Part shown: one piece after another, positions 1 through 64,000 of the stretch | How the letters are laid out: every line of letters starts with the position of its first letter | How positions within the stretch are numbered: the first letter of the stretch is position 1 | Assembly (NCBI GenBank): GCA_963922205.1 | Contig: CAWUHX010000004.1 | Coordinates: 1,178,001-1,242,000, forward strand | Origin: Romanomermis culicivorax | Lineage: Eukaryota > Nematoda > Enoplea > Mermithida > Mermithidae | Length of the DNA: 64,000 bases | Direction: 5' to 3' | Position numbers and translations under genes: made by a program | The notes under the pieces: model-generated | What the model saw: only the letters and a program-made list of their open reading frames with translations | What the model was told of the DNA's origin: nothing | Database searches by the model: none

Positions 1-577
1 TCAAATTTCGACACAATGACAAATCAATCCATAAATCATGCCAAAGGAAAATGTCCAATTTAGTCAAGGCGGAATGGCCAATAATAACTTTATTTATTTG
101 CTCTTTTAATTCATTGTCAAATAATTCATATCCGCTTATACACGCACTGAGTTGCCGCAAGTTAGAAAAATTTTCCACAAAACTCAATGCATTTTTCCAG
201 CCAAATACTCTAATAAATTCTGAATCAATTTCCAAACATGTCAATTTTTGTAAACTGGGAAGAAGGATCAAGAAATTTTTCACAAAATCCTCAACAATAA
301 ATGGATCAGGCGAAACAAAAGACGTTTTTCTAATGAGCACCAAAGACATCATGTAGTTTAAATTTTTCAATTTACGCAGACTGGGACAGTAATTTTGTAT
401 TTTTTCCATTATTTTAACCCAGGAACCAGTGAACATTCGATCAAAATTGACGTATCTCAATCGATGCAACTCTGATTGGACGCAACTTTTGAAATTTGGA
501 TTGATTCGCTCGGCTATGCATAATTCTTCGAAGTTGAAATATTTTAAAATCTCCATAACAATGTGGACGTTGTCCAT
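1..577 (-). CDS. F-box/LRR-like protein, copy A (5' part; runs off the window)
   Basis: Reading leftwards from the ATG at 577, 192 codons are open to the window edge with no stop. Residues about 3-35 resemble an F-box: an aliphatic start (MDNVHIVMEILKYFNFEELC), then AERINPNFKSCVQ. After that come leucine-rich stretches such as LPSLQKLTCLEIDS and NLRQL that look like degenerate leucine-rich repeats. Two paralogues in the same orientation (9.4-13.0 kb and 40.1-43.3 kb) share the start and the exon layout. By family analogy it would be a substrate adaptor for an SCF ubiquitin ligase; that is inference from sequence style and no SKP1-binding residues were tested. This is the only copy of the three with no visible lesion, but its 3' half is outside the window. 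Confidence 0.72.
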   Translation of the reverse strand, partial: MDNVHIVMEILKYFNFEELCIAERINPNFKSCVQSELHRLRYVNFDRMFTGSWVKIMEKIQNYCPSLRKLKNLNYMMSLVLIRKTSFVSPDPFIVEDFVKNFLILLPSLQKLTCLEIDSEFIRVFGWKNALSFVENFSNLRQLSACISGYELFDNELKEQINKVIIGHSALTKLDIFLWHDLWIDLSLCRNL

Positions 578-1640
578 ATTAACAAAGTGATTGATCGAGA
601 TTCTATTGATCTGAAGAGAAAAAAACACTTTTTGCAGATGACAATCATGTTGAAATCAGATAAACAGAAACTAAATCAACCATTTGAGAAAAAGTAAAAG
701 TTAACAATCAATATTGTGCAGCATTATAAAAGTGCCTCGCCCTCAAACTATGCATATATATATATATATATACCGGAAACAAGAATCAAAATTACCCAAT
801 CATTGTTTTGGACGTGGACCTGATATTTCCGAAATTTTGAGCCAGGTCCTGGATCCGAGCCTAATATTATGAATATTTTGGCCCAAGATCCTATATTTTC
901 AAAATATGTTACCCAATGCACCTTTAGAAAAAATAATTTCCACAAAGTGAAAAGCTTGTCGCAAGTTTTTTACTCATAGGAACGTTTCTCAAATGCGGCT
1001 GTTAAGCAGCCTAGTAGAATTACTCAAAATTTAGTTACCTACTTTCATATATTTCTAAAGTTTTATCTACGGATGTCCCAGTGCCACATTTTTTGCTAGT
1101 GCCTAGGCACCTGATTTGATGCCAGTGCCAATAATTATACAGGTTTCTTTATCTATATTTAATATGAATTTTGTGTACATTTCGCTCCACTCTCAGGACA
1201 AAATCTGTTTCCTCAACAATTAGGGGAAGGAATAAATGGTCTTTAGCAGTTGATTACATGCTACACTGACGTGGAACATGAAAATCACTTGGCGTAAGTC
1301 AACTTTGCTGGACCTCCAGTACAAGACCCGTTTCTTCAATGGTAACCAGAAAGATGGAATGGAGTAATTAGTCATTGATTACATGTTGGCCAACATGGAA
1401 CAGGAAAATGAGGAAATGCCAAAGAAATCCGTTAGACCATTGGAAAACTAAGAACAAATACGATTTGCTTCCTTACCTAGGGTGATGACTCTTATGTGCC
1501 ACTCCTACACATGTATCTAGCCAACATTCATTCAGTATGAATGGCACCATTAAGGACAAGGTTATTGCCAGAAAAGCCCTAAATACTAGTGTATTTGTCC
1601 AACAATTTCAACATTGTGAAAGTTGAGTAAGAAATATGAT
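578..1640. other. No gene seen; short TA tract and a degenerate 123-bp duplication
   Basis: A run of about 19 alternating A/T bases lies at 754-772. Positions 1194-1316 and 1317-1415 are two imperfect copies of one unit; both contain forms of GTTTCNTCAA and TTGATTACATG. A GTGCCTAGGCAC palindrome lies near 1102. No coding signal was recognised. Confidence 0.4.
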
Positions 1641-1689
1641 GGAATTGAAGCAATTTCAACATCGTTCAAATGTGAATTTTCCATCAATG

Positions 1690-1885
1690 ATGTCTCGTGC
1701 CATGAATACATTTTTTACGATTTTTTAGACACTAAAAACCATTTTTTAACTGCTTTTGCAGAAAAATTCGAATTCTTTCCCTTCAGGAGCACCCCACTAA
1801 AATTTTGGGGAATCAGTGACACCCAGCCCCCAAAAATGGAAAGAGCGACCACCAGCTTGGTCGGATCTTATACCCAAATATCGGC
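1690..1885 (-). repeat. Degenerate fragment of the CATACATGTAA hAT-like family
   Basis: The segment matches the inner-right part of the elements at 9966-10551, 39541-39960 and 53849-54251, with the order 'ATACATTTTTT...TTTTAGAC', then 'CCCTTCAGGAGCACCCC', then 'AAAATTTTGGGGAATCAGTGAC'. The terminal inverted repeats are not recognisable, so this is an old truncated copy. Confidence 0.5.
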
Positions 1886-2529
1886 AACCCCTCTCAACTC
1901 AGAAAAATTTGGGAAAAGGTAGCTTTTTGGGATTTTCTGGGAATCTCACTCTAAACACAGTCATTTGCCTGTTTTTTCCACTTACTTATAATTCCTCAAA
2001 TTTCGATCCACCAAAAAGTGAGATTCTTCATCAATCTTAAATTTTTTCTCACACGGCTTCAAATTTTTCAAACATTTTCAGTGAAAATTTTTGCATTTAA
2101 GGGCTACATATACTAAACATTGAAGGCGTCTTTCTGGACTTCAAATTTAGATCTTCTGTTTATTAATATCCTTTGCAGAGATTTATTTTCCAGCTTTTTA
2201 GACAAAAAACTCAAAGATTTTTTTCGACGCTTCGTGCTATTAAACGAATTCATTCCATTAGTTTTATTTTAATTCATTTCTCAAAATTTCAAAGAATCAT
2301 TTTTCAGCGTTCTTTGAAGAAAAGTTTTTGGAACCATTCCCAGAATTTTTTCCTCATCCCTAAATTTTTTCCTCAAAATGAACCATTTGATGGAAAGGAA
2401 TGGCGCATGTAGCTACACAGTTTTTTGCTCAATGAACCATTTTTGAGGATTTTTTTAAATTGAGGAAAATCTTTTTGTGCTTAGGCATCACTTTAAGGAC
2501 AAATTTTTCGAAGTTCATACTTTTATAGA

Positions 2530-3046
2530 TTGCCAGCCGGGATCATTTCTCCAAAAAATCCGTTAGATCAGATTATTTTTCCAGAAAATACTTTATTGCT
2601 TTATTATTTTCCAACAACGATTGCATCTCTCTTATTTCCTAGTTCTATGTCACAAATTATATCAACTTCACGAAAATTAGCAGACTTTTTCTGCATTAAC
2701 CAGAAGAAGAGAAATGCTGAGAATCTCAGTAGTTATGAAAATGTACATTCTCACAATTTTGATGATCAAATGGAAGTTGGATCATCTGCTCAAGCCGAAA
2801 CTGAAATTCATGACAATGAATTTGCCGTATGTAGCAGTTGTTGATGTAGAAGCTTGTGCTTCACATAATTCTGCAATTAATTCAGATGCCAAACAGTTAA
2901 CTGATCACAGTGATGATGAAAAATGCTGTTGGATGATGCAAAAAAGACTCTGCACCACAACAACAAAAAACCGGCCGTTTCGAATTTCTTTAGAAAAGCT
3001 ATCAAATAATGAAGTCGAATGTACAATCAGCGAACAAAATAAATGA
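2530..3046 (+). pseudogene. Possible decayed coding segment, family not recognised
   Basis: Two overlapping frames (2530-2844 and 2714-3046) have a protein-like composition (Asp/Glu/Ser-rich, Cys in the second half), and the second continues where the first stops near 2842. This looks like one reading frame broken by a frameshift. The start SMSQIISTSRKLADFF and the polar run after it recall N-terminal regions of domesticated hAT-type transposases, but no zinc-binding pattern is clear. The call is weak. Confidence 0.25.
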
Positions 3047-3054
3047 ATTTCTTT

Positions 3055-3743
3055 TGGGATGGCACAAAATGTTTTGGGCGTTTGTGCCAATCGGCACAAA
3101 TTTTTTGACTGGTCGAAGGCTAAATGTCCTTGATTTTTAGTGATTTTAGGGGCTGAAATGCACAAATAAGAATACTGTGTTAGTTAATTTTATTTGTCTA
3201 GAACCTGAGAGAGTTGTATTTGAATAGAGTATATTTGTATGATCGCAACAAACTTTGAGATTGTCAATGACTAAAATATGAACAGAAATGGTTATAACTT
3301 CTACTGTTCATTCAGTGTGACTGGAAACCATAATTTTTATTTTTGGGGTTTAATTCGAACAGGAAAATTTACATTGCTGGCACAATTTTTTTTATCAAAA
3401 ATTTATGCATCGGTGTTAAGAAGAAATTCGTAGCCGAAAATTAAAGATAAATATAAAATGCCTGACAATTCTATAAAAATATCTGAATTCTCTCAGCATC
3501 CGATTTCTTTTCGAAACATATAAACTGCTCTCTCCAACAGTATTTCTTATCGCACTGTTGACGTGCTTAGATAAGAAAGAGTTGGCACAATTTGTATGCA
3601 AATTAGTGCGGCGGAAGGATCTATAGTCAAGTATGTTTTTATCAAACAATTGTCATAAAACTTTTTAAAGGTTTCCAGTATGTTTTCAGGCTGAAAAGTT
3701 TTTTTTGTGCCATTGGCACAAATGTCCGTGCACAAAAAAACGC
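3055..3743 (+). repeat. Non-autonomous element, TGGCAC-word type, left end eroded
   Basis: The body matches the element at 5695-6710: GGCACAAA words at both ends, then 'GATTTTTAGTGATTTTAGGGGCT', then a region ending in 'TTGGCACAAATGTCCGTGCACAAAAAAACGCTG'-type sequence at 3712-3743 (given here in part). The left TIR is not resolved and no target duplication was found. Confidence 0.5.
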
Positions 3744-3766
3744 TGGTCGGACCTCTTACAGGCACC

Positions 3767-4120
3767 GTTTTTTCCTCAAATGTCTTTTAAGGAAAAAAAT
3801 TTCGAAATGAGGAAAAAAATTTTGGGTATAGTTCTTATTGTGGAAAAAATTTTGGGGAATTCAAAACCGAAAAGATGCGTTTTGGTGGACTTGAAAGGGC
3901 AAAATCACAAAATTTTCAGGCGCTACGCGCCGGTCAGGGGTATAATCTTAACTATTTTCTATCCTACTTCAACTTACTAATTAATACTTACCTACTTCAA
4001 CTTACTATTCATACCTGCTTCAACTTACTAATTAATGCTCCACAGTTTCTATCAATCAAGTTAGCTCGTTTCATTTTTTAATCGTTAACAGTCAATTAAG
4101 TCGCCAATAATTGAGATTTT
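3767..4120 (+). repeat. Truncated copy of the CACCG-ended, GAGG-word element
   Basis: It starts CACCGTTTTTTCCTC and follows the left 350 bp of the copies at 6734-7760 and 20043-21610, including the GGCGC-TAC-GCGCC hairpin at 3919-3935 and the 'AAGATGCGTTTTGGTGGACTT' block. It loses similarity near 4120 before any right TIR. Confidence 0.55.
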
Positions 4121-4670
4121 TGGGCGCGTGCCCGAAATGAATTTACTCACCTTTCATACCATAAACAGTTATTTTTTAATTATTACATGTAAAATGGAAG
4201 CACGGAATGAAAAAATGACAAAATCTGAACAACTGGTTCAAATTCTGCAGGGTATTTTGCATAAGATTCACATATAACTATTTTCAGACTTTTATGTATA
4301 TTATGCAAATTTTCAAACCATGTTGGAAATATTACACTTTATTGTCGAAAGTCAACGAATTTGGAAATCTAATTTGAGTTTAGTATTTTAATAATTTCGA
4401 TTTTCATCGACTTCTGTGATTAGTGAGTAGACATTTATTTTTCCTTTAAAATTTTGTATTAGAGGAATATAGTGTTGATACTTTCTGGGGAAATTGTGTA
4501 GTCCATAGGCTGGTGGACCAGGTTCGATTCTTGATGTAGGTAGGATCTTTCTGTAGGGACCATTCCCCGCTTTGAAAACTTGCTGGTTGGCTTTCTCAAG
4601 TGTCAAACTAATTGAAAAACTACAATTTGAGCAAATTTGAGAATTTCATCTAAAATTCAACCGTTCCGTA

Positions 4671-5300
4671 GCTAATAATGGGGATAGGACGGACCCGGAT
4701 TTTCATGCAATCGGACTCGGACCTGAAAAAATGCTTGAAAACCCGAGGTGTCGAGGTTGCCACAGGTGCATGTGTTCAGCTTCCGGCGTCATTGCACAGG
4801 CGGTAGGATGCGGCGAAAAGCGGCAGAAAGAAAAGAAGAAAATTTACATAGATGTATGTAGCTACTGTTTCACGAGTTTGTGTATATTTTTCATTCTGGT
4901 TAATATTGTGGTTTTTGATGGGAGCGTCACCGCCAATCGCTATTTACTTCATTTTTATTATTATTGTTTTGGCATCGCCCATTGTTTTCCCAATACAAAT
5001 TGAACTGGTAATTTGTATTGTTTTGTGAGCATAGTGGAGGATCTCATAAGGATAGGAGTAGAGACTTGGGTAGGATCTCCTGAAGTATGCGTCACAGTGT
5101 TCTGCCTGAGGTTTGGTGAAGTACTAGAGTGTATCTGGTGAAATGTGTGAGAGAGTTTTTAGTTTATTGTTTTTGTTAGCCTGTGGTCAGAACTGTTGCA
5201 ACTTCCTTTGTATAAACCCAAAGGTCGGTTACATCATTCCTAACCCACAGCAGCCTAACAGAGGTCTCAGACTCGGATACTCATCCCATCCCTAGTTAAG
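4671..5300. repeat. Possible MITE with degenerate GGGAT-GGGAC ends
   Basis: The left end reads CTAATAATGGGGATAGGACGG and then 'GGACTCGGACC'. The right end, reverse complemented, reads CTTAACTAGGGATGGGATGAG and then 'TCCGAGTC'. The ends match only imperfectly and no target duplication was fixed. Confidence 0.35.
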
Positions 5301-5471
5301 AATATTGTACTTATTGACTCAGCGCCAAGAAAATTTTGCGTTTCAGGCCTTTGAAATTAAAAAAACTAAGAATATGGAAATTTAGCCTTAGATCAGTCAA
5401 AAAATGTGTATCATATGGCACGAATGCTCAAAATTATTTTGACATTCCAAATGTTTTTCCAGATTTTTTAT

Positions 5472-5677
5472 CATACCTGTAAGAAATCCGACCAATTGAG
5501 GGGGAGGGTAAACCCAAAATTTTGGGGGAGGGGGTCGAAAAAAGTCGAAATTTTTCCCAAAATAGGCCAAAAACATATACTCGTTTGCCGATTTTTTTCA
5601 ATTTTATCAAGTCTGAGGGGGTTGGGTATGTGGTTGGCCAAGTTGGGGGGGGGGGTCCCCCCCCAATTACAGGCATG
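5472..5677 (+). mobile_element. Short hAT-like MITE, CATACCTGTAA family
   Basis: The left TIR is CATACCTGTAA at 5472-5482. The right TIR is TTACAGGCATG at 5667-5677, with one mismatch. Flanking octamers TTTTTTAT (5464-5471) and TTTTTAAT (5678-5685) match 7 of 8. The body is purine-rich with long G runs. The 8-bp duplication suggests a hAT-superfamily transposase acted in trans. Confidence 0.75.
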
Positions 5678-5694
5678 TTTTTAATGCCAAAAAC

Positions 5695-6710
5695 CAGTGT
5701 TTTTTGTGCCAAAACATGGTTTTTTGGCACAATAAAATTGGGATTGGCACAAAAAATTTTGGACGTTTGTCCCAATTGACACAAATTTTGGAGTTTTTAC
5801 AGATGACGGTGGCCACGCCGAAATTGGCGGTGGCCACGCCGAAACATTTGGAAGAGCCTCTACAGCGTCTTTTTGTACCCTAAGCCTAAGCCTCAGGAAA
5901 ATTTTAAAGGTATGGTAAATTCGGTGGCCACCGTCATCTGCAGTTTACCCCAAATTTTTTGACTAGTCAAATGCCTAATTTCTTTGATTTTTAGTCATTT
6001 TAGGGGCTAAAAACGCAAAATTTTATCGGCGCTTCGCACCGAGTCAACTACTTAAGTGTAATATTAGTCAACAGTCAGGAATCTGAAAGAATTGTATTCG
6101 ATAATAGACTTTTATGATCGCAACAAACTTTTAGATTGTCGATGATTGCAAAATAAATAAGAATGGTAAACTTCCACTGTTCATTGGAAACCGAAATTTG
6201 TATTTTTGGAAAAACAGAAAACGAAACGAACAGAAAAATTTAGCTTGTTGGCGCAATTTTTCAACCAAAAATTTACGCGACGTGACTTCTGTTCTAATTT
6301 TTTTCAGGAAAAATCATTATGAACATCCTAAATCTATTTACATCAGTATTAAAACGAAATCCATAGCCGAAAATCAAAGAAAAATATAAAATGCCTGAAA
6401 AATTGTATAAAAATATCTGAATTCTCCCAGCATGTGATTTCTTTCCGAATCATACAAACTGCTTTCTTCATCAGTTTTTCTTATCGCACTGACGTGCTCA
6501 AGAAAAAATAGAGTTGACACAATTTTTTTGGAAATTAGTGCGTCAAAAGTAACCTTTAGTTATGTTTTTATCAAACTTTTGGCATAAAACTTTTTAGAAG
6601 TTTTCAGTACTTATGTTTTTAGGCTGGAAAAAAATTTTTGTGCCATTGGCACAAATTTATTTGCTCCTTTGTGCCAATTGGCACAAATGTCGGTGCACAA
6701 AAAAATGCTG
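5695..6710 (+). mobile_element. Non-autonomous hAT-like element, TGGCAC-word copy
   Basis: The left end is CAGTGTTTTTTGTGCC and the right end GTGCACAAAAAAATGCTG. The flanks CCAAAAAC (5687-5694) and CCGAAAAC (6711-6718) match 7 of 8. The word TGGCAC or its complement recurs next to A or T runs near both ends (about 5701-5790 and 6640-6700). There is no coding capacity for a transposase. A 141-bp MITE is nested at 5800-5940. The body is shared with the 3.1-kb copy. Confidence 0.78.
5800..5940. mobile_element. 141-bp MITE nested in the 5695-6710 element
   Basis: It has perfect 17-bp inverted ends, CAGATGACGGTGGCCAC and GTGGCCACCGTCATCTG. A direct copy of GGCGGTGGCCACGCCGAAA lies just inside the left end. 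The homologous sequence at 3.1 kb lacks the insertion, which gives an empty-site comparison. The target duplication is unclear. Confidence 0.75.
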
Positions 6711-6733
6711 CCGAAAACCATACCTGTAAGACC

Positions 6734-7760
6734 CACCGTCTTTTTCCTCAAATGGGGTCTTTTGAGGAAAAAAAATTCGAAATGAGGAAAAAAATTTTGG
6801 GTATGGTTCTCATTGAGGAAAAAATTTTGGGGAATTCCAAACCGAAAAGATGCGTTTTGGTGGACTTAAAAGGGTCAAAATCTCAAAATTTTCTGGCGCT
6901 TGGCGCCGGTCACGGGTACAATCTTGACTATTTTCTATCAGGCGCGGCCATTAGCATATCTACTTCGACTTACTAATTAATGCTCAACAGTTTCTATCAA
7001 TCAAGTTAGCTCGTTTCATTTTCTAATCGTTTACAGTCAATTATGTCGCCGAAAATAGAGATTTTCCATCAATTCTCTTAATTTTTTTCTCGATGATTGG
7101 AATTTTTTAAACGTTTGCAATCTGAACTTTTGTGTTTATCGAAGGTGGAAATTGAAGACATCATTCTAGACTGTGATTTTAAAACTTCTGTTTACGAATA
7201 TCTGTTGGAGAGATTTATTTTTCAGCGTTTTAGAATATAAAAACCCGAAAATTTTTCCGGCGCTTCGCTCCGGAATGGGGAGAAAATCACACTTGATCAG
7301 TCGGATTTTAATTTATTTCCCAACATTGTGAAGGTTCAATTTCCAGCGTTGTAGAAAGTGAAAATCCAAAAATTTTTCCGGCGCTCCGCGCCGGACCAAG
7401 AACTAAATAAAATTAGATGATTCTAATGAGAGACATAGAAATGTTAATAGCGGATAAATTCCTGAGAACTCTGTCGTTATTCGTTAACATGCTTCACCCG
7501 CTCCTGTAGAACACCAATATATTCTTCATGAGCTCATTTTGGCTAATATAACTAGAATTTTCTCAATTTTTTCTCATTTTTGCAGGTTTCTGACTCCAAA
7601 TACAACAAAATGCATGGGTATGCTCCTAATATGCATAAGAAAGCATCCGTAGCCACATTATAAGCGTTTTTAAAAATGTGGAAAATTTTTGGAAAATGAG
7701 GAAAAAAATTTTGGGTCTGGTTCTCATGTGGAAAATATCTTCGAGGAAAAAAAAACGGTG
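6734..7760 (+). mobile_element. Non-autonomous hAT-like element, CACCG ends, GAGG-word copy
   Basis: The ends are CACCGTCTTTTTCCTC and GAGGAAAAAAAAACGGTG. The target duplication GTAAGACC is exact at 6726-6733 and 7761-7768. The word GAGG plus an A-run recurs at the left (about 6769-6822) and at the right. Three GGCGC-NNN-GCGCC-type hairpins lie at about 6894, 7256 and 7378. It is nearly identical to 20043-21610 but lacks the 540-bp internal segment with the LINE remnant found there. Confidence 0.82.
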
Positions 7761-7939
7761 GTAAGACCTCCGACCAGTTGGGGTGGGGGGGGGGGGGGTA
7801 GAAAAAAGTCGAAATTTTTCCCAAAAAAGGCCAAAAAACATACTTTTTTGAAAATTTTTTTAATTTTTTCCAAACTGGGGGGTTGGGGGGGATGATTTTG
7901 GGTGCAGGGTTGGCCAAGTTGGGGGGGGGGGGTTCCCCC

Positions 7940-9162
7940 AGTGTTGCCAGATGGAATTATTAAAAACCCGTCATTTTTTTCGAAAAAAACCGAAAATCCC
8001 GTCACATCCCGTCACATAAATTTTGAAACCCGTCACAAACCCCGTCAACGAAATTATAAAAAAAACTAATACATAATCGATACAAACGTGAGAAATAAAA
8101 TGGAAAAGCGTATATTCAACAACTTTATTCAATTTTATACTTTACTCGGTTTTTGCAAAATTACCTTCTAAAAAATCCATTAAAAATTTGGGCAGAGCCT
8201 CCGGCCGACCTTCTCGTTTTTGCAATTACTTTAAATTTCTATCGAATTAATTGAAAATTTGTGCAGAGCCTCCGGCCGACCCTCTCGTTTTTGCAAAATT
8301 ACCTTAAATTCCTAAAAAAAATCCATAAAAAATTTGGGCAGAGCCTCCGGCCGACCTTCTCGTTTTTGAAGTATTACTTTAAATTTCTATAGAATTAATT
8401 AAAATTTTGGGCTGAACAATCAATTAAGTGCATGTTAAAAAAGCAAAAACCCAAAAAAACCCAAAAGTTTACGATTTGTCAGCCCCTGCTAGAAATGCAT
8501 ACCCGTAGATAACAAAAAAAAACCAATAATTAACCAATAAATGCAGCATAAATTGGTTCGAAACGGCATCATCAACATATATTCACGCCTCACGGGTTCT
8601 GATTTATTTTTTAAAGTATGGAATGTACCCATGGTTTCTTTTTTGTGCACAATGCATATTTTTTCAGGTCCTTGCACAAATTTTTTGCATCTAAATGTGC
8701 AATTGTATATACTTATAACGTTACGTGCACAAATTTAAGTGGGTGTGCACAGCCGGTGAACAAAAAACGACCAAAATTCGTGCATAAAAAAGAAACACTG
8801 AATGTACCTAAACCTACCTTACCAATTACACTTTCACTTTAAAGCATAGTTTTTACTTGCAATCTTAAATATAATCACATTTCCAACTTCGCCAAAAAAT
8901 CGATAATAAAAAAACACCAAAAATAAAAATAAATAAACAGTATACTATGCAATACATCGTAAACCAAGCCAACCCAAATGTATGGAAATATCTCAATCCG
9001 TCAAAAACTCATTCCCGTCACACAACCCGTCAATATCGTCAGATTCCCGTCAATTCCGTCACAAATAGTGAAATCCCGTCATTTTTTCATCCCGTCAAAC
9101 TTCCCGTCAATTGCCTCGTTGCCCGTCAAAATTGACGCGAACCCGTCACATCTGGCAACACT
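7940..9162 (+). mobile_element. 1.2-kb non-autonomous DNA element with CCCGTCA arrays at both ends
   Basis: The ends AGTGTTGCCAGATG and CATCTGGCAACACT are perfect 14-bp inverted repeats. GGTTCCCCC is duplicated exactly at 7931-7939 and 9163-9171. This can be read as a 9-bp duplication (Mutator-like) or an 8-bp one (hAT-like). Five CCCGTCA words lie within about 85 bp of the left end and about nine more, plus partial ones, at 9005-9148, all on the same strand. A 75-bp unit with GAGCCTCCGGCCGACC is repeated three times at about 8193, 8266 and 8340. No transposase ORF is present. Confidence 0.85.
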
Positions 9163-9965
9163 GGTTCCCCCCCAAGTACAGGTATGCCAAAAACCATATT
9201 TCGGCACAAAAAAACAGTGATGGCGCAGAAAATTCATAAATTAAGTTTCACAGTAATTTGATGCAATAGCAGAGTCAATTCGATACACTTGCGTACATCA
9301 AACACGTTTTTTCAGCAAACGTCTGCATCGTCAAGCGAGAACCATTTACTGATGAAGCAAATAGAAAAATTCAAAGTTTATAAAAAATATATCGATTGTT
9401 CCTCAACGTTTCATGATTTCACATAGATTTGTCTTGGTAGCAAAGATGAATCCATTCAAGGATCAAGTCCTCTTCAGCACCTGAAAACCTGGAAGCGATG
9501 ACCAATAGCCTTTTTCGCCTACACAAACGTTTCATCGGCTCTTGTCGTAACAATAAATTGTACACTTCGTTACGAATGCATAATTGGCGTAAATTTGGCA
9601 AATTTTCCACTAAATGGATCAAATCGTCGACGATCGATGGAATGGTTATAGAAGAATCAGGGTCAACGTAGTTGCATAAACCGCAAACATTGCAGATTGG
9701 GTGCTCTGAGGGGCAATTTTCGCATTTGTTCGCTACTCAGGAAGCTGACGGAGAAAAAACGTAAATTTGGACATTGATGGAAGATAAGATCGAAAAATGC
9801 CGGGGAAGCTATTTGATAAACGTTCAAAATAAAGCCTTCCAACGAAGAGCTGCAACGCATCATCTTCAAAGCTGCAGCATCGTTTTCTGACCAACGCACA
9901 CTAAGAAGAAATTTAAAAAGTAAATTCATTTCTCAAAATGAGTTCATCAACATATAGCCAGCAAG

Positions 9966-10551
9966 CATACATGTAACGGGGCCCCTTGGTATCGAGAGGG
10001 GAAGTCGAGCGACTTTTTCGGGCCGGGGGTCAGTAATTCCCAAAATTTTTGGGGGGAAAAGTCAATCAAGGAGAAAAAATTCGATTTTTTCAGGAAAAAA
10101 GTCCAAAAATAGTTCGAAATAGAGTGGGGCAGAAAAAATAAGAATATACTTACTTGGATAGTTGCCAAGCTAGAAAAAAGATTGAGCTAGATTTTTGAGA
10201 ACTTGGGTTGGAGTTGGAAAAAATTCACTTTCGTTATATTGGATTTTTATTCTTTCTCAACAAAAATTTTCCATGTCTGTGAAAAAGTATATTCTGCAGC
10301 TGAGTGTATATTTTTTTCTAAAAAGACCAAAAAATGTATTCATGTCACGAAGCGCCTAGAAAATTTACATTTTGACCACTTTTTGTTGAAAAATTGTCAT
10401 TTTTCATCAAAACATTGACATTTTTCAGTATTTTCCCTACCAAAAGTATGGGGGTCGCAATAGGTTTGGAAAATGGGGGTCGCAATAGGATTGGAAAATC
10501 CTGGGCGGGCGGGGGGCGGGTCCCATAGCACTTCCCCCCATTACATGTGTG
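9966..10551 (+). mobile_element. hAT-like MITE, CATACATGTAA family, copy 1
   Basis: The left TIR is CATACATGTAA and the right TIR TTACATGTGTG, with one mismatch. Flanks CCAGCAAG (9958-9965) and CCAGGAAG (10552-10559) match 7 of 8. The corresponding intron position in copy C near 41.19 kb lacks the insertion. The element is inside the intron of F-box-like copy B. It contains two GTCGCAATAGG words near the right end. Confidence 0.8.
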
Positions 10552-10807
10552 CCAGGAAGTACTCAAAAAAGCCTTCAAAATGAATTATAAGGATTTGTGT
10601 TAGGATTAAAACTGTAATGTCATTGCTTTTAATGTGATATAATATCTTTTTAATATCTCGCGCGAAAAGTCGTTGTGCGAAACACGTGAAAAATCGAAAT
10701 TTTAATCTATCTTTCTGAAAAGTGAAGCTTTTTGCATTTCTGCATATATTAGAGAGTAGCACAGTCATTCCTAAAATATTAGGAAAATTTGAGTACATAA
10801 ATACATA

Positions 10808-11507
10808 CCGTATTTATTCGACGCCGTTTATTATAATCATTAGTATATATCCTTGATGTAGACTTGATATGCGCTGTTTATTAGAGAAATAAAGCCCAAT
10901 TCAGAAGTGTAGTCATCGATTATCAGTGACAAAAATCTATGGATTTCATCACTTCTGAATTGGACTTAACACGCTTATTTTAAAGTCTATTTTGACTGCA
11001 GTGGTTTGCAATGTTTCCTATTGATTTTTTTTCAAACATTCTGTGGAATGCAGTCTTTAGATCATTCTGTTACAAGTCACGAAAATAGAAAGAAGTACAG
11101 TTTGGATTTTAAGCTAAAAACTATTGCAGCAGCGAAAAAGAAGGAAACCGCCCAGTTGCTAGTCACCTCAAAATAAGTGCATCTCGGGTAAGTTATTTAA
11201 CCATTCTTTTTCTTTCAATTTCCATAGCATTTTTTATTTTTCCTTTGTTTTCCTTTTATTACTTTTGTTTTCTCCTCTTTCCTTTTTGTTAGTTTTCTTT
11301 TTCTTCCTTTGATGTAGAGAGGTATGGTATTTGTTTGACGATGAAACGTTATTGTTGAGATTCCACGAAAGAATAAAAAACAAGATTGGATTAAAATATG
11401 GCCCGATGATGCCCAAAATTTTAATAAACGGCGCCCTATAATGAACAGCGCACCAAATGGATCCAGAAAAGTAATAAACGGTGCGCCGTTTAATGGAATA
11501 GTTATGG
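10808..11507 (+). mobile_element. Decayed pogo-like DNA element
   Basis: The ends CCGTATTTATTC and GAATAGTTATGG are imperfect inverted repeats flanked by TA (10806-10807 and 11508-11509). ACGGCGC-type words recur inside both ends. Around 11083-11190 a fragment reads RKKYSLDFKLKTIAAAKK and then, after a one-base shift, GNRPVASHLKISASR. This matches the helix-turn-helix N-terminus of pogo/Tigger/Brinker-type DNA-binding domains, followed by a GTAAGT donor. The catalytic domain is missing. Confidence 0.6.
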
Positions 11508-13084
11508 TATATAAATAAATATACAAATACAGAATAAACAGTGATGTTTCATTCTATGAATTTAGAGGCAGCAAATGCATTTTCTGATGCCGAAATTCCG
11601 AAAAAATTCTACAAAAACAATACTGACCTTTTTTGCAGACGTTTTTTAAACTAGCCGATCAATTGGTTTTGTTGATTTGAAAAAAATTTCGCCTGTGAGC
11701 TGTTTTCCTTGAAATGCTAAGCGAAATAAAAGTGAAACTTAAAACTCGGACTCGGACCCCGTCCCATGCCTACTAGATATGGGTGTTTTGAAAACTTCAA
11801 AGCTCCAAAAAGTTTACCAGTTTTGTGGCCTTGAGCCGCCACTCTTATTAATATAACATAATCAACAAAAAGGAACTTACAATTTCAATTTCCTCAATTC
11901 ACCGACCTGATCAACGTCCTCAGAGCGCAAATTGTTTGACTGTAACCGGAAGTACTTCAAGTTCACCATTTTGGATAATTCGTTGTACATGAAGCACTGT
12001 CGTAAAAATGGTAGGTGGAAGCGAATTGTTAAGTATTCAATTTGATCATAAAGGGAAAATTTGTCGAAAACTATGCGATATAATGCCACATTAAAAGGCG
12101 ATAAAGGCGACGAATTTTGCGTGACTTTCGAAGTTTTGACACTCAACCTGAAAATTTTGCAAAGAAACGAAATATAAACCATTTATAATTCTTTGATAAG
12201 GTAAATCGGAATCTTTATCGGAGTTAGTGTGGAACCGGCAAATGTTCAAAGTCAAGCTTTTCAAATTTGGCAACCTCATCAACTTTTCGATCAGTTGAGA
12301 ATTTGTATGTGATACGTGATCAATATCCAAACTTTCTAAATTCAAATTAGCATCGAGCAGTGCACACAGTTGTTCATATTTTAGAAAGTTCGTTCTTTCC
12401 CGATATGTGAAATGAGTCAAATTTCTACACGATGATAAACCGATCCATAAATCATCAACTTGATGAATGTGCAATTTCGTCATGGCAGAATGGCCAATAA
12501 TAACTTTATCTATCTTCTGTAGTAACTTACTGTCCAATGATTGATATCTGCTTATATGAGCATTAAGTTGTCGCAAATTTCGAGAATTTTCCACAATACT
12601 CAACGCATTTTCCCAGCCGAGTATTCCAATAAAAGCTGAATCAATGTTCAAAACTGTCAACTTTTCCAAACTAAGAAGAAGAACGAGCAATTTTTCCTTA
12701 AAATCCTCACTTTTAAATGGATTATATGGAAAAGACCGTATTCGTTTCCTAAGCTCAAAAGACATCACGTTGTCCAAATTGTTTAAATAACACACGCCGG
12801 AACAATATGCTTGAATTTTTTCCATAACTTTGATAGAGCAACCAGTAAATATTCGATGAAAATCGACGTATCTCAATCGACGCAACACCGATTGGACGCA
12901 ACTTTTGAAATATGGATTTATTCGCTCCGCTATGCATAATTCTTTGAAATCGAAATATTTTAAGATCTCCATAATAACGAGGATGTCATCCATATTAATG
13001 AAGCGATCAAAGAGATTCTATTAATCTGAACAAAAGAGAACTTTATTTGTGAATGAGAATGACATGAACATAGCGGGTTGGGGG

Positions 13085-14173
13085 CACAGTTTTTTCTGCA
13101 CAGTGCAGACTTTTAAGGCTCCGTGCATAATTGTTTTTTGTTTTCTGCACTGGTGCAGAATTTTTTGAGTAGTGTGTTTGATCACATCGGATACCAAAAA
13201 GATGCATTTTGGTGCATTTTAGAAGGTCATAATCTGAAAAATTTTCGACGCTCTGCCCCGGTTATAACTTTAATAAGCATTATTATTTATTTCCTAGCTC
13301 AGGTGCAGCTTCTAGCATGTCTACCTTCACTTATCATTCAATCTTTAATAGTTTTCATCATCTCAAACATTATCTCATGTTTTAATTGGTAATCTTCAAT
13401 ATTTTATCTTGATATTTAATAGAGATTCACATTTTTTCCTTCCTTGACACTTTTTTTTGAGAAAGATCGATATGTCAAGTCTGTAAACTTGACGAAAAGA
13501 TTATTCCTTCCTCAACGTAAAATCAATCGAAAAGCTTTGTGGGAGTAGTTTTCAGAAATTTCTACTCGTCTTATTCATATCTTTTCGGCCAAGTTCATGA
13601 GAGTTTGTGAATAAATTACTGGTTTTTAAATTTTTTAAATATAAATTATAGAAATTTAGACTTTTAAACACTAAACTCGAATCTAATTCTTGAAATAGAT
13701 GTTTGGAAAATTGATTTTCCAGCATCGCAAAATGTCAATAACCCAAAAAAATTTAAAAAAATGAATATCTTTTTTGAGCCCTGACTTGTTATCGTAGAGG
13801 ACTTGATCATCGATTTCTCATGTGATTTAAGGTCATTATGCTCTTGGATAGTTTGCTGGAAAATTTGTTCCACAATGCTCGTAAATTAGACATCGATCAA
13901 ACTCAAAAATTTCAAATATTTCTCCAATTTCAGTGAACTGAAGGGTCCAAAAACAGCAAAAGGTTTGAAAAAGATCAAAAATAGATAAATGAAGCATCTA
14001 AGAACAGTTTTAAATGAAAAACGACTTCGGGAAATGGGGAAACAAGCTTTGACCCCTTCCCCATTTGGGGACAAGGCGGAATAAACAGTGGTAACAGGAG
14101 AAAACCTCAGTGCAGCAGCTTTTTTTCGATTTTTCTGCACTGAGCAGAAAGCCTGATGCAGAAAAAAATACTG
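13085..14173 (+). mobile_element. Non-autonomous hAT-like element, TGCAG-word copy
   Basis: The left end is CACAGTTTTTTCTGCACAG and the right end TGCAGAAAAAAATACTG. Flanks GTTGGGGG (13077-13084) and GTTGGAGG (14174-14181) match 7 of 8. CTGCA/TGCAG recurs next to T or A runs near both ends. The body block 'AAAAAGATGCATTTTGGTGC' and a degraded hairpin near 13248 align with the 19.3-kb copy. Confidence 0.72.
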
Positions 14174-15981
14174 GTTGGAGGTAGACCCTCCAGTCTGAGA
14201 TCCTGGACACGCACTCACAAAAAAATCCTCAGACACCTCATCCTCAACTTTTTTCACGACAGCTCTTTTGAAGATTTTTATGCATATTTTGTACGAAAAA
14301 CATACTTGCGGAAGTTTTCTTTTTGTTTTTTTGCTTGTTGACCCCCTCCCCCACCCTCCTAGATGAAAAAGTCCGAGGACCCCCCACTGGAAAATTCTTG
14401 CCCTGCACATGCGATGCAGTAGACAGATTGCAAAGTTACAGGAACCGGTGCCATGGTAGCTATGTAACTATACGGCCGGTGCATGAGCTTCTTTTCACAG
14501 ATAATAGAATCTTGGTGAAATGTGTTTCAATACTTCAAAAAATAGCTCATCTTGTTCAAACACTTTAGGTTATTAATGAAAGTAAATAAACTGCACGATT
14601 TTTTGAACAAGAACTTGTGAACTATCATGGTCAGTTTCCCAAATTTACGGTATTTTTCTGTAAAAAGTAGCCAGGTCATTCAAATTGATCTGATGAACCA
14701 TTCATTGATGTCTTAGAACAGTTGGAAGCATAGTATCGCTAGATTTCCTATGTTCAGATTTTTTTATTCCGATTATAGTTGAAATTTTTTTATTCCTTAT
14801 TTTAGCACTTTGCACCAGAAAAAGTTTTGAATTTTTACTTCCTATAAATCACTGGAAAATTAATGTTTGCAATAAATAAAAACATTAGAATTAATTTCGT
14901 TTCGTCAGTACTCTGCAGGAAGCCAATAAATCAAATTTTCACAAAATTCGAGTTCACTATTTTCCAGGTCAACTTGCACATTTCTTTTACATGTAAAAAA
15001 CTACAGAAATTCAAAAATGAACTTTGAATAACTTATATTGTCGAGAGAATAAGAAGTGCTTTATGTATATGACCTTTCTAAATGCTACCAACGATCTGTT
15101 TCTCATCCTGACGCGAAGCCCGAACAAATTCTTTTTGTTTTCATAGTCCCAAATACTGCAAAATGAGTCTCTACAAAAAAAAATTCGGAATAAAAAATCT
15201 AAATTTACAATTTAAAATGATATCATCAACATTCATTGTCTATTTAAGTAGAAAAATTCACGTTGGACACGTCTGAAAGGCTTCAAGACCCGGCATACAT
15301 GTAAGAGTTTCGACCAGTTGGGGGAACATAAACCCAAAATTTTGGGGTAGGGGTCTATAAATTTTTTTCTGCCCAAAAGGGTCATGGGGTCACATTGACC
15401 CCAACGTCTATTGTCTTATGGTACTACAACTTCTGGGCTGACTTTTATGGTTTGAAGCTCCACCAGAGGTAGAGCATGATTAAAAATCAGTTAAAACAAA
15501 TATCAAAGCAATATAATGCTGCCTAATGTCAGAAAACCCATGAAAATCATTCTCCTGGTGGGTGGTATCTAATAAATCTCACGAGTGGCTTTCTAAAAAA
15601 TCTCCACCCTATGGGATTGCAGGATTTGATGGTGACGGAATTGATGCAGTAAAAAAGTTAGAAAAATTTGATAAAATGAGCGTCAAAACTGTCCGACACT
15701 GCCTAAGCTCGGAAAACTGATAAACATCGAGTTTCCGAGGAGCCCACCAAGAAAAACGTCAAACTTTTGATTGTAAACGTTCCGCTTCTAATTAGGTTCA
15801 AGAATCGAATAGAAAGGGCGTCAAAGGTTTCAAATGACGCCGTAACTCAAAAAAACTAACGAATATCAATTTTCGGATCAGCGTAATCAAATGAAACCTT
15901 CAAAAAACTTTCTAAAAGATCTCCGCCTTAAGTGATATAAGCATTTCCAGGTAACAAACGCGATCCACCGTAGGTAAAAAC
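14174..15981. other. No gene seen; repeat-derived sequence with one orphan TIR
   Basis: 14200-14410 resembles sequence at 43.4-43.5 kb and 41.9-42.1 kb, so it is a dispersed repeat. An isolated CATACATGTAA terminus lies at 15294-15304 without a partner. The rest shows no recognisable coding, RNA or repeat structure. Confidence 0.4.
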
Positions 15982-16147
15982 CAGAGGTCAGATTTTTCAG
16001 GTAGGGGTAAAGTCGAAAATTTGCGGGGGTAGTGAAGCTAAATGACCACCAAACATTTTGTCTAGAAAATAGGCAACCAGTGATCAATTTTTAGAACGTA
16101 AGGTCGGGGTAATACCCCCCTCATACCCCTCCCTATGGGGCGGTATG
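15982..16147 (+). mobile_element. hAT-like MITE, CAGAG family
   Basis: The 166-bp unit begins CAGAGGTCAG and ends GGGCGGTATG. The flanking octamer GTAAAAAC is exact at 15974-15981 and 16148-16155. It contains the family marker GGGGTAATACCCC. Related copies are at 16907-17086 (opposite strand), 51380-51560 and, longer, 43500-44512. Confidence 0.8.
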
Positions 16148-16878
16148 GTAAAAACAGTTGAAAAATCGAATAAGACAGGTGTCAATAGGTATCAGCACCG
16201 ACTAAGATCAGAAAATCAAAGGAAGCCAAGTTTTTGAGTGCAGTGCCAAAAAACAAAAAATCCAAATATTTCAAAACCGAAAAAATGTCCGACATTCGTT
16301 GATTACACAGCGAAAAGTGATTCAATTGATTCGCGTTAAAGAGATGGACCAGTGTCTCTGGTTTGCGAATATGTGCATTATATTCGGCGGGTCGACCGAG
16401 TATTTATTTTGCGCCACCGTGACGAAGATGGAAAAAAAATTTTTTTGGCGTCGCCAGAAAAAAAAAATTTGTTTCACATCGTCTTTCAGTGTTATAACAA
16501 ATGAACGACGCTTCCTAATTATTTTATTCAGGAAGGCTGTACCTGATTTAATAAGGTACGATCCTCAATATAACTTTCCACTGTTGGGAGGCTGCAGTGC
16601 GACCCGAAGAAAAAAAAACATTTTTCCCGAACTTTGACGGCTAATTTCACATCCATTTTACATGCAATTGAGAAACTTCAAAAACGTGCGCAACAGATGC
16701 TCGTGCAATGCCTGCCGAGTTAATCCAGTTTGAAAATAGTCCATGTTTTTCGCATGACCCAAGGGTTGAATATCATAAAAAGATTTTGGGAACATTTTGC
16801 TTTTCATCAAATTCATCAAAAAACTGCATACCGTCAACCATTTTTTATAATATGTTGATACTTAAAAGCTTTAAGCAT
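16148..16878. other. No gene recognised; weak open frame
   Basis: A 112-codon plus-strand frame at 16299-16637 and Arg-rich frames around it show no known domain. The local base composition is less AT-biased than the flanks. Nothing can be supported here. Confidence 0.3.
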
Positions 16879-17606
16879 TATAGTCTGTTTTTTTAATGCT
16901 TGTAACCAGACAACCCCATTGGGAGGGGTATGAGGGGGGTATTACCCCTACCTAAAGTCCTAAAAATTGATCACTGACTGCCCAATTTTGAGGCAAAATG
17001 GAGTGTTTAGTGGACATTTAGCTAGACTACCCCCACAAACTTTCAACTTTACCCCTACCTGGAAAATTTGATCTTGGGGACGTATGCTTGTAACCGAAGA
17101 AAGATGAAATGAAGTAACATCGCTTGTTCAATTACCACACGCGCGCACACTATACTGTATTATGGGAAAAAACGCTGCGATTCAAATTTGTCGGGATTGA
17201 AGGCTATTTGTCAGGAAAAAAAGTTGGAAATAAGAAGAAAATTTCCACACATGGTTCTCATTTAATTAAAAAAAATTCAGGAATCAAGATCGTGATACAA
17301 TCGGTGTGCTTTAGAAAGTTCAAATCTCAAAATCCGGCGCATCGCTGGTCATTTGCTTAGCTTTTTCTGCGCAGAGCGAATATTTTTTTTAACCATGCGA
17401 AATTTTCTCGGGACAATTCTCGCAGCGGACGAAAATTATTTTTAAGAGTTATCAAGTTAAGTTGAGAGTTCCATCACGGACAACAGCCGCCGGTTCATCG
17501 ATTCCTGACATACAGTCAATAACGATACTATCTCGGCACGAAATTCTGCATGCGTACTTACTTTCAGCATTTTTGCGTTACAAGCATTTGAAAAAAACAG
17601 ACTATA
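16879..17606 (+). mobile_element. TATAGTCTG-ended element, interrupted by a MITE
   Basis: The left end TATAGTCTGTTTTTTT...ATGCTTGTAAC and right end GTTACAAGCAT...AAAAAAACAGACTATA are inverted repeats. Shorter relatives are at 56017-56273 and 58607-58834. The 16907-17086 MITE is inserted next to the left TIR and duplicated CTTGTAAC. A TA target duplication is likely. Confidence 0.6.
16907..17086 (-). mobile_element. hAT-like MITE, CAGAG family, reverse orientation
   Basis: It is the reverse complement of the 15982-16147 unit over nearly its full length. The flanking octamer CTTGTAAC is exact at 16899-16906 and 17087-17094. Confidence 0.8.
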
Positions 17607-17719
17607 GGTAGAATGAAATTTTGTAACCACGCACTAGAATAACATGGAAAAAATATAAATGAATTGAAACCCGGCACTAAGCGCAGAAGAATATTCACTA
17701 TAAAAAACTTTTGAGGTCT

Positions 17720-18070
17720 TTCCACAAATACGGAAAAAATGTGGGGTGTTGATAGAGAAAAGATTCATTTCGGTGCATTTTAGAAGTCATAAACTCCAAA
17801 TTTCCGGGCGTTTATAACTTTAATAATTATTATAATTTATAACCAAACTCAGGCCCTACTTCTAGCATGTCTACCTCCACTTATGATTCAATCATCTTAA
17901 ATGTATTAGCTCATGTTTTAATTAGTATCAATATTTTATCTTGATATTTATTGAATAATCTACATTCTTCATCAACATATTTTTTAAGAATGATCAACAC
18001 ATCAAAAGCCGTAATTTCTAGAATTGTATTTGAAATATTTTAAAACCAGTAATTTACTTGTAAACTCTTT
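17720..18070 (+). repeat. Old fragment of the 13-kb/19-kb word element
   Basis: It starts in a GTGG/CCAC-type region and follows the body of 19337-21945: 'TTTCGGTGCATTTTAGAAG', then a collapsed hairpin (CCGGGCG), 'TTATAACTTTAATAAT' and 'CTAGCATGTCTACCTCCACTTAT'. No ends are recognisable. Confidence 0.5.
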
Positions 18071-19260
18071 TGATAATAATAATAATAGTAACTTATTAGG
18101 TCGAAAATAAGACGTATAGTAAATATAAAGAATAAATATAGGTGAAATCAATAACAGCTAAAGAAATTAGCGAATTAAGTTACACCTCTTTTTTTCTCTT
18201 GCAGCATTCACAGTACTTTAATCAAGAGAATTCCAAGCCTGGATAACTTGACTAAAGAATTGATATTTCAACAAATCATGGCGATATTTTACAATACACT
18301 AGTTTTAACGAGTTTGTCTGGGCTCAGTGATAATGTTGGTTTGAGAAAACCAAACTTTTGGAATTGCGACCTTTTGGTTTTAGAATGTTTGGTACATCAA
18401 AATAACCAAGTATAAAAAACTGCTGGAAGTTCCCTGTAAGACTAGTTAGGGAGCCTTAAAATGGCAGCTATGGAAGTATTAATCTTATCGGAAGTGTCAT
18501 TATTTTATGCTATAGGAAATCCCTATTTAGCAATAGAAATACAGTAATAGTGGGCACATAAAAAAGGAACCATGAGTGAAGAACACAAGAAAAATAAAAA
18601 TGGAACAGAGCATGCGATATGTAAGGGGCAAATTCAAGGAAAAGAAGAAAAATCACAAATAAAAATAAATATACAATATGCAATGTACGTAACCAAAACT
18701 CAAAATAAATCAACTACAGAAATGTATCAATGCATCACATATATACATATGCACAGAGAAGTTGAAATGACACAATTTTTAAGTATACCGTTTTCGATAA
18801 GAGGGTTTTAAATCGATAGATTATTACATATGTTATCAATATTACAAACTGCAGTTGAAGGTCACTAGACATTTCAGATGTTTCCAAATTTTTGCTTTCC
18901 AAACTTGTCTGCGAGCTATAACTACAGCAAATGGGTCTTATATTATACTATTTTCGCTTGCATGATAGATACATATTTTTGTACGATTTTTCTACTTAGT
19001 AGCGACGTCAAGTCCCATAAAAATGAACCACTCAAAAGCTCCTCTCTTTGTTAACCTACAGTATGCTTAACTTATCTGTATAAAATTTTATTATTGTTGT
19101 CTCATATTTTGAAATTTCGAGCTAAGAAAATTAAAAAGCTGACCGCAACAATAAATTCAGGATATTAAACTCAATCATGTTTTATAACACTTTGATGATG
19201 ATATGGATCAATGGATGTCACCCCGTATGGTCGATTTTGGGTACTGGGTTGGCCAAGTTG
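18071..19260. other. No feature recognised
   Basis: AT-rich sequence without a convincing open frame, inverted end or tandem unit. Confidence 0.3.
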
Positions 19261-20042
19261 GGGGGGTCCCCCCCAACCCCCCCCCAAGTACAGGTATGCC
19301 CCCAACCCCCCCCCCCCCCCAAGTACAGGTATGCCCACTGTTTTTTTTTCCACATTTGCACTATAATGTGGAAAAAAAATCTGGATTGTGGAAAAAATTT
19401 TTGGGGTCTTTCCACAAATGTGGAAGAAAAATTTGGGGTTTTCATATTGAAAAGATGCATTTTGGTGCATTTTAGGAGGTCCAAATCTCGAAATTTTCCG
19501 GCGCTTCGCGCCGGTTATAACTTTAATAATCATTATTATTTATTACCAAGCTCAGGCGCGGCTTTTATCACGTCTACCTTCATTTATCACTTGATCTATA
19601 ATAGTTTTCATCATCTTAAACGTAGTGTCTCATGTTTTAATTGGTAATCTTCAATGTTTTATCATAATATTTAGTGAAGATTCGCATTTTTTCCTTTTGA
19701 GAAAGATCAATACGTCAAGTCTCTATGCTTTATGATGCGATTATTTTTTTGCTAACAAAAAAATTAATTTAAAAAATTCATGGAAATGTCTTTCGGAAAT
19801 TTATACTCTTCTTACTCATATATTTTCGACCAAGTTCATGAGAGTTTACAAATAAATTACAGATTTTAAAATTTTTCAAGTAAAATTCTAGAAATTACGA
19901 CTCTTGAACACAAAATTGGAATCTAATTCTTGAAATAAATGTTCGGAAAATTGATTTTCCAGCATCCCAGAATGACAATATACCCAAAAAATTTTCCGGC
20001 GCTCCGCGCTGGAAAGATTACCATCTTTTTTGGGCTTTCGAT

Positions 20043-21610
20043 CACCGTTTTTTTTTCCTCAAATGGGGTCTTTTGAGGAAAAAAATTTCGAAATGAGGAA
20101 AAAAATTTTGGGTATGGTTCTCATTGAGGAAAAAATTTTGGGGAATTCCAAACCGAAAAGATGCGTTTTGGTGGACTTAAAAGGGTCAAAATCTCAAAAT
20201 TTTCCGGCGCTTCGCGCCGGTCACGGGTACAATCTTGACTATTTTCTATCAGGCGCGGCCATTAGCATATCTACTTCGACTTACTAATTAATGCTCAACA
20301 GTTTCTATCAATCAAGTTAGCTCGTTTCATTTTCTAATCGTTAACAGTCAATTATGTCGCCCAATATTGAGATTTTTCATCAATTTTCTCAATTTTTTCT
20401 CTCGAGATGTTTGGAATTTTTTAAACGTCTGCAACCTGAACTTTTGCGTTTATTGAAGATAGAAATTGAAGACATCATTCTAGACTGCGATTTTAGAACT
20501 TCTGTGTATGAATATCTGTTGGAGAGATTTATTTTCCAGCGTTTTAGAATATAAAAACTGAAAAATTTTCCCGGCGCTTCGCGCCGGAATGGGAAACAAA
20601 TTATACTTCATGAGTCGGATTTTAGTTTATTTCCCAACGTTGTGAAGTTTCAATTTCCAGCGTTGTAGAAAGTGAAAATCCAAAAATTTTTCCGGCGCTC
20701 CGCGCCGGACCAAGAACTAAATAATATTAGATGATTCTTGATATATTCATTTTTGCAAAACTTCTGACCAATTTGATAAAATTTCCAAATCATTTTGAAA
20801 GAAAAGAAAGAAATTTATTAAATGCGAATAAATACACGAGTAAATGCAACTAATACAGAAAAGCTCATGGACGTGACAAAAGCACGTGCGAATTGAGCTT
20901 TAAAAAACGACTCAATTTAGACCGAAAACAGGGCATGTTGTTTGAATGAATGATATCATTGGGTAGGGAATTCCAAACATCAATATTTCGCGAGCAAAAA
21001 TCATGTTTTAAAGCGTTAGAGTTATGTTTCGATTTATACAATTTAAATAAGTTAGACGCGCGATAATTGAATGGACTCAAAGTGAAAAATAAGTCGGCTG
21101 GAATAACTTTAAATTTCAAAATTAAGAACATGTAAGATAGGTCGATACACGTACGTCTAAATTCAAGGTCATCAAGGCCAGATTTGTTGAGGCGCTCTTT
21201 ATAGCTTAAATCTTTATATCCAAAAAGTCTTTTTGTAAACCTTCGTTGAACTTTTTCTACCAATTTAGTATTTTCTAGAGCCATAGAAATGTTAATAGCG
21301 GATAACTTCCTGAGATCTTTATCGTTATTCGTTAACATGCTTCACCCGCTCCTGTAGAACACCAATATATTCTTCATGAGCTCATGTTGGCTAATATAAC
21401 TAGAATTTTATCAATTTTTTTCTCATTTTTGCAGGTTTCTGACTCCAAATACAAAAAAATGCATGGGTATGCTCCTAAAATGCATAAAAAAGCATCCGTA
21501 GCCACATTATAAGCGTTTTTAAAAATGTGGAAAATTTTTGGAAAATGAGGAAAAAAATTTTGGGTCCGGTTCTCATGTGGAAAAAATCTTCGAGGAAAAA
21601 AAAAACGGTG
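20043..21610 (+). mobile_element. CACCG-ended GAGG-word element, long copy carrying a LINE remnant
   Basis: The ends are CACCGTTTTTTTTTCCTC and GAGGAAAAAAAAAACGGTG. The target duplication CTTTCGAT is exact at 20035-20042 and 21611-21618. It is nearly collinear with 6734-7760 except for about 540 bp (20737-21283) absent there. Hairpins of the form CCGGCGC-NNN-GCGCCGG lie at 20204-20220, 20571-20587 and 20692-20708. Confidence 0.85.
20865..21338 (-). pseudogene. C-terminal fragment of a non-LTR retrotransposon reverse transcriptase
   Basis: The 157-codon frame reads VEKVQRRFTKRLFG, then LSYKERLNKSGLDDLEFRR, then CSRNIDVWNSLPNDIIHS. This is the usual tail downstream of the RT domain in Jockey/CR1/RTE-like LINEs, where 'VQRRFTKRL', 'LxxLExRR' and 'WNSLP' recur. 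RT catalytic motifs are absent and there is no genuine start. It lies inside the DNA element at 20043-21610, which may have captured it, or it may have been an insertion into an older copy. Confidence 0.7.
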
Positions 21611-21999
21611 CTTTCGATGGTCATCATAGAGGGCTTGACTATTGATTTCTTGTGTAATTCAAGTCAATTGCTCTAGTTTTCTAGAAAATTTGTTCAACAA
21701 TGCTTGTAGATTAGGCTTTTAAGTCGAACATTTCAATTTTTTCTTCAATTTTAATGAATTAACTTCTCTAAAAACACCAGAAGGCTTGAAAAAGCTCAAA
21801 AACAGTGCGATAAAGCGTCTGTGAGCAATTTTAAGCCAAAAAACGAGGATTTTAAGACGAAAAAAAAATTTTTTCCCTATGTGGAAAAAAAATTTGACCC
21901 CTTTTCACATTTGTGGAAAAAAGTTCGTGGAAAAAAAAAAACAGTGGATGCCCCAACTGGTCGGAGGTCTTACAGGTATGTTCTTAGGTTTAGGTTAAG

Positions 22000-22903
22000 G
22001 CTTAGGCTCGTACTCACGGTTAAGAAGGAGTAGACTATAATTTTCGACCAATCAAATTGAAGGTATAAAATTTTTTGAATAATCAAATTTATGACAGATT
22101 TCGCTCCGCAATGCTCTGTGGAAAAACAGTGCGCCGGCCCGGCCGCCGCGATGTTAAAATTCAAACCTACAGTAATTGTTATCGACCGTGAATTCAGCAC
22201 AACAAACTGCAAAACTTCTTAGTCGGAACTGCTTGCCGATACCCCGTCCGGGTTCTGCTAATTTCAAACGTGCAAAAAAGGGTTGATAAAAAACTAATAT
22301 GTTACACTTTTTTTACTTGATGTTCTATAGCATATGTGTCTTTAAAACATTACAGCTGGGTTCGGTTACTATTAACATCTCAACATGCATGTTTTTTGTT
22401 TCTTTTTTCGTTTATTGACTCATTACCCTTTTAGATTCTTCTTACTTTGAGGCACTTTTTGTTCTTTCTGTTTCTCAGGTTGTGTACTTTTTTTCTATCT
22501 TTTACCTACTTTTTATTGAACTATTCCTTTCTTTATTATTACCCTTTTTTCTGCGTTTACTGCTTAATTATTTTATTTATTTCATTTGCTCATTTCATTC
22601 TGTTTTATTTAATGCATTAATTTGATTTTTTTGCATTGAAGCTTCCTACGAGACAATGAACTTTTATTAAATGATTAAATTAATTAAATTCTTCAGACCG
22701 ATATTTTTTGTGACTTTGGAATGGTCTGTTCGTAAATAACTGCCGCATGCAGCACAAAAGCATGTGAAACTAGATGGCCAATGTACATAAAAATAGCAGA
22801 AGCGATTCTAATATACCTACCTAATTTGCATATTCATTATAAAATGATGTACACTAACGCATCGAACTTCTTACTATTCACCGTATAGAGATTTGCTCGT
22901 TTG
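22000..22903. other. No gene seen; pyrimidine-rich tract before the LTR element
   Basis: 22,380-22,620 is strongly T/C-rich on this strand. No ORF, inverted end or tandem array was recognised. 22904-22907 (AGAA) is the left target-site duplication of the LTR element. Confidence 0.35.
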
Positions 22904-23101
22904 AGAATGTCACGTGCCGCTCAATTCTCCAACGTCACGTGATCCTGATCATGTCGACATTTCGTTATTTTTCATGTTTTGTTTATTACTCGAACATGCT
23001 TCTGTTTATTTCATTTTTACACATGCATTTTACGTTCGTTTTTATAATTTTCATGCATTTCTATGTTTCGTTTTGTTGCATTTTTATTTCTTTACAAACG
23101 C

Positions 23102-23434
23102 GGGCTACAGTAGGCCCTTTAGCTAAAAACTTCCGCCAGTCGTGCTCCACGAGCACATGGCTATTTTTGGTGCGCTCACGCACCTCTTATCATCAAAAAT
23201 TAGCGTCGTTTTTGTTACGCAAAACGACTAGCTAAGAAGTTTTAGCTAAAGACGTTCATATGCTTAGCATAGGCACTGCAGCCGGCCTCAGTGCTAAACG
23301 CATGTGAATGAAAAATGTCTATGTGCTCATAGGCATCTTCTGCATCGCGTCTAGCTGCAGAAGTTAGCTTGAGCGCCGAGAAACTCCGCCCAAGCTGCAG
23401 CTGTAGCCAAACATGTCCTTAAAAGGACATGTTT
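23102..23434 (+). promoter_or_regulatory. Dense run of stem-loops in the LTR, first part enclosed by a 16-bp stem
   Basis: An outer stem pairs 23117-23133 (CTTTAGCTAAAAACTTC) with 23236-23251 (GAAGTTTTAGCTAAAG) with one bulged A. Inside are perfect hairpins GTGCTC-CAC-GAGCAC (23142-23156), GGTGCG-CTCA-CGCACC (23169-23184) and GTCGTTTT-8 nt-AAAACGAC (23205-23228), giving a cloverleaf-like fold. Downstream come GCACTG/CAGTGC (23273-23294), CTTCTGCA/TGCAGAAG (23337-23363), AGCTTG/CAAGCT (23366-23396) and AAACATGTCCTT-AA-AAGGACATGTTT (23409-23434). Both LTRs share it. Its position fits a structured R/leader RNA, but transcription was not shown and no known RNA family was recognised. Confidence 0.7.
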
Positions 23435-23511
23435 CTTTAGTTTTTCGCTCATTCTTGGGTTCACCAAGCTCCGATTCGGTTGTTGTAACTTCGCGTCCGC
23501 CGCTCTGCTCA

Positions 23512-23570
23512 ATTTGCATATTTTTATACTCGACTGCGTCCGCCGCCTATTATTCTAAATAAATTTGCAT
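23512..23570 (-). promoter_or_regulatory. Two perfect octamer (POU-type) motifs in the LTR
   Basis: ATTTGCAT, the reverse complement of the octamer ATGCAAAT, occurs at 23512-23519 and 23563-23570, each just after a GCGTCCGCCGC word. Octamers are bound by POU-domain factors in animals. Function here is inferred from sequence only. Confidence 0.45.
23558..23563 (+). terminator. Candidate polyadenylation signal AATAAA
   Basis: AATAAA lies in both LTRs (38258-38263 in the 3' copy), about 125 bp after the stem-loop run, which would fit the end of R. No cleavage site is known. Confidence 0.4.
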
Positions 23571-23837
23571 ACCCTTGCATTTCTTACTGCGTCCGCCGCT
23601 CACCGCCTACAGTACCCCGCTGCCCATCAGTGCCAGGTGTCCGACCGCCCCGGTTCGTGAATTAAACGTTGGAGTTTCGCCTCCCGCTCGCTTCCGCTCC
23701 CTCCCGCTCGCCGCCGCTCGCTGCCGCTCGCCGCCTAGGACGTTTGAGGATCGCATTCCCCGCTCCCAGTGCCAGAAGACCGAAAGCATCCAGGGACTTG
23801 CCGCCCGTTGCGTTGTAATCGCTTGAGAAACAGGACT

Positions 23838-23845
23838 AGGTGAGT
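23838..23845 (+). promoter_or_regulatory. Consensus 5' splice donor in the LTR (AG|GTGAGT)
   Basis: CTAG|GTGAGT at 23836-23845 is a near-perfect donor in the U5 part of the 5' LTR. Splicing from here could remove the long leader or make subgenomic messages, as in retroviruses with a leader donor. Acceptor candidates exist shortly before gag (for example GTCTCAG near 27841), but none is proven. Confidence 0.45.
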
Positions 23846-24364
23846 CTTCTCAGGGGATTATTGTTATTTGTGGGTTATTTGTTGGGAAATCCTTCCTAAG
23901 TCGGTTTCCCAAGGTCTCCACAGATAAGTAGGGCCTCCACCTCTCAGGTTCGGGCTAAAAGGGGCTGTCTGGTTCATAATCGGGTCCCATAATTTAGGTC
24001 ATTTTACGGGTGACCCTGTCCCCACTCTCACTGAGTAGGACTCGGGGATTGTCGCACCTAGCCTGGCAGCGTTGTCCATTACCCTACAGCAAGACCCCAA
24101 GGACATCCCAAGAGAACCAACTATAGACCTCTCTATAGCCACCATTTGCCAGGTTAGGCCCCCAACGCCAACTTGGGAAGCCTGGGGAAAATGCCAGTAT
24201 CCATCAGGAGTCACAGCCTATTACTCACTGTAATAGGATCAATCTGATATGGTTCACCATCAATGTGACGTCTAAAACACGGTATTACCTGATGAGATAC
24301 CCAAACCTCTCCAGCTCTCCCAAGATAAACCTGTCATACACGTGACAAGGCGTAAAATGTGACA

Positions 24365-24383
24365 TGGCGAGGCTGGAAAATCG
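24365..24383 (-). promoter_or_regulatory. Primer-binding site
   Basis: TGGCGAGGCTGGA starts immediately after the 5' LTR and begins with TGG, the complement of a tRNA CCA end. The matching tRNA would end TCCAGCCTCGCCA. The tRNA species was not identified. Confidence 0.7.
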
Positions 24384-25500
24384 ACCTTAAGTCTGGCACT
24401 CGCCCTTAAGTGTAAATCTTCACCCTTGGGTCGGAACTACCCCCAGGTCGGGTCAACTCCCATTTTAAGTCGGACAAGCCCCCTTAAAATTGGGTACTAG
24501 CCATCCAATAAGTCAGAGACCCCCCCCCAGATTCGGGTTTACTGCCTAATGGGTCGGGAATGTCCCTTATTTCGGATTACCGCTACAGTAGGTCGGATAC
24601 CTCCCCTCAAGTCGCGTATTATTACTGTAAATCGGAAATTTTTCCCGTGCCACCAAGACTTATTACTGTAGGTCGGGAATTTCTCCCTGAACATCAGATT
24701 TAATTACTATAAAACGGGATTTGCCCTTACGAGTGATCTAAATGTGATCTATATGTGTAAATAATTATCTCATGCGTGTGTATAACCCCCTATGAGTAAT
24801 AAATCCCCTCTGAGTCGAGTTATTTATCCCCAGAGTCGTGTTATTTGTCCCAGAGTTGAGTTATATATCGAGTATTCTGTATTTCTCCTCTGACTCACTC
24901 TGTACATTCCACAAACTTAGTCTGTGTTGTAAACTACCTTATCTACTTCTTTTCCCTTATTCCCCCCCTTCTCTAATCCTGGGTGGTATACTGTAGCCCT
25001 CCGGGTGGGTGCCATTACAGTACGCCTGTGCCCATTCCCGTACTGTAACTACAGTATACCCATACGCGGTACTGGTATCACAGCTGTAGGGGTTTACGGC
25101 CTCTCCTGATTTGGTGGTCCGTGACCCCATGATACCGTACACCCTCCACGTATGATTCTGGACGTCATACGTGGCTGCGATTTGTTAATTGTGTACAGTC
25201 TTTTTGTACGTCGGCGGAAACTGTCGGAATTGCTCACTTTTCCGGCCCCCAAAAAAATTTTACACCGACTGTTTACACATTTAACACGCGTATGTCCAAA
25301 TCTCGTATTCCCCGTCTTCGGTTCTTTTATTTTCCCTTTCCCTTTCTCGGTTAACTGAGGGGTGTCAACAAAAAAAAAAAAAAAAAAAAAAAAATTTTTT
25401 CTTTTTCCGACGCCACCGCTACAGTATGACACCCTTACATAAGTTTCTCTTTCTTTTTCATTTCTACTTACTGTAAGGTCTGATTCTTCCATTCTCCGGT
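24384..25500 (+). repeat. Retroelement leader, part 1: degenerate GTCGG and GAGTCG repeats
   Basis: From about 24390 to 24720 a unit of roughly 30 bp recurs, each with a GTCGG or GTCNG word followed by a CCC-rich stretch. At 24790-24870 three copies of GAGTCG(A/T)GTTATTTAT-like units follow. A 25-A run lies at 25370-25394. No gene is supported. Confidence 0.5.
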
Positions 25501-25539
25501 TGTTGCATCTAGACCATAGACTTTACGGGTCATGCTCTT

Positions 25540-26185
25540 TGACGTCAGCAACAACAACGTTACGGGTTGTTGTTGTTGTGTGGTTCAACCCCACGGATGC
25601 AACCACTGACGTCTGCAACAGCCGCTTCACTTGCTGTTGCTTTAAGGGGTGGGTAGCCCTCCGGGTTCTACTCCTGACGTCAGCAACCGACATTACGTGT
25701 TGTCGTTTAAGTTAACACTCCAGCAGTAATGACTTCTGACGTCTGCAACAAGTGAAGCCAACGTTGTTGCGACAGATTCGGCTGGTTCTCTGCACCCCAT
25801 CTGTGACGTCAGCAATGGTGACGCACCGTGTCACTATTCGACGATGTGCGACCCTCGGTTCCACCTTTTGACGTCAGCAACGGCACCATCACGTGTTGCT
25901 GTATACCGATAGCTGGCTTCAGGGCCCTATTGCTGACGTCAGCAATGACAATGTATCATGTTCTCGCAGCAGGAATTGAGGTTACATGATCCTATTTCTG
26001 ACGTCCGCAACGGTAACATTACGTGCTACTGCAGGGGTTCTGTCGGCCTTAGGCACGCACCCCTGGCGTCTGCAACTGCGACATGATACTTGGATACTCT
26101 TATCCCAGGCACCTGCAGTCAGCACCAAGGTCATGTGTTGGTTCATACCCCCTACCTTTTGACGTCCGCACCAGGTTACTGTCGG
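25540..26185 (+). repeat. Retroelement leader, part 2: 11-unit array on TGACGTCAGCAAC
   Basis: GACGTC(A/T/C)GCAAC or a close variant starts at 25541, 25608, 25676, 25738, 25805, 25870, 25935, 26000, 26065, 26115 and 26161, a period near 65 bp that shortens at the end; an isolated copy is at 26499. Most units then carry a GTTGC/GTTG partner that can pair with GCAAC, so each unit can form a hairpin. TGACGTCA is also the palindromic CRE/ATF site. Whether it acts as RNA structure or DNA enhancer is unknown. Confidence 0.7.
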
Positions 26186-27950
26186 CCCTATGAGTATTCC
26201 ACTTGAGTTGTAGGTGGTCGCTGGCGCATGGTCCTATCACCTACCTCTCTTGTCCAAGGGTTTTGTGTGTCCGGGGGCTGATGCCTGGGAAACATCAGTC
26301 CACATACACACACCACCTGAGATGCTCGCTAGTCTGCGTACTGGTCAGGTTGTCCGCCCGGGTAGCGGCACTGTTGATCAGCACGTGGCTGTTTTCAAGC
26401 TTTAACTGCAGGTTTGAACGAGTTACACTCGGCCTCAGCTGGGTTGGTTGCTTGACTCGTGTAGACGTAGGCATTTGCAGTCGGTACTGCCTGTGTCTGA
26501 CGTCTGCAAGGGTTCGGCAATCTTCTTGTAAATTTCTTATCTAATTTCACTCATTCTCTTTCATCTCATCGAGCTGTCATACATAGATCTTCTTTAGTGT
26601 CCCCGCCGTAGTGGTTCCCAAGGGACTGCGGCACAGCCTCCGGTTGGGCCTAGAGTGTATAGGACCCCCTGTCATATTACATTCACTCGAACGCCTTCGT
26701 TAACTGGCTTAACGATGCCCGCGTTAGAGTCGCCACTGACCCAGAGTCCGCCTCCGCGGTCCACCCTCTATTAGTCATGTAAATAATAGGCACCGTTGAG
26801 TCCGCCTCAGCGAAGGTATTGAGTACGCCTCGATACATACTTTACACTCATATTCAATCAGGGACACCTTGTACCCGTGATCCCTTAGATGTTTTCGGGT
26901 GCGCCCTCAAAACATCCAGAGTATTTCATTTTAACTGACTGAGTGTGTCAGAATAGCACCCTTGGTACCCGTGCTCCTTCCCTCTTCTACTGTGTGACCT
27001 GCGAACCTCACTTCATCTCAGTGATCGGCAAACCCGGCCACCAGCTGTGTATAATACTCCTGAAGAGTGTCCGTTCTGTTCGGAATGCGGGCTCCCGTTT
27101 CGGACACGGCTGTAAGTTACTTGCGAATGTCGTCCAGCACGGAACCTCCTGTATAGTCCGTCTCACTATGCAGAGATCGCAATCGCTCCTGGCGAGTGAG
27201 GCCCGTTGTGTAACTGCGCGCCCCCTTTGCGTAACTGGGTTTGTAAATTAGTTTTGTCCCTATTTATTGCTCCCTCTTAAGTTCATTTTCAGTTGACCCC
27301 TATCCTTTTGCACCTCATGCCACTTTATGCGCTACTCCTGGTGAGTAGGATCTTGCCGGCTACATGTCCGCCTCGCCCCAAGGTTTGTAAACTAGTACAG
27401 CGGTCGAACCTCCAGGAAAAATCCCTCCTGAGCGGGTTCATCCGTCGCCTCATCTTTTCGGCAGGAAAAACCGCCTCTTCTCTACCTTCACATTTGATCT
27501 TCTGTCCTCCTCATCTATTCTAATTGTCAGGTCCAGGCCCCAATCCTACATTTTGGTCGGGATCGATTCCCCCATATCTCAGGCCATGCCTCTGTCCATC
27601 ACGGGCGACCAGATAAATTCCCTTCTGCGTCACCCTGATGTACTCTGATCTTACATCTTATAATCCTATTCCATTCTAGCTCCCTTTCCGTGGTCGCTAG
27701 TCTTAAGCTAAATCAATTTACGTCACAAACGCCGTCGCGCACGCGTTTTCCGAATTCACGCGCTCTTTCGCCGCGAATTCAAAAATAGTACTCACTTTCA
27801 TTTTACACAATAGAGACACCCCGTCGTTCCTGCCGTCTCAGTACCCAGCCTGTACAGACCAGTGAGCCACTCTCTATTCACTTTGACTTAATTGCTTCAC
27901 GGGCAAGGACGTCTGTTCTAATCACCTTACGGGAAAACGAACCCTCGGAC
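26186..27950 (+). other. Retroelement leader, part 3: no feature recognised
   Basis: The sequence is GC-richer than the flanks, with scattered short open frames that lack known domains. The frame that becomes gag is open from 27789 but has no ATG before 27951. Confidence 0.4.
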
Positions 27951-29693
27951 ATGAAGTCGGAAGCTGATCTCCCTTCACCGATCGAGAACAAAGTCCAGGC
28001 AGCATTTGAGAATGCTCTTGGACCCCTCAACCAAAAGTTAGAGGCCATGAATGGTCGGAGGCACCCTCCCGTGTCCAGCTTTATGGCCCCTCCCACCTTC
28101 TCCGGTGCTTTTGGTGAGTCTATCACCGATTTTATGTCGCATCTTACTCATTTCTTTACACTCCAGGGTGTAGGCGAAACGGATCATGCGTATAAAATCG
28201 CCTTTCTGGAGTCATGCCTCACGGGTCCTGCTCTTGCCTCCTACCGGGACTTTAGCAGTAGCACTCCGATACCTACCCGCTACGAAGAGTTTACGGCTTT
28301 TCTACGGAGAGATTTTCCGGTAGGGCCCGACTCTGATCTGCATCAGCAGCTGATCCAAGATCGACTGCAGAAGCCGACAGAGTCCGCGATAGTCTACCTT
28401 GAGCACCTCAAGAGACTATCCAGGGTAGCGTATCCAGATCTCGCGACGGATGTCCGAGATTCTATCATCAAACCTATCTTTTTGCGGGGACTGAAGCCGG
28501 TCCTCCGAGATAGTATCAAGTTTAGGGAGTTCACGACTCTTGAAGAGACACTCAAGGCAGCCTGTTACGCAGAATCCCAAATCTTTCGGGACGAGATCCG
28601 GTACACTGCTCCATCTAACGCCGTTTTCTCTTCAGAACCTAAACACGCCGGATATAATCCCGATATGCCTAACAGAAGCGCAAACAGTCGTCAGAGCAAC
28701 GCTCCAACGTCGTCATCCTCCGCCGATGAGGTTCGCCGCTTGAAACAGGAAATGGCCAGGCTCACGGCCCACGTAGCGAAGCTCACGGCCCAGCAACGTG
28801 CACCCACGCCAATCCAACAGACGCCGCCTCCACAGCCGTCGACACCAAATCAGTCCGCCGGGCGACGCTCGTCAGGAGCACACCTTCAAACGTGCTCCTT
28901 CCACGGACTGTGTACACATAGCGACGCCGACTGCCGGGCCCAGCGTCCCACCGGTGCCGCTCCCGGTAACAACGCCGCTAACGGTGGTCGCTGTTATTTT
29001 TGCCGTACACGTGCCCACCCCACGGACCGATGTGATAGGCCATGCCCTCATTGTCGTCAAGTGCGAGTGCACCGATCAACTGCCTGTCCGCAGCGCAATC
29101 CGGCAAACACGGGTGAGAATGTCTACCAAGATACTGGTTATTCTTCCCAGGGGACAAATGTGTATCATCAGAGAAATGGTTATCACCCTCCCAACGGGAT
29201 AGGAAACCAATATCGGCAGCCCATACGCCGCAACAACGCCGTTGGAGCTACCGATGGCCCTCCTCATCCAGATCCTCTTGACCTGGATGATGAGGCACTT
29301 GCTGAACACCTGACAGATTCTTCACAACAGTGTTATCCTGTCTGCGTAATCAGTATTGGATTTTCAGTGGTCCAAGCAGCCCAGGTACCCGTACCGATGA
29401 ACGTATCGGACATACCGCTGCCACCACCACCACCAAAGTATGCGATGCCGGTCACTCTGGACCCCTCGACGACACCGCAGTTTGTTGGCCACGCTAACAT
29501 TCTCGCATTGTATCGCATTCCTAAAATTAAGACTGCCGAGCCAGCTCCGGCCGCGAATACGACGTCTTCGGCGCCCGGCCCACATCGTCCCTCCAGGACC
29601 ACGGCCTTCGATCCCCACGGATTCGGCTACGGAAGTCCTCGACCAGGTCGAGCCCATGAATTTGTCAGGTATACTACCTTCTTCTTCAGGTGA
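27951..29693 (+). CDS. gag: Gag (capsid/nucleocapsid) of the LTR element
   Basis: 580 residues from the first ATG in the open frame. Residues about 45-215 match the retrotransposon Gag capsid pattern (FxxHLTHFFTLQGV..., IAFLESCLTGPALASYRDF, LKRLSRVAYPDLA). A zinc knuckle C-X2-C-X4-H-X4-C starts at residue 348 (CYFCRTRAHPTDRC). A second, C-X2-C-X5-H-X4-C, follows at once (CPHCRQVRVHRSTAC), and an upstream CSFHGLCTHSDADC module resembles a third. A Pro-rich region follows, and TGA at 29691 ends the frame. The last 30-40 residues (from about 29590) look out of character, while the +1 frame there looks protein-like, so the switch into the downstream frame may occur before the stop. Confidence 0.92.
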   Translation: MKSEADLPSPIENKVQAAFENALGPLNQKLEAMNGRRHPPVSSFMAPPTFSGAFGESITDFMSHLTHFFTLQGVGETDHAYKIAFLESCLTGPALASYRDFSSSTPIPTRYEEFTAFLRRDFPVGPDSDLHQQLIQDRLQKPTESAIVYLEHLKRLSRVAYPDLATDVRDSIIKPIFLRGLKPVLRDSIKFREFTTLEETLKAACYAESQIFRDEIRYTAPSNAVFSSEPKHAGYNPDMPNRSANSRQSNAPTSSSSADEVRRLKQEMARLTAHVAKLTAQQRAPTPIQQTPPPQPSTPNQSAGRRSSGAHLQTCSFHGLCTHSDADCRAQRPTGAAPGNNAANGGRCYFCRTRAHPTDRCDRPCPHCRQVRVHRSTACPQRNPANTGENVYQDTGYSSQGTNVYHQRNGYHPPNGIGNQYRQPIRRNNAVGATDGPPHPDPLDLDDEALAEHLTDSSQQCYPVCVISIGFSVVQAAQVPVPMNVSDIPLPPPPPKYAMPVTLDPSTTPQFVGHANILALYRIPKIKTAEPAPAANTTSSAPGPHRPSRTTAFDPHGFGYGSPRPGRAHEFVRYTTFFFR

Positions 29694-29699
29694 TCCTAG

Positions 29700-30491
29700 A
29701 GTAGGAACCAGGAATCTATCTCAGTCCACGACTCTATCGATTTCTTGTTCACAGCGCCATCGCCCGTCCAAGACGCGATGTTGGCCATCTGGTCAGTCGA
29801 CCTGGCCAAGAAATACCCGCATTTGCCGTGGACTCTCCTCAACGAGCCATCAAATGTCGAAGCGCTCACGGCTGCCGACGTCGTGCTTGCAGCACCCGTC
29901 TCAATGCGCCTTTTACGACCCGACGTCGCCCGACGGGCACTCGAGTTCATTGCCAATGGGACTATCACCATCTCGCCCGTCGAGAAGTTCTTATTGGACG
30001 GAGAGCCATCCTCGCCTTCAGTCGATGCCGTCCGCCGAGCAGTCGAACAGGCCAGCCGGATCCTCCTGCCTGCTGCCGCCGCTACATCACCGGCAGCAGC
30101 GCCAACTGTTGCCGCGACATCACCAACGAAAATGGATATTACTGCTTCCTCGCCCCCGGCCAAGGAATCCGCAAATGATCCTACACCGCCGGCAACAGCC
30201 CAACATATATCGTCGGCAACAGCCCAGGTCAAGTCGCCGGCACCAGCCCAAACGACATCTCCGACCGCCGCGACCAAGTCGCCCGTCGTCGAACACATGG
30301 CCGTCGACGAGACCTTACGTCCGGTTAACGAAGATGTCAGCGTCGTTGAGGAATCCCCGTTCCCAACGGCAGTCGCCCCACGGTCGCCAAAAATCGGTAT
30401 CCTCCGGGAAATCCACCCGTGCGGTGGATTGGTCCTCGATTTCCCCGGCCAGGAACCAATCTCGTCCGACAGCGACGAAGAAGAAATCTGA
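29700..30491 (+). CDS. Ala/Pro-rich ORF between gag and the envelope-like region
   Basis: It is in the gag frame, separated from gag by TGA (29691) and TAG (29697), and open to the TGA at 30489-30491. The first ATG is at 29778, giving 237 residues. The first third is helix-like ([35 protein letters not shown]), followed by an Ala/Pro/Thr/Ser-rich middle and an acidic end (SSDSDEEEI). The overlapping +1 frame is also open here but has a shadow-like Arg/Ser/Pro/His composition, so this frame is the better coding candidate. It could be a Gag extension reached by frameshift, splicing (CAG|GTATAC near 29668 to TTCACAG|CG near 29753 keeps a frame) or read-through, or a separate accessory protein. 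No family was recognised. Confidence 0.6.
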
Positions 30492-32340
30492 CACTGCCCC
30501 TCAGGCCAGATTTGTGAAATTCAGTGAACACTTACAAATTACGTTTGTACAGTTGTTTTTGACAATAAAGTTGACCTTGGTAGCATCACTGTTTCTAGGG
30601 GTGAGTTTGTCAGCACCGGCGGCTCAGTATCAATTTTGCGGTCTCTCAAGAAGCGGACACCCACTTGAGTTACCCCAGCGTGTAGAGTGTAAACCACCGC
30701 AATCTTCATGGAGCCCGCGGCGCATGAATGTTACGGTGTATGTCCCTAGCTCAGACCCGATTACAGCCACAGCGTGGAAATGCACATTGCGCTCCCGCAA
30801 AGTCTGCACCAACACTGGTTTCTTCGGCTCTAGGGGCATCACTGCAGACGTCATTACCACTCAGCACTTAGGGCCTGCGGCATGCACGCTAGCACATCGC
30901 ACTAAGATGTTTGGTTCACAAAAACTTGTCGGCATTCGCCCTGGCTTTTATAGCACGAACCAAACATTGGAAGTGATGTACGAATGGTGCTGCAGCGACG
31001 TCTGCAAGACAGTGACTAACCTCTTCATCGAGGAGGGACAAGTCGCTTCGTGGGACGGCACTACGGCCCTAAGCACCTTAGGCGATGTAGGTGGATGCAG
31101 TCCCACTGCAGGCCAGTGCACTACTCTAGACGGGGTCATTGTCTGGCCTGCACAAAACTTCACGGCGCGGTGTCATTATCACCCCAAGGGAAATTACACT
31201 GCGTCCATGTCAGGGAACCACGTCATCATCGATGATCTACAGGTTGCCCTCAAGATCCCGGGAAACTCCCGTGTCTTCCAACTGTGCCCAGAACTACGTT
31301 CCACCACAGTCCGGACGGATCAGGGTCTTCTCCTTCGCATCCACGGGAGATACAATTTGACCCAAAACTTGTTCAGAGTGGCAACGGACAGCCGTCCCGA
31401 TCCTGTCAATGCCAAACTGAACTATCTGGCTCAGCAGATCAAGGAGTCGGAAATTAACGGTTTCCGGTTCACGTGGCTTGAGCTTTGCTCTCACGCTCAA
31501 CGCTATCTTGATCTGACTTGGCAGTTGCTTCGCTTCGACCCTACCCTGGGTGCCCGGGCATTCCTCCAGAGGAATGACCTGACGGCAGAATTCACAGGCG
31601 ATGCACTGACAATATGGCCGTGTCAGAAGGTCAAGGCCACCTACGTTTACCACTCGTACCGGGTGGGGAACGTTTGCTACAAGTACTTACCTGTACAGGT
31701 TGGCGGCACCATCTACTTCGCCACCCCCGGTGGTCCGGATCTCATTAAATCTAGCCCAATTGTGCCGTGTCATCACCACTTTACAGGGATTTTCCGAAAT
31801 CACTCGGGCTGGTTTACTGAGTCTGGCGAGGTCCATGTGAGCCACATCCCACTGGAACTCTTCTGGAAGCAGCGCTTCAACATCACTCACTTTGAGGCAC
31901 CGGCGCTCTTCCATGACCAGTTGGCGATGACCCCTTCAAACTTTGCCTTCTTTAAACAGTACGTTTACAAGACTGAGCAAATTGAAGCGGTATTGAACCG
32001 GCTGGTAAACTTTACCGCTGGTCTATTCCTGCAACCAGACGCCATCTACCAGGCCTTTGCAGGGGTAGGAACCGACATCAAGGCCTCTCTGGAAGGTGTC
32101 GGTTTGGCAGCAAACCATGTTATTACGGGTCAACAACACACCCTCGCCCAGGGCTTGCATGCTGTCCTGAGCGGGCCGGTCCAGTTGATCTTTAACATCC
32201 TAATTACCCTGACAGTGCTGATCGGTGCTGGATACCTTGCCTATCTTGGTGTATCTTATTATCTCAGCTACCGTCTGCGGAGCAAACAGGTCCGGTTTGT
32301 CAGCCGTTTCTCCCCGTTGGGTCTTTACCGTAAAGTCCAA
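30490..32340 (+). CDS. Envelope-like glycoprotein module, in frame upstream of protease
   Basis: Part of the long frame ending at 37089; residue numbers count from 29440. A hydrophobic signal-like segment (about 369-392, [20 protein letters not shown]) ends in SLSAPAA. The next 520 residues hold 16 cysteines and eight N-X-S/T sequons (NVT, NQT, NFT, NYT, NLT, NHS, NIT, NFT). One transmembrane segment lies at about 915-941 (32182-32262), then a short basic tail leads straight into the first retropepsin. There is no in-frame ATG just before the signal peptide, so expression needs frameshift, splicing or internal processing. The class is uncertain: the Cys and spacing pattern near 31670-31860 gives a weak impression of a class III, chuvirus-like glycoprotein, but a phlebovirus-like origin was not excluded. 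Confidence 0.75.
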
Positions 32341-35300
32341 CACTGGATCGGTTTTCACTACGTGCAAAATGATGTGCCCTCCCAGCTTGACCGAATCACA
32401 CCGTGCTTCGTCGTGCTGCTGGACACCAAGGAAACTCCTGCTTTCCTTGACACGGGTTGCCCACGCACTATCATTAGCCAACGTCTTCATAAGGCCTTGG
32501 CTAAAGAAAGTCCGAAGGCGGTCATGGCGTTCCAGCAACATCACAACTTTAACCCATTGATGAGCATCAATGGTAAAGCCGTTCATACCATCCTTTCGGG
32601 ACCATATGAAATCATGTTGCCCGGAAACCGCCAGCCGAACACACGGATCGATGTACATCTCCATGTGTGCAAGACCACGTCTCCCTTCTGGGCACCTGTT
32701 GACCTCATACTCGGACTGGACTTCTTAGAACAGTTCAAGAACATTATGTTTGACTACCAACGTAATGTTTGTCGGCTGGACGCGGTAGAATTACCCCTCC
32801 TGCTGACCACGCCGGAGATTGACCAGATCGACCCCTGGTGGGAGAACACCCGTGCTCTCTCGCGAAATTCACACAGGTCGGGATCACGATCGCGGTCCAG
32901 GGCTTCGTCCATCTCTCGGCCACACTCACGGGCCTCCTCACTTGCCTCATCACGTGGGTCAACTAGGGGATCTCGAGCCTCTTCTAGACGGGCAAGTCGT
33001 CACCTGTCGACCTTGCACGGGTCAGGTTGCCCTCGACCTCCGCCTGGAACCTCTCCAGTTACGCTAGAGAAGGGCCGATACCGTGAGCCAAGTGATTCAG
33101 ATGCTCCGACATCACCCGTGCCAAACGCGCCTCCGCTATCGGACACTGAGGTTGAATCACTAGGAGCAACCCAGAGTTCGAAGGATCACTCAGACCACGT
33201 ACTAACGGTGCAGGATGAGTCCACCCTTCTCAATGACCCGGAACCCTCCGTCGGATACGCTCTAGTAGGCCTCCTACGTCGTACGGGACTGCCGATTCCA
33301 AAGCGGTCCGGTAAGACCAAACATGCTAGTGGTGCCACCACACCTGATTCCGGTCATGTGGTCACGGCTTTCTACCCAAATGATATTTGGACACCCCATA
33401 TCAAAGTTCTCCTCAACAACTGGGTAGAAGCGAAGGCACTGGTCGACACAGGAGCTGTTTTCTCACTCCTGGACCACAAGTTAGCGGCCCAGCTGCCCAA
33501 CTTGTCACTATCACCAACCAGGGCACGCCCTATCGCAGCCAACGGGTCCCCGATCCCACTGCTAGGAGCAGCCTACATCACAGTTACAGTGGCTGATGTC
33601 TCTGAACGGATTCAGGTCCAAATACAGGAGAACTGTTCAGCTGAACTGGTCCTTGGAACCAACTTCCTCGGCCGGTTCAATTGTGTCAGTTTGAACTGGG
33701 AGAAATCTTTCCTCCAATTCAAAGAGAGTAGAATCCCCTGTGACGGTCTCATCCACAGCCCACCTTCTGCCCGCGGCGCTTTGCCCCTGAAGGACTTGGT
33801 CATTCTGGAGCCTCGCTCCCTGACACGATTCACTGTACCTGTCCCACCAATCTATACGAACGTGCCTGAGGTGGCCTTCTTTCCGAAGCACCTCACCGGA
33901 TCTCAACGACACGTATATTTTGCTGGAAGCGTGAGTACCGTGACCAACGGTCACATACCACTTCAGGTAGTCAACCCGAGTACTCATTCCGTGGTTCTCT
34001 ACCCGCACACGACCATCGGTCATGTGCAAATGCATAGTGAGCCCTCACGGGAATCACCGGTCGACTCAGACACCGTCCTCGATCGTCAGTGGGTCGAGGC
34101 CAATGCTGTAATCTCACCGGACATCTCCCCTCGGGACCGGGCAGCCTTAATCGATCTGCTGGTTGCATACACCGACCTCTATGCTCTTGATGAAAAGGAC
34201 ACAGGTTCCACTGATCTCGTCCAGCATGAAATTAGCACGGGCGATGCCCGCCCAGTCCGCCGTTTTCCTTACCGGTCATCACCTAAGGAAAAGGATCTCA
34301 TCATGCAGGAGGTCAAGGCGCTCCAGGAGAAAGGTATTATTCGGCCCAGCACGTCTCCGTGGGCTACTAATACTGTCCTGGTGCGCAAGAAAAACGGTTC
34401 TCACCGTATGTGTGTTGACTTTCGTGGTCTTAACGGGGTCACGAAAAAGGATGTCTACCCTCTCCCGCGGATAGATGACATCCTCGACACACTCAAGGGT
34501 ATGAAGTATTTCACTACCCTTGACCAGGCTAACGCTTATTGGTCAATCCCGATTGCCGAGGCCGATAAGGAAAAGACGGCTTTTAATACGCCTATTGGAC
34601 TTTACGAATTCAATTACTTGCCTTTCGGTTTATGCAATGCGCCAGGGACATTTCAACGCCTTATGGACCTCCTCCTTACTGGAATCCAATGGCGCACAGT
34701 TCTGACTTATCTCGACGACATTTTGGTGTTCGGGAACTCTCACACCCAAATGCTTGAGCGCCTGGCAGATGTGTTCACCCGTCTTCGCCGGGGTGGAATG
34801 AAGCTCAGACTGAGCAAGTGCAAATTCTCGCACTCAGAGGTAGAATACCTAGGCTATCGCATCTCACAGAGCGGCCTAGAACCTGACCAAGCCAAGCTGG
34901 CCGCCGTCCAAAACCTACCCATTCCACAAAACGCCAAAGACATCAAGTCCTTCCTAGGCCTCGTGTCTTACTACAGGCGTTCCATCCCTGGTTGTGCCCG
35001 GCTCAGCGAGCCACTCACCAAGCTCTTACGGAAGGAAACTACTTTCCAGTGGTCAAAACCTCAGCAGGAGGCGTTCGATGAACTCCGCCGCCTGCTGACC
35101 AACCCTCCTATCCTGCGCCATCCGGACTTTTCGAAATCCTTTATCCTTCAAACTGATGCGAGTATTTCGGGGATAGGAGCGGTTCTTAGCCAGTTAGACG
35201 AACATGGATACGACCATCCTGTCGCGTACGCCAGCCGAGGGTTCACAGCGGCCGAGAAAAACTACTCCATTACAGAACTGGAGACTCTCGCTGTTGTCCA

Positions 35301-37089
35301 TTTCGTCAAGCACTTTCGACCATACCTCTTCCAGCACGAGGTGGTCGTCCAGACTGACCATACCGCGGTCAAAGCAGTGTTGGAGAAGCCTAACCCCTCT
35401 GCTCGGATCGCTCGGTGGGGACTCGCGCTCGCCGAATTCAAACTGACAATTCGGCCGCGAAAAGGTCAGTCTAATGGTAATGCTGACGCATTATCACGCC
35501 TGCCGGATCCTAACTCCCTCACCGGTCAGAGTATTGATGATACTCCCCTCTACAGACCTGAGGGGCACGTTATGATGATCACCGATGGTGCGCAGCACCT
35601 GGCGCGATCCAGGACCTTGACCGATGGTGTGCAGCACCTGGCGCGTTCAAGTAATTCAGCACCGATCACTGTTGGCGCGGAGCGCCCGGTACGATCAGAG
35701 TCTTATGCCGAGATATCCGTCGGTGCGCAGCACCCAGACCTTTTCGCTGCTCAGCTGGAGGATCCGGAGTTAGCCGACATCATTCGCTCTCTTAAGCCTC
35801 TGGGCGACCAGAATGATGTGAGAGGCTACCATCTGTTGGATAACGTTCTTCAGAAATGGACAGGCGAGTCCAATAAGATCGTCATACCCAGATCCATGGT
35901 TACTACCATTATCCGGGCTCATCACAATGACATCTTAGCTGGACACTTCGGTGCTAAACGTACTGCGCGGCTCATTGCTCGCAGATACCACTGGCCCTCC
36001 CTCAGTCGGGATGTCAAGTCCTTCTGTCAGCGGTGTGATCTTTGCCAACGGAATAAGCCCGCTCGACAGAAAACCACTGCGACCCTGAAACCTATCACCA
36101 TCACGGGACCGTTTCACCGGGTAGGTGTCGACTGCATGGGACCAATGACCACTAGCGAAGCTGGCAACCGTTTCATCGTAGTCTTTATCGACCACTTTAC
36201 GAAATGGGTCGAGGCTTTTGCTACTCCGGACATCACTGCGCACACCATAGCCCGGCTGTTTGTAACGCAAATTGTCTGCCGGCACGGGGCACCGCAGATT
36301 CTTCAATCAGATCGTGGCACTGATTTCACATCAAAACTGATGGCTGAGATCACTGCGATCTGCGCAACGAAGAAAATCCACTCTACCGCCTATCACCCGA
36401 TGACCAACGGCGAAGTGGAAAGAGCTAATCAGACGCTAGCCACACGGCTACGTATGTATGTTCATCAAGGACATACTGATTGGGATGAACACCTACCATA
36501 CGCTGTGTTTGCCGTCAATATCAGCATGAATGAGTCAACAGGGTACTCGCCCTTTGAACTCATGTACGGTCGCACACCCATGCTCCCTGTTGATGCCGCG
36601 CTCTCATTCAACCCTCCGGCCCATATCATTAATGTTTCCTCATATGATATGGAGGTCAAACGTCATTTCACGAATGCGTTAACCTTAATCCAGAGTCGGA
36701 TTGAGAAAGCACAGGAAGCCTATGCACGGTCGTACGACCGGAAGGCACATGATGTCTCGTACAAAGTAGGGGATCAGGTGCTCAAACTGCGCACCTCCAG
36801 CAAACGTGGACTCACTCCTAAATTGCTGCCCATCTACGATGGACCCTACCTTGTAACAAGTGTGGCATATCCCAATGTCACACTTCGTCTCGAGATGGAT
36901 CAGGAAGACACTGTACATGTCAACCAGCTTCGACTTTACGTGTCCCCTGACAAACCAAGTGAAGCAGAGGATACACCTCCCACTTCACAGGCAACAGATT
37001 CGGCACCCTTATTGTATCCCTCAATAAGCCGGGACTTTACACCGAATCTGATTGACCCACATCTTGATGCAGAGGTCCCCGACCCGTAA
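32341..37089 (+). CDS. pol: Pol: retropepsin 1, SR-rich linker, retropepsin 2, RT, RNase H, integrase
   Basis: Continuous with the envelope-like module in the same frame (stop at 37087-37089). Retropepsin 1 has DTG at residues 1004-1006 and LILGLDF at 1089-1095. An Arg/Ser-rich linker spans about 1120-1170. Retropepsin 2 has DTG at 1336-1338 and LVLGTNF at 1403-1409. RT spans about 1595-1830 with YLDD at 1757-1760. RNase H follows with TDAS (D1906) and GNADALSRL (about 2013-2021). A linker near 2047-2100 has four imperfect repeats of TDGAQHLARS. Integrase has a zinc-binding HHCC head (about 2162-2210) and the triad D2231, D2291, E2327 (35 residues between the last two), then GPYLVTS. No chromodomain is evident. 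The enzymes look intact. Confidence 0.93.
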   Translation, partial: HWIGFHYVQNDVPSQLDRITPCFVVLLDTKETPAFLDTGCPRTIISQRLHKALAKESPKAVMAFQQHHNFNPLMSINGKAVHTILSGPYEIMLPGNRQPNTRIDVHLHVCKTTSPFWAPVDLILGLDFLEQFKNIMFDYQRNVCRLDAVELPLLLTTPEIDQIDPWWENTRALSRNSHRSGSRSRSRASSISRPHSRASSLASSRGSTRGSRASSRRASRHLSTLHGSGCPRPPPGTSPVTLEKGRYREPSDSDAPTSPVPNAPPLSDTEVESLGATQSSKDHSDHVLTVQDESTLLNDPEPSVGYALVGLLRRTGLPIPKRSGKTKHASGATTPDSGHVVTAFYPNDIWTPHIKVLLNNWVEAKALVDTGAVFSLLDHKLAAQLPNLSLSPTRARPIAANGSPIPLLGAAYITVTVADVSERIQVQIQENCSAELVLGTNFLGRFNCVSLNWEKSFLQFKESRIPCDGLIHSPPSARGALPLKDLVILEPRSLTRFTVPVPPIYTNVPEVAFFPKHLTGSQRHVYFAGSVSTVTNGHIPLQVVNPSTHSVVLYPHTTIGHVQMHSEPSRESPVDSDTVLDRQWVEANAVISPDISPRDRAALIDLLVAYTDLYALDEKDTGSTDLVQHEISTGDARPVRRFPYRSSPKEKDLIMQEVKALQEKGIIRPSTSPWATNTVLVRKKNGSHRMCVDFRGLNGVTKKDVYPLPRIDDILDTLKGMKYFTTLDQANAYWSIPIAEADKEKTAFNTPIGLYEFNYLPFGLCNAPGTFQRLMDLLLTGIQWRTVLTYLDDILVFGNSHTQMLERLADVFTRLRRGGMKLRLSKCKFSHSEVEYLGYRISQSGLEPDQAKLAAVQNLPIPQNAKDIKSFLGLVSYYRRSIPGCARLSEPLTKLLRKETTFQWSKPQQEAFDELRRLLTNPPILRHPDFSKSFILQTDASISGIGAVLSQLDEHGYDHPVAYASRGFTAAEKNYSITELETLAVVHFVKHFRPYLFQHEVVVQTDHTAVKAVLEKPNPSARIARWGLALAEFKLTIRPRKGQSNGNADALSRLPDPNSLTGQSIDDTPLYRPEGHVMMITDGAQHLARSRTLTDGVQHLARSSNSAPITVGAERPVRSESYAEISVGAQHPDLFAAQLEDPELADIIRSLKPLGDQNDVRGYHLLDNVLQKWTGESNKIVIPRSMVTTIIRAHHNDILAGHFGAKRTARLIARRYHWPSLSRDVKSFCQRCDLCQRNKPARQKTTATLKPITITGPFHRVGVDCMGPMTTSEAGNRFIVVFIDHFTKWVEAFATPDITAHTIARLFVTQIVCRHGAPQILQSDRGTDFTSKLMAEITAICATKKIHSTAYHPMTNGEVERANQTLATRLRMYVHQGHTDWDEHLPYAVFAVNISMNESTGYSPFELMYGRTPMLPVDAALSFNPPAHIINVSSYDMEVKRHFTNALTLIQSRIEKAQEAYARSYDRKAHDVSYKVGDQVLKLRTSSKRGLTPKLLPIYDGPYLVTSVAYPNVTLRLEMDQEDTVHVNQLRLYVSPDKPSEAEDTPPTSQATDSAPLLYPSISRDFTPNLIDPHLDAEVPDP

Positions 37090-37607
37090 CTCAGGATGCA
37101 CTCTCTTCACTGTCCCCGCTTACGGACGAGGACGTCCTTTTTCGAAGGACCGCTGTGCCCCTCATGAAGTATCCACTCTTGTCCATGCTGGATCTTAGCG
37201 GATAGAAGAGAGCGTTCAGCAACCTAAGCGTCACGCCTTAGGCGCATCCTCACGCGATAGCCTACACCTCTCAGGGTGCATCCTCTGCGATAGCCCGACA
37301 ATCTGCACCTCACTGGGCGCATCCTCTGCGATAGCCTACATCTTGCCCTGAAAATTTTTCTTTTCTGTGTTCCAGACCTTCGCACAGGATATTCGATGTC
37401 GGCAACTTCACGCATCAACAACCTCCAGTCACCATATCACCGAACGAATTACGATCAAAGAAGGCTTCATCCGCCGACAACCCAACGGACCTATTCGACC
37501 ACTCTCGCCGTCACACCTTGGAATGACCTACGACCACGGACACGCCGTATAAAACCTCACTACTGACCACTGCAAGGACGAGGACGCCCTTTTTCGAAGG
37601 ACCGCCG
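37090..37607 (+). repeat. 3' untranslated part of the LTR element with short repeats; no clear polypurine tract
   Basis: A unit with GCATCCTC(N)GCGATAGCC is repeated three times at about 37242, 37280 and 37319. A 33-bp motif starting GGACGAGGACG and containing GTCCTT-TTTCG-AAGGAC occurs at 37124-37156 and again at 37576-37608, the second ending at the LTR boundary. The usual polypurine tract next to the LTR is missing; only AAGGACGAGGACG about 20 bp upstream is purine-rich. Confidence 0.6.
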
Positions 37608-39064
37608 TGTCACGTGCCGCTCAATTCTCCAACGTCACGTGATCCTGATCATGCCGACATTTCGTTATTTTTCATGTTTTGTTTATTACTCGAACATGCT
37701 TCTGTTTATTTCATTTTTACACATGCATTTTACGTTCGTTTTTATAATTTTCATGCATTTCTATGTTTCGTTTTGTTGCATTTTTATTTCTTTACAAACG
37801 CGGGCTACAGTAGGCCCTTTAGCTAAAAACTTCCGCCAGTCGTGCTCCACGAGCACATGGCTATTTTTGGTGCGCTCACGCACCTCTTATCATCAAAAAT
37901 TAGCGTCGTTTTTGTTACGCAAAACGACTAGCTAAGAAGTTTTAGCTAAAGACGTTCATATGCTTAGCACAGGCACTGCAGCCGGCCTCAGTGCTAAACG
38001 CATGTGAATGAAAAATGTCTATGTGCTCATAGGCATCTTCTGCATCGCGTCTAGCTGCAGAAGTTAGCTTGAGCGCCGAGAAACTCCGCCCAAGCTGCAG
38101 CTGTAGCCAAACATGTCCTTAAAAGGACATGTTTCTTTAGTTTTTCGCTCATTCTTGGGTTCACCAAGCTCCGATTCGGTTGTTGTAACTTCGCGTCCGC
38201 CGCTCTGCTCAATTTGCATATTTTTATACTCAACTGCGTCCGCCGCCTATTATTCTAAATAAATTTGCATACCCTTGCATTTCTTACTGTGTCCGCCGCT
38301 CACCGCCTACAGTACCCCGCTGCCCATCAGTGCCAGGTGTCCGACCGCCCCGGTTCGTGAATTAAACGTTGGAGTTTCGCCTCCCGCTCACTTCCGCTCC
38401 CTCCCGCTCGCCGCCGCTCGCCGCCGCTCGCCGCCTAGGACGTTTGAGGATCGCATTCCCCGCTCCCAGTGCCAGAAGACCGAAAGCATCCAGGGACTTG
38501 CCGCCCGTTGCGTTGTAATCGCTTGAGAAACAGGACTAGGTGAGTCTTCTCAGGGGATTATTGTTATTTGTGGGTTATTTGTTGGGAAATCCTTCCTAAG
38601 TCGGTTTCCCAAGGTCTCCACAGATAAGTAGGGCCTCCACCTCTCAGGTTCGGGCTAAAAGGGGCTGTCTGGTTCATAATCGGGTCCCATAATTTAGGTC
38701 ATTTTACGGGTGACCCTGTCCCCACTCTCACTGAGTAGGACTCGGGGATTGTCGCACCTAGCCTGGCAGCGTTGTCCATTACCCTACAGCAAGACCCCAA
38801 GGACATCCCAAGAGAACCAACTATAGACCTCTCTATAGCCACCATTTGCCAGGTTAGGCCCCCAACGCCAACTTGGGAAGCCTGGGGAAAATGCCAGTAT
38901 CCATCAGGAGTCACAGCCTATTACTCACTGTAATAGGATCAATCTGATATGGTTCACCATCAATGTGACGTCTAAAACACGGTATTACCTGATGAGATAC
39001 CCAAACCTCTCCAGCTCTCCCAAGATAAACCTGTCATACACGTGACAAGGCGTAAAATGTGACA
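37608..39064 (+). repeat. 3' LTR (1,457 bp)
   Basis: Same length as the 5' LTR. The six differences fall at offsets equivalent to 22955, 23270, 23532, 23590, 23690 and 23732, all C/T or A/G changes. Two of them lie in the CCGCTCG-rich array. Confidence 0.97.
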
Positions 39065-39540
39065 AGAACCACTGTTTTGGGACTTAGCTTTATTAAGAAT
39101 AACTGTACAGGAACCCTTTTTTGACGTTTTGTCTTTCAAAAATTTAAATGTTATTGTTTTTTTTGTTAAACTTATATTCATTATTTCAAAAAGCATGAAT
39201 AAGCTCTGAGCATTTTTGGGCGGTGAAAAACGACTTCGCGGAACTGCACGCAAAAAATCTTAACCGCTCTTTGCCAAATGACGAAAGAGTGTGCAAAAAA
39301 AATTGTGTTTCTGTTTTAGCCCTCCTCAAAATGTCTAGAAATTAAGGAAATTTAGTATTAAAACAGTCAAAAATTCTGCGCCAATTGGAGAGAAGAATGC
39401 TAAAAATATTTTTATGCGAAAAACCAACCATGTTTTGGCGGAAGAAAACTGAACACTGCCGCAAAAAATCCACAGACAGTGCCGGACAGTATATTGATTC
39501 AATTGCAAAGCCAATAGCGTATGTTAATTCAAGAAACACC

Positions 39541-39960
39541 CATACATCTAACGGAACACCGAGGTCTTGGAGAGGGGGCGTCAGACGACTTTTTTTGGGT
39601 CAGGGGTTAGTAATTCCCAATTGGGCGGGAAGGATATCTCAAAGAAGAAGTCGATTTTTTTCATGACAAAAGTCAGAAAAATGATAATTTTTTCAAAAAA
39701 GACCGAAAAAGTGTATTCATGGCGCGGAGTGCCCAGAAAATTGACATTTTTGACCATTTTCGATCAAATATTGACATCTTTCATAAAAAAATTGAGATTT
39801 TCCGGTATTCTTCCGACCAAAAGTAATGGGGGTTTGTACGGCTACCATATGGCTAGATAAAGTCAAAACCGTGGGGGGGCGGTCGTCCAATGGCTAGGCA
39901 TATGGTCGACGATTTCCGGGGAGGGGTTCCCATAGCACTCCCCCTCCAATTAAATGTATT
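39541..39960 (+). mobile_element. hAT-like MITE, CATACATGTAA family, copy 2
   Basis: The ends CATACATCTAA and TTAAATGTATT are degenerate TIRs of the family. Flanks GAAACACC (39533-39540) and ACAACACC (39961-39968) match 6 of 8. The internal order matches copy 1 and copy 3. Confidence 0.68.
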
Positions 39961-40064
39961 ACAACACCCAAGTGATACACACCGAAGAGAGAAAGGTTAA
40001 CTAACTAACTGAGGAAAAATCCCACATAAAAAAAACACCGAGCATCCCCCACTGTAGCATGATT

Positions 40065-43000
40065 TCACTTCGATGCGTTTTCTTTGCAGCAAAGATGAAC
40101 CCATTCAAGAAACAAGTCATGTTCAGAAGGCCGAAACATAGAGACCAGTAATCTCCTTCGCCTACACAAGCATTTTATCGGCTCGTGTCCTAACAATAAA
40201 TTGTATAGATTGCGAGAAACGGATAATTCACGTATATTTGGCGAATTTTCCACAACATAGGTTTGTTGGGGATGTACTTACCATAGTAGTATTCCCACAT
40301 CTATGCAAAATTGGTGAATCGACAAAGTCACAATTCGACCAAAAAGATGAATGTTTATCATTCTCGTATTTTCAGTGTGTCATGGGCCAGTTGCGTCCGT
40401 CTTTTATAATTGTTCTTTTACACCCAATAAAGAGGAGCATCGACAGCCCGACACACATTTGCATGATAATATTATATTATTCTATTTCATTATTTTATTA
40501 TTATTATTATTTTATCACTTGTGCAGTGAGTGGAAGCGGGAGTCGTCTTACATGTGATCCAATGCCAAGGTGAATCCCCAGCTCATTTGGATATTATTGT
40601 AGTGAGTTCTCTGTATTTGTGTGAACTTCTAGGAGGCATCTGAGAAGACCCTGAGTGCCCTTCGATTGCAAGAGTTAGAGTTTCCAGTTACTTATTAGTG
40701 ACTGAAGGTTGTGCTTATTTCTGCTTAAGAACTGTTGCACTGTGGTTAGTTGATTGCTAATAAGAAGCTCCTTTGAGTGACCTACAGTAGTCATTGGATA
40801 GAAGCCCATAATACCTTGGGTTATATTGCTGACGTCTTTGACCTAAGCAGAGAAGTAAACATAACAGGTTAAATCATCAGTTGCCGAAGAATAGCAACTG
40901 TAATCGCATACAATTGCAAACATTACAAGTTGGGTGCTCTGAGGGGCAATTTTCGCATTAGTTTGCTGTTCATTAAGTTGACGCAAAAGTAACATCAATT
41001 TGGACATTGATCCAGGATGAGGTCGAACAATGCTGAAGAACCTTTTTCATCATTGTATAAATCTAAACCTTCCAACCTGGAATGGATCATTTTAAAACCT
41101 GTGGCATCCAGTGCTGACCAACGCAGACTAAATGAAAATTGAAGAATTAAATTCGTTATCAAAAAATGAGTTCATCTACATTGCTGGCCCATACTCAAAA
41201 AAACCTTCAAAATCGAATTAAAAACGACAGGATGTGTGTTAACATCAAGTAAACATCAAAAATGTAGTGTCATTGCTTTTAATGTAATATAATATCTCAT
41301 TAACATCTCGCATAAAAAATCGTTTTACGAAAAACGTGAAAACTCCAAATTTTTGTCCATTTTGCTGGAGAGTAAATATTTCTCCACGGTCAACCAAAAA
41401 ATCATGTGCTAGAAAAATTGTAATAGTTTCATAATGAACATATATCTGCAAGAGGTCTGATCGGTTACGGGGGAGGAGGGGGGTAAACCGAAAATTTTCG
41501 GGTGGGGGTTCCCAAATTTCCAAAATTTTGGGGAGGTGGTCGAAAAGCCCCAAAAAAGTCGAAAAAATTTCGAAAATTTTCCCGAAAAAGCCACTTTTTC
41601 CAATTTTTTCCAGTTTGGGGATGATTGGGTATAGGGTTGACCAAGCTGAGGGTGGGGGCCCAAAATTTGGGTATAAAGTTTGACCAAGTTGGGGGGGGCG
41701 CCCAATAACAGGTATGATAACGAACATTCAACAGGGTTATTGAATGTTCATTATGAAACACATATCTGAACTGAATAATATATGACACTTATGAATATAA
41801 TTTGAACCTTTTGTTGTTCAAACTTAGTGTAATTATTTAGCACCTATAACTTATCAGTAACTTCTAGTTTTTTTGAACAGCGAAAATATCCAGATTTCGT
41901 CAAACGCTCCCAAATATATCTGGATGTCCAACACCTCCTGAACATTTTCGAATACATGTTCTTTCATAATTCGTTTGTATATTGTGTACAAAAAACAAGC
42001 TTGCAGAACTTTTTTTTTGGTTTTCATGCTCACCCACCCCTCATCCGCCCCATAAAAAGTGCAAGAACTATCCGCCTGAAAAATTCTTGCTCTGCATGTC
42101 TGACTGTAACTATGAGTTAATCTAAAACTTCAAGTCTCTAAGTTCACCTGTTTTGTAACTTTAGGGAGTCAATCCTTCGATTGATATTATCAGCAGAGTT
42201 GGAACTTACAATTTTAGTTTCCTGAATTCGGGGGCCTTTCGAAAATCAAAATAAAGGGGCCCAAGCAGAAGTACATTACATTCATCATTTTCGATAATTC
42301 GTTGTGAAGAAACGATCATACTTCATAACCCAAAACACCATGAATTGTGAAAATTTCAATTTGATCATAAAGGGGAAATTTGTCCAAAAGGATGCCGTAA
42401 AAAGCCAAATTCCTATCCGATGCTTTCAAAGAAAATTCTTTCAACATCGGACTATGGGATAGTAGAAAAGCGACTAATTTTGCATGACTTTCAGAGCCTT
42501 CACAGTTAACGTAAATATTTTGCAAGGAAACGAAATGCAAATCGTTTTTAATTCTGTGATAAGGTAAATCCGAATCTTCATTCAAAATGTATAAAGACAA
42601 ATTTTTCAATTGTGGTAATCTCATCAACTTTTCGATCAGTTTAAGGTCATTATGTCATGCATAACCAATTTTCAAACATTCTAGATTCGAATTAGAATCG
42701 AGCAGTGCGCACAATTGTTCATATTTTCGAATGTTCAATGTTTCACGAAGTGTAAAATGAGTTGAATTTCAACACGATGATAAATCAACCCAAAAATCAT
42801 CGCCCTGGCGTATTTCTAATTTCATTAAGCCGGAATGACCAATAATAACTTCATTTATCTTCTGTCGCAATTCAGTTGCCGCAAATTATGACAATTCTCT
42901 ACAAAACTCAATGCATTTTCCCAGCCAAAGTTTGAATCAATTTCCAAACATGTCAGCTTTTGCAAACTAGGAAGAAGGATGAACAAGTTTTCCATAAAAT

Positions 43001-43287
43001 CCTCAATTGCAAATTCATCAAGTGAACAAGACTCCATTTCTTTTCCAAGCAGAAAAGACATCACGTTGTTCAAATTTTTTAAACGACGCAGGCTGGAGCA
43101 ATATCTTTGAATTTTTTCCATAACTTTCATCCACGAATCGGTAAATATTCGATCAAAATCGACATATTTTAATCGATACAATTCTGATTCGACGCAACAT
43201 TTGAAATTTGGATTTATTCGCTCTGCTATGCATAATTCTTCGAAGTTGAAAAATTTTAAGATCTCTAATAATGTGGACGTCGTCCAT
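40065..43287 (-). pseudogene. F-box/LRR-like protein, copy C; heavily broken
   Basis: Exon 1 is about 43287-42210 with the same donor (AATT|GTAAGTTCC) as copy B, and exon 2 about 41127-40065 with acceptor TTCATTTAG|TCTGCG. The start codon context is kept, but two bases are missing near 43270. Further frameshifts lie near 42870 and 42640. Exon 2 is interrupted by about 650 unrelated bases (40256-40905). Recognisable segments include FNFEELCIAERINPNFK and LPSLQKLTCLEIDS. It is a clear pseudogene, useful as an outgroup for the lesions in copy B. The intron contains an hAT-like MITE at 41439-41716. Confidence 0.78.
41439..41716 (+). mobile_element. Short hAT-like MITE, CATACCTGTAA family, in copy C intron
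   Basis: The left end is a variant (CATATATCTGCAA) and the right end reads AACAGGTATG. Flanks ATAATGAA (41431-41438) and ATAACGAA (41717-41724) match 7 of 8. The interior is G-rich like 5472-5677. Confidence 0.65.
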
Positions 43288-43499
43288 ATTAACAAAGCAA
43301 TCGATGGAGATTCTAGTAATCTGAACAAAAAAAGAACTTTATTTACAAAAGAGAATGGCATGCACATATATAGGGGCATGGAGGGTAGGGCCTCCAACCT
43401 GAGTCCTTAGACATACCTCTGGGCTGAAAAAAATCGTCAAACATCTTACCGAAGTTTTGCAAGGCTGCTTTTTTGATGGTTTTTATGTATATTTTGTAT

Positions 43500-44512
43500 C
43501 AGAGGCCCCCAAGGTCGAAAATTTAGGTAGGGATAAAATCGTAAATTTTAAGGGTTGTACTTGAAATATGCCGTGACCTTTTTTTTGCTCCCAATTTTTC
43601 TGCAGAGGGGGGTGTTGTAGTACTCTAACAACAAAACAATTCTCAACTTACAAGAATGAATAATGCCCCTACTTCACGTTTTTTATGGTCAAATACCACT
43701 TACTATTTCAACCCCCTTGTTTCAGCTCCCAATCATGCAACTTGAATATAGTAATTATACGCAGAGCGGTAACACTTTGAAGATTGTTGTGCCAACTGAT
43801 TCCTGCACATTTCAAGAATTGTGCACAACATACTTTTGGAAACGTTATTTGAACCAGCATCTTCAGTAGTATGAGCTTATTCCATCACTGATAAAGGTTG
43901 GAACAGTGCTTCCAATTGAAAGTGCTGATGCTGAATGTGGCTTTAGTATTATTAATCCCATTATATTATGAACAACGAGTTTGAAACCAGGTACCACTCC
44001 TGATCCGCATCAACAGACCTGGGATGTCTCAACTCATAGCAGTAAAGTATGCCACAGCTTGGGTAGCCATATGCGCACAGAAGACCCAAAGCAAAAGCGG
44101 GAAAAAGGAAAGGAGAGCATGAAGAGGAAGAATTTTAAGAACATAATGTTTTTCTTTCCAAGGGGCAATTTTTTGATGAATCACATATACATAAGTCGTT
44201 ATTTGATCTCCCAATTATATATATAATGATTTCCTACAAGTAGTATATATTAATGTGCTGATATCCTTTCCCCAAAATTCCTATATGGCACTGAAGTTGC
44301 ATACTTCCCCATTTTCATTTGCTCAGTAAATGTGTCAAAAAGCCCAGTGAGCAATTAGCACACATAGTGAAATTTTTCTCGAATTACTATACCCTACTAA
44401 GGAGAGGATGAGGTCTACCAAAATTTTTTGCTATAGTGAGCTGTTTTTATGGGGGTAGTAAATTAATTTCCAAATCTAAGACCGGGGTAATACCTCCCCA
44501 CGGGGTGCTCTG
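43500..44512 (+). mobile_element. hAT element of the CAGAG family with a transposase C-terminal remnant
   Basis: The ends CAGAGGCCCCC and GGGGTGCTCTG flank 1,013 bp with an exact octamer TTTTGTAT (43492-43499 and 44513-44520). Around 43890-43970 the reading LIKVGTVLPIESADAECGF matches the hAT C-terminal dimerisation region. Frame breaks and the missing N-terminus make it non-functional. It links the small CAGAG MITEs (15982, 16907, 51380) to a hAT parent. Confidence 0.75.
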
Positions 44513-44529
44513 TTTTGTATCTAAAACAG

Positions 44530-45090
44530 GCTTGCTGTTCAATTCTCACTTACAACTTAACAATCCTGACTTACAACTTACAAAATGAACAATGCCCCTA
44601 CTTAACGCTTTTCACAGTCAAAAAACATTTACTATTCAAACCCCATATGTCAGCTCCCAATCATGCAATTTGGATGTACTAATTATATGCAGGAAATGGT
44701 CAGACTTGTGTCAACCGATTCCTCCAGATTTCAAAAATCGGGCACAACATATTTTTTGAAACATTATTTGGACCAGCATCATCAGGAGCATGAGCGCATT
44801 CAATCGCTAATAATGGTAGCAACAGTGTTTCCAATTGAAAAAGCTGATGCCGAATGGGGCTTTAATATCATTAATCACAATTAATTATGAATCACGAGTT
44901 TGAAGCCAAGTACCATTCCTGCACTCATAAGCATCCGCATCAACAGACCTCGCATGTCTCAACACCAAGCAGGAAAGTTTGCCACAGCTTGGGTGGAGAA
45001 ATAATCATATGTGTACAGAAGACCCAATGCAGAAACAATACAAATTACCATGTTGAGTTTGTAATGGGGAATCCAATATAATGCGCCAAT
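44530..45090 (+). pseudogene. Second hAT transposase C-terminal remnant (duplicate of 43.6-44.1 kb)
   Basis: It runs parallel to 43620-44090. The frame 44663-44884 reads FLKHYLDQHHQEHERIQSL and then VFPIEKADAEWGFNIIN, again the hAT dimerisation signature. There is no separate TIR, so it looks like a tandem duplication of the internal part of the neighbouring element. Confidence 0.6.
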
Positions 45091-45109
45091 ACAAATAAAT
45101 AAAAAAATA

Positions 45110-46436
45110 CAGGATGAGCTACATATCTGTGGGCAATTTTAATTTTTTGTAAAATGCAGAGTTTTTGTTTAAACAAGACAAGACTTTTACAAAGTCTAGA
45201 GCAGCCATTGTAATTTTATCTGTAAAATTTTTGTGATTGAATTTTGCATATTTCCGGAATTACATCACTTTGTTTATGGCCTACTTCATTTTGGGGCATG
45301 CAAAAGTTGCATCTTGGTTTAAATGGATTAATTTCGAACTGAATTTTGCTATGATTCACCAACAGCTAATAGCATTCACAAGCTCCTAATTGAAACTGGA
45401 TCCGTTTGTAACGTGAAAAGGAAGAGTAGTCACATGGTCAATTCCGCTGAAAATTTGAATCATGTGCAGGAACATTTCACAGAAGATTCACATTCTTCAA
45501 CTCGGCGGGCTCCAAATTCACTTGGAATCAGGCAAACAACCATTCGACAGATTTTAAAGGATTTAAAATGGCATCCTTATGAAATTCAAGTGGTGCAAAA
45601 AATTACGGACCAAGATAAAGGAAACAGATTAGAATTTTCCCAAGATGAAATTGAAGGAATGGACAACAATGAATATCATCTTGTCAATTTGTTATTTTCA
45701 GACGAGGCACACTTTCATTTGGATGGTGGTGTTAACAGGCATAATCACCATTATTGGTCCCCTACTAATCCTCAGTGAATCACTGAAAAAGGGTTGCATT
45801 CGCCCAGAATAATGTCATGGGTTGCAATTGATCACAATGGTTTTATTGGTCCATTTTTCTTTGATGAAACTGTCAACAGTGATCATTATTTGGACATGCT
45901 TCAGCACCAATTATATCCTGATTTACAAAAGCGACAGCTAGAAGATTCCATTCCTTTTATGCATGATGATGCTCCCCCCTCATTGGGGTCGGTCTGTTTG
46001 TGATTGGTTAAATCAACAGTTTCCAGCACCTTGGATTGGTTGTGGTTCGCCCAACATGCCATGGCTGCCAAGATCCCCTGATTTGACACCCTGCGATGTT
46101 TTCCTCTGGGGGCTTCATTAAGTCGAAAGTTTATACCACTCGTCGAGCTAACATTTAACAGCTTAAGGATCACATTATTGCTGCTTTTAGAGAGGTTACT
46201 GTTGAAATGTGTGTAAAAGTTATATTGGAATATTGACAAAGTTTGTACAAAATCATTGAAACTCATGGTGCACATATCAAAATGTATGGTTAAACTCATA
46301 GTTGTGCTATTAATATGGAATTTTGGGAATGAAAACTTAGATGAATAAAGAGTATTTGTACAAAGTTTCATGGCAATATTTCATAAACTGATGAATCTTT
46401 GCAAAAATAAAATTGTACATAGATAAGTGGCTCATA
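45110..46436 (+). pseudogene. Tc1/mariner-superfamily transposase pseudogene
   Basis: The reading has LFSDEAHFHLDGGVNRHNHH (first Asp near 45700), FMHDDAPP (near 45960) and, one frame over, PWLPRSPDLTPCDVFLWG (near 46080). These are the three catalytic blocks of a Tc1/mariner transposase; the last two Asp are about 42 residues apart. Lesions are a TGA where Trp is expected (45776), a frameshift near 45975, TAA near 46119 and more shifts after. Imperfect terminal inverted repeats (ATGAGCTACATATCT on the left, AGATAAGTGGCTCAT on the right) bound the unit, probably with TA duplications. Confidence 0.8.
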
Positions 46437-47128
46437 GACCATTGGGCGATGCATAAAATTGAATCAAAACACATAATGAAAAATAACCAAAAATACACGA
46501 AACACTAGCAACTTGAATCTATGTAAATTTTGTACTTCAGCCACCTTCGCTGCATCCACCACCTGTGCACTGACCCGGGAAGTTGAACATGTGCACCTAC
46601 AGTAACCCAAACATAGCACGGTTCAGTGTTTTTTCTGCGTCATAATTGGTTTTTTTTATTTCAATCCAATTTTGCAATCTTAAATCTAATGTAATTCAAA
46701 AACTTTTTCGCAACACATGTGACACTTGCTCTTGGCTGAAGAATAGAATTTGAAGAAGCAAAATACAATTTTTATTGCCGGAATTTTTTGTCAAATATTT
46801 TTATGGACTGGCTTCAGTTAAGTATGATATTCTACTTTACAGAAAATAACAGTTCATTTACATCCAAATAAGAATAATAATACGCATTAATTTGTTTCAA
46901 CATCTGGAGTAGATAATAAACCTGCATCAAATGCCAAATTTTTTTCTTGAGTTGTTCTCTTTATTGCTGTTGCCAACAAGAGAAAAAATGTAATCAGGTT
47001 GTGTCTGATTTATATGAAGTTTTTTCAGCATGCATTTAAGGAAAACAGTACAGTTCCTGGAAAAATTTTCAATCATGATTCAACAGCAAAGTTTTTCATG
47101 ATGCTTTGACCATGCTGTAAAGGTTATT
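46437..47128. other. No feature recognised
   Basis: AT-rich spacer between the mariner remnant and the 3' end of the phospholipase gene. Confidence 0.3.
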
Positions 47129-50100
47129 TCATCCACGAGATCTGCATTGTTTGAACCATCTAAACTGATCAGCATTTTCTCGCAAGCAATAAGCCAATTC
47201 AACGTCACATTGGCAGATGCAATTATTACAATCACTTTGTCTTTCTGAAAAAGAGAGAGCATAGCAAAGCTTTACATGGAAAATATAGTTACAGTAAGAC
47301 GTTAAACATCTATATGGTTAACTGACTTTTGCATAGGGCACGCTTTGTACGTATGTCACACATAACGCTGTAGAAAGCAATATGGGAATAGCAACGTAGG
47401 CCGAATAAACCCCTTTTGTCATGACACTTGTCATAACAGTTGTCATGCGTTTGGCAACATCTGAAATATTGAAAATATGAAGGTAAAAAATGAAGAGTGT
47501 CTTAGATATTGGACAAAATGAATATTGAGTATAAATGGCATGGAAATTATATAGAATTTTTGGAGTGAAAATAAATTTGAAAAATAGGATGCAGCCAGTA
47601 GTTGAACCTGAGTTACCAGCGTTCCAGGCTGATGTCCTCACCACAACACCACACCACACCATGAGGTGAACCCAGATTAAGGTGCTCCCGCAGGCTACGA
47701 TTTTTTAGCATACAACTCCAATGCTTGGTGTTCATGAACCTAGGACCCTCAGTAACTTCATTGATCAGTAGTTCAAAGCAGCAGGTATGCTGCTACTTGT
47801 CAAAGGTCCTAGGTTCACACCCACCAAGCATTGGAGTTGTATGCTAAAAAATCGTAGCCTAGGGAAGCACCTTAATCTGGGTTCACCTCATGGTGTGGTG
47901 GTCTAGTGGTGAGGACATCAGCCCCGAATGCTGGTAACGCAGGTTTGACTCCTAGCTGCACCCTATTTTTCTTAAAATGGCATATTTCAGAACAAGTACA
48001 GACTCTACTGGAACAGTACACTTCAAGTCATGTCTGAATCTGGGAGCTGTTGTATAAACATATGCAAGCCAACTTCAAGTTGCTAAAAGTGTTAGATATT
48101 CCACAAGCTGAATCTCAAAAACTTTATTTCGAGCATTTTGTGAAAGTTCCATAAACCACGATAACCTAAGCAATTTCATCCAAAAAATGGTTTACTTTCA
48201 TAGCAGTGATATACTCGTCTCTGTTCTGCTTCTTGGTGAATATATATTTCAAGCCAAATAATTAGTACAGGAATGATTTCACAGGTATGACGAGAATTTC
48301 AAACCTTTAGTAACTAGAAGTTAACCATATAAAAATTCACTTCATAGATCATACAGATTTTATATGCAATTTGTAGTGACCATAGTCAAATTACATTAAA
48401 ATGATAGACACAGTAATGATACAAAAAAGTATGTTTAATTTGACACATAAGTTGCAAATACTGACAAACGTTCTACTGTAGAAAAATGCCCAATTTCTTT
48501 ATGGCAAATGGACTCGGATAGATATGCGTAGACACATGATTGCTACCAGGAGTATTTTTACAATTGACCAGTGACTTGAAAAAAATTTTCAATTGTTCTT
48601 TCAGCTGCTCATGCACGAGAAAATTGTTTTTTATTTATCACAATAATGAACTTGAACCCTTAATCAATTTTACTTTTTATTTTTCTAAATTTTGAGTTTT
48701 GATGAGTTTGAATAACAAATTTATTATAAGTAATTATACTAAGGATTAAATTAACAATTAAATAAAATGGAATTAACAATTGAATTAAATTTAATTAGCA
48801 GTTAAATCGAAAAAATCAACAGTTGAATCAAGTAAAATTTACGCTGAAACCAAATTAACAATTAGACTAAATTCCCCATTAAATAAAAATTCACAATTGA
48901 ATTAAACTAACAATTGAATTAAATAAACAATTAAATCGAATAACCAATTATTTTAAATAACCAACTAAATTAAGTTAACAATTAATTAACTTAAAAATTA
49001 AATTAAAAATTAAATTACATCAACAATTAAATTACGTTAACAATTAAATTAAATTAAAAATTAAATTAAATTAACAATTGAATTAAATTAACAATTAAAT
49101 TAAATTAACAATTAAATTAAAAATTAAATTAACAATTATATTGAAAATTAAATTATTAATTAAATCAACAGTTAAATTAACAATTAAATTAACAATTGAA
49201 TTAACGATTAAATTAACAATTAAGATAACATATAAACTAACAATTAAATCAACATTTAAATTATCTATCGAAATAACAATTAAATAAACAATTAAATTAA
49301 CAGTTGAATTAACAATCAAATTAACAATTAAATCAACAATTAAATTAACAATTAAATTAACAATTGAATTAATGATTAAATTAGTAATTAAATTCACATA
49401 TAAATTAACAATTAAATTAACAATTAAATCAACGATTAAATCAACAATTAGATTAACAGTTAAACTAAAAATTAGATTAACAATTAAATTAACAATTAAA
49501 TCAACGATTAAATCAACAATTAGATTAACAGTTAAACTAAAAATTAGATTAACAATTAAATTAACAATTAAACTGACAATTAGATTAACAATTTAATCAA
49601 CAATGAACAATTAATTTAATAATTAAAGTGACAATTAGATTAACAATTTAATCAACAGTGAACAATTAATCTAACAATTAAATTAACGATCACAATCGAA
49701 AAATTAATAATAAATAAATCAAAATTCAAAAACAAACAGATTAATTGAGTCAAAATCAAAAAAATGAATAACAAATAAACTAAAACTCAAAAATGAATAA
49801 AAAAATTCAATTTTCAAAGAAGAATAGAATTAATTTAATCACAACCAAAAAATTGGTAATAAATACATTAAAGTTCAAAAATGAATAAAATTAATGGAAT
49901 CACAATCAAAAAATTGGTAATAAATATACTCAAACATAAATAAATTTAATTGGGATAAAAAAATTTTAGGCAAAAACTTAAATTAACAATTCTAGTAGGA
50001 AACTATATAAAAACAATATATATGTTTTTATATTAGATGTCTTTGAGAACTGTAACACGATATCTGCTTAGCACTGAAAGACTATATCTGCTTGGAATCG

Positions 50101-50744
50101 AGCAGCTTTCTGATGGGTGAATTTGAATACCATATAAAAGAGGTCTAATTCGATACCTTACACCTCCACAGTAGTATGTTAAATACAAATACAGAAGTTG
50201 GGAATGTTGGGGTTATAGAGTTTTTGGCACCTGTCTATGGCATCTACTGGAGTACCACGACCGCCAATACCACAATAACAACCATAGCCATTGAATTTGA
50301 TGAATGAGATGATCAAAGGAAATTTGTGATCATGGGTGCAATCGATGACCCGACCGAGGCTGTAAACATTTCCTGAATTAATGGGTTTATTAATTAAATG
50401 ATAAAAACGGAATGAAAATAGTATTTGGTATTTAATTTTCTGCTGTACTATATGTCACTTAGAGTTAAAAATTTGACAGATATTCAGCTTCTTTAAGTTT
50501 TTTTTGAGTGAAAAAATTTTTAACAAAAATTTTTTCTAAACCACCCAGATGACACTGTTAATTTTTGCCACTTTTCAAATAACAAATATTTTATGAAAAA
50601 CAATCGACATTTACAAGTCTTTTACACTTCAGTTTTGGGATGCATTACAAATATTTTACTTTGTCGGGCTCGACTCAAATAACTGAAGTTGGCGTTTATT
50701 ATTTGAATAATAAGAAAGCAAAAAGCCAGAATTTTGAAAATCAT
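47129..50744 (-). CDS. Secreted phospholipase A2, four exons (50744-50660, 50372-50231, 47460-47327, 47244-47129)
   Basis: Assembled from short exons; total 477 nt, 158 residues. Exon 1 encodes a signal peptide ([18 protein letters not shown]) and ends in phase 1. Exon 2 carries the calcium loop [19 protein letters not shown]. Exon 3 begins inside [12 protein letters not shown], the catalytic His/Asp motif (H81, D82). Exon 4 has [10 protein letters not shown] with the second catalytic Asp (D134) and stops at 47129. All three junctions keep phase (1, 2, 1) with acceptors ATTCAG, TTTCAG and TTTCAG and GT donors. The length, Cys-rich body and motif order fit secretory PLA2, which hydrolyses the sn-2 ester of phospholipids with Ca2+. 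Intron 2 (2.8 kb) holds tRNA-derived inverted repeats and an AT minisatellite. No lesion was seen. Donor GTGCC (exon 2) is weak. Confidence 0.9.
47587..47963. repeat. Two tRNA-derived SINE copies in inverted orientation (foldback)
   Basis: Arms 47587-47747 and 47805-47963 are inverted repeats of about 160 bp. The right arm starts with a tRNA-like head: GGTGGTCTAGTGGTGAGGAC (A box, close to tRNA-Glu) at 47898-47917 and GGTTTGACTCC (B box) at 47942-47952. The left arm is the same on the minus strand. It lies in PLA2 intron 2, on either side of a 57-bp spacer, so the intron RNA could form a long hairpin. Confidence 0.72.
48740..49700. repeat. AT-rich minisatellite, 12-bp unit AACAATTAAATT
   Basis: About 1 kb of AACAATTAAATT and variants. 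A higher-order 72-bp unit is duplicated at about 49429-49500 and 49501-49572. The long low-complexity frames on both strands here follow from the repeat and are not genes. It lies in PLA2 intron 2. Confidence 0.85.
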
Positions 50745-51379
50745 GGTAAACTCAAAAAGTGTTTTAATGGATAATAAAACTGTTTCTGGAGGCGATTAGT
50801 GAAGCAATTTATTTATTATTCAATTATATAATTGAAGCACAATCATGGAAACTTGATGTATTTTCACATTAGAGCAGCACTGGAAAGCCAAGCATTTTCT
50901 CATGATGAAAGTGGTAAACTTAAGCAAATAAAAGGTATATGAATTTTTATGACTGTGAGTACATAATTTATGATTTTCTATGCAGAATAATTTCATGGAG
51001 GATGACTGGCCATCTTCATGAGATTCTAATAACACAAATTATTGACACCACGAACTATTGATTTTCAATATCAAGGCTTTCCAACTTAATTCAAATTTGC
51101 AAAAATTAGTAGTAAAAGCTTGAAGTAAACAATTCTGATCACACAAGTATAAATTTCGATCATTTTCCATTTACAAATCTACAAGTCTATAGTTGAGAGG
51201 GATTTGTTTATCATACTGAACAGAGTCTTACAAAAGAGCATAATGTATTTCTTCACAATAATAATTCAAATCATGTTGTATCCTGGAACAGAAATGAGAG
51301 CACCTCTGTGAATGAATGGATTGAACAGCGTTTTGAGAGTTAGTAAGTGGTTATACATGCCTGTACAGAGGGTACACAA

Positions 51380-51560
51380 CAGAGGTCCCTAATGTCAGAT
51401 TTTTCCAGTAGGGGTAAAATTGAAAAATTGTGAGGGTAGTGTAGCTGAATGTCCACTAAACACGTCATTTTGTTTGAAAAATTCGGCAGCCAGTGATCGA
51501 TTGTAAGGACATTAGGTAGGGGTAATACCCGTCTCATACACTTCCCCATGGGGCACTCTG
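51380..51560 (+). mobile_element. hAT-like MITE, CAGAG family
   Basis: The ends are CAGAGGTCCC and GGGGCACTCTG, 181 bp. The octamer GTACACAA is exact at 51372-51379 and 51561-51568. It contains GGGGTAATACCC. Confidence 0.85.
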
Positions 51561-51827
51561 GTACACAAAACATATGCACGTTCTAAGTATAGGCTTCAAA
51601 GATGCCAGTGTGGGTTGGTACAGGGGGTGTAGAAAGTTTGGGTTAGTATGAATTCTATGGGATTCGTATAACATGTAGTGTGATACAAAGGATCTACGAT
51701 CTGTTCCCAAGTGAGTGAATTCCCAGGTGAGCGAAGTTTCAATTGGCCGATATCAAATGAGCAATCGTGAGTGCAATAATACTTTCCTAATATTTTCCTT
51801 CCTTACCTTATATGTTTATTTGTATGC

Positions 51828-52460
51828 GTTGAGGCAACCTGTTTCTGCTACTCAGGGCTTCATTAAAAGTTAGGTTTGGTCCGGGACTTGGACCCTGGAC
51901 CTTGCCACTGCCGTCTGCATGTCCTAACCAACTGAGCCAACTGAGCAACAGGAAAGGTACTCTCTTTTTGCAACAATTCGTAGTTGAGATGGCTGCTATG
52001 ACCACACCCTACATCCCTCAACCATGGAGTTTGACAGACCATCAAGGGCCATCAGTGTTGAGGCAACCTTTTTCCACTACTCCGGGCTTCAGCAAAAGTT
52101 AAGCTCGGTTCAGGACCTGAACCCAGGACCTTGTGGCTACTGTCCGCACCCCCTAACCAACTGAGCCAACCAGGCAGCGGGAAAGGTGCTCTCTTTTTGC
52201 AAAAATTTGTAGTTGAGGTGGTTGCTGTGACCACTCTCAACATCCCTCCACAGTCGAGTTTGATGGACCATCAAGGACCACCAGCATTGAGGCAACCTGT
52301 TTCCACTACTCAGGGCTTCAGTAAAAGTTGGGCTCAGTCTGGGACTTGAATGCAGGACCTTGCAGCTACCATCGGCACACTCCAACCAAGCAACAGGAAT
52401 GGTGGTCTCTTTTTGCAGCAATTCATAGTTGAGGTGGCTGCTTTGGCCACTCTCAACATG
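51828..52460 (-). repeat. tRNA-derived repeat in a 229-bp tandem array (about 2.75 units)
   Basis: Units start at 51828, 52057 and 52286, exactly 229 bp apart. Each holds, on the minus strand, a tRNA-like head with an A box (TTGGCTCAGTTGGTTAGGAC in the first unit) and a B box (GGGTCCAAGTCCC). This is a pol III-type SINE head caught in a tandem array. The anticodon arm is degenerate, so these are not functional tRNA genes. Confidence 0.72.
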
Positions 52461-53150
52461 TGTATTTCTTTTTTAATTTGTTTTCTGGGTGTATTGTTAA
52501 TGTTTTCGTTTATGTATGTTTTAATGTTTTCATCTTTTTTATCTGTTTTCTTTCATTTTCGTTTTTCTTGTCACCTACTTTTTTCTTTTTTTTCTCATGA
52601 AACAATACCTTATAAGTCGTCATTTCAAGTAGCCATAGTTTCCTGTATAATTCTTGTACAGTTCAACATGCTTGAGTCTTTCATCATTGTAAGTGTGGAA
52701 ATCTTCATAAAAACATAAACAAAAGAACGCTGGGAGAAACAAAACATCAAGAGAAATTAACCATCAACAAAAAAGAGGACATTAAAAATAAGTGAAAATA
52801 GGTGGAAAAGTATTAGAAAAAGAAAGAGAACATAAAACAATTGACAAAAAAGAAGAAGCAACATAGAGAAAGCAGCAAGAAAGAAAAAGCACGCCGAATT
52901 GTATAAGAATTATAAGGAAGATTTTATTTATTAAAAAAGACAATTCGTATTATGTTGTCTCATGAGCAAAAAAGAAAAAGTAGCTGAAAAGAAAAACGAA
53001 AATGAAAGAAAGCAGAGACAAAATATGAAAACCTAAATCATACAGAAACAAAAACATCAAAAATGCACACAAAAGAGAAAGAAAAAATAAATACACACAA
53101 AGATGGAAGAAAACAAGAAATACACACAAAGAAAAATATAAGGTGAAGAA
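52455..53150. repeat. T-rich/A-rich imperfect inverted repeat
   Basis: 52455-52600 (T-rich) and 52955-53150 (A-rich) are roughly reverse complements, sharing CTCATGA and 'CTTTCATTTTCGTTTTTC'. No precise ends were found. Confidence 0.4.
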
Positions 53151-53204
53151 GATAGACATGAAGAAAGTTTCATTAAATCCTCGATTGCTCCTTGGAATCT
53201 TCAC

Positions 53205-53332
53205 TCCTTTGGGAATTCGCTCAATTGGGAATTTAGTCAATTGGGAAATCACTCAATCAGGAATCATCCATTTGGGAATTGCTCACTTGAGAATTGCTCA
53301 CTTGGGAATCACTCACATGAGAATACCCCAAA
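53205..53332 (+). repeat. Tandem array, 17-18 bp unit GGGAATTGCTCACTT
   Basis: About seven variants of GGGAAT(T/C)(G/A)CTCA(C/A)TT. A related pair in reverse orientation is at about 51713-51735. Confidence 0.6.
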
Positions 53333-53848
53333 TGCAGAGGGTACAATGATGCTTCAAGGTGCTTCTTGGAAAGTAGGGCAACTTGACTTTATTCAGAGTT
53401 TAAAAATATCACGAGATTGACTGCCAGTTCACAAAAAGATTCAAAAGTTGACTCGAGGCAGAAAAAATATTGACATATGTAGAAATTTTACATTCTTAAT
53501 TGAAAAGTTTCAAAATTTCCGATAATTTTACAAATTTTGTATGTAAAACCATAAAACTTGACAGTTTTATAACAGTAGTTTTTAAAACAATTGTCTGAAT
53601 GTTTGTTGCTGCTGATTGTAATAGCTCATTTTTGCTGTCTGCTTTTTGGCCTGTACAACCACATGAAAATGGTGAAAACCTTTATTATGAAGAAGAGTAG
53701 AGAAGCAGGGTGTAGTGTACAGCATACCAATAGAACCATGCCAGAAGGTCTACATTAGGGAAACAGGATGAACATTGAAAACAAGAACATCTGAACATAA
53801 AAATTCCCTGAAGAATCACAGGGACGAAAGAAGCAGGGTAGCTGACAT

Positions 53849-54251
53849 CATACATGTAATTGAGGGGACGTGCTATGGGAACCCCCCCCCCAGAAATCCT
53901 CGACCATATGGCTAGCCATTGGGCGGCCGCCCCCAGTATTTTCCAATCCTATGGCTAGCCATAGGATAGCCCAAGGGACCCCCATACTTTTCGTCCGAAA
54001 AATGTCAATTTTCGAAAACAAATTGGTCAAAAACGTCTATTTTCTCGGCACTTCACACCATAAATACATTTTTTATCATTTTTTAGACAAAAATTACTAT
54101 TTTTTCAACTATTTTTCAGTCTTTTTTCGTGAAAAAATCGATTTTTTCCCTTCAGATACCCCTCCCCCTAAAATTTTAGGAATTACTGACCCCTGGCCCA
54201 AAAAAAGTGGACCAACCCGCCCCCAGACCTCGGGGCATTGTTACATGTATG
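53849..54251 (-). mobile_element. hAT-like MITE, CATACATGTAA family, copy 3
   Basis: The ends CATACATGTAA and TTACATGTATG are perfect 11-bp TIRs. The octamer GCTGACAT is exact at 53841-53848 and 54252-54259. It carries the palindrome CCTATGGCTAGCCATAGG near 53949 in the slot where copy 1 has GTCGCAATAGG. Confidence 0.88.
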
Positions 54252-54504
54252 GCTGACATTGCCTGAAGTGTGAATGTGCTCCAGCTTTTGAGAACACCAA
54301 AATATTGGCTTGGAAAAGCAACAACTTCAAGAGAAAAATCAGAGAGACAATGGAAATGGAAGCAGCAGGCCCTAGTAATGTAGGCATCAAAAGCATAAAA
54401 ATTGGTCATATATGGAACAGAAGTTTTGTCACATGTGCTATAAGCAGGAAAACCACTACACTACCTACCAGCATATATCGAAAATCTAGCTGTATGAAAA
54501 ATGG

Positions 54505-54575
54505 CCCAAATCACCTAGTGGATAGCGCTCTTGACTCACTAACTCAAAGCTCACAGTTCAAAGCCCACACCAGCC
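54505..54575 (+). repeat. tRNA-derived SINE head
   Basis: ATCACCTAGTGGATAGCGC resembles an A box and D arm, CTTGACTCACTAACTCAAAG an anticodon arm, and CAGTTCAAAGCCC a B box. The acceptor arm is not convincing, so this is a SINE rather than a tRNA gene. Confidence 0.5.
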
Positions 54576-56016
54576 GAAATTCAGTAAAAGTTGTAGAAAG
54601 CCTGAGGAAGGTAGTAGGATTACCACCAAAACGTTGCCTATCCGTATTGTTCTGTTACATACATTGTATTGTTGCATTATATCATGTGTTATATTGTGTT
54701 TTATAGTAAAGCATTTCACCATTTTTATGCCATTGTACAGGCCAAAAAGCAGACAGCAAAAGTAAACTGGTAGTTTTTAGAGTTGCTCGAATTTTTGTGT
54801 AAAATCATGAAACTATTAGGTTTTGTGTATAAAAAGTTTGCAAGTTTTACCATTTTATGGCTTTATGTACAAAAAATGCAAAGTTTTTGCAAAAACTTTT
54901 AGAGTTGCATGATATTCTATGAGTAAAACCATAAAGCTGTCAGGTCTTATCTATTGAAAGTTTAAGGATTTTACAGTTTTACAGTTTTAAGCACAAAAAT
55001 TTATAAAATTTTTACAAATTTTGAAAACTTTCAACTCTGAATGTGGAATTTCTAAATGCATCACTGCTGTTTCAACCTCGTACTAACTTTTGAATTTTAT
55101 TATAAATCAGCTGTCAATGTCATCATATTTTGTGGGGTCGAGTCACTGTACTTTCTACAGTGATGTGGGGTTTTTTACAAGTTGAAGCGTCAACAATACT
55201 TTTCACACCCTCTATATGGGCCCCACATGTTATACAAATTGTGATAGAATTTCATGCTTGCCCATACTTTCTTCATCCCCTGTATGGTGCCACACATTGT
55301 AAGTGGCTTATTTGAAGCCTGTGTGCTTATAACATGCCTATGTTTAGTGTACCACTGTATGGGCCAATAACAACTTTAGTATGGGTACAACAGGTATCAC
55401 TATAGCTTTTTGTCACATGCTATTTTTCTTGAAAGCACTGTGAACAAGTAGTTCAGGTTACATAAGTCAAAATTATTACTGTATTGAGCACTGTGTTTGT
55501 TACACTTTTTTCCAATTCAAGCTTATTATTGAATGATTTTAAGGAGAGAAAGCAATTAGATTTTAATTTAAACTAGTTTACTTTTGTGAATACAGCTTGT
55601 TAGTCATCAGAAATTAAATAAAATAATGGATTTTTGGAAGTTTTGATGAAGAAAACTGTTGCAGTTGTTATTGCAGATGAATGTCGGATTTAGTTTTCTC
55701 ATTAGCAAAAAAAGGAAAAAGTGTTGCCAGTTCGACATGAAAAAGATGAATTATTGTGTCAAAACCTGAATTTTCCCGATCTCTATGTATTTATCTTTTG
55801 AGACTTGGTCGAGTTTGAATTCTTAGAGCATTGTGGAAGTAATTTTTCAGAAACTCCAAGTTCAACTTCATGTATTTCAAAGTTGTGAAAGTATGATTAT
55901 ATTTTTTGAATGTGCAAAATGTGTAGTGTATTGCAGAGGGCTGTGAATGGCGACCTTTAACTTTTCTCTCTAAATATTGTGTGTGCAGGGACTTTTTCAC
56001 CTTGTGCTCAGTTATC
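54576..56016. other. No gene recognised
   Basis: AT-rich sequence with dispersed short repeats. 'GTATGGGCC' and 'CCCTNTATNGG' words recur between 55200 and 55370. No coding signal was found. Confidence 0.3.
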
Positions 56017-56273
56017 TATAGTCTGTTTTTCTTAAAATGCTTCCAAATTATGCATCTGGAAAGCAAGTACTATGTTATATTTTCAGCATTTCCTGCCAAG
56101 CACCACGTCCTATGAAACTGAAAATTTATGACAAAACTGAGCTAACACTCAGAAATTTTTCACAAACTCAGAGTAAAAGATTCTACCCGAAAAAATTTAT
56201 GTAGAAGATTTTCAAATCACCGCACATTTATGCATTTTTCATTTCAGATGCATTTTATACAAAACAGACTATA
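56017..56273. mobile_element. TATAGTCTG-family MITE
   Basis: Ends TATAGTCTGTTTTTCTTAA and ACAAAACAGACTATA; the target duplication is probably TA. Confidence 0.7.
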
Positions 56274-56588
56274 TTTTCATTTTTGCAAGTGCATCTGTAT
56301 CTATTTTTCCTATAGTGAGGAAGGCAGGTTTTACAAGTAAGTGCCCACCTTATATGAGAGGCACTCTTTGGTGCTTTGGGACTTAATGGAGGTCACTTTC
56401 CATGGGCTAGCTTCTGCCTGACAATGCATGATGCTTAATGGGTAAGTAGCTTTGTCTTCTACTGATGGCCCATGCATATAAGGGTGAGGAGGTATCTGTT
56501 ATGCTGGTCGATTAGCATGGGTATGGTGCATGAGCGCTACCATAGTCAGAAGGGAACCCAAATTGGAAAAAACTACCCTGTACACTTT

Positions 56589-58248
56589 GGCCCAAATTAC
56601 AGAAAGTGGGTTAAACGTGGGTAAGAGTAAGAGTAAAATGGTGGGTAGAATCGTAGGTAAACAAAAGTTAAGTAAAATCTCGGGTAAAATCGTAGGTAAA
56701 TAAAAGTCGAGTAAAATCTCGGGTAGAATCTTAAGTTAAGGCTGGGTAAAAATCAGAGAGAATCGCGGGTAAGATCATGGGTTAAAGATGGGTGAAATCG
56801 TTGATAGAAAAAATAACCCACGATTTTACCCATATCGAGATTACAAAAGGTGGGTAAGGTAAAAGTTGGTTAAAAGTTGGTGAAAAAGACATGAAAATAA
56901 CCTATGATTTTACTCTGCTATTAAGGGGGGTTATATTGACAAGAAGTTTATATTTTTCATGTAAGGCTCGGATTTGATTGGTTCTTTGCATGTTGTCGAT
57001 GTGTTGCAGATTAAACTGAATCTGATGTTAGTAATTGCAATGACCAGAAGTCCGAAAATTCAGAGTTTCCAGAAATTCAATGATCATCATTGTACAAATT
57101 TCAGTACAACAGCATCAGCATAAAGTTGTGATACCAGTGGGTTATTGTCAAAGAACACTTTTTCGAGCTACACTATTGCTCCATAGTGTGACGATTTTGA
57201 AACACATCTTTTGCTTTTCAAACTCTGTTGAGATGAATCAACAGGGTTTTTACATCAATATTTTGATATGTGAATTCGATGAAAATAGTGGCTTTTGATG
57301 AAAACGTTTGAAGCTTGAATAATCTTCCAGAAAATTCTCCTTAGGCTAAAAAAAACAATGACTCCTATGGTCTGTGAGTTAATAAACAAATACCATCTAT
57401 GCTATAACAACTGAAATGCATTGTAGTCTGTTTTTATAGAATGCTTCTAAACCGAAAAATTAACCCTGTCTTTAAAATCGTTTGCACTAAGTCTTTGCTG
57501 AAGAATTTTTTACCCAAAGATTCTTGTCAAGTTTTACAAATCTTCAGTCTTAAATGACATATTGCTTGGCAGAAAATCTTAAAAATATAAAATATTGCTT
57601 GTCTTATGATATTAGGAGTTGCAATCAAAAAACACAGTGAGTTCATCACTCTGGCGCATGGCGAATTCTAAATAGTGATTATTAAGCAAACCAATACCCT
57701 TTACGCTCACAGTAATCCTGTCGGAAAATTCCCTTGTGTGAATTTTATTCCTGCACACAATACAGTAAAGCATAATAATTATTTCAGGATAGCTGCAGTT
57801 ACAGGAGCATGAGCGGATGGCTTACATAATCAGGGAAGTAGCGCATAGTCATGAGAGCTATTGCTTAGAAACGTAAGAAATGTTTCATTGTGAGATATCG
57901 GCATTTTAGTTTTTGGGATACCCTGTTCATATGACTAAAAACAAGCTCACCATGAAAAACATATATAAAAATGATGGGTTGGGTAACCTGCCACTTACCT
58001 ACATTTTGTAATACGAAAACTAAAAAAGTCAGGTAAATTTCCAAGTGAAACATAGGTAGAATCGTTGGTAAAAGACAGGTAAAACGATGGATAAAATCTC
58101 AAGTTAAACTCCGGGTTAAAGATGGGTAGAATCACGGGTAAAATAGAAGGTAAAAGGTGGGTAAAATGGCGGGTTAAACATGGGTAGCATTACCCGAGAT
58201 TTTACTTTTACCTTACTTTCATTTTACCCGCGTTCTGTAATTTGGGCC
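56589..58248. mobile_element. 1.66-kb TIR element with GGTAAAATC word arrays
   Basis: The ends GGCCCAAATTACAGAA and TTCTGTAATTTGGGCC are perfect 16-bp inverted repeats flanked by TTT on both sides. GGGTAAAATC, GGGTAGAATC and similar words are repeated about a dozen times at 56610-56900 and again at 58040-58200, mostly on the same strand. GGCC ends and a 3-bp duplication suggest PIF/Harbinger, but no transposase is present. Confidence 0.72.
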
Positions 58249-58606
58249 TTTGTGTGTTGAAGGAGAATTTTCGTACTCATTTTGGGTCTGCATTCATTAC
58301 GAACATAGGGATGATAATGAATCAACTTTTTTCATATTATATCTCCCTGGTTATCATCACGAAAAACGACATGCGATTTTTTGACTACTAAATGAGGCAT
58401 ATTATGCACAAAATTATGAATTTCGCGCATCAAAAAAGTGAAGTATTGACATAAAAATTATTGACTTGCCAAAGATTACTCATAATCTGAATAAAATTCA
58501 AGTGCGCATTGTGAATACAACTATCTAAGTTGACATAAACTTGAATTCAAGATTGGAGTGTTGCAGACGTCTGAATTTTAATATATGTATGCTTTGATCA
58601 TTCACC

Positions 58607-58834
58607 CATAGTTTGTTTTTCTTGAAATGCTTCTAAATAATGAAAGTCGAAAGAAGTAGTATTCCAGATTTTTACGATTTTCTGATGAACGATATATTCT
58701 ATAAGACTTGAAATTTGTGAGTGTATTAACCTAGCCTTTAACTTTTTTCGAGTAAAAAAATTTATGGTAACAGCCCCATGTAAACTGATTTGTGTCACTT
58801 TTCTACTTGGAGGCTTTTTATAAAACAGACTATA
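58607..58834. mobile_element. TATAGTCTG-family MITE
   Basis: Ends (CA)TAGTTTGTTTTTCTTG and TATAAAACAGACTATA; it shares 'AAATGCTTCTAAAT' with the 56.0-kb copy. An orphan left end (GTAGTCTGTTTTTATAG) is at 57423. Confidence 0.65.
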
Positions 58835-59741
58835 AGTCACAAAACTTACCTGTACAAAACATATGATGACCTAAGTCTAGCTTTTTGGTTATTGGATTGC
58901 TGTGGATGGTAATTTGACAACTTTTTTCATTCTGGTTTCATTCAACATCTTTCAAAAGTCACTCCTATTAGATCCAATATTTTGTAATTTGGCCATTCTA
59001 TAGCATTTTCGTTGTTTTTTTCGAAATTCGTAAATTCTTCCAGAATTCGCGTTAGATTCGCATTAAACTATCGATTTTTTTTTAAATTTAAAGCTCAAGC
59101 CATGATTGCATTCACCAAAGTCCATTGTGTACGATGCGAGTAAAGGAATACTGTCTGGTATCTTGTTTTTTCTGATTCCTAGACTTCTATCTCTGATTTG
59201 ATGATGTTATCACTATCACTTTCTTCATTAGGTCATTGTTCAGAATTTTTGCATACAAAAGTGTTTTATACAGGAATACCACATCAACAATAACACAAAG
59301 TGTGCCACATTTTGTTATTGTAACAGGGTGATCACATAGATGACCCTTTCTGTGAATGTTATTTTTTTGTTGGATTTTTGGTTTTTCAGATTTTGTTGTT
59401 GGACAGGGCCATTCTGTTGCTGGACAACAAAGTATTTCCAATGCCCGTCATTGTTTTATGAACACGATGCATGATAAAACCACAGTAACTTTCAACACAA
59501 AGTGTATGCAGCATTTTTTTCTGATTTGGTAGCACTTGTGACTATGGTAGCACTCATCCACTAGGTAGTGCTACTCCGTTCCAATCGATTAGCATAACTT
59601 ATTCATAAATAAACAATAATAAATAAAGACAAGAACAAAATAAGATGAATGAATAGTTAGCCAAAGGCCTAAATATTTATACAGGAAAAATGACGTGCAC
59701 ATAAATTTGCATAGTCTGCAGTGGACGAAAAATAAGACTTA
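58835..59741. other. No gene recognised; one Cys-containing minus-strand frame
   Basis: An 84-codon minus frame at 59187-59441 contains KGHLCDHPVTITKCGTLC. No family was recognised, and its chance nature cannot be excluded. Confidence 0.25.
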
Positions 59742-60741
59742 AGGCCCTGTCATACTTTGCCATGAGGTATCACGCGCCCCACACGGCACCAGTTGTCCTA
59801 TTCATACTAACAAGCGGTGCCATACAGTGCCGCTTTTTTACGTTTGAATTTTGCTCTTCCCAAAAAATGTGTATTGCTCGTCTCGACAAATTCAAAATAC
59901 GAAAAATGCGAAAAAGATGAAACATACGAAAAAAGTCGAAAATTAAAAAGCGCAAAAGAAAAAAAAATCAATCATTCCTGCACGTTGCAGATAAAAGCTT
60001 GCAAAAAAGTCTAGTCTAAAGATTTTGGGTTCTTGCTTCAATTTGCTTCTCATTCCAACGATTAGTGGCTCTTGAACTGCCGAGAAATATCAATTTATAT
60101 GAATTGATTTTGAAAAATTGAATATACGAGTATATACACGGTTATTAATTTACATATGTGCTATATACAGGATCCAGATCTGATGTGGGCCAGTTGGACC
60201 TGCTGTTTAGGACCCAGATTCAAAGTGTATCCATTTTTTTCCCTAGTCTTCGGGAAATCGGGACGTTCAGAGAATAGGGACTAATGCATTTCTCGGGGGA
60301 ATAGGAAATTTATTCATTATTTGGGGAATCGGGACCTATGGGGAATATGGGCTTTTAGACAATGGGGATATTTGCGGAAAAGAGACGTTGGGGGAATAAG
60401 GACACAATCGAAATGTGCAAGTACACTTGCTGTAGATACATGTTTACACCTACTTTGCATATTCATAATTTTTACACATTAATGTCTTCATTGCAAATTG
60501 AGTGATCAACTTCTTAGTAAATCTTCATTGAAAATTAAGTAATCAATTTGGTAAAATAATTTGACAAGTGTCAGAATTCACCATTCAAGTGAAAAATATG
60601 ATTCAACTACATGTGTAGATGTCACAGTATGCAACAATATGTTACAGTGTGGCGCCGCTTTTTAGTATGGATAGAACAACCATCGCTGCGGGGCGCTGCG
60701 CGGTGCTGCACTGTACGCTGCGGTGAAGTATGACAGGGCCT
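59742..60741. mobile_element. 1.0-kb PIF/Harbinger-like non-autonomous element
   Basis: The ends AGGCCCTGTCATACTT and AAGTATGACAGGGCCT are perfect inverted repeats. Homology continues inward about 90 bp (GCGCCCC, GTTGTCCTATTCATACTA and their counterparts). TTA is duplicated at 59739-59741 and 60742-60744, matching the TWA target preference of PIF/Harbinger. An array of GGGGAATNGGGAC words lies at 60240-60410. Confidence 0.78.
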
Positions 60742-60744
60742 TTA

Positions 60745-61010
60745 AGCCGGAACTTGAGCTGGTGCTCAGCAACAGCTTCGCTAAGTTGCAGCTTAACTTC
60801 TCAGTAATACCAACTTGAGCTGAAGCTTAACCAAATCCCATCTTAACTTTCCACACAGAAAATATAAAAATTTAGTTAAGCTGCAGCTTAACTCGTCTCC
60901 CTTGCTGAGCACTCGCTTAATTTTTAGTAACACCGCTCCAGCTTAACCAGACGATCTTAAGCTATAGCTCAGACTTGAGCTCTAGCTTTATAGTAATACC
61001 GGCCCTAGCT
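60745..61010. repeat. AGCTTAA-rich palindromic array
   Basis: AGCTTAA, its complement TTAAGCT, and GAGCT words recur about 15 times in both orientations; the right edge ends TAATACCGGCCCTAGC. It may be the right part of a foldback element cut by the 59742-60741 insertion. Confidence 0.5.
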
Positions 61011-61467
61011 CTTCAAGAATTTATTGCATTCACGAGACATACCCTGCCTATAAATTTTATAAAAAATGCACGTCTTTCTCTTCGAATGGCTGTTTTTTCA
61101 TATCAGCACCATCCTGAATAATTACAATTCTTTCAGATGCGCCTCATTAGAGAAGGTTCTAGCGTCATTAAACCACAAAGGTCATGTATAGATATTTTTT
61201 ATCCTAGAAATTATGCAAGGTTCTCTAATCTACACTAAGTTTTTTATTTTGCATTCAAATATTTATAGACCAAAGTGTGGAAATCATGAGAGCAACCCAA
61301 TTCCTTCCACTAATTGGGCTTTGGCTACCTGCAAACCAGAAGGATATGAAAAACGCTCATTAATCATGCATTGATAAAGGTACTTGAAATAAGCAGCTCG
61401 TTCCAATCATTGCTCATAGTATACAAAGTCTAGCATCTTATGACAATTTTCCAAAAACGAGCATTCG

Positions 61468-63748
61468 ATGGATAATTCTACAGTAAACGAACCAGATTTC
61501 TTATGCCACCAGCAAATCCTGGGGGCATTGGGCTATTCCACTTTTTATTTGTGGAATATTGTCGCTTGTTCTCTAGTGATCGTGGCTGCCATTAACGTGT
61601 ACAGAAATTCTACCAATATCAACTATTCTTTTTATATTTTATTGAGCAATTTGTTATTGTCAGATTTTTCGTATTTCTTTTTGTATTTTGTGGCTTTTCT
61701 ACCACAAAATTTTATGTGTGAGACAAGTTATGGTGATCAAGTTTTCGAGATAATGGGAAATTTAGGGTGAGATGAAACTTGATGGAAATTGATTGTGGTC
61801 CTGATTTTTTAAGACCTGATTTTTGATTTGACAGATTTAGGAAGTAGTTGAAAGTTAACTGTCACTTCACACGCCACTTGCCCTTGGCATGAATCTAACA
61901 AACTTGACCAATCAGATTCAAAGAATCTCTGCTCATACTGATGTGAGGTGACATACCCCTAGAGGGCATGATTAAGAACTACATAAATTTCTATTTTATT
62001 TGCGATTATTATTATAATTATTGAAATCTTTGAACCAATAATTTTTGGTTTTGTTATATTTTTCACTAAAATTGTTCCTGCTATTGAAAATGTGGCGACA
62101 TTGCTGATGTTTTCAGTGAAAAATCGGCCCAAATTTTTCTAAGCATTAATGTAAGAATAAATAATTTCTACAAATTTTCATTCTTTAAATGTTTTAGTTT
62201 AGGGGATTTAGATACATTTACACGTGAATGCACATGTGAATAGATAATTATATTTTGAGAATTGATTAATGATCAGAAATTGACCAGTAATGTTGATGAA
62301 ATTTTGACATTCAAAACTTTTGTAAACTTAGCCTAGCCCCTAAGAAAAAAGGATTCCCACACTTTCCAGCATTGTATAGCGTGAAAATGCCCATAAAATT
62401 TGCTAACAGTAATAGAAAATATGCTTAATATAACAAGACAATAACACAGTTGATGATGGACACCAACACAGAGAAGTAAACATAATGATAAATCACCCAT
62501 TTTCTGGTGGCACTTTTGCTTCACCAAGTGACCAAATTAGCATAGATGATCCCCATTTAAACATTGGAAAAGGCGAGAATATGCAAATAATCTAAAATTG
62601 GGTTGTTCTTATCTTAGAGTTTTCTCTTTTTCATGGAAAACAGAATAAATCTCTGTCTTTTCTTTTAGCACTGCATCTTTTGTCGCCCTGAATACGAACA
62701 CTTGGCTGATTTCTATAAACAGATTTTTGGCTATCTGTTTCACGAATTATGGTAAAAAGGTGTTCACAAAGAGAAACACATTTCTACTATGTGCTGGAGC
62801 CTGGTCAATTGGTCTATTGTTTGTAACAGCTAACAGTTTGGTAGGATGCACATCGAGGTAAGTAAAGTCTTGCACACATGAATAATTTTTTATGATGAGG
62901 TCAAATGAGGATCAGTCAGACTGGAAACATTTTTTCTCGAAAAAAAGTTGTTGGAAAGCAGGGTAAAAAAATCTGTTGCCATAGTTTTACAGTCGAGTTG
63001 GAATATCTCTATGTTTGGCGATGACTGGAAACTTCATTCAAATGCTTTGTTCAAATTTCTTTCAATACTTATACCAGGGGAAAGGTCACAGAAGAGCCTA
63101 ATTTAAATGAATTCAATGTGTTTTTGCAGCCTACAGCGCAAAACAGCAAAATAAAAAACTTTCTTCATCAAACTTTGCCATGAAAAACAATATTTTTAGG
63201 TTTTCAGATGCTACCATGTCCTTGACCTTTGGCTGTAAACGTTGGAATCCCATTTTCTCACCACACTCCATCTATTGCTACATTTGCACTTACAGTACTT
63301 TCATATTCTACTTTCATTGTCTGATTGTACTGAAGAAGAAGAGCAGCCAAGTTATTGACCGAAATTTGGCTCAATCGATGCTAAACAAAAACAGCCGTGT
63401 ATTTCGACAAGCTTTGTTGATTTGGCTTTCTTTAGTCACAAGTATGACCAGTAAGTGAATCAGTGTACATTCCACAAAATTATCAACAATGATATGCATT
63501 AGGAAATAGATGAGTCACTTTACAGAGAAAAGAAATAAATTTCTCTATTTTTAGGTTATCGTGTTATGCCTTTTATTACCAATCACATAGTCCACACAAT
63601 TGTCAACGTTTTTTTGGCCTTTTGCTGCCCAAACTTTGTCCCATTGATTCCAGTCATTTTTTCGCGAGAAATCAGATCACAATTAATGTCACTCGTCTGT
63701 TGGAAAGATATCAACCAGGCCAATTATCATGATAGAAACCATGCATGA
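61468..63748 (+). CDS. Seven-transmembrane chemoreceptor-like GPCR, four exons (61468-61766, 62669-62857, 63200-63450, 63555-63748)
   Basis: 933 nt, 310 residues, usual for nematode chemoreceptors. The exon phases are consistent (2, 2, 1) with donors GTGAGA, GTAAGT, GTAAGT and acceptors TTTTAG, TTTTTAG, TTTTTAG. An alternative AG at 63205-63206 would cause an early stop, so 63199 is preferred. TM1 is near FYLWNIVACSLVIVAAINVY and TM2 near YILLSNLLLSDFSYFFLYF. TM3 ends WLISINRFLAICF, an NRF variant of the DRY motif typical of srx-like receptors. TM4-TM6 are evident, and TM7 has CCPNFVPLIPVIFSREIRSQ. The N-terminus is short with an N-glycosylation site (NST). The Srx-type assignment is inference from the TM3 motif. 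Confidence 0.87.
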
Positions 63749-64000
63749 TTGATAAGTAGGTTTTTGAATGTCTATAAATATGAATATTGTGTATAGAAAT
63801 TGAACACTCTTGTACAGTAAAAAAGTTCTATAGAAAAACCAATTTTATCTAAGGAACAGGTATGCCATCAAGAATAAAAAGGGACAAAAAAAGAGAAAAA
63901 AGAATGTCAACCAAGGAGAAAAAAAGAGAACAGATTCATAGTGTAAAGTGCAACTACTCAGTATTCCTAAACAAGTTTGACATGTGACGTACTTTTTTCA

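Follow-up and report, generated by a model that had tools for sequence, protein, structure and literature searches.

A class III fusogen-like envelope module encoded between gag and protease in a nematode Ty3/gypsy-type retroelement

Metavirus env genes, where present, are located downstream of integrase (ICTV profile, PMC7879559). A preliminary description of a 64,000-nt stretch of the Romanomermis culicivorax genome (the whole of it hereafter called the window) took this arrangement as the norm, in agreement with that profile, and proposed that here an envelope-like glycoprotein lies between gag and protease, in frame with pol. Is such an order a property of the lineage, and how would Env and Pol then be made?

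Structure of the element

The window contains an element bounded by two LTRs that are 99.59% identical (6 mismatches, self-BLAST of the window), with a 4-bp AGAA repeat flanking it at either end. It is a young LTR retroelement of Ty3/gypsy type, present in multiple copies and carrying the LTRs, target-site duplication, Ty3-type capsid and PR-RT-RNase H-integrase order of Metaviridae; instead of following integrase (35884-36399), as env does in that family, its env (30553-32247) precedes it. The leader (24365-27788), judged by eye, holds nothing beyond short frames of ≤142 codons each, and inside the 3' region (about 37087-37607) there is no ORF of 100 codons, and hence no env in the usual place. 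No BEL/Pao family was among the Pfam matches listed for the element. The TTAGGC repeat, which is the nematode telomere repeat, is abundant, and the exact SL1 22-mer is absent.

22908-39064 (+): whole LTR element, 16.2 kb
22908-24364 (+): 5' LTR, 1457 nt, ends TG...CA (self-BLAST)
24365-24382 (+): putative primer binding site, adjoining the 5' LTR, TGG start
27951-29573 (+): gag, first ATG at 27951; here not in the env-pol frame
28119-28565 (+): Ty3-type capsid in gag (PF19259, E = 1.3e-7)
~28893-29087 (+): Cys/His zinc-knuckle-like region in gag
30553-~30621 (+): predicted internal signal peptide of Env (hydropathy), nearest in-frame Met 73 codons upstream
30613-32184 (+): Env ectodomain, predicted class III fusion-protein type, ~530 aa
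32185-32247 (+): predicted single membrane anchor of Env, then a basic stretch (hydropathy, sequence)
32383-32830 (+): extra retropepsin-like domain PR1, DTG at 32449, ILG motif at 32704
32875-33006 (+): Ser/Arg-rich linker from PR1 to PR2 (sequence)
33406-33675 (+): retropepsin PR2 (PF13975, E = 1.7e-8), DTG at 33445
34381-34863 (+): reverse transcriptase (PF00078, E = 3.3e-35), YLDD at 34708
35050-35391 (+): RNase H (PF17919/PF17917)
35884-36399 (+): integrase (H2C2 zinc finger, E = 9.8e-22; catalytic core rve, E = 1.9e-9)
about 37087-37607 (+): short 3' region between the pol stop and the 3' LTR
37608-39064 (+): 3' LTR (self-BLAST)

An open frame of 2562 codons (29401-37089) encodes, in this order, signal peptide, ectodomain, one transmembrane helix, retropepsin, RT, RNase H and integrase. 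All parts named in the preliminary description thus follow one another without interruption; where it had counted one protease, there are two retropepsin-like domains. PR1 and PR2 share 22% identity (E = 2e-4), the best PDB match of PR1 being Ddi1 (E = 0.0076) and its Pfam match weak (E = 0.013). Judged by spacing, the other families examined have a single protease in the interval occupied by PR1 and PR2 in the window family.

Recurrence in genomic copies and diverged relatives

Across gag, env and pol, 55 of 96 scored genomic copies of the window family retain a stop-free frame of 3090-3100 codons, with no stop between Env and Pol; the 41 copies without the full open frame count against a reading in which everything is made as one chain. 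Near 29574, gag of the window copy carries a small deletion shared by none of the 20 other fetched copies, which amends the earlier picture: gag shares the env-pol frame elsewhere and is out of frame here by that deletion.

The gag-env-PR-RT order recurred in all five further, more diverged families of the same genome (L059-L063), some of whose gag and protease Pfam scores fall below cut-off. In L059 and L060 a single open frame runs from gag through the end of the fetched stretch, and the L061 copy has a stop in gag that is missing from both other copies examined; the copies from L062 and L063 are broken, again counting against the one-chain reading. Three metagenome proteins (P0003, P0004 and P0005) keep the same order as far as each reaches, one covering gag-env-PR-RT-IN, one gag-env-PR and one env-PR-RT. 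A protein database search with the P0005 env returned only P0005 itself, an env-only profile search of the protein database added one protein (P0006), and none of 11 pattern matches in IMG/VR was confirmed as a relative.

Env identity among families is 28-59%, and across eight elements Env and RT identities covary (Mantel r = 0.89, p = 0.00015). An unrelated insertion, which the preliminary description had named as the finding that would overturn it, is contradicted by this shared order in diverged families and by the co-divergence of Env with RT. The recurrence shows that the env-before-protease order is old and stable and no freak.

The Env module and its class III kinship

The ectodomain has 16 cysteines, invariant across 10 diverged Env sequences, and 8 N-X-S/T sequons. 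In all seven elements having both signal peptide and anchor, the two lie 539-553 aa apart, and in 6 of 8 elements the 35 codons preceding the signal peptide contain no in-frame Met.

A profile search against fusion proteins, suggested in the preliminary description, returned a class III match: Env matches PF24664 (Monjiviricetes_fusion) at 31405-31854 with E = 6.6e-15 and 54.5 bits, above the curated cut-off of 27 bits, and the Env family profile matches herpesvirus gB in the PDB (E = 8.9e-6). The PF24664 match and the recurrence in all five further families bear out the proposed envelope-like glycoprotein between gag and protease, in frame with pol. A structure model of low confidence (mean pLDDT 54.5, pTM 0.29; helix modelled at 264-308, a long central helix being part of the class III fold) gave 50 listed PDB matches at E ≤ 6.7e-12, 48 titled gB and 2 varicella-zoster virus glycoprotein, with TM-scores of 0.33 at most and identities of 10-18%; single-sequence prediction was useless (pLDDT 31). 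By sequence, Env is kin to the class III fusogens (rhabdo-, chu-, nyami- and bornaviruses; herpesvirus gB), with profile and fold matches, the latter from the low-confidence model, to gB and Monjiviricetes glycoproteins. To our knowledge, these glycoproteins are not embedded in a gag-pol frame in their own viruses.

Selection on Env, Gag and the linker

Codon-position and pN/pS tests on 21 copies indicated purifying selection on Env (pN/pS 0.103; gag, 0.238), which places it under the strongest constraint among the parts tested. These tests covered gag to PR1; the fetched pieces of the window family stop short of RT, RNase H and integrase. At the same time, the gag-env linker of this family has a pN/pS of 2.1 in the common frame and is not selected as a protein in it, which counts against one chain. 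Stop avoidance in the linker is weak, with 5 new stops seen versus 10.9 expected (P = 0.03; 44 copies, a non-random sample) and, in the 26 not fully open copies, 4 versus 8.1 (P = 0.08). An initial result (1 seen versus 6.5 expected, P = 0.009) was skewed by a sample in which 18 of 20 fetched copies had been chosen as fully open; adding 18 less open copies weakened it to P = 0.03.

In L059, most variation from the gag knuckles to ~200 nt before the signal peptide lies at third codon positions of the common frame, in favour of one chain; the last ~200 nt show no such bias, which again counts against the one-chain reading. So do the linkers of L060, L061 and L062, with no clear position bias or too few changes.

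Expression of Env and Pol

We consider it fairly probable that the lineage captured a class III fusion glycoprotein long ago, keeps its gene between gag and protease, and makes Env as the lumenal N-terminal part of the Pol chain. This reading builds on the gene order, the common frame, selection on Env, co-inheritance with RT and class III kinship by sequence; from these we infer one-chain translation, topology, budding, cleavage and fusion activity. The internal signal peptide would start translocation and the single anchor would halt it, leaving Env lumenal and PR-RT-RNase H-integrase as the cytosolic C-terminal part, and the protease would later release the enzymes within the budding particle. 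The membrane-anchored Pol precursor of the preliminary description fits this layout of signal peptide, ectodomain, one anchor with a basic stretch, and then enzymes; its synthesis as a single chain we infer. Such a chain would most likely start with Gag, as Gag-Env-Pol from genomic RNA, possibly besides a spliced Env-Pol form. We are less sure of the Gag part than of Env-Pol, since candidate acceptors ahead of the signal peptide would allow a spliced Env-Pol message.

It is less probable, though a serious prospect, that a spliced RNA joins a short 5' exon to an acceptor near the signal peptide, so that Env(-Pol) is made largely apart from Gag and the long common frame is a side effect, with Pol still in frame behind Env. 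In four of six families (L059, L060, L061 and L063, the phase in L063 derived by arithmetic from position), a candidate TTTTCAG/TTTTACAG-type acceptor in phase 0 precedes the signal peptide by 81-177 nt. In L059, TTTTACAG is the same in 11 of 12 other covering copies though the flanking bases vary, and the L060 motif is kept in 8 of 10 copies. A precedent comes from the nematode element Cer1, in which a spliced RNA that includes an exon read in a different frame encodes CERV (available text of PMC10309623). However, the motifs were sought post hoc, with a rough home-made score; those of the window family are only weak (score 2.2-2.5), the L062 motif is out of phase, and in L059 coding constraint in the common frame is seen upstream of the motif and not in the stretch after it.

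We think it unlikely that the ectodomain now lacks fusion activity and serves another role, such as assembly anchoring at internal membranes or superinfection shielding: the low confidence of the structure model, which bears on fusion-loop mapping, leaves some room for this, yet strong purifying selection and the invariant cysteines speak against it. A chance insertion or an assembly chimera of one copy is extremely improbable, as no supporting point was found and the module stands before PR in 96 scored copies, five further families and three metagenome proteins.

Returning to the membrane-anchored Pol chain, we see about an even chance of a broader picture, a nematode retrovirus lineage with Gag, class III fusogen and enzymes as one transmembrane polyprotein, in which the fusogen anchor brings Pol to the budding membrane. 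If so, Env incorporation and Pol packaging would be a single act, and a fusogen N-terminal to Pol would be a simple, testable answer to how both reach one particle. What is synthesised may be an envelope protein with the enzymes as its inner tail.

Comparison with known elements

Errantiviruses and other env-bearing Metaviridae (gypsy) share the Ty3-type capsid, PR-RT-RNase H-integrase order, LTRs and env with the window element but carry env 3' of integrase, not before protease in the gag-pol frame (PMC7879559). Atlas virus of Ancylostoma ceylanicum (Belpaoviridae) is likewise a nematode element with a captured viral fusion protein in a single Gag-Pol-Env frame (2828 residues); according to the available text (PMC9094657), it is BEL/Pao and its class II phlebovirus-like Env forms the last 498 residues. 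The window element departs from Atlas-like Belpaoviridae in its Ty3-type capsid match and its Env N-terminal to PR. The mosquito element Anakin also captured a chuvirus-type glycoprotein but belongs to BEL/Pao (available text of PMC7642597), and a later paper, as far as its available text shows, found no clear instance of Gypsy elements capturing glycoproteins of this type (PMC10084718). Cer1 (C. elegans Ty3/gypsy) similarly has one long polyprotein frame with no gag/pol stop; as far as the available text goes (PMC10309623), it differs in having no recognised envelope glycoprotein and an extra ORF after pol, and its accessory protein is spliced, with an alternative-frame exon.

The env-before-protease elements break the gag-pol-env order used for Metaviridae and retroviruses, and Ty3-type elements would gain a class III fusogen capture. 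Annotation seeking env solely after integrase would overlook them.

An overlapping frame in the gag-env linker

The roughly 360 codons preceding 30490 are open; from about 29760, the frame under selection in the window family is an overlapping -1 frame.

29760-30491 (+): overlapping frame Y, -1 relative to env-pol, open over 29700-30491, ends SDSDEEEI

Y had no BLASTP match at E ≤ 0.1 in any frame of the L059-L063 gag-env stretches, P0004 or P0005, no Pfam match at E ≤ 1 and a single, meaningless NCBIfam match, which ruled it out as a conserved linker domain; a 271-aa alternative frame in L061 was rejected as a relative (E = 0.083). A programmed -1 frameshift from gag into Y was discarded, with no XXXYYYZ heptamer in 29400-29900, and an invariant 60-base run at 29747-29809, seen in 21 mostly open copies, was gone with 44 copies. 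Over the linker, frame Y has a pN/pS of 0.23, the env frame the 2.1 given above and the third frame 2.0. Codon-position variation likewise favours Y, which by these substitution patterns appears to be a selected protein overprinted on the gag-env linker.

Organisation of the element

The envelope-like (Env) module resides in an LTR retroelement on the + strand (22908-39064), with the following features:

22908-24364, +: 5' LTR, 1457 nt, TG...CA ends
29760-30491, +: frame Y, overprinted on the gag-env linker, under purifying selection
30553-30621, +: predicted signal peptide, within the frame 29401-37089
32185-32247, +: predicted membrane anchor, followed by a basic stretch and then PR1
32383-32830, +: PR1, retropepsin-like, DTG at 32449, adjoining the Env anchor
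between PR1 and PR2, +: SR-rich linker sequence
33406-33675, +: PR2, second retropepsin
34381-34863, +: RT, followed by RNase H and then integrase
37608-39064, +: 3' LTR, 1457 nt, TG...CA ends

The element is flanked on both sides by the 4-bp repeat AGAA, a primer site of TGG type lies directly 3' of the 5' LTR, and the two LTRs differ at only 6 sites (99.59% identity), which indicates a young insertion. Upstream of the env-pol frame, gag encodes a Ty3-type capsid (Pfam, E = 1.3e-7). The open frame 29401-37089 (2562 codons) carries its domains in the order put forward in the preliminary description, with an envelope-like glycoprotein (16 cysteines and 8 N-X-S/T sites in the ectodomain) between gag and protease in the frame of pol; the single uninterrupted env-pol frame stands, whereas the single retropepsin has to be replaced by two retropepsin-like domains, PR1 and PR2. 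The stretch from the pol stop to the 3' LTR has no ORF of 100 codons, leaving the usual place of env empty.

The leader between the 5' LTR and gag (24365-27788) is long (3.4 kb) and holds short frames only. The 3' region (37087-37607) contains a 41-nt direct repeat (37255-37336) and, twice, a motif around CCTTTTTCGAAGGACCG, one occurrence of which directly precedes the 3' LTR, where a plain polypurine tract would otherwise stand. Elsewhere in the window, an imperfect palindrome of 400 nt (82%, 47579-47971) encloses a tRNA match at 47892-47963.

Copies and related families

Querying the window's assembly (359 Mb) at protein level with 437 residues starting at 30490 returned 3790 first-look candidates, of which 96 places were scored; all 96 were 98-100% identical, and in 55 of them gag, env and pol share an open frame of 3090-3100 codons. 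The shorter frame of the window copy is due to a small gag deletion near 29574, absent from all 20 other copies fetched and, in a separate comparison, from 7 of 7.

Scanning the same assembly with PF24664 gave 2320 candidates, and the 68 matches scored all exceeded the Pfam cut-off. Sorting covered 30 of these 68, those given as loci, which formed five families, the window's own not among them, each represented by one 8-kb stretch (L059-L063). The order gag, PF24664 module, protease, RT, RNase H recurred in all five, followed by integrase in four (the exception being L063). Every gag matched that of the window by BLASTP (E from 6e-10 to 4e-55); Pfam scores were weak in L062 (gag E = 0.026, protease E = 0.029, with DSG kept in the protease), and some gag or protease scores fell below Pfam cut-offs in L059, L060 and L061. 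In L059 and L060 a single frame stays open from gag through the rest of the stretch; in L061 gag is interrupted by a stop that both of two further copies lack, in L062 one stop separates gag from env, and the frame of L063 is broken up into several.

Among 5.8 billion database proteins, with candidates limited to 0.55-1.75 times 1637 aa, three relatives were found: P0005 (2490 aa; gag, env, PR, RT, RNase H, integrase), P0004 (1500 aa; gag, env, PR) and P0003 (1424 aa; env, PR, RT, RNase H). RT-linked elements of the same order, which the preliminary description proposed to seek in other nematode genomes, were sought here in the window's genome and the protein database; env precedes PR in the RT-linked L059-L063, P0003 and P0005. 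A further protein, P0006 (536 aa), shares this ectodomain type and carries a signal peptide; it has a different C-terminus and no listed polymerase, and is possibly a stand-alone or truncated Env.

The distance from signal peptide to anchor was 539-553 residues in all seven elements having both; Env identity between families was 28-59%, and 16 cysteines were invariant over ten Env sequences. Env and RT identities were correlated across eight elements (Mantel r = 0.89, p = 0.00015), which is what a single acquisition of Env, followed by inheritance along with pol, would predict. An origin of the module in an unrelated insertion, also considered in the preliminary description, is contradicted by the recurrence of the order in five more families and by this co-divergence.

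The protease triad is DCG, not the usual DTG/DSG, in the sister families L060 and L063, and no counterpart of PR1 after the anchor was noticed in the other families. Two contigs of the assembly carry regularly spaced Env matches, three at 8365 bp (C180, 404-17640) and two at about 8.4 kb (C25, 197813-206684), as if tandem elements shared LTRs. The assembly also has 25,934 overlapping TTAGGC/TTAGGG-type repeat matches, nearly all TTAGGC among the matches listed and many at contig-internal positions. These repeats make a nematode host likely, but the exact nematode SL1 sequence was not found in the assembly.

Kinship to class III fusion proteins

The window's module matched Pfam Monjiviricetes_fusion (54.5 bits) and, weakly, Borna G; L062, L063 and P0006 also matched herpes gB weakly, under its Pfam cut-off. 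Searched directly against the PDB, the window's module by itself found no fusion protein. A profile of ten Env modules, in a profile search of the kind suggested earlier, matched the class III protein gB of herpesviruses (8.9e-6), gB accounting for 31 of 32 matches at E<=1 (30 by name plus KSHV ORF8, titled gB). An AlphaFold model from five sequences was of low confidence (pLDDT 54.5, pTM 0.29); a Foldseek search with it reached 182 viral entries at E<=1e-3; glycoproteins of rhabdo-, xinmo- and chu-like viruses headed the ranking, and gB and one from a nyamivirus were in the first 20. Against PDB there were 109 matches, and the 50 listed comprised 48 titled gB and two of a varicella-zoster virus glycoprotein. 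Because TM-scores were low (0.33 at most), our claim is one of kinship between the predicted Env and class III fusion proteins, excluding structural detail.

Selection on Env and the gag-env linker

Across 21 copies of the window family (18 of the 20 added ones picked as fully open), in pieces spanning gag to part of PR1, with RT and integrase outside, pN/pS was 0.238 for gag CA-NC, 0.328 for the end of gag, 0.103 for the Env ectodomain, 0.156 for anchor plus tail and 0.129 for the covered part of PR1. The low Env values indicate that the Env protein is in use.

In the window family's linker, pN/pS was 0.23 in frame Y (-1), against 2.1 in the common frame (that of env-pol, joined by gag in other copies) and 2.0 in the third, a pattern indicating that a new gene is printed over the linker. 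In 44 copies, a non-random sample, stops gained numbered 5 versus 10.9 expected in the common frame (P = 0.03) and 9 versus 10.4 in the third. Frame Y ends in an acidic tail, SDSDEEEI, and has no relatives by BLASTP (E<=0.1) against the L059-L063 gag-env stretches, P0004 and P0005, or in Pfam (E<=1); its one NCBIfam match was meaningless. By analogy, it may be an accessory product similar to that of Cer1, described in excerpts of one paper as a nematode Ty3-type element capable of splicing to an alternative frame (PMC10309623). In the L059 family, linker changes fall mostly at common-frame position 3, a bias that ends some 200 nt short of the signal peptide, so the gag frame running on towards env looks translated there; in L060, L061 and L062, clear codon-position bias was absent or changes were too few.

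Comparison with known elements and proposed expression of the chain

According to the ICTV profile, env, if present, lies downstream of integrase in metaviruses (PMC7879559), whereas here it precedes the protease, with none 3' of pol. Excerpts of further papers describe Atlas virus, whose single Gag-Pol-Env frame has Env last (PMC9094657) rather than between gag and protease; BEL/Pao elements that acquired chuvirus glycoproteins (PMC7642597); no clear capture of these by Gypsy elements (PMC10084718); bdelloid elements with a paramyxovirus-like ORF3 after pol (PMC5408684); and Lokiretroviruses, whose Env resembles Mononegavirales fusion proteins (position not stated in those passages; PMC9040795). 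In the open literature (titles and abstract openings, with subscription papers mostly outside) we found no account of an env placed between gag and protease, which does not prove its absence, and no paper combining 'gag-env-pol' with 'LTR retrotransposon'.

At the sequence level, one frame holds one signal peptide and one anchor, with the enzymes downstream of the anchor. The signal peptide, lying either within the chain or close to the N-terminus of a spliced version, would send the ectodomain into the ER, and the anchor would halt transfer through the membrane, so that protease and polymerase would remain cytosolic, tethered beneath the membrane at which Gag assembles. Alphavirus and flavivirus polyproteins likewise use internal signals downstream of a capsid, and the topology proposed here from sequence would resemble theirs. 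The 35 codons before the signal peptide are Met-free in six of eight elements; with no nearby Met, Env needs the start of Gag or a splice. Looked for post hoc and with a rough score, acceptor-like motifs in phase 0 were located 81-177 nt upstream of the signal peptide in four of six families, and the motif is unchanged in 11 of 12 L059-type and 8 of 10 L060-type copies.
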